The notes under the pieces: model-generated
The model's database searches: none
What the model saw: only the letters and a program-made list of their open reading frames with translations
What the model was told of the DNA's origin: nothing
Shown: piece after piece, positions 1-23,378 of the stretch
Layout: each line of letters starts with the position of its first letter
Numbering within the stretch: position 1 is the first letter of the stretch
Made by a program: the position numbers and the translations under genes
Virus record (IMG/VR): IMGVR_UViG_3300032073_000259
Coordinates: 1 to 23,378 of that record
Reading direction: 5' to 3' (one strand)
DNA from: a virus
Length of the DNA: 23,378 nucleotides

Positions 1-430
1 TTACATATACCTCTTGGAGTTTACTCACTTCTTTTAATTGCACTTTAGCGAACCTTTCTTGGTTGCCGTGCGACCATTTAGGGTTGGCTATCCCAATAGG
101 TATCGGTTTGACTTTTGGGTGTTCAGATACAAGATTTTGAGTATACCAAGTATCTATATTGGGAAATAAATTTAAAACATAATCGATTTCTTGTTGGCCA
201 AAATTAGTGTCAGAATTATGTGTAACCAAATTAAACTTTTCGGCTAATTTGACAGAGCCTATTTTAACATAGGTATCTAACAAAGAAAGGTGTTCTGGTT
301 TGCAGAAAACAAAATTATTATCTAGATCTTGATTTTCTCTCGGAAAGAATTCAGAAGTTCTAGGGTCGTTATAGCTACTTAATTGCAGCCGACACTGATG
401 TTTAAAATAAGTACCACAAATAAAATTCAT
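1..430 (-). CDS. Exostosin-like glycosyltransferase, partial (C-terminus beyond window)
   Basis: An open frame runs from ATG at 430 leftward through the window edge, giving 143 visible codons without a stop. The translation has the pattern of exostosin/GT47-like glycosyltransferases common in aquatic viruses: VTHNSDTNF near residue 90, then KPIPIGIANPKWSHGN near residues 109-124, where the PIGxxNxxW..G segment is the recognisable motif. By family knowledge it would transfer a sugar from a nucleotide sugar in the cytoplasm; donor and acceptor cannot be read. Its ATG overlaps the stop of the upstream glycosyltransferase in an ATGA junction, so the two are translationally coupled and probably act in the same glycan pathway. 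It is the last visible gene of the operon that begins with nrdB. The reading frame is certain; the family call is moderately sure. Confidence 0.72.
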   Translation of the reverse strand, partial: MNFICGTYFKHQCRLQLSSYNDPRTSEFFPRENQDLDNNFVFCKPEHLSLLDTYVKIGSVKLAEKFNLVTHNSDTNFGQQEIDYVLNLFPNIDTWYTQNLVSEHPKVKPIPIGIANPKWSHGNQERFAKVQLKEVSKLQEVYV

Positions 431-1275
431 TTTAATATCCTTTCCCAAAATAAAGACGGGGCGTTTTGGCAGCCTTTTTTAAAGTCCTCGTACCCTACTT
501 TTTCAAACTCAAGATAAGCTCCTATTTTTGATTTGTCTCCTATAATTTCTTCCACTCCACACAAAAGAGCTTCTCCCACCATCCTGCAAAATGGCTCTCT
601 AACGATTGGATGGTGAAAAACAGCTTTGGCTGATTGTAAAATAGTTGGGATATCATCATATTCCCTAGATCCATTAAATTTTATATTTGGATAATCTTCG
701 AATACTCTATTAGGAGAAATCTCTCCCCATCCAAATACATCTATATTTCTATCAGGATTTTGATTAGCAAACCTAAGTAAATTATTTAGACCCTTTAAAG
801 GATGTAAATAGCCACAATAAACAACATCATACTTTTTTTCTTCAGTAGATTTTTTGAATTTAGAGATATCTACTGGGTCATAAACTATTTCTACGTTATG
901 AAAATAGTCGCCATATAAATTTTTAAAGAAGCTATAATGGTAATCGCTTAAAAAAAAAGTTTTATTAGCTTTAGAAAATAACTCTAGTCTAACATCGTCA
1001 TTTAAATAGCTACAAGAATCATGCTCTAACCTCGATGAATTGGGGAGCTTAAGAATAAGTGGAATTTTTTCTGGAGATATTTTGCTTATAGCTTCCAAAT
1101 TAGAATTTACCACTAAATCATAGTGTGAAAAAAAATCAGTAATCGAAGAATTATGATCGTGCTCTTTTATATCGAGACCTAATTCTTTGCCTTTATCAAT
1201 AAGAATTTTATTGCTGACTTGAGCGCCGCCTTGCCTCTGTTTTAATGTGAAGTCAGATATAAACAATACTTTCAT
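427..1275 (-). CDS. GT4-like glycosyltransferase
   Basis: A 282-aa protein with the two-domain GT-B look of GT4 glycosyltransferases. The N-terminus has the Rossmann-type strand MKVLFISDF followed by a GGAQVSN loop (residues 16-22), as in family members that bind the acceptor there. The C-terminal half has the second Rossmann start (DVVYCGYLHPLKGL, 150-163) and an E-x7-E motif, EPFCRMVGE with Glu227 and Glu235, that normally contacts the sugar nucleotide. It is shorter than typical bacterial GT4 enzymes (350-400 aa). It should be cytoplasmic; substrate unknown. It lies 20-odd bases after the basic protein gene and overlaps the next glycosyltransferase by ATGA. The start codon lies inside a short inverted repeat. 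No clear Shine-Dalgarno precedes it. Virion, DNA or host-surface glycosylation are all possible roles. Confidence 0.82.
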   Translation of the reverse strand: MKVLFISDFTLKQRQGGAQVSNKILIDKGKELGLDIKEHDHNSSITDFFSHYDLVVNSNLEAISKISPEKIPLILKLPNSSRLEHDSCSYLNDDVRLELFSKANKTFFLSDYHYSFFKNLYGDYFHNVEIVYDPVDISKFKKSTEEKKYDVVYCGYLHPLKGLNNLLRFANQNPDRNIDVFGWGEISPNRVFEDYPNIKFNGSREYDDIPTILQSAKAVFHHPIVREPFCRMVGEALLCGVEEIIGDKSKIGAYLEFEKVGYEDFKKGCQNAPSLFWERILK

Positions 1276-1286
1276 GCAAATGCATG
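1273..1286. repeat. Inverted repeat covering the start codon of the GT4-like gene
   Basis: CATGCA-AA-TGCATG is a perfect inverted repeat. On the minus-strand transcript it can form a 5-bp stem with a 4-base loop whose 3' arm contains the AUG of the glycosyltransferase. It could modulate initiation of this gene after the upstream reading frame. The stem is short and may be chance. Confidence 0.35.
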
Positions 1287-1294
1287 ATTATACC

Positions 1295-2275
1295 TTATAA
1301 TCCTTCTTCTTCAACAACTTCTGTGATTTCAGACAAAAATGGAAAGGAGTTTAGTAAGTCGTGATGATCTGCAAAATTAGCATCATCCCAAGCCCACTCT
1401 GTTAAAAGCTCTTCATCGTCCCAAGCTACAGCTTCGCTGGAGGTCATTTTGCTAACGGGCTTTTTACTCCAAAATCTACAAGACCAATATCTAGCTTTAT
1501 GCTTCGGACCTGGGTTTGTATCACACTGATGTCTAGCTCGGAAATTTCTACGCCTAGCTGGGTCATCTCTTTTGATTTCCATGTTAGGATCTCCAAATTT
1601 GACCATTACTGTATTTCCCTTGGGGCTTTTAACATAAACACCAAATTTCTTTTTTGAGCCAGAAGGTAATCTGAAGGGTTTATTTAAAGTCTTTTTTTCT
1701 TCTTCAGAATAACTGATATCTTCGATATCTTGATTCATTTCATCCTCTGAAATATTAGATTTCAAAAGGTCTATCTTAGCCAGTCCAAATTCTACTTCGT
1801 CATAATCGATGTAAGCCTCACCTTCTTTTTCATTGTAGTAGTCCTCACTACCTCTCGCAATATCTCCATCAGCAGCTCTGTAAGACTCTTTTACCTTGCC
1901 TCCACGAACCATTTTTAAAAATGTATTTACGCGAGCCATTGCCCATTGACCTCTGCTTTTACCAGGTCTATGGCTACTTGAAAACGCTCCAGCCCCTCTT
2001 CTATATACTTTTTTTAGTTGACCGAGCGTGACTTTCTTAGACTGTTTTTCATTGTGCTCTTTTACTTTGTTTTTTAAAGCTACAACAATTTTTTCAGAAA
2101 AAGTAATAGCTGGAGCTTTTTTATCCCCTCCAGCAGAGCCTTTTTTGTTTTTAGAAGAGCCTTTTTTGCGCTCTGAAGGTTTAGCAGGTGTTTGTGAGGA
2201 GCTTTTAGGGCCTTTGCGCTTTGCGCTTTGGCTTTCTAAAAAGTCTTTAGCTTGATCTGAAAAGTCGTACTCCAT
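1295..2275 (-). CDS. Basic conserved phage protein with two motif modules, function unknown
   Basis: A 326-aa protein starting at ATG 2275; a TTG one codon upstream is an unlikely start. Residues 15-80 are a Lys/Ser-rich, probably disordered region. Module one (about 80-122) contains KVTLGQLKKVYRRGAGAFSS and then HRPGKSRGQWAMARVNTFL, a small conserved domain that I associate with a phage and giant-virus DUF (DUF5824/DUF5872 type; the number is uncertain). Residues 150-195 are acidic. Module two (about 211-270) contains the segment VKFGDPNMEIKRDDPARRR, then RARHQC and ARYWSCRFW, with Cys251 and Cys266 and several His that could hold a metal. That segment recurs in phage head-related or unassigned proteins, so a capsid-assembly or nucleic-acid-binding role is possible but not shown. 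The gene sits between nrdA and glycosyltransferases. An AAGTGTAA box lies 10 bases before its ATG. Confidence 0.8.
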   Translation of the reverse strand: MEYDFSDQAKDFLESQSAKRKGPKSSSQTPAKPSERKKGSSKNKKGSAGGDKKAPAITFSEKIVVALKNKVKEHNEKQSKKVTLGQLKKVYRRGAGAFSSSHRPGKSRGQWAMARVNTFLKMVRGGKVKESYRAADGDIARGSEDYYNEKEGEAYIDYDEVEFGLAKIDLLKSNISEDEMNQDIEDISYSEEEKKTLNKPFRLPSGSKKKFGVYVKSPKGNTVMVKFGDPNMEIKRDDPARRRNFRARHQCDTNPGPKHKARYWSCRFWSKKPVSKMTSSEAVAWDDEELLTEWAWDDANFADHHDLLNSFPFLSEITEVVEEEGL

Positions 2276-2285
2276 CAAGAATTTA

Positions 2286-2293
2286 TTACACTT
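2286..2293 (-). promoter_or_regulatory. AAGTGTAA box upstream of the basic protein gene
   Basis: The minus strand reads AAGTGTAA ten bases before the ATG at 2275, preceded by an AT-rich AATAATTA segment. The same box occurs before nrdB and at 19250. In the 39-bp gap after nrdA it may mark an internal promoter or a translation-initiation element. The function is inferred only from recurrence. Confidence 0.35.
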
Positions 2294-2314
2294 TTAATTA
2301 TTAAAAATGAATAT

Positions 2315-3961
2315 TTAACCCTCACAAGAAGAGCAATTAAGTATAGATCTAGCTAACTCTTGGCTAGGATTAGCGCTTCTCTGATAATAAAAGCTTTTTA
2401 CGCCTTGCTCCCAGCCAAATATAAGAAGCTCGCTAACTTGCTTCGGTGGACATTTTGGTGAAATCATAACATTCAGACTTTGACCTTGGTCAATAAATTT
2501 CTGACGCTGGGCGGCTTGAATAACAATTTCTTTTTGTGGTATCTCTCCAAATGTTTTAAATACATCTTTTTCTTCTTGAGATAAAAAATCTAAGTGCTGA
2601 ACAGATCCTCCTTTAAGTAAAATAGATTTCCAAGTGGTTTGGGTATTTTTCTTTTTCTCATCTAAAAGGTTTTCTAAATGAGGGTTTTTGTAAGTAAACT
2701 TTCCTTTGGCTAGATCTTTAGTAAAATAATTACTGTTAAGGGGTTCAATAGACGGAGATACTTGACCCAAAATAAAAGAACTAGAAGTTGTGGGGGCTAT
2801 GGCCATTGTGGTCATGTTTCTCCTCTCATAACCATCTAAATGCTCTGGAGATCCAAATAAAACAGCAAGAGATTGTGTGGCTTCGTCACATTTTTTTCTG
2901 ATTGTCTTGTGAATTTCTGTATTTAAAAACTTTGCGTCCATACTCTCAAAAGAAATCATCTGCTCTTGTAAGTATGAATGCCAACCCAAAACGCCCACTC
3001 CTATTGCTCTTTGTTTTTTTGCAAAATTATGAGAAGCTTTCATAAAGGGAATATGTTCAGTCTTCTCTATATACTCCTCCATTACCGCATCGAGAAAATA
3101 AACTAATGTTTCTATTGCGTCTGTTTTCTTAATCTCTTCCCATTTTAACAAATTGAGAGAAGATAAGCAACAAACAAATGATTCGTTCTCGTTTGCGTGA
3201 AGAAATATTTCGCTGCAAAGATTAGATGATGTTATTTTCATCTTCTTATCCTTGTAAGCTTTAGGAGCATTAGCGTTAGCGGTGTCTGTAAAAAATATGT
3301 ATGGATATCCTGTCTCAAACCTTTTCTTTATAACAGATGCCCAGACAGAGCGTTTTTTTCTATCCCCTTCAATCATCGACCTCATCCATTCGTCTGTAAT
3401 ACACACTCCGAATGACATTTCTTGTATAGGATTGCCTTCAGACCTAATTCTAAGAAATTCAGAAATATCAGGATGATCTATAGGAAGGTAAGCGGCGAAA
3501 GACCCTCGTCTTACATTACTTTGAGAAACAACAGATGAGACTTTATCGAAAAGCTCCATGAAATGGGCTGGCCCGCTTGAGGTTCCTCCAGCAGAAATTT
3601 CTGCCCCTCTTGATCTAAGTTCTCCAAAATATCCCGAAGTCCCCGCGCCATGCTTAGTTTGCATCCCTACTTCAGCTTGTTTATCTAAAATAGAATCCAT
3701 GCGGTCTTCTATAAAGACCCCATTACACGAAATAGGCAATCCTCTTTCTCTGCCAAAATTAGCCCAAATAGGACTAGATAAAGAATAAAATCCTTGACCT
3801 AAATAATCCTCAAATTTCTCTGCAAAACCTTTTATTTTTAATGATTTTTCAGCGGCAACTGCAATATCGTGACCTCTTTTTTCAGCGGTTTCTCCTGTTT
3901 GTAAATAACCCCTTTTTAAGAAGTCCCGAGCGTCTTTGTTTAGCCATTTATATTTTTTCAT
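2315..3961 (-). CDS. nrdA: Class I ribonucleoside-diphosphate reductase, large (alpha) subunit
   Basis: A 548-aa catalytic subunit that reduces ribonucleoside diphosphates to deoxy forms for phage DNA synthesis. The catalytic set is complete: Cys79 (PISCN, E. coli C225 position), the radical site NLCSEI with Asn247, Cys249 and Glu251, a Cys264/Cys265 pair (C462 position), the Tyr525-Tyr526 radical relay (SFYYQ), and a C-terminal redox pair Cys543-x2-Cys546. PTTSSSFILGQVSPSIEP (390-407) is the phosphate-binding loop region. It is far shorter than E. coli NrdA (761 aa). The N-terminal ATP-cone is absent, so dATP feedback through that site is not expected, and the first half of the barrel is compact. 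Its ATG overlaps the nrdB stop in TAATG, implying coupled translation. No inactivating change is visible. Confidence 0.97.
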   Translation of the reverse strand: MKKYKWLNKDARDFLKRGYLQTGETAEKRGHDIAVAAEKSLKIKGFAEKFEDYLGQGFYSLSSPIWANFGRERGLPISCNGVFIEDRMDSILDKQAEVGMQTKHGAGTSGYFGELRSRGAEISAGGTSSGPAHFMELFDKVSSVVSQSNVRRGSFAAYLPIDHPDISEFLRIRSEGNPIQEMSFGVCITDEWMRSMIEGDRKKRSVWASVIKKRFETGYPYIFFTDTANANAPKAYKDKKMKITSSNLCSEIFLHANENESFVCCLSSLNLLKWEEIKKTDAIETLVYFLDAVMEEYIEKTEHIPFMKASHNFAKKQRAIGVGVLGWHSYLQEQMISFESMDAKFLNTEIHKTIRKKCDEATQSLAVLFGSPEHLDGYERRNMTTMAIAPTTSSSFILGQVSPSIEPLNSNYFTKDLAKGKFTYKNPHLENLLDEKKKNTQTTWKSILLKGGSVQHLDFLSQEEKDVFKTFGEIPQKEIVIQAAQRQKFIDQGQSLNVMISPKCPPKQVSELLIFGWEQGVKSFYYQRSANPSQELARSILNCSSCEG

Positions 3962-4932
3962 TAAAAGAGGTCGTCAGCGTCAAATGTTTGAGAGTTTTTA
4001 GAATACTCAACTGGTCGTGAGTGAAAGAAATCCGTAGCATTATTGCCCATCAATTCTTCTTCGAACCACATTGTATCTTCCAATAACGAAGTGTCAACAT
4101 CAAACGCTGAATGAAAGCCTATTTTTTCCAAAGAGTCATTAATTCTATTTTTTATAAACTCCTTGAGAATGTTAGCATCCAACCCTTTTTCATTAAATCC
4201 ATTAATCATCCAATCGACAATTTGGCTCTCTGCCACAAAAGCCGCTTTAGCTTCGCTCGCTATTCTCTCTTCCAACTCTTCATCAAAAAGCTCGGGATGT
4301 TCGCTGCGAATCGTGTTTATGATTTTGATGCCAGCCAAAGCATGAATGTTTTCTTCATTGCGAGTATATTTGACTTGCTGTCCCGTATCTTTAAGAACAT
4401 TCCGATAGCGATTAAACCAGTTAATAATATAAAACTGCGAAAAGAGAGAAACATTCTCCACAAAAAGCGTGAAAAGAATGATGGAATAAACATATTGTTT
4501 TTTTGAGTCTTTGTAAAATTTATGATTGTATTTGCGGAGATACTTCACTCGACCTTCGATGAAATCTAATTTCAAGTTTTCTTCGAAAACATCCTCTAAT
4601 CCCAACACCTTAAGAAGTCTTTCGTAAGCGTTGTTGTGGATAACCTCTACGTTAGCCATAACATATCCAAGATCAGTCAAGCTCGGATGGGGAAGGTTAT
4701 CTCCAAGCTTGCTCCAAAATTTCTTAACTGCGACCTCAATCTGACCGATTGCAGAAAGAGTTCTTACTATCATCTCCTTCTCTTTTTCATCTAAATTGAC
4801 GTTAAAATCTTGAATATCGCTGCTAAAACTAAATTCTTTATCGGTCCAAAAACCGTTATGCATTGCCTCAATAAACTCCTGCGCCCAAGGGTAATGGTCG
4901 GGCTTCCTCGATACTTGTTCTTCGAAAATCAT
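3961..4932 (-). CDS. nrdB: Class I ribonucleotide reductase, small (beta) subunit
   Basis: A 323-aa ferritin-like subunit that generates the radical used by NrdA. Metal-ligand and radical positions are readable: Glu66 (in QIEVAVKKFW, where E. coli has Asp84), Glu96 and His99 (VEVIHNNAY), the radical Tyr103 (E. coli Y122 position), Glu159 (FVENVSLF), and Glu194 and His197 (EENIH). The C-terminal tail ends DADDLF, the type of peptide that docks into the large subunit. Retention of the Tyr supports a tyrosyl-radical cofactor rather than the Tyr-less Ic type. It is the first gene of the leftward operon and overlaps nrdA by one base. No Shine-Dalgarno is seen before ATG 4932; an AAGTGTAA box lies 12 bases upstream. 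Confidence 0.97.
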   Translation of the reverse strand: MIFEEQVSRKPDHYPWAQEFIEAMHNGFWTDKEFSFSSDIQDFNVNLDEKEKEMIVRTLSAIGQIEVAVKKFWSKLGDNLPHPSLTDLGYVMANVEVIHNNAYERLLKVLGLEDVFEENLKLDFIEGRVKYLRKYNHKFYKDSKKQYVYSIILFTLFVENVSLFSQFYIINWFNRYRNVLKDTGQQVKYTRNEENIHALAGIKIINTIRSEHPELFDEELEERIASEAKAAFVAESQIVDWMINGFNEKGLDANILKEFIKNRINDSLEKIGFHSAFDVDTSLLEDTMWFEEELMGNNATDFFHSRPVEYSKNSQTFDADDLF

Positions 4933-4944
4933 GGTTAAAGGATT

Positions 4945-4976
4945 TTACACTTAGCAGGGACACGAAGCAATGTCAA
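4945..4976 (-). promoter_or_regulatory. Possible nrdB promoter region with AAGTGTAA box
   Basis: On the minus strand a TTGACA (4976-4971) is followed after 17 bases by TGC-TAAGTG, a poor -10 with a TGn extension. The AAGTGTAA box (4952-4945) overlaps that position and ends 12 bases before the nrdB ATG. The -35 match is perfect and the -10 match weak, so either host polymerase with an activator or a phage-directed holoenzyme could be used. Speculative. Confidence 0.35.
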
Positions 4977-5003
4977 ATGAGAATTTTAAGAAATTTTTTT
5001 TTG

Positions 5004-5031
5004 TTGACAAACTAATCCCTAGACATATAAT
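5004..5031 (+). promoter_or_regulatory. Consensus sigma70 promoter for the sigma-factor operon
   Basis: TTGACA at 5004-5009 and TATAAT at 5026-5031, 16 bases apart, match the sigma70 consensus at all 12 positions. Transcription would begin near 5037-5039 and run into the sigma-factor, SSB, glycosyltransferase and Hsp20 genes, leaving a leader of about 145 bases before the ATG at 5183. This is the best candidate for an early, host-polymerase promoter in the window. Confidence 0.82.
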
Positions 5032-5033
5032 AA

Positions 5034-5108
5034 CCGTGAAACGGGATAAACGTAATTTATACCTATTACGGTATAGATAAAGTATAACGTAATACTTAAT
5101 CGTATACG
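5034..5108 (+). promoter_or_regulatory. Dyad-rich leader/operator region
   Basis: Immediately downstream of the -10 lie several dyads: CCGT-GAA-ACGG (5034-5044, at the predicted transcription start); CGTAAT (5051-5056) with ATTACG (5065-5070); an overlapping TATACC (5058-5063) with GGTATA (5070-5075); another direct CGTAAT (5088-5093); and the palindrome CGTATACG (5101-5108). Overlapping half-sites of this kind suit a repressor operator or alternative leader RNA folds. No regulator is identified in the window. Confidence 0.5.
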
Positions 5109-5110
5109 TT

Positions 5111-5131
5111 TTATAAATATATTATAAATAT
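5111..5131 (+). promoter_or_regulatory. Tandem TATAAATA boxes (T4-late-type motif)
   Basis: The 10-mer TTATAAATAT occurs twice, at 5111-5120 and 5122-5131, giving two TATAAATA octamers (5112-5119 and 5123-5130) exactly 11 bp apart. TATAAATA is the T4 late-promoter sequence read by the phage sigma gp55. It lies just upstream of a gene that itself encodes a sigma-like protein. In AT-rich DNA the octamer can occur by chance, so a promoter role is inference. Confidence 0.45.
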
Positions 5132-5182
5132 AATCAGAAGTTTTTGTAAAATTCTGTGGAAAAAGGAAGACAAGATAGTAAA

Positions 5183-5767
5183 ATGGGTTCAGTGGAAAGC
5201 GATCTGACACTCATATCCAAAATACAGGAGGATAATACCGACCAAAAAAGCCTTATAGCTTTAGTTGATCGGCACTCTGGGATATTTCACACGATGGTAA
5301 ATCATTTTATGTCAAGCCCTCACTGCGTCTTAGACAAGACTCAAATCGTTGAGGATAAAGAAATCACAATTTATGATTCAGCTTTAAATTACGATCCATC
5401 TAGAAATACAAAATTTTCTACTCATTTAGCTAACCAAACTAAATGGAAGTGTTTAAACGCTCTTAACAAAAAGAAGAAAAATAAAGAGTATTTTATCGAC
5501 GATGAAAATACTTATATTGAACCAAGTTGTGATTCTTTTATCCATGACATCAACAAAGAAGAAGCTTTAGTTGTGTTTAATGAATGCCTTAAAACAGAAA
5601 AGGACGAAAGGGTTAAAAAAATAATTGACATGCGTTACGGATCGGATAACAATAAACTCACTCCTTGGAGATATATTGCGAATAATCTTGACTTAAGCAT
5701 ACAAGGGTGTATAAATATCCACAACAAATTTATTAACAAAGTAAAAAAAGAAGCAAATTATGTATAA
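5183..5767 (+). CDS. Phage-encoded sigma70-family factor
   Basis: A 194-aa protein from ATG 5183, with AAGGAAG 13 bases upstream; a GTG at 5156 would add nine residues and has no Shine-Dalgarno. Residues 1-40 (SDLTLISKIQ, LIALVDRHSG) look like sigma region 1.2/2.1. Residues 64-100 contain YDSALNYDPSRNTKFSTHLA and a basic stretch after NALNKKKKN, like core-binding and -10-binding regions 2.2-2.4. Residues 142-190 contain ERVKKIIDMRYG, then IANNLDLS and IHNKF, a region 4-type helix-turn-helix. It should bind host RNA polymerase core and redirect it to phage promoters. It is the first gene of its operon, behind a consensus host promoter and two TATAAATA boxes, and overlaps the SSB gene by 8 bases. 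The sigma-family call is strong; equivalence to T4 gp55 is not shown. Confidence 0.85.
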   Translation: MGSVESDLTLISKIQEDNTDQKSLIALVDRHSGIFHTMVNHFMSSPHCVLDKTQIVEDKEITIYDSALNYDPSRNTKFSTHLANQTKWKCLNALNKKKKNKEYFIDDENTYIEPSCDSFIHDINKEEALVVFNECLKTEKDERVKKIIDMRYGSDNNKLTPWRYIANNLDLSIQGCINIHNKFINKVKKEANYV

Positions 5768-6131
5768 TTCTATTACAGCCGCAGCATATCTGGTTAAAGA
5801 CCCAGAAGTAAGAACTACCAGCAATGGTAAAAAAGTTGTCAGCTTGAGAGCTGGCGTTTCAACATCAAACGCAAAAACTAAATGTTTTGTTGACATCGAA
5901 TATTGGGATAAGACGGCAGAAATTGCTGAAAAATATCTTTCGAAAGGAAGAGAATTTATTGTCAATGGAGAACTTTGTATGTCGTCTTGGGAAAAAGAGG
6001 GTAAAAAGTTCAGCAAATATTTCATTAGAGGTAAAGACCTTCAGTTCTTGAGTTCTAAAAAGGCTGATAAAACCGAAGGGGATGGAGGCAACAGCTCAAG
6101 TGACGTACAAGGCGATGATGTCCCGTTTTAA
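5760..6131 (+). CDS. ssb: Single-stranded DNA-binding protein
   Basis: A 123-aa bacterial-type SSB. Residues 3-97 form the OB-fold pattern: LVKDPEVR at 11-18 after the first strand, VVSLRAGVS, FVDIEYWDKTAEIAEKYL (43-60), the KGREFIVNGEL strand and a final strand ending DLQFL. A short flexible Ser/Gly linker leads to the acidic tip GDDVPF, close to the bacterial DDDIPF tail that recruits host replication and repair proteins. It would coat single-stranded DNA during phage replication. It is shorter than E. coli SSB (178 aa) because the linker is brief. The ATG overlaps the end of the sigma gene by 8 bases, and the next gene begins directly after its stop. Confidence 0.95.
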   Translation: MYNSITAAAYLVKDPEVRTTSNGKKVVSLRAGVSTSNAKTKCFVDIEYWDKTAEIAEKYLSKGREFIVNGELCMSSWEKEGKKFSKYFIRGKDLQFLSSKKADKTEGDGGNSSSDVQGDDVPF

Positions 6132-7214
6132 ATGAAATTAATTCTAGAAGCTCCTTTAAATGGCTTAAGCTTTGGTAATGTTTCTTTTAACATTGTCAGA
6201 GAACTTCAAAGGCTAAACGTAGATCTGGGCATCTTTCCAACAGGTGACCCAGATCTATCTGCATTTGATTTAACCGATGATCTTAAAAAGTATATTGAGG
6301 ACTCTGTAAATAATAGGTGGAAGTTGCTTAGTAAGCATATCCCCACTTTGAAACTATGGCATTTAAATGGATCTGAAAATAGAAAGACTAAAGATCAACA
6401 TTTGCTTTCATTTTATGAATGCAGCGAGCCGACAGAATTAGAGCTTAAAATAGCATCTCTGCAAGATAATGTTATTTTTTCTTCTAAATATGCCCAAAAA
6501 CTCTTTAAAGATAAAGGGTTAGCTAACACAGAATTTGTACCTCTTGGGTTTGACGAAGATTTTAAAAGAACCGAAAAAAAATATCTTAAAGATGTTGTTC
6601 ATTTCGGTTTAATGGGTAAATACGAGAACAGAAAGCACACTAAAAAGATTATTCAAACTTGGTTAAAAAAGTATGGTAATAATCCTAAATACCAACTTTC
6701 TTGTTGTGTAAGTAATCCATTTTTTAACCCTCAACAAATGCAGGGGGTGTGGAATGAAGTAACTAAAGGAGAAAATTATAATAATTTAAATATAATTCCT
6801 CGACTCGCTAAGAATTCAGAAGTCAACGAATTTTTAAATGCAATAGATATTGATTTAACAGGACTTTCGGGAGGAGAAGGTTGGAATCTACCAGCTTTTA
6901 ATTCTACTTGTTTAGGAAAGTGGAGTGTGGTTTTGAATGAAACCTCTCATAGAGATTGGGCAACCAAAGATAATTCTATTATGATTGAGTCTTCTGGAAA
7001 TATGCCCTGCGAAGATGGTATATTTTTTACAAATCAAAAGGATTTTAATAATGGCGTTTTCTACACATGGACGGAAGATCAAGCGATTGCCGCTATGGAA
7101 AAAGCCGAATCTAAAGCGGGACAGATTAACACAGAGGGTGTCAAAATGGGGGACACTATGACTTACAAGAAAACTACTGAAGCTATTTTATCCCTTGTTT
7201 TTAAGGAAAAATAG
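6132..7214 (+). CDS. Glycosyltransferase-like protein (GT-B type)
   Basis: A 360-aa protein with the layout of GT4-type glycosyltransferases. The C-terminal half starts with a typical Rossmann strand and basic stretch (VVHFGLMGKYENRKHTK, 155-171). The SGGEGWNLPAFNSTCLGKW segment (246-264), with Glu249, matches the donor-binding EGW..P..E/N region. The N-terminal half is less typical. A cytoplasmic sugar transferase is the likely role; donor and acceptor are unknown. Its ATG abuts the SSB stop with no Shine-Dalgarno, so translation probably depends on coupling. Because it sits with SSB and the sigma factor, modification of DNA or an early protein is worth considering, but nothing in the sequence decides this. 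It is not close to the two leftward glycosyltransferases in position. Confidence 0.72.
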   Translation: MKLILEAPLNGLSFGNVSFNIVRELQRLNVDLGIFPTGDPDLSAFDLTDDLKKYIEDSVNNRWKLLSKHIPTLKLWHLNGSENRKTKDQHLLSFYECSEPTELELKIASLQDNVIFSSKYAQKLFKDKGLANTEFVPLGFDEDFKRTEKKYLKDVVHFGLMGKYENRKHTKKIIQTWLKKYGNNPKYQLSCCVSNPFFNPQQMQGVWNEVTKGENYNNLNIIPRLAKNSEVNEFLNAIDIDLTGLSGGEGWNLPAFNSTCLGKWSVVLNETSHRDWATKDNSIMIESSGNMPCEDGIFFTNQKDFNNGVFYTWTEDQAIAAMEKAESKAGQINTEGVKMGDTMTYKKTTEAILSLVFKEK

Positions 7215-7245
7215 ATTGGCATGATTAATGTTAATATATATAACT

Positions 7246-7578
7246 ATGAACTCATTAATTAACAACTTATTAAACGATATTACTAACCAACAAAATAAAC
7301 CTATCTCTTTTAACAGGCATCCAGTTAAGGATTCTGGAGATGTTTATCAAGCTGAATTTGAATTAGCTGGATTTACTAAAAAAGATGTAGATATTAAAGT
7401 TAGTGATAGCATTCTAACAATTCAAGCTGAAAATGAACAGAGAAATAAGTCATTTAAATTATTTTTATATGATTTAGTTTCAGAAGATCACATCACAGCT
7501 TCTTTAAAGAACGGCCTTTTAAATATTACTCTTCCCAAAAAAGAGGTGACCGCTACAAAAAAAATAGATATTAAATAA
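7246..7578 (+). CDS. Small heat-shock protein (Hsp20/alpha-crystallin)
   Basis: A 110-aa alpha-crystallin-domain chaperone. I prefer ATG 7246 because MNSLINNLLND resembles phage Hsp20 N-termini; ATG 7228 would add six hydrophobic residues. Typical features: YQAEFELAGFTKKDVDIKV (34-52, the v..elPGf.k.di.v pattern), SILTIQAE (55-62), GLLNITLPK (90-98, close to the consensus GvLtItlPK), and a C-terminal KKIDIK whose I-x-I can bind a neighbouring dimer groove. These proteins hold unfolding proteins in oligomers without ATP. Hsp20 is known in T4-like cyanophages, where it is linked to scaffolding or stress. It lies between the glycosyltransferase and a small FmdB-like gene, with a TAATG junction to the latter. 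Confidence 0.92.
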   Translation: MNSLINNLLNDITNQQNKPISFNRHPVKDSGDVYQAEFELAGFTKKDVDIKVSDSILTIQAENEQRNKSFKLFLYDLVSEDHITASLKNGLLNITLPKKEVTATKKIDIK

Positions 7579-7964
7579 TGCCTATTTATGTTTATAAACA
7601 TCCCGAAAGAGAAGAATACCGAGAGGTGTTCCAAGGGATGAATGATGAACATGTTTATTCAGAAGATGACGTTGAGTGGAGCAGGGTTTTCCTTGCTCCC
7701 AACGCATCTATTGACAACACTATCGATCCATTTAATAAACAACAATACATAGACGCTACTTACAATAAAAAAGGAACTATTGGAGACATGATGGATTTGT
7801 CTTCAGAGCTAAGTGCAAAAAGAGCTGAAAAATCTGGCGGCCTAGATCCAGTTAAAGAGAAGTTTTACAACGACTACTCCAAAGAGCGCAATGGGGCAGA
7901 ACACCCAAACAGATTAAAAGAAAAAGGTTACGATAGCAAAAACGTAAAAATAGATTACGATTAG
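7578..7964 (+). CDS. Small FmdB-like protein lacking zinc cysteines
   Basis: A 128-aa hydrophilic protein. The first 20 residues, MPIYVYKHPEREEYREVFQG, follow the FmdB-type zinc-ribbon opening (MPIYEYxCxxCG..fe..q.m), but the protein contains no cysteine, so no zinc ribbon can form. The remainder is unlike FmdB: VEWSRVFLAPNASIDNTIDP (32-51) and a charged C-terminus (GLDPVKEKFYNDYSKERNG). I recall similar proteins in marine T4-like phages, function unknown. Its start overlaps the Hsp20 stop (TAATG). Its TAG stop overlaps the stop of the convergent tail gene in the tetranucleotide TTAG. A regulatory role would be a guess. Confidence 0.7.
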   Translation: MPIYVYKHPEREEYREVFQGMNDEHVYSEDDVEWSRVFLAPNASIDNTIDPFNKQQYIDATYNKKGTIGDMMDLSSELSAKRAEKSGGLDPVKEKFYNDYSKERNGAEHPNRLKEKGYDSKNVKIDYD

Positions 7965-9058
7965 TAATAAGTTCCGCTAACCTTTAAACCTTTGTTTTGT
8001 GTCACTTTGAAACTAAACTGTGCATCATAACTCATAGTCCCATTGACGCTCATTGAATAATTGTAAGAATTAAGTTTAGCGTCCTCTATTCGGTAAATCA
8101 TTTGCTTGCCGCTGGCTTCTAGTTTTAAATCAAATTGATAGTTTTCATCAGAATTTAAAACTCCAGTCATATTACCCACATCCACTCCTGAAACCAAAGA
8201 GGATACAGAAAATGAACCATCCGCTGGGAATTGCCTCTTTCTATTAAACGGGTAATCATTTCCCAAACCATAAGAAGAAGCTCTGCCAACAGTGACACTC
8301 ATATCAACTGATTGAACTAAATGTTTTCCAGATATTGGCTGTCCACCAACTTGCAAATTCTGCAAAACAATATCGCTGTTAGTGTTATCTGGATTAACTA
8401 TAGGGGGTTTTTTATCTAAATCAGAGCTTGATAAATCTAGAGCAAAATTGAAAAGACAATTTCCAACGCCATTGTTATTACCACCAGTTAAGTTCACAGC
8501 TGGCATTTGCATTGATGTTGTACTTAAGCTGGCGAACACAGCGTTTGAACCAATATAAGATGTTGAAACAATAGGAAGATTACCTATTGAATAACTTAAA
8601 GAATAAGAAGAAGGAAAACAATTTCCAAAAGCTATAGCTTGATCTTTATTCAAATTTAAAGCTGATCCATACGACAGCTTATTTAAAAAAGAATTCTCTC
8701 CTTTTTCATTTATTAAAACATAAAAATTTGTAGAATCGTTAACATCGCTAGAAGTAAAAAAATTTTCAAAATCTGTGTTAGGTCTTGTGTCAATAAACCT
8801 ACCTTGCAGCTCATTAGAAAAATTAGGTTCTGGAATGTATGTAATGTTTAAGCCTACATCTGGAACTTGATAAAAGTCATTAGAGGCTAAATCTTGAGAA
8901 CCTACCTGCTTTAAAGCTTGTCTGGGATAATTAATAGAATAATTTAAACCTTGAGTTATTTTATGTAACTTAAGCCCTTGATTAGCTGTGGAAAAAGCCA
9001 CGGTCGCATCTTGAGCTGCCACTATAGCATTATAACTTTTTATTATATTTCTAGCCAT
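7961..9058 (-). CDS. Tail-tube-like structural protein, paralogue A
   Basis: A 365-aa beta-rich protein without signal peptide or membrane segment, last gene of the leftward tail operon. It shares a scaffold with the 404-aa protein at 21216: NYSINYPRQ (39-47) against NYSFTINRQ; FGNCFPSSYSLSYSIGNLPI (144-163) against IGNCYVSDYSVDLSVGSLPT; and the second-domain segment LGNDYPFNRKRQFP (265-278) against LGSRFPFAREVDFP. The shared plan suggests two tube-like beta domains. Located downstream of the tape measure, it is more likely a distal-tail or minor tail component than the main tube. A good AGGAAC Shine-Dalgarno sits before ATG 9058, in the end of the preceding gene, one base after its stop. Exact role unknown. 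Confidence 0.78.
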   Translation of the reverse strand: MARNIIKSYNAIVAAQDATVAFSTANQGLKLHKITQGLNYSINYPRQALKQVGSQDLASNDFYQVPDVGLNITYIPEPNFSNELQGRFIDTRPNTDFENFFTSSDVNDSTNFYVLINEKGENSFLNKLSYGSALNLNKDQAIAFGNCFPSSYSLSYSIGNLPIVSTSYIGSNAVFASLSTTSMQMPAVNLTGGNNNGVGNCLFNFALDLSSSDLDKKPPIVNPDNTNSDIVLQNLQVGGQPISGKHLVQSVDMSVTVGRASSYGLGNDYPFNRKRQFPADGSFSVSSLVSGVDVGNMTGVLNSDENYQFDLKLEASGKQMIYRIEDAKLNSYNYSMSVNGTMSYDAQFSFKVTQNKGLKVSGTYY

Positions 9059-9059
9059 T

Positions 9060-10016
9060 TTATGTTCCTGTTGGAATTACACCTAAAGGGTCTTCTACTA
9101 AATTTACAGTCAATGTATTAGAATTAACATAATCCCAAGTGTGAGTCCAAGTCGGACTGTAATAAACTTTTGGTCTATTATAAACAGATGGTATTTGATG
9201 CTCAAATCTTCTGTAACCTCCTTTGTTTTCTAAAAAGTGAATCATGCTTTTGGTCTGGGAGTCAGAAATATTACTAAAAGTATAATTAATACCAAAAGTA
9301 GAAATATTATCATTTGTTTTTAACCTTTGAGTAAAAGAATTTTTATAATTAAGTATGTCCGCTTTAATATCTACATTGGTTTGAGTTCCGATGTCAGGCT
9401 CAAAAAAGAATTTTTGGCTCCACATAGAAGAAGCTCCAACTGGACTATTAGATGCTGTAGAAGTATGGTCTCCACTACAATAGTAAAAGTTATCTAATTT
9501 ATTTTCATTTATCCCTGAATAAACAACATCATATTTTTTATAAGCTCTGCTCGGACTCCACCCATCAAAATTTAAATTAGCAAAGCACCCCATTCCCGAC
9601 CATTTTAAAAGAGTGGGGGCATGATCTACATTTATAGTAGATGCGACTTCGAAGTGTTGATTGTTAATAAAATTGACAGCATAGTTATCACAAAAACCTG
9701 TCACGGTTTTATATATATTGGAAGAGTCTGGAGTAAATTCTATGCTTTCCACCCCTGATTGGGCTTCAAAAAATGCAACTAACTTTTGAGCATTGGCTTC
9801 ATTTACGTCATACCTTACATTAAATTTAGCCGTTAAACTATTTACAGAATAAGGTATTAAATTGTAATAAAAATCATCAGTAGTATAGCTGTGATTAGTC
9901 GCCTTAAAATTAACTTGCGACCCATAAACGGGAGCGAGACTCAAACCAGCGATGGTAGAAGGGATCGCTACTCCCGAAATATTATCATCTCTGTTATAAA
10001 ATAAACTTTCGCTCAT
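9060..10016 (-). CDS. Minor tail protein (lambda gpM-like) with CBM5/12-like insertion
   Basis: A 318-aa protein with three parts. Residues about 30-140 and 213-312 look like two copies of the same beta domain; each has a stretch resembling the Phage_min_tail (lambda gpM) family: a helix (AQKLVAFFEAQSG, 76-88; TKSMIHFLENKGGYRRF, 255-271) followed by a strand and an ending of the type LTVNLVED. Between them, residues 153-203 match the CBM5/12 carbohydrate-binding pattern: W153, AYKKYDVVYSG, FYYC, HTS (184-186), P192 and W199. The protein probably sits near the tail tip, where the inserted module could contact a surface glycan. It overlaps the upstream gene by ATGA and is followed after one base by the next tail gene. 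The minor-tail call is supported by motif and position; the sugar is unknown. Confidence 0.78.
   Translation of the reverse strand: MSESLFYNRDDNISGVAIPSTIAGLSLAPVYGSQVNFKATNHSYTTDDFYYNLIPYSVNSLTAKFNVRYDVNEANAQKLVAFFEAQSGVESIEFTPDSSNIYKTVTGFCDNYAVNFINNQHFEVASTINVDHAPTLLKWSGMGCFANLNFDGWSPSRAYKKYDVVYSGINENKLDNFYYCSGDHTSTASNSPVGASSMWSQKFFFEPDIGTQTNVDIKADILNYKNSFTQRLKTNDNISTFGINYTFSNISDSQTKSMIHFLENKGGYRRFEHQIPSVYNRPKVYYSPTWTHTWDYVNSNTLTVNLVEDPLGVIPTGT
9408..9560 (-). other. CBM5/12-like carbohydrate-binding segment
   Basis: Codons 153-203 of the minor tail protein carry the spacing W..S.AY...D.VY.G, then FYYC, HTS, P and W that marks small chitin/glycan-binding modules often fused to phage tail proteins. 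The aromatic residues W153, Y159, Y178, Y179 and W199 could form the stacking surface. Identified by pattern only. Confidence 0.6.
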
Positions 10017-10825
10017 GAGTGACCCATATAATTAAGAGTTAAACGGACTGCCCCATCCGAGCTTGCGGTTAATTGTTCTGAAACTAATGAGGCTTTTGGT
10101 ATGGTAAGATTTTGAAGAGTTGTTCCGTCTCTGCCTTTGACTGAAAAAGATAGTGTCTTATCTTCTCGATCTGCATCTAGAAAACTAAACCCGCTTTTTA
10201 AAAAAACATCATCAACATCTATTTGTACGCTGGCTGAATATTGTATAGGGTTAATATGCTTAACCTCAACAGGCGTTTCAGATCCAATGGTGTAGTAAGG
10301 TTGTTTATTTACAGTTAGTGAATAATCAAAACCAACGACTCTATTAGTAGAGCTATTGTCACAAGTGGCCGTTATAGATCCTTGACTTGGTATAAATATA
10401 TTAGTTGAGGTAGAACCTGAAGCGCTAATTCCGCTTTTCATTTCGTCATAAACAATAAAGCTAGCATTAACTCTAGGAACAGAACCAACAGCACAGTTTA
10501 CTGAATATGAATTTAAATAACCACTTTCAAAACCATAAGAAGCATTATTATTATAATTAAAACTTCCTTTCATTACCTCTGATTCTCCAGTAAAATCTAA
10601 AACTGGATCAACATATATAAGAGATCTAGAAAAAGACACCTTTTGATCAGTGACTCCTCCTACTGCTGTAAGTCCATGACTCGAACCTAAAGGAGCTAAA
10701 AGATCAGCCTTGTTATCATATCCTAGATCAAGGCTTTCTATACCAGAAAGTTCTCTAGCAGCAGGGCTGCCATCTCGCCCAGATATAAAAAAGTGAGCTT
10801 CGTAATTTAGCGTTGTGTCATACAT
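10013..10825 (-). CDS. Tail-tube-like structural protein, paralogue B
   Basis: A 270-aa beta-rich protein directly after the tape measure gene (TAATG junction) and overlapping the minor tail gene (ATGA). Its central segment GYLNSYSVNCAVGSVPRVN (102-120) aligns with NCYVSDYSVDLSVGSLPTVN of the 404-aa probable tube protein and with NCFPSSYSLSYSIGNLPIVS of the 365-aa protein. The N-terminal IESLDLGYDNKADLLAPLGS and the C-terminal VKGRDGTTLQNL fit two tandem tube-type domains in a shorter version. The place after the tape measure is where siphophages encode distal tail proteins, many of which share the tube fold. Expected to be a virion protein near the tail tip; no enzyme motif is seen. Confidence 0.75.
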   Translation of the reverse strand: MYDTTLNYEAHFFISGRDGSPAARELSGIESLDLGYDNKADLLAPLGSSHGLTAVGGVTDQKVSFSRSLIYVDPVLDFTGESEVMKGSFNYNNNASYGFESGYLNSYSVNCAVGSVPRVNASFIVYDEMKSGISASGSTSTNIFIPSQGSITATCDNSSTNRVVGFDYSLTVNKQPYYTIGSETPVEVKHINPIQYSASVQIDVDDVFLKSGFSFLDADREDKTLSFSVKGRDGTTLQNLTIPKASLVSEQLTASSDGAVRLTLNYMGHS

Positions 10826-13800
10826 TATGCTCTAGCCTGTCTTAAAGATCCTCCCAGTCTCTTTTCGTCATCAATAACCTGCTTAACAACGTCTCTTATT
10901 CGTGTCGCTAAATTGGTTTCTTCTTCATCTCCATCACCATTCGTGCTAGATGTTCCATCGGAGTTAACTGTAATATTTATATTTGTTTCTCCTTGATTAT
11001 CGGAAACAGAAATTAATTCATCTAATTTACCAATAACCGCTCCATTGCCTCCTGAACTCCCTCCCGAATTTATAGAAGCTAAATTACCCTTACCAATTCT
11101 TTGAGTAGCTGCGGCATTCATTACAAATTCGCCGCCTGACAACATTGCAGGAACAGTGTCTACTCCCGCTGCGTAAGGAATAGGTCCACCCGTGGCAGAC
11201 TTTTTGCCTTCGCTAAATAAATTACTTAAAGCAAAGCCAGCCCCAGCCGCGACAATAGACCCAAGCAACCCTCTAGTGGATTGCTTTTCTTGCTCCTTTG
11301 CTTGTTTTTCTTTATTGACTTGTTGCATATACAATCCAAAAGCGCTTTGTTTGGATGATTGCTCTCTGCCAAATTGTGGACTGTTTCTACGGCCAAACAT
11401 TGTAAGAGCAGCGCTTTGAGGGGCTAAACCTATAGAAGCAAATCCAGAGCCGCCACTAATAGAATCAAATCCTCCAGTTGTGAATCCTTGGGTAGCGAAG
11501 TCTAACAAGCTATCTTTGCCTCGCATTGCTCCTTGTCCATAAGTTCCTGGGGTAAATAAGCCTCCTCTATTCATCGCAGGGATCTGCCCTGAATTCAAAG
11601 CAGACATAAATCTTGATCCATACTTTTTAACCGCACCTCTCCTCATCACAAATTCACCTCCAGTCAAAAGAGCTGGAATATCATCTCTAGTTCCAGATCC
11701 ACCTTTTACTGGACCTCCACTATTTAAAGGGTTTAAACCTCCCATAATAGAGCCAAAAATTCCACCGCCACCGCCACCAATAATACTATTGACAGCTTGG
11801 TTCATGTATCCTTTGGCCAAAATATTGAAGAACGATGCAGCAGCATTTCTTAACGTCGAACCTAAATCTTCTCCTTTAGATATAGCATCAACTAAAGCAT
11901 CGGATATGTTGTTTTTGAAATTTATAGAGGCATCAGTTATGGTTTGAGCTAAACGATCAGATTGAAGTAAAGGGTCAAACTCTCCAGACTCGACTATTCT
12001 TTGCCCCACACTTCTTTGTAAATCACTTAGTCTAGCTGCATTTTCTGGTGTCAGATCACGGCGATCTGAAATAGCTCCCAACCTTCTTCTGTTAGCAGCC
12101 GACTCTGAACCCAAACCCATTCTGTCAGATTGTAATAATTGCAGCTCTGCATTAGCAACAGCTTGTTGAAATTCATTTAATGCTCTTGCTGCTTGTTCTG
12201 CCGCATCAGCAGTTGCTTGCGCTGCTTCTATATCTTTAACAGAAGCTAATTCTAAATCAGCTATTGTTTGCTTAAGATTTCTAGCTGCAACTGGAGATTC
12301 TTTAGCTATTTCTTTAAGAGCGTTTAAAGCCTCCGCTGGTGTTGTGGCTTGGTCTAAAGAAAAACGATTCCTAGACATCTTCCGCATGGCTGACATAGGA
12401 TCAAGTATGTTTGCCGCTGTAAAAGTGGGCTGTTGATTAAGTCCAGCTTGTCTAATTCTATCCATCAATCCCGCTCTCGCTGTTGACACCGCTCTGCCTC
12501 CAATTCGGGATTCAACCCCTTTTATTTGATCTTGTAAACGAGATCTAACTTCAGGCGGTGCTGTAGCCATTTGCTGGTTTAGAGAAGTTATAAGAGATCG
12601 GTCTGCTTCGTTGTCTCTTTGGTTTTGTTGGGTGACATCAAAAGCTCTATTTGTAGAATCTATCGAGGCGCTAGTTTGAGCGTCCTTTAACTTTAACTTG
12701 AGAAGTTCTGCTTTATTATTCATGTTTGATAAAGACCTCTCTCCATCATTCATTGTCATAATCAAACCTGCTGCGGCATTATTAGCCAACATAAAGTTTT
12801 CTACAAGTTTATCAACTTCGACATTTTCTTTGCCAGTTATACCTAAAATATCCTCCATGAGTCCCTTGACGATATCTTTATCTTTAGCATCTTTTTCTGA
12901 CAATTCTGATATTTCTTTAGTTATATCGTCTATTTCTTTTTGATTTACCTTTAACTCTTCTAGCTTTCCAAGGCTTTCTCCAAGAACTTCTAATCTTTTT
13001 GCGACAATTTTATTTGATAACTCCTCCTCTAATCTTTGAGTTTTTAATTTAATTAAGTGCTCATCACTTAAGTTTCCTAAAATTTCAGCAGACTTAATTC
13101 TTCCGTTGAGTTCAGTATTTAAAGCAAGTTCTGCTTTTCTTTGATCGAGAGCGCTTTTGATTGATATTTTGGCTTTTTCTAAATCTAAAAGTTTTGATCT
13201 TTTCTGTAAATCCTCTGTGTTCTGAAGTCTTTTAGCAAATTCCGCTTCTAAAAGAATTAGTTTTTGTTTTTCTGGAACTTTGCTGCCGACTTTCTTTTCT
13301 AAAAATTCGTCAGATATTCCAAAGCGAAATACATCCATCGCCCCTTGTTTTCCACCTACACCACGGGGAACATCTCCTGTTTTTAGTGCTCTTATTATAT
13401 CCTCGATTTGTTTTGTGGTGGCACCTTCTATGCCTTTTGCAAATTCTTTTGTGTCTGCTACTACTTCTTTGTTAGTGCTTGCAATAAAATCTGCAAATTC
13501 TGCTAATTGTTTTTCTCCTAGTCTAACTCCAAATCCAAATGAATCTAATTTTGCGTCTACTTCTTCCGCAGTTAAACCTAAACCTAAAAGGCTAGCAGCC
13601 GCTTTTTGGAAAGCCTCTTGGAAAGTTTGTCCTGAAGCATCTTTACCTCTTGCAAATCTCCTGTTTACCTCCACATTAGTGAGTGGTGAATTGTCAATAG
13701 CTGTCTGGTTTACACCCATCGCTCCATTAGTTAATATACTCGGCACCCGCGCCGTTACAGTTCCTATTCCTCCTCCTAAATCCAAACCTTTTCCAGTTAC

Positions 13801-16800
13801 TATGCTTTTAGCCTCTTCTCTTAATCTTACTTTTCTAACTTCAGAAAGGTTGTCGAAACTAAAAGCTAAATTTTTCGTAGCGTCAGCAAGAATAGCCATA
13901 GAACTAGCCGCAGCTCTATTTTTCCCAGTTGCTTCATCTATTATAGCGTTTATGCCTTTAAACAAAGATATCCCTGCGCTTAACGCGGCCCCATATAACC
14001 CTAATTTACTAACAATCTTTCCAGAAGCCCCACCAAGAGATTTACCAAAATCATTTATAGCACTACCAGCGAAAGCCGCAGTTGTCATGCTACTCATGGC
14101 CTTGAATGTTATATTAGCGAACTTTTTCAATCCATCTTCAGCTCCAGAAGTAGCTCCACTTAATCCAGAAAGACCAATTTGCACCGCGAAGATGCCTCCG
14201 AGCATATCTCTTTGGCCTTTATTGTTTTTGTTAAGTTGATTAGTAGAATCTTTAAGAGATTTATTAAAAGCTTGAACTCCTGCTTTATCGTATTTAAAAC
14301 CTGCTCCTGTGACCTGTTGTTTTGTTACTCCCTTGTTCCATGCAGCAAAGTTTGGTATCGCTCCAGTAGGCTCATCTCTTGTGTTAGTCACAGCAAGACC
14401 CATTGGGTTGCCAGCATTCTTTAATGAAGAATCTTGGTTAATTCTTATCTGATTGAGTGGAAGACCTGCGGCAGATTCTCTAGCTATTGCATTTTGTAAA
14501 CCTCCAGCAAAATTTGGAATATAACCAGATGCTCCTGTGTTACGGAACTTAATCCCGCCTAGCTTTTGCGAAACCTCATCTAGCCCCCTTTTATATTGTG
14601 TCACCCCTTTCTCTTTATATGCCCCCCTTAATTCTTGCCCTCCAGATCTTGTTAAAGTTTCTGTCCCCGTGGTGAATCTAGACATTTTGTCAGCCATGCT
14701 GTTTCTAATGTCTGCATCGTTGTCCCTGATTTTAGCCTCCACAAAGGCTAAGTCAGCAAAGTTTTTCATAGCTGGAGATATTGTGCTAATCTTTTTTATA
14801 GTGTTAATACCTAAAAAGTCAAAACTAGCAGTTTGCCCTAAATCAAATTCTGGACTTTTTACTATTCCACTAATAGCTGTTTCGAAAATAGATCCAGCTA
14901 AACTTCCTATACCTCCTTGGTTGCCTAATTTATCTTGCTTTTTTCTTAAAGGGTCACCTCCAGTGATCTCCAGTGCTTCGTTATTTGCTTTATTTATAGC
15001 GTATCTTCTAATATCGCCTTTTAATTCTTCAGTTTCTTTGGCTTTTGCACCCCGAGGCTCGATTCCAAAAATATTAAATTGATATTTTCGTTTATTTTTA
15101 GCTGTTCCTATACCTTTTCTTACCCCACCAAATTTTTGAGGGATTATCATCGCAAACCTATTGTCTATAATAGGTTTTCCTTTTGCCCCTTTAGTGCCTG
15201 TAGAGAATAAAGGTGCTGGTTTAGGTTTATTATAATTAGGGATAAAACCCCCAGCCGCACCCACCTTTCTGGCTCCAGAAGGAAGACCTAGAGAGGAAAT
15301 CATATCCTGATTAAAGATGGCTGAACCTCCACTGCCCGCGAAATTAGGAACCATGTATTCGCTGGTGTTGGCCACCATTGTCCCTTTTTTACCTCCACCA
15401 AAATTAAAGTTAGGTATGGAAACAGGTCTTGCTGAACTTGGCGCTCCTCCAACCCCACGATTTATATCACCTTGTTCAGACCCATAACCCATTACTGCAT
15501 TGTAATTAGGAACAAAGCCGCCAGCAGCCCTTCCCCTTCCAGCTCCCCTTGTCCCAGCAAAAACTCCAGGGGTTACTCTTAACGCAATACCTTGCATTTT
15601 TTGCATAACCGCCAACTGCTCATTAAGAGCAGTGGTAAAGAACTTCGTTTGAGCGGCCTTCTTTTGCTCTGTACTTAGTTGGGAATTTTCAATAGCTAAA
15701 ATTTGTTTTTGAATTCCCTCGTTACCCAAAAGAGTTGAAGCTATTTGCCCCTGTAAAGTCGCTTGTTCTTTGGCTGCTCTATTAAGACCAAAAAAGGTTT
15801 TTAAAGACCCAAAACCAAACTTGGTTAAGTCTAGAGTTAGTTTGGCGATAATAGCTCCAAAAATAGCTAACCCAGGTCCGCTAATTATACCTCCTATTGC
15901 TTTTACAAAGCCTTTAGCAAAATCGCTTCCTATGCCATCTCCATCTAATAAATTTTTTACATCACCAACTAAACTGTTAAAAAACCCAAGAACATTTTTG
16001 AGACTGTCTGTAATCCCAATTTTTCCAAGAGTGTCCGCTAATTCTTTTAAGTTAACTGTAGCGGAATTAATCGCAGCAGATAGAGTCTGGTTCAAAGCTA
16101 TATTACGACCGTAAGCTTCAGTAGTTGCCTTGGATGCGACATCTGTGACTTTAATAGCTGTAGAAGTCTCTTTATTGTAATCTTCTAGAATAGCCAAAAA
16201 AGGAGCGATTTGGAATTTGCCAACTAAATTTTCTGCAATTTGCAGTCTTCTAGCATCAGGCAAACCTTTTAAAGTGTCCCCTAAATTTTGAATCAACTTT
16301 GTAGCGCTTAAAACCTCTCCTGATGTATCAGTTACTTGGACACCAAGATTTTGCATAGTCTTAAGTTTATCAAGACTTTGAATACGAGTAAAAATTGTTT
16401 TAAAAGAGTTACCAATAACAGCTCCTCCTCGGGCTGTTCTTGCTTGAACCGCAGTGATAACACCAATTAACTCATCGAAAGATACTCCCGCTTGGATAGC
16501 AACAGAACCAGAACGCTTAATACCTTCGATAAGATCTCTTTCAGAAACAGCAGCAGAGACCGCAGCGGCAGATAATTTATTAAGCACTTCTGCACTCGTA
16601 ATTCCTGTAGCGTTAAAAGAGTTAATGGCTGCTGTTAAACCAGCTACAGCTTCAGCAGCGCCCAATCCAGATAAACGACTTAATACAAGAGCGTCATTTA
16701 ATCTTTTAGTTACTTCTTCTGCCTTTAAACCTTGACGACTTAATTCTAAAGCTGCGTTCGCAACGGTATCGAATGACTGTTCAGTATTCCGAGCTACGTC

Positions 16801-17157
16801 AAAAATTGTATTTTTAAATTTTTCTAACTGTTTGGCATTCGCCCCAAGAATGGAATTAATACTAGCGAGAGATTTTTCTACCTCGATAGTGGTCGAAACG
16901 AGATTTGCGAAACCTCTTTGTACAGCGGAAAGAACTCCGACAGAAGCTCCAAATGCCAACACACGAGCGTTAGCGGCTTCCATTGATTTTGTAAACTGAT
17001 CTGCCTTACCAGTAATTCTGCCCAAAGGTTGAGATAAACCTTCAATGCTTTTAGCACTACTTCCTAGATTAATCTTAAGGCTCTTGCCCGCTTTTTTAGC
17101 CGCAGCTTCGATGCTTGCTTCTAATCCTGTTTGTATAACTGGTACTTTTAATGGCAT
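10825..17157 (-). CDS. Tape measure protein (TP901-type) with embedded nuclease-like domain
   Basis: A 2110-aa protein, the largest in the window, that sets tail length and is likely expelled at infection. Residues 60-380 are TP901-type: ARVLAFGASVGVLSAVQ, then repeated Ala-rich helices. Residues 420-445 are hydrophobic (IIAKLTLDL), a candidate membrane segment. Residues 547-939 hold six PN-type repeats (GFVPNYN 547, IPNFN 581, VPNFA 603, GFIPNYN 637, GYIPNFA 878, AIPNFA 933) with a PD-(D/E)XK-like domain at about 745-830. Residues 1080-1800 are mostly charged coiled coil. The C-terminus has two copies of D-x-[IV]-P-A-[LM]-L-x-GGEFVM (near 1826 and 1995). At about 1.5 angstrom per residue it would predict a tail near 300 nm, though inserted domains make that an upper estimate. 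Two GTGTAA boxes precede the gene; the stop overlaps the next ATG. Confidence 0.95.
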   Translation of the reverse strand: MPLKVPVIQTGLEASIEAAAKKAGKSLKINLGSSAKSIEGLSQPLGRITGKADQFTKSMEAANARVLAFGASVGVLSAVQRGFANLVSTTIEVEKSLASINSILGANAKQLEKFKNTIFDVARNTEQSFDTVANAALELSRQGLKAEEVTKRLNDALVLSRLSGLGAAEAVAGLTAAINSFNATGITSAEVLNKLSAAAVSAAVSERDLIEGIKRSGSVAIQAGVSFDELIGVITAVQARTARGGAVIGNSFKTIFTRIQSLDKLKTMQNLGVQVTDTSGEVLSATKLIQNLGDTLKGLPDARRLQIAENLVGKFQIAPFLAILEDYNKETSTAIKVTDVASKATTEAYGRNIALNQTLSAAINSATVNLKELADTLGKIGITDSLKNVLGFFNSLVGDVKNLLDGDGIGSDFAKGFVKAIGGIISGPGLAIFGAIIAKLTLDLTKFGFGSLKTFFGLNRAAKEQATLQGQIASTLLGNEGIQKQILAIENSQLSTEQKKAAQTKFFTTALNEQLAVMQKMQGIALRVTPGVFAGTRGAGRGRAAGGFVPNYNAVMGYGSEQGDINRGVGGAPSSARPVSIPNFNFGGGKKGTMVANTSEYMVPNFAGSGGSAIFNQDMISSLGLPSGARKVGAAGGFIPNYNKPKPAPLFSTGTKGAKGKPIIDNRFAMIIPQKFGGVRKGIGTAKNKRKYQFNIFGIEPRGAKAKETEELKGDIRRYAINKANNEALEITGGDPLRKKQDKLGNQGGIGSLAGSIFETAISGIVKSPEFDLGQTASFDFLGINTIKKISTISPAMKNFADLAFVEAKIRDNDADIRNSMADKMSRFTTGTETLTRSGGQELRGAYKEKGVTQYKRGLDEVSQKLGGIKFRNTGASGYIPNFAGGLQNAIARESAAGLPLNQIRINQDSSLKNAGNPMGLAVTNTRDEPTGAIPNFAAWNKGVTKQQVTGAGFKYDKAGVQAFNKSLKDSTNQLNKNNKGQRDMLGGIFAVQIGLSGLSGATSGAEDGLKKFANITFKAMSSMTTAAFAGSAINDFGKSLGGASGKIVSKLGLYGAALSAGISLFKGINAIIDEATGKNRAAASSMAILADATKNLAFSFDNLSEVRKVRLREEAKSIVTGKGLDLGGGIGTVTARVPSILTNGAMGVNQTAIDNSPLTNVEVNRRFARGKDASGQTFQEAFQKAAASLLGLGLTAEEVDAKLDSFGFGVRLGEKQLAEFADFIASTNKEVVADTKEFAKGIEGATTKQIEDIIRALKTGDVPRGVGGKQGAMDVFRFGISDEFLEKKVGSKVPEKQKLILLEAEFAKRLQNTEDLQKRSKLLDLEKAKISIKSALDQRKAELALNTELNGRIKSAEILGNLSDEHLIKLKTQRLEEELSNKIVAKRLEVLGESLGKLEELKVNQKEIDDITKEISELSEKDAKDKDIVKGLMEDILGITGKENVEVDKLVENFMLANNAAAGLIMTMNDGERSLSNMNNKAELLKLKLKDAQTSASIDSTNRAFDVTQQNQRDNEADRSLITSLNQQMATAPPEVRSRLQDQIKGVESRIGGRAVSTARAGLMDRIRQAGLNQQPTFTAANILDPMSAMRKMSRNRFSLDQATTPAEALNALKEIAKESPVAARNLKQTIADLELASVKDIEAAQATADAAEQAARALNEFQQAVANAELQLLQSDRMGLGSESAANRRRLGAISDRRDLTPENAARLSDLQRSVGQRIVESGEFDPLLQSDRLAQTITDASINFKNNISDALVDAISKGEDLGSTLRNAAASFFNILAKGYMNQAVNSIIGGGGGGIFGSIMGGLNPLNSGGPVKGGSGTRDDIPALLTGGEFVMRRGAVKKYGSRFMSALNSGQIPAMNRGGLFTPGTYGQGAMRGKDSLLDFATQGFTTGGFDSISGGSGFASIGLAPQSAALTMFGRRNSPQFGREQSSKQSAFGLYMQQVNKEKQAKEQEKQSTRGLLGSIVAAGAGFALSNLFSEGKKSATGGPIPYAAGVDTVPAMLSGGEFVMNAAATQRIGKGNLASINSGGSSGGNGAVIGKLDELISVSDNQGETNINITVNSDGTSSTNGDGDEEETNLATRIRDVVKQVIDDEKRLGGSLRQARA
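14341..15519 (-). repeat. PN[FY][AN] protein repeats in the tape measure
   Basis: Six copies of a short motif G-x-[VI]-P-N-[FY]-[AN] or close variants occur at residues 547, 581, 602, 637, 878 and 933, separated by Gly-rich linkers and one larger domain. The linker after the fifth copy (RESAAGLP, then NPMGLAVTNTRDEPTG) has the look of a longer unit often tandemly repeated in tape measures of environmental phages. Only one full unit is present. Confidence 0.75.
14668..14925 (-). other. PD-(D/E)XK nuclease-like segment inside the tape measure
   Basis: Residues 745-830 read as a compact domain: an opening helix GSLAGSIFETAIS with Glu759, a strand SFDFLGI with Asp780, then NFADLAFVEAKI with Asp802 and Glu807-Ala-Lys809, followed by a polar helix SMADKMSRF. 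The order Glu, Asp, ExK is the catalytic layout of PD-(D/E)XK nucleases. Fold and activity are inferred from pattern alone. Confidence 0.55.
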
Positions 17158-17180
17158 AATTCCGTAAACCTTTATTGTAA

Positions 17181-17200
17181 TTACACAAAGATTTACACAT
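17181..17200 (-). promoter_or_regulatory. Paired GTGTAA boxes before the tape measure gene
   Basis: The minus strand has GTGTAA twice: once containing the stop codon of the preceding gene (ATGTGTAAATC) and again 9 bases later as TTGTGTAATTAC, 23 bases before the ATG at 17157. They resemble the AAGTGTAA boxes at other operon heads. This gap has the only sizeable space inside the tail operon and may hold a secondary promoter. Confidence 0.3.
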
Positions 17201-18170
17201 CATGCCCAGCTAATCGCATCATTTGTTCCATGTTTAAGGTGCCGCCATGCTTTTTAGCTTCTTCTGACAACGAAACCCCTCCTGTCGTACCGCCTAAATC
17301 TTCAACATCTTCATCGGTAGCTCCAAAGATCGCTGAACCAGCAGCATCATCTTTAATTGCAGATGTATTTTTATTCCTTTGATTTTCTGAATAAGCTAAT
17401 AATTTTTCAGGATCTTCTTTAATGTGCTCGGGAATATTTTCTGTGTGTTGAAATATGTTAAAAAACATTCTTCCATACAATACCACCCTTAACTGATGCA
17501 CAGTTAATTCTGTGACAGGCTTACCATAAAAACCATTAACATTCTCACAAAGAGACAAATACATGCTAAAAAAAGGTCTCAAAACCGCTTCTTGGATAAT
17601 TGAGTCAGTCATCCTGTTTTGAATTTTTTGATGAATTTTAGTCAAACCAACGACCTGCCAAGTTTCCAGCTCTCCAAATTCTTCTTCTGAATATAAATGT
17701 TCTGTCAGTTCTTTATTTTTAAACAATAAAAATCTTAATATCTCATCCGCACTGCGGCCTTCCGCATAGTCGTCTGCTGTTTGGCCCACTACCTCTTTTC
17801 TTCTTTGCTGTAGCGAAGCTATTTTTTCTCTGTTTTTTGTTATTTGCTCATTAATAGCATCTCTTTCAGACTTTAAGAAAACAGCCCTAACTGTTCTTTT
17901 GAGATTTTCTGTTTCTAAATTTAAAGTATTTATTTCTAAATCGTCTTCTTCTCGCCAAATGCCTTCTTTTACAACATACTTTAACTTTTCTTTTTCAGTT
18001 TGAAGACCTCTGGATAAAGCTAACTGCTTATATTTTTCATGGTATTTATGTAAATACCTTTGGTCTCTGATACTTATATGCTTTACATATACAGGTCGGT
18101 CTTCAAAAACAACTTCTGTATAGCCATCAAAAGCCTCGCCAATTAAAGAGATGTAGAACTCTTCTTTCAA
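17193..18170 (-). CDS. Probable tail-assembly chaperone, second gene (TTG start)
   Basis: A 325-aa hydrophilic protein directly before the tape measure, the usual place of tail-assembly chaperones. The frame has no ATG near its beginning; TTG at 18170 is preceded by AAGGTG at Shine-Dalgarno distance and overlaps the stop of the gene before it (TTGA), so TTG initiation with coupling is the best reading. Residues 72-135 are charged coiled coil. It shares a plan with the 251-aa neighbour: a G-[IV]-W-x-E-[ED]-D motif (70-76 here, 90-96 there), then a Lys/Glu-rich coil, then an Asp/Ala/Leu turn leading to LLF or LLLW. It ends in a Gly/acidic tail. The chaperone role rests on position only; a virion component is also possible. 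Confidence 0.7.
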   Translation of the reverse strand: MKEEFYISLIGEAFDGYTEVVFEDRPVYVKHISIRDQRYLHKYHEKYKQLALSRGLQTEKEKLKYVVKEGIWREEDDLEINTLNLETENLKRTVRAVFLKSERDAINEQITKNREKIASLQQRRKEVVGQTADDYAEGRSADEILRFLLFKNKELTEHLYSEEEFGELETWQVVGLTKIHQKIQNRMTDSIIQEAVLRPFFSMYLSLCENVNGFYGKPVTELTVHQLRVVLYGRMFFNIFQHTENIPEHIKEDPEKLLAYSENQRNKNTSAIKDDAAGSAIFGATDEDVEDLGGTTGGVSLSEEAKKHGGTLNMEQMMRLAGHDV

Positions 18171-18922
18171 ACTTCACCTTTTTCGAGATCCTCGATGAGA
18201 GCATTGAACTCATCGGGACTGGAAGCTTGGTTAAAGAACCAAAAAGCTAAAATAGTAGTGACCTTCTTTACTAAAGCTTCATAAAGATCTGTGCTATTAT
18301 CTTCTTTGTTATAGTAGTCTTCTACTTTTTGTTCGAAATCGCTTCCTTCAAAATAAGGAATTGGGTTTTCGTCTTCTTCTCTTTGTATATGAGTGAGCAT
18401 CAGAGTATACCACAATAAAAGTTTGTTTTGAGCTTTTGTGTCAGCAGTGTGATCAAACAATGACTGCATAGATGTTTCAGCATCTACAATTTGCCTTTTA
18501 GTTATAGCCAACTTCTCTTTTAAAGACTCAAGCTTTTCTTTTTGCTTTTTAGTCTTTTTTTCTACACTCTCTAGGCGCACATATTCATTTTGAATATCAA
18601 AAATTTCTTTATACAGCTTCCCATAATCTTGCGCGTCATCTTCGCTCCAGACACCACCTGTGTCGCTATACTTTTTATAAAGCATGGCTTTAGTAAGGAT
18701 TCCCTTTTTTACACAACGACTCATTTCTACAGAGTATTCCAGCTCTGCTTCTTCTAAATCTCTACGAGACGGCCTTTTCAGCTTAATCTGCACGGGAGAC
18801 TTTTCTTTGACTTTTTTAGTCACGGTCTCCTCTTCGCCCGTCTTTTTGTTTTTGCGAGTGCTTGTTTTTTCTATTTCTCTTTCTTCGTCGAGAGTGAATG
18901 AATATAATTCTTTAAATGCCAT
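18167..18922 (-). CDS. Probable tail-assembly chaperone, first gene
   Basis: A 251-aa charged protein. Residues 20-45 are Lys/Glu-rich, residues 48-70 (LKRPSRRDLEEAELEYS) probably helical, 90-97 carry GVWSEDDA, 104-155 form a strong coiled coil (SVEKKTKKQKEKLESLKEK), and the C-terminus is hydrophobic to acidic (ILAFWFFNQASSPDEF). The overall plan is repeated in the 325-aa neighbour, so the two look like diverged duplicates. In many siphophages a G and G-T chaperone pair precedes the tape measure; here two separate overlapping genes occupy that place. It has an AAGGA Shine-Dalgarno before ATG 18922. No domain is recognised with certainty. Confidence 0.7.
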   Translation of the reverse strand: MAFKELYSFTLDEEREIEKTSTRKNKKTGEEETVTKKVKEKSPVQIKLKRPSRRDLEEAELEYSVEMSRCVKKGILTKAMLYKKYSDTGGVWSEDDAQDYGKLYKEIFDIQNEYVRLESVEKKTKKQKEKLESLKEKLAITKRQIVDAETSMQSLFDHTADTKAQNKLLLWYTLMLTHIQREEDENPIPYFEGSDFEQKVEDYYNKEDNSTDLYEALVKKVTTILAFWFFNQASSPDEFNALIEDLEKGEV

Positions 18923-18933
18923 AACCTTTTTCC

Positions 18934-19221
18934 TTATTTAAATACAAAACTTACTTTATAATTATCGATCATAGAGCACAAATTTCTAATTGACTCATTA
19001 CCGCAATCCAAAATTCTTTTTCTAATCCAATTTACTTTATCAGGGGTAAAATGATCAGCGGTGTCAATAATGGGATGATATTCTTTAGGGATGTTGCTGT
19101 AGAGCTTTTCATAATGAAAATCATGATCTTTTTTCATATCTTCGACCATATGTAACATCATTTTAAATAGCCTAGAAATCTCATCATTTGACAATTCTTC
19201 TAAATTTTTTTTAGCGTTCAT
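18934..19221 (-). CDS. Small protein of unknown function
   Basis: A 95-aa, mainly helical protein, first gene of the leftward tail operon. It has a His-rich middle (HMVEDMKKDHDFHYEKLY, then YHPIIDTADHF) and the segment DKVNWIRKRILDCGNESIRN. AGGA about 10 bases before ATG 19221 is a fair Shine-Dalgarno. I do not recognise the family. Being upstream of the chaperone-like pair, it may be a small tail-assembly or regulatory protein. Confidence 0.65.
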   Translation of the reverse strand: MNAKKNLEELSNDEISRLFKMMLHMVEDMKKDHDFHYEKLYSNIPKEYHPIIDTADHFTPDKVNWIRKRILDCGNESIRNLCSMIDNYKVSFVFK

Positions 19222-19240
19222 CCTTAATCCTATCTTATTA

Positions 19241-19257
19241 TATAAATAAAAGTGTAA
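19241..19257 (+). promoter_or_regulatory. TATAAATA plus AAGTGTAA boxes in the divergent gap
   Basis: In the 44-bp space between divergent operons the plus strand has TATAAATA (19241-19248), the T4-late-type octamer, directly followed by AAGTGTAA (19250-19257), 8 bases before ATG 19266. By the T4 late geometry, transcription would start around the GTG of the second box, giving an extremely short leader. The opposite strand has TATATAAT, usable as a -10 for the leftward tail operon. Good candidate late promoter, unproven. Confidence 0.5.
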
Positions 19258-19265
19258 AAATCAAC

Positions 19266-19733
19266 ATGGCAGGATTTTTATCACAAGACCAAATAACAAA
19301 AGTTCAAAATTTAGCTGCGACCTTGCACACTACTTTCGCTAGAACTATTACTGTTTATAAAAATGCGAAGAAAACCCTAATAGCATCAAATGATTCTTGG
19401 AATTCTCTTTACAGAAGAACCAATACAGGCTCGAATAGCTCTGTAGAATACACCACAGACTCCGAGACTTTTAGCGCTAGAATCTATTATGATAATATGG
19501 ACACTGCATATTTAACGGATGATGGCCCAGCAGATCAAGCTGGCACACAAAACAAAGTAGTCGTTCCTGACGGAACAGTAAGAATTGTGGTGGAGCAAGC
19601 TGGATATGATTATATAAGTGAGGCTAGAAGGGTAGAGTTCGATGGGAAAAAATTTATTATTGAAAGTGATGGTCAACCAAGAGGCTTAACATCAAATCAA
19701 TTCTATACATTTGTTCTTAGCCCTGTGGATTAA
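19266..19733 (+). CDS. Putative head-closure/neck protein
   Basis: A 155-aa protein, first gene of the rightward structural operon. It starts MAGFLSQDQITKVQNLAATL, then HTTFARTITVYKNAKKTLIA; the rest is beta-rich (FSARIYYDN, TVRIVVEQAGYDYI, RVEFDGKKFII) and ends YTFVLSPVD, in keeping with small beta-barrel neck or head-closure proteins. The gene order that follows (a 194-aa basic protein, a larger beta protein, then the tube) parallels the head-closure, tail-completion, terminator, tube order of siphophages. No Shine-Dalgarno is visible; an AAGTGTAA box lies 8 bases upstream. Role inferred from order and general look. Confidence 0.6.
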   Translation: MAGFLSQDQITKVQNLAATLHTTFARTITVYKNAKKTLIASNDSWNSLYRRTNTGSNSSVEYTTDSETFSARIYYDNMDTAYLTDDGPADQAGTQNKVVVPDGTVRIVVEQAGYDYISEARRVEFDGKKFIIESDGQPRGLTSNQFYTFVLSPVD

Positions 19734-19734
19734 A

Positions 19735-20319
19735 ATGGCTAAATTACCGCTAGATGTGCAACAAGCTTTGCAAAGACAAGCCCCCAAGCAACTAAGGAGG
19801 GACTTCGAAAGAGAAATAAGAGATAAATTTAAAAACATTAAAAACGAATTAATTAAAGAATTTTTATCCGATCCCGTTACAATAGAAATATTACAAGGAG
19901 CCAGCGGTAGCAATATAAGTGGAACATTGGGAGGAGTTAGTAATCTTTTTGCATTTATAGGGTTTGATTCGGGCGAACAGCCAATATCCCCTATTTTACA
20001 GTCTTTAGAAAATATACAACTCACTTATAAACAAGAAATTAGAAAAAGAGGTATAGGGGTAGAATTCGAAGTTTCATTACCCACAGCCCAAGATATCTTT
20101 GCAATTACGCCATTACCGTGGGCTACAGGCAGAAGCTGGGCAGAAGGAATCGAACAAGGGTTGTCAGGATTAGGCTATTTATTAAGGAAAGATGGAGGAA
20201 GATCGGGCGCAGCGGTCCAAAGTCGTGTAAATAAAGTGAGAGGCGGGAGATTTCAAAATAGACCTTATATTTCCGCGCTTATTAGAAAATATAGAAAAAA
20301 ATTTGAAGAGTTGAAATGA
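19735..20319 (+). CDS. Putative tail-completion/neck protein
   Basis: A 194-aa basic protein. ATG 19735, one base after the previous stop, is preferred over an in-frame ATG at 19711 that would overlap the previous gene by 23 bases. The N-terminus (residues 9-45) is an amphipathic helix (ALQRQAPKQLRRDFERE). The middle is beta-like (IGVEFEVSLPT), and the C-terminus has NRPYISALIRKYRKKFEELK, similar in style to the RP..R...... tails of HK97 gp10-type neck proteins. It overlaps the next gene by ATGA. Position between a head-closure-like gene and the tube gene supports a neck role; homology is not established. Confidence 0.55.
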   Translation: MAKLPLDVQQALQRQAPKQLRRDFEREIRDKFKNIKNELIKEFLSDPVTIEILQGASGSNISGTLGGVSNLFAFIGFDSGEQPISPILQSLENIQLTYKQEIRKRGIGVEFEVSLPTAQDIFAITPLPWATGRSWAEGIEQGLSGLGYLLRKDGGRSGAAVQSRVNKVRGGRFQNRPYISALIRKYRKKFEELK

Positions 20320-21167
20320 TAGAACAATTCCAGCACAAATTAACCACATCTTTCTTTTTGTGGTTTGATAATTTCCTTCTAACAAAAGGAGAAGCTTATA
20401 GCAATAAAACTGGACAGCTATATTACTACGAAGACCCTCGTTTGGATTCTAGATATTTAGCTTATGGTAGTCCATATAAGCAGTGGGTAACAGACTCTTC
20501 AATCGCGGGAGCTACAATACCTACAGGAGTTTCCGTGGTGGGCGCTGGAACTTCTGGTAGAGATGATGGAGTAGTTTTTGATTTTAACAACGGCAGAGCT
20601 TTATTTTCTGGTGAAAATACTAGCATGACAGTAACGGGAGAGTTCGCAGTAAAAGATTTTAGTGTTTATTTAACTAACGACACAGAGGATGACTTAATAA
20701 TAGAAAATAAATATGTTGTTAATTCAAGACTTCCTTCTGGGCCTTTAACATACATACAACCGTATGACGATGTGGTCCCAGCTATATTTTTGTCTGTATC
20801 CCAAGCTGAAAACGAACCATTTGCTTTAGGTGGTATGCAAAAGACTAAAACAAAAGCAAAAGCTGTAATATTAGCAGAAGATACTTACCAGCTAGATGGA
20901 GTTATATCTATTTTTATGGATTCTGTCGATGAAGTTATAGCAGCAATACCCATGTCTGGATATCCTATAGATGAATTAGGAGATTTAAAGGATGATGGTT
21001 TTAATTATACAAATACTGCAAATAGTTATAACGGAGAAACAAAATTTTGTGTAGAAAAGGTAAGGACATCTAAGTTAAGCGATAGAACAAGAAACGTCCT
21101 AGCTAACGAACTTTATGTAGGATTCATAGATTTCGATATAGATCAATACAGATATCGCTTTCAATAA
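20316..21167 (+). CDS. Structural protein, possible tail terminator
   Basis: A 283-aa protein in the slot just before the probable tube gene, where tail terminators are usually encoded. It begins with a helix (MIEQFQHKLTTSFFLWFDNF). Aromatic-rich QLYYYEDPRLDSRYLAYGSP follows at about 39-58, and the remainder is mixed beta (FSVYLTNDTEDDLIIENKY, YVGFIDFDIDQYRYRF at the C-terminus). It is long for a terminator (usually 120-180 aa), so it may carry an additional domain or be another neck protein. Overlaps the previous gene by ATGA. No family recognised. Confidence 0.5.
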   Translation: MIEQFQHKLTTSFFLWFDNFLLTKGEAYSNKTGQLYYYEDPRLDSRYLAYGSPYKQWVTDSSIAGATIPTGVSVVGAGTSGRDDGVVFDFNNGRALFSGENTSMTVTGEFAVKDFSVYLTNDTEDDLIIENKYVVNSRLPSGPLTYIQPYDDVVPAIFLSVSQAENEPFALGGMQKTKTKAKAVILAEDTYQLDGVISIFMDSVDEVIAAIPMSGYPIDELGDLKDDGFNYTNTANSYNGETKFCVEKVRTSKLSDRTRNVLANELYVGFIDFDIDQYRYRFQ

Positions 21168-21215
21168 TTTCACATTTCAACAATAAAACTGTAAACAACA
21201 GAAAGAATCTTTATT

Positions 21216-22430
21216 ATGGCCAGTAGAAACAGAGTAATTTATCAATCAGAGGGTTTATATGTTAGTTCAGGAGCAGCCTCAACAGGCGCTCCCGCACATG
21301 AGCAACTAAATCGTATTCAAAGCGCTAACTATAGCTTTACCATCAACAGACAAGACGTTAACCAATTTGGAGACTTAGCTAGGATTGATTCCGTAGTTCT
21401 AGATCCACCTACTGTTAGTCTTGATTTTAGTTATTACCTTGCAGACGGATTTAATGAAAAGGCTATGGGCTTTTTTGTTCAAAACAGTGGGCAAGGTTAC
21501 GGAAGTAATAGAGGCGTTGTTGGAGCTTCGTTCGCTGAAGGAAACTTCGCCTCGGGTCACTTAACTGCTAACTCTGGAGTTAACTTCTACATACCAACTT
21601 CACCAGAAGGTCAAGATTTAAACAAAGGAGTTACAGGACAAGAAATCGACGCATCTGACACCATTATAGGTATCGGAAACTGTTATGTCAGTGATTATTC
21701 TGTAGATCTTTCTGTAGGATCTCTTCCTACTGTAAATGTAACCGTGGAAGGAGCTAATATGAACTCTACTGTTCCAGTAGCTGCTGGTGGAGGACTATTT
21801 AAGTTCGACACTCCAGCGGTTGATCAAGAAGCTGGAACAAAACTACATTCTGCTGCTTGTGTCACTTTACCTCCTCCGACTCCAAATGGAGGAATTACAG
21901 GGGCATCATTGGGAACTGGCGATGCTGATTACTTGCCAGCCCCTTCACCAATTACAGCATTACGCCCAGGAGATGTTACTGTAAATCTTAACAATATCGA
22001 CGGCGAATCTTTAGTTGCGTTGAGTGGAGATGGTAACGCTCATGTTCAAAGCTGTAATATTTCATTACCACTTTCTAGAACTCCAATCGATAGACTTGGA
22101 AGCAGATTCCCATTTGCAAGAGAGGTTGATTTCCCAGTTAATTCTACTATGAATATTAATGCTGTCGTAAACAACGCTCATGCTCAAAACTTAGCTGATA
22201 TTCTTGATTCAGGCGTTCAGTCAGCGACAGTTACCATCAAGGCTCAAAATGGTGCAGACGCAATCATCTATACTATGAAGGGTCTTAAAGTTGATAGTCA
22301 GTCATTCTCTTCAAGCATCGGCTCTAACAAGACTTTAGACCTTACTCTTTCCACTCAAATAGGAGGACCAAACGACACTGATAACGGAGTCTTTATGAGC
22401 GGATGCGGAAGAAACTTAGTATTTGTTTAA
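21216..22430 (+). CDS. Probable major tail tube protein (paralogue C)
   Basis: A 404-aa beta-rich protein following the neck-type genes, the expected place of the tail tube. It appears to have two tube-like halves: 37-190, with NYSFTINRQDVNQFGDLARI, SLDFSYYLADGF and the segment IGNCYVSDYSVDLSVGSLPT; and 255-390, with VQSCNISLPLSRTPIDRLGS, FPFAREVDFP and ATVTIKAQNGAD. Residues 190-250 are a Gly/Pro-rich linker. The motifs recur in the 365-aa and 270-aa proteins of the leftward operon, so these are paralogues. It has its own 48-base upstream gap without a clear Shine-Dalgarno, and a strong hairpin lies 43 bases after its stop; both suggest separately controlled, high expression. Being the longest member it might instead be a tube with decoration domain. 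Confidence 0.72.
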   Translation: MASRNRVIYQSEGLYVSSGAASTGAPAHEQLNRIQSANYSFTINRQDVNQFGDLARIDSVVLDPPTVSLDFSYYLADGFNEKAMGFFVQNSGQGYGSNRGVVGASFAEGNFASGHLTANSGVNFYIPTSPEGQDLNKGVTGQEIDASDTIIGIGNCYVSDYSVDLSVGSLPTVNVTVEGANMNSTVPVAAGGGLFKFDTPAVDQEAGTKLHSAACVTLPPPTPNGGITGASLGTGDADYLPAPSPITALRPGDVTVNLNNIDGESLVALSGDGNAHVQSCNISLPLSRTPIDRLGSRFPFAREVDFPVNSTMNINAVVNNAHAQNLADILDSGVQSATVTIKAQNGADAIIYTMKGLKVDSQSFSSSIGSNKTLDLTLSTQIGGPNDTDNGVFMSGCGRNLVFV

Positions 22431-22431
22431 A

Positions 22432-22608
22432 ATGAAAGATCTCGGCAAAAAAGATTTTAAAAAGGAAAGCTCATCCTCCCCAAAAGGGGAGGATCAAGCT
22501 GTCTCAAAAAAACCTTCTAAATTAAATGACCCAAACTTGCCCATGAGGAGAAAAAATAGAATCCTTGGAGATGGCAAAGATTGGTTCGACACACATCCAG
22601 ACGCATAA
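22432..22608 (+). CDS. Small basic protein, unknown, spanning a hairpin
   Basis: A 58-aa charged protein from ATG 22432, one base after the tube gene stop; an in-frame TTG at 22423 is less likely. It contains SSSSPKGEDQ and ends with GDGKDWFDTHPDA. The perfect hairpin at 22473-22494 lies inside the frame and encodes SSSPKGED. Whether the frame is maintained as a protein or the stretch acts mainly as RNA is open; the tight spacing with both neighbours supports a real gene. Function unknown. Confidence 0.5.
   Translation: MKDLGKKDFKKESSSSPKGEDQAVSKKPSKLNDPNLPMRRKNRILGDGKDWFDTHPDA
22473..22494 (+). terminator. Strong 9-bp hairpin after the tail tube gene (no U-tract)
   Basis: ATCCTCCCC-AAAA-GGGGAGGAT is a perfect 9-bp, GC-rich stem with a 4-base loop in otherwise AT-rich DNA, starting 43 bases after the tube gene stop. 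CAAGCTGTC follows it rather than a T-run, so a classical intrinsic terminator is not supported. A partial terminator, RNA-stabilising 3' structure or processing signal is more likely. Confidence 0.5.
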
Positions 22609-22612
22609 TTAA

Positions 22613-22858
22613 ATGAGTGATTTTAAAAAGAAAGCCAGCCCGAAACCTAAAGCTGTAAAAGAAGCCCCTAAAAAAGAAGCTCCTAAAAAAGAAGCTCTTA
22701 AAAAGGAAGTGGCAAAAGCTCCCAAAAAGCCTTATAGGGAGGCTCTAGCTGACTTAAAAGCGGCTTATCTTGCTGCTGTAGCTGTTGACACTAAAAAAGC
22801 ACCTTCTCTTCGCGCTAAATACAAAGAGGATAAGAAAGCTCTCAAAGCTTCTTACTAG
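22613..22858 (+). CDS. Small Lys/Ala-rich, histone-H1-like basic protein
   Basis: An 81-aa protein that is about one third lysine, with Ala/Pro/Lys repeats (EAPKK, EAPKK, EALKK at residues 17-31), resembling low-complexity H1-like tails. The C-terminal half (YREALADLKAAYLAAVAVDT) should be helical. The composition suits binding to nucleic acid or to an acidic partner; as a late-operon gene it may be packaged or help assembly, which is inference. Its TAG stop shares CTAG with the stop of the convergent gene. The gene begins four bases after the previous stop. Confidence 0.62.
   Translation: MSDFKKKASPKPKAVKEAPKKEAPKKEALKKEVAKAPKKPYREALADLKAAYLAAVAVDTKKAPSLRAKYKEDKKALKASY
22661..22705 (+). repeat. 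Three 15-bp direct repeats (EAPKK codons)
   Basis: Three tandem 15-bp units beginning GAAGCYCYTAAAAA lie at 22661-22675, 22676-22690 and 22691-22705, differing by one to three bases. They are in frame and encode EAPKK, EAPKK and EALKK. Unit number could vary by slippage between related phages. Confidence 0.8.
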
Positions 22859-23340
22859 GTATAAACAACACCTATTCCGCTCGCGTCAATCCCCCCCAAT
22901 TGTCTGGGTTGAGCTTGGTATATATTATACTGCGCGGCTAACTGCGTTACCTTGTTCATGCAGTCGGTAGCTAACCCTCTATAGACTTTAGAGACTTCAT
23001 TGCGGTTAACGAACGTAACAGCGCTTTCTCCGTCTCTTAAGGACAATACGTTGTCTCCACTAGCAGTAGAGGTTGTAATGCCTCTAAGGGCGTTTCTCGC
23101 TTGCTTATTGTAGTAATTAGAAAGGTATAATTCCTTTAATACATTTTGCGCCTCGATATCCATGAAACCATAAGTCCCTGTAGCGTCTGCTCCGCTGAAG
23201 TTAGTATACAAGTAAGTGTTTACTTGCCCTAAGTTTTCGAATAACCAACCACTGACATTAGATACAGTGGCAATTCCTGTGTCCCCGTCAAACTCGGTAA
23301 CTACAATTCCTGAAGCGAGATCTTCTAATACGTTCGGCAT
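22855..23340 (-). CDS. Structural protein, possible head-tail connector
   Basis: A 161-aa protein, MPNVLEDLASGIVVTEFDGD at its start, then SGWLFENLGQVNTYLYTNFS (30-49), a helical middle (AQNVLKELYLSNYYNKQARN), a segment DNVLSLRDGESAV and a C-terminal helix (DCMNKVTQLAAQYNIYQAQP). I recall similar proteins among unassigned structural or connector (gp6-like) proteins of marine phages; no firm family. It is mostly alpha-helical, which suits a connector. It is read leftward and convergent with the basic-protein gene, sharing CTAG at the stops. A 17-bp palindrome touches its ATG, with no Shine-Dalgarno, so expression may be controlled there. Confidence 0.6.
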   Translation of the reverse strand: MPNVLEDLASGIVVTEFDGDTGIATVSNVSGWLFENLGQVNTYLYTNFSGADATGTYGFMDIEAQNVLKELYLSNYYNKQARNALRGITTSTASGDNVLSLRDGESAVTFVNRNEVSKVYRGLATDCMNKVTQLAAQYNIYQAQPRQLGGIDASGIGVVYT

Positions 23341-23357
23341 ATAGTGTATTACACTAT
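23341..23357 (-). promoter_or_regulatory. 17-bp palindrome directly before the connector-like gene
   Basis: ATAGTGTA-T-TACACTAT is a perfect inverted repeat with 8-bp arms and a single central base, ending at the base before ATG 23340. On the minus strand it includes TAGTGTAA, related to the AAGTGTAA boxes elsewhere. It could be an operator, or an RNA hairpin masking the start codon. The rest of the window end (23358-23378) is AT-rich and shows nothing else. Confidence 0.5.
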
Positions 23358-23378
23358 CTTTTAGTATTTTAACCCTCT

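Follow-up and report, generated by a model that had tools for sequence, protein, structure and literature searches.

The polyvalent proteins of phages and conjugative elements are large, have been proposed to enter the host together with the DNA and carry several enzyme domains per chain (Iyer et al. 2017, PMC5512222). In the CIS effectors Sle1 (PMC13277306) and Tme (PMC11126660), which are related to tape measure proteins (TMPs), a TMP-like carrier is combined with an interchangeable functional domain. Enzyme modules within a TMP itself have been described as muralytic motifs in mycobacteriophage TM4 (PMC1796659) and in enterococcal phages (PMC10194240). Furthermore, the defence system SNIPE places a nuclease where TMP and DNA enter the cell (PMC13190303). 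Comparable features are seen in, or proposed for, the TMP cassettes described here.

We analyzed a stretch of viral DNA of 23,378 nucleotides (IMG/VR record IMGVR_UViG_3300032073_000259, here referred to as the window). In a preliminary description, made from the sequence alone, a PD-(D/E)XK nuclease-like domain had been proposed within its TMP. Comparison with related TMPs suggests that phages of a large uncultivated water group may deliver an enzyme to the host when their DNA is injected.

The TMP gene and its repeats

The carrier of the block is a TMP, as a PhageMin_Tail/TMP profile was found in a very long tail gene. In total, six [IVM]PN[FY] repeats were present in the window TMP, starting at residues 549, 581, 603, 639, 880 and 934. 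The features of the gene are as follows (window coordinates).

10825..17157, minus strand: tail tape measure protein (TMP) gene, 2110 aa (open frame, PhageMin_Tail and several TMP PHROGs)
16219..16800, minus strand: PhageMin_Tail domain, TMP residues 120-313 (Pfam PF10145, E=1e-27)
15502..15513, minus strand: repeat 1, VPNY (GGFVPNYN), residue 549 (sequence)
15406..15417, minus strand: repeat 2, IPNF, residue 581 (sequence)
15340..15351, minus strand: repeat 3, VPNF, residue 603 (sequence)
15232..15243, minus strand: repeat 4, IPNY (GGFIPNYN), residue 639, left border of the cassette (sequence; identity between relatives collapses here)
14527..15228, minus strand: exchangeable cassette, residues 644-877, with PD-(D/E)XK-like active-site signature (88-member superfamily; AF2)
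14893..14895, minus strand: G755, invariant in 88/88 (alignment)
14881..14883, minus strand: E759 (E 83, D 4, Q 1 of 88), predicted helix (alignment and AF2)
14818..14820, minus strand: D780, invariant in 88/88, short predicted strand (alignment and AF2)
14737..14739, minus strand: E807 (D 52, E 36 of 88), predicted strand (alignment and AF2)
14731..14733, minus strand: K809, invariant in 88/88, end of the predicted strand of E807 (alignment and AF2)
14686..14688, minus strand: K824 (K 74, Q 14 of 88), predicted helix (alignment and AF2)
14509..14520, minus strand: repeat 5, IPNF (SGYIPNFA), residue 880, right border of the cassette (sequence; the next 80 aa are 55-79% identical in most relatives)
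14368..14511, minus strand: conserved module after the cassette (AIARESAAGLPLNQIRINQ...NPMGLAVTNTRDEP), residues 883-930 (seen in related TMPs)
14347..14358, minus strand: repeat 6, IPNF, residue 934 (sequence)

The preliminary description had placed the domain at 14668-14925 (residues 745-830), and the minus strand at these positions does encode E759, D780, D802, E807 and K809. The block had also been taken for a cassette between PN[FY] repeats; it sits between repeats 4 and 5, and exchange was found at these borders. The proposed limits have to be widened: residues 745-830 lie inside a larger unit of about residues 644-877, which is bracketed by G[YF][IV]PN[FY] repeats. The module of residues 883-930 had no match among cultured phages.

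Beside the tail cluster the window carries genes for a glycosyltransferase (427-1275), SSB (5760-6131) and HSP20 (7228-7578), and class I ribonucleotide reductase genes, large (548 aa) and small subunit, are located at 2315-4932. Just upstream of the TMP gene two genes overlap (17193-18170 and 18167-18922), the second resembling the first by eye. A PHROGs search with both gave no match; their position is presumably the usual one of tail assembly chaperones.

Relatives of the TMP

With the N-terminal part of the TMP as query, 70 related stretches were obtained from IMG/VR and then at least 586, of which the 80 best were retained. Discarding near-copies left 93 TMPs, and 88 of these span the cassette region. 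A cassette belonging to a single superfamily was detected by BLAST in 87 of these 88 non-redundant TMPs. In the exception, L056, the corresponding site is filled by cassettes whose sequence, read by eye, shows PD-(D/E)XK-like residues. Empty-site alleles are nearly absent (87/88 occupied).

The window cassette alone, used as query, had no relative in viral contigs (peptide pattern), cultured phages or profile libraries, and a pattern scan of genome contigs yielded no relatives of the cassette. Cultured phages matched the N-terminal part of the TMP only, the best of them at about 25% identity, so that the search yielded no cultured relative for this group of TMPs. More divergent matches of the S2 type (L345-L361) occupy the corresponding position within long open frames, and all four of those checked are TMPs according to Pfam.

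Related TMPs with 45-77% identity were also present on MAG contigs (L166-L173). Their labels are Flavobacteriales, Flavobacteriaceae, Verrucomicrobiales, Neomarinimicrobiota, Halobacteriovorax and Proteobacteria, which gives a lead to the hosts that may include binning errors.

Conserved residues of the cassette

Within the 88-row alignment, which has a mean column identity of 14% across the superfamily, only G755, D780 and K809 are invariant (88/88 each). Position 759 is E or D in 87 of 88 members, and position 824 is K or Q in all of them. The comparison of related TMPs that had been proposed for D780, E807 and K809 thus found positions 780 and 809 invariant and position 807 always D or E (88/88). 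Free variation of these three residues is excluded, as the active site is retained throughout a family whose sequences otherwise diverge strongly. An independent alignment tool returned the same three invariant columns, with E759 nearly invariant. Of the residues originally assigned to the site, E759, D780, E807 and K809 are conserved across the 88 members; D802 is not among the conserved columns and was rejected as a site residue.

The pattern G-x-x-[FYL]-[ED]...D...[DE]-x-K...[KQ], which was composed after the alignment had been seen and is applied free of any alignment, was found in 85 of the 88 cassettes. In 200 shuffles it occurred in a mean of 0.42 and a maximum of 3 of 88, and among other TMP segments of equal length in 2 of 602. 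When sub-families were aligned separately and compared profile against profile, probabilities of 97.8% (F1-F3), 95.8% (F1-F6) and 87% (F1-F5) were obtained, with E, D and [DE]xK in register in the F1-F3 and F1-F6 alignments. The gap from D to [DE]xK varies from 19 to 37 residues across the cassettes and contains predicted helices.

Both the 88-member alignment and the alignment-free test therefore show the order E/D...D...[DE]-x-K by which PD-(D/E)XK members are recognized. That the conserved residues correspond to the PD-(D/E)XK active-site signature is strongly supported at the level of sequence.

Predicted fold and search for homologues

An AF2 model based on an 83-row alignment reached a pLDDT of 81.9 and a pTM of 0.76; on the single sequence the pLDDT was 43. 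The order of elements in the model is three N-terminal strands, a helix, the E759 helix, the short D780 strand, two short helices, the E807/K809 strand and the K824 helix. There is no strand between the E759 helix and the D780 strand, and an insertion of 22-27 residues separates D from [DE]xK.

Structure prediction had been suggested as a check of the fold. The confident model does place the site residues on helix, strand, strand and helix, but Foldseek found no match to the PD-(D/E)XK fold: against the PDB nothing of any fold was returned (best E 0.44), nor was anything from BFVD (best E 0.39). The profile search suggested as well did not connect the cassette to Pfam or other family libraries; Pfam, NCBIfam, PHROGs and PADLOC gave no match for 83 cassette members. 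PDB sequence and profile searches with the cassette returned nothing meaningful, and hhalign of the superfamily against YraN, Mrr_cat and RecB-type profiles scored no better than the NUDIX and response-regulator controls. Sequence or profile homology to PD-(D/E)XK members was thus not detectable in these searches.

The cassette resembles the PD-(D/E)XK superfamily (YraN, Mrr, RecB type) in E on a helix, D, [DE]xK on a strand, K/Q on a helix and a GxxFE helix start. It differs in having no fold, HMM or profile match, in the long insertion between D and [DE]xK and in being embedded in a TMP. Because an active-site match stands beside no fold or profile relative, we call the cassette PD-(D/E)XK-like without assigning it to the superfamily.

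Cassettes unrelated to the main superfamily but with a canonical-looking D...[DE]xK were seen as well (L046:11726-12430, L053:11729-12361, L091:4066-5184, L056:2469-3143 and L041:11729-12280). The first two of these form one cassette family (L046_637, L053_640), which matched YraN by profile with 52% probability (E=1.5e-4).

Exchange of cassettes between TMPs

In the nearest single-cassette relatives, identity is mostly 73-86% over the roughly 600 residues that precede the block, 17-48% within it and mostly 55-79% over the next 80 residues. Between the TMPs of the related stretches L154 and L155, identity is 98-100% for residues 1-632 and at this level again after the repeat GFIPNFADPL, whereas their cassettes share less than about 30% identity. 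On the DNA level an identity of 97% ends at position 10718, 2 nt before the cassette. Near-identical flanks, unrelated inserts and fixed borders identify the block as an exchangeable cassette.

On the N-terminal tree, in which some nodes are weak and long branches meet, the cassette sub-family changes at least 38 times (minimum 9, shuffled mean 58). Cassette and flank dS were 0.05 vs 0.75 for L030/L032 and 0.13 vs 1.18 for L135/L136. As cassette dS lies far from flank dS in several pairs, both parts have separate histories. The dN/dS values of the cassette (0.21-0.66) are under 1 and those of the flank are 0.04-0.17.

No co-varying immunity gene was seen in L154/L155, where about 8.8 kb upstream of the TMP are 97% identical despite the different cassettes; little was seen downstream. 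An intein was also considered and judged unlikely from reading the borders in the sequence, where the frame is continuous and neither a Cys nor a His-Asn border is seen.

Further modules in related TMPs

Longer TMPs carry two to seven cassettes each. Kinase-like cassettes are located at L041:13199-13780, L043:13226-13816, L046:13361-13936, L047:9510-10085 and L062:11829-12401. This family shares, in motifs read by eye, an invariant Lys (VKKF), Glu, D-x-H-G-x-N and D-x-G in kinase order, and no PDB sequence match was found for it. Walker A cassettes are present at L047:9024-9485 (GPAGSGKST), L049:12578-13039 and L151:11407-11877, with a Pfam AAA-type E of about 0.003, below the curated cut-off. 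GNAT-like cassettes were seen at L167:10735-11169 (Pfam E=0.0045, below cut-off; in a MAG labelled Neomarinimicrobiota) and L156:10762-11028 (no Pfam match). The open frame of the L091 TMP (2122-12612) exceeds 3497 residues and is divided by PN[FY] into many segments, among which is a cassette of the superfamily.

The C-terminal modules of L155 and L154 are swapped as well, a phage lysozyme (PF00959, E=1.4e-19) vs a GH19-type module (PF00182, E=7.4e-9). This is a second exchange site in the same gene. In both TMPs the nuclease-like cassette precedes these wall-acting modules, which lie towards the C-terminus, the end of the TMP at the tail tip.

Proposed function and alternative explanations

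We consider it probable that the block is an exchangeable, metal-dependent, nuclease-like (or related phosphodiesterase) effector, borne by the TMP and delivered at infection. Its predicted metal-binding site, of the PD-(D/E)XK type, would comprise E759, D780 and E807-x-K809 with the accessory K/Q824, and a nuclease or a closely related metal-dependent phosphodiesterase is the most likely activity. TMPs are packed in the tail, exit it with the DNA and reach the inner membrane, so that an internal domain would sit beside the entering DNA, near the cytoplasm. During injection the lambda TMP is labelled by TurboID fused to the inner-membrane protein ManZ (PMC13190303). The domain may cross the narrow tail lumen unfolded, as has been proposed for TMP-like CIS effectors (PMC13277306). 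It could thus arrive at the inner face of the cell envelope or in the cytoplasm and act on nucleic acid there; possible targets are the host chromosome, a resident plasmid or prophage and the DNA of a competing phage. Cassettes would be swapped by recombination at conserved sequence around the PN[FY]A repeats, whereby alleles turn over fast and the catalytic residues stay fixed. Such a combination suits an effector that acts against variable targets or is itself under inhibition.

It is rather unlikely that the cassette instead represents a new fold of metal-dependent enzyme, with an E-D-[DE]xK site acquired by convergence; such an enzyme could act on a nucleotide signal or some other phosphate compound and not on DNA. 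This would account for a confident model without a fold match, for the lack of a profile match to PD-(D/E)XK families and for the variable, helix-containing gap between D and [DE]xK, but five conserved residues, among them K/Q on the following helix, match PD-(D/E)XK nucleases in order, spacing and secondary structure. The PD-(D/E)XK fold is itself very variable in structure, which also weakens the argument for a new one. A structural or receptor-interacting TMP region without catalysis, varying under pressure from inner-membrane host factors or TMP-binding defences such as SNIPE, appears quite improbable: the invariant positions are limited to G, D, K and an acidic residue in catalytic order, and their presence in 87 of 88 TMPs would be unexpected for a purely structural part. 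In its favour, variation in the TMP determines how lambda-like phages use ManYZ and whether they are sensitive to SNIPE (PMC13190303), and dN/dS is higher in the cassette than in the flank.

The near-universal presence of the cassette would also fit a domain that processes the phage's own DNA in packaging, head-tail joining or entry, and it is general knowledge that the TMP adjoins the leading DNA end. Such housekeeping predicts conservation, yet the cassette is the fast-diverging, swapped part of the TMP, and we regard this explanation as highly improbable. The least probable is a selfish, homing-type nuclease that spreads itself between TMP genes. A nuclease-like site and rampant exchange at one locus would be expected of it; against it, the same TMPs also house or exchange P-loop, kinase-like and GNAT-like cassettes devoid of nuclease motifs as well as lysozyme/GH19 modules, the reading frame runs through without visible borders of an intein or intron, and almost every site is occupied (87/88).

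Extending the effector reading from the block to the whole group is more tentative, and we put it somewhat short of an even chance. The TMPs of a broad marine and freshwater group of uncultivated phages could be polymorphic effector carriers, in which a near-universal nuclease-like cassette of a new family and optional kinase-like, P-loop and acetyltransferase-like cassettes stand between PN[FY]A repeats, are delivered with the genome and are exchanged at the repeats. If true, the TMP would be ruler, channel and delivery vehicle for enzymes that act in the cell as infection begins and whose alleles are passed among phages. The named residues (E759, D780, E807 and K809) and the clean natural swap of L154/L155 make the delivery idea testable.

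Comparison with known systems

The interest of the cassette rests on its near-universal presence in a large uncultivated group, its exchange at sharp borders and its absence from current libraries, which miss some hundred unannotated domains of this family. No precedent for a nuclease inside a TMP was found in the largely open-access literature searched. The polyvalent proteins, in whose description tape measures are not mentioned (PMC5512222), differ in that here the carrier is a TMP and modules are exchanged at short repeats. Sle1 and Tme belong to bacterial CIS particles and bear a C-terminal domain, whereas the present cassettes are found in phages, in the middle of the protein and with conserved nuclease-like residues. 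The TMP modules of TM4 and of the enterococcal phages have cell-wall targets, in contrast to the nuclease-like site described here. Finally, SNIPE is encoded by the host and directed against phage DNA, while the nuclease-like domain of our study is part of the phage TMP itself.
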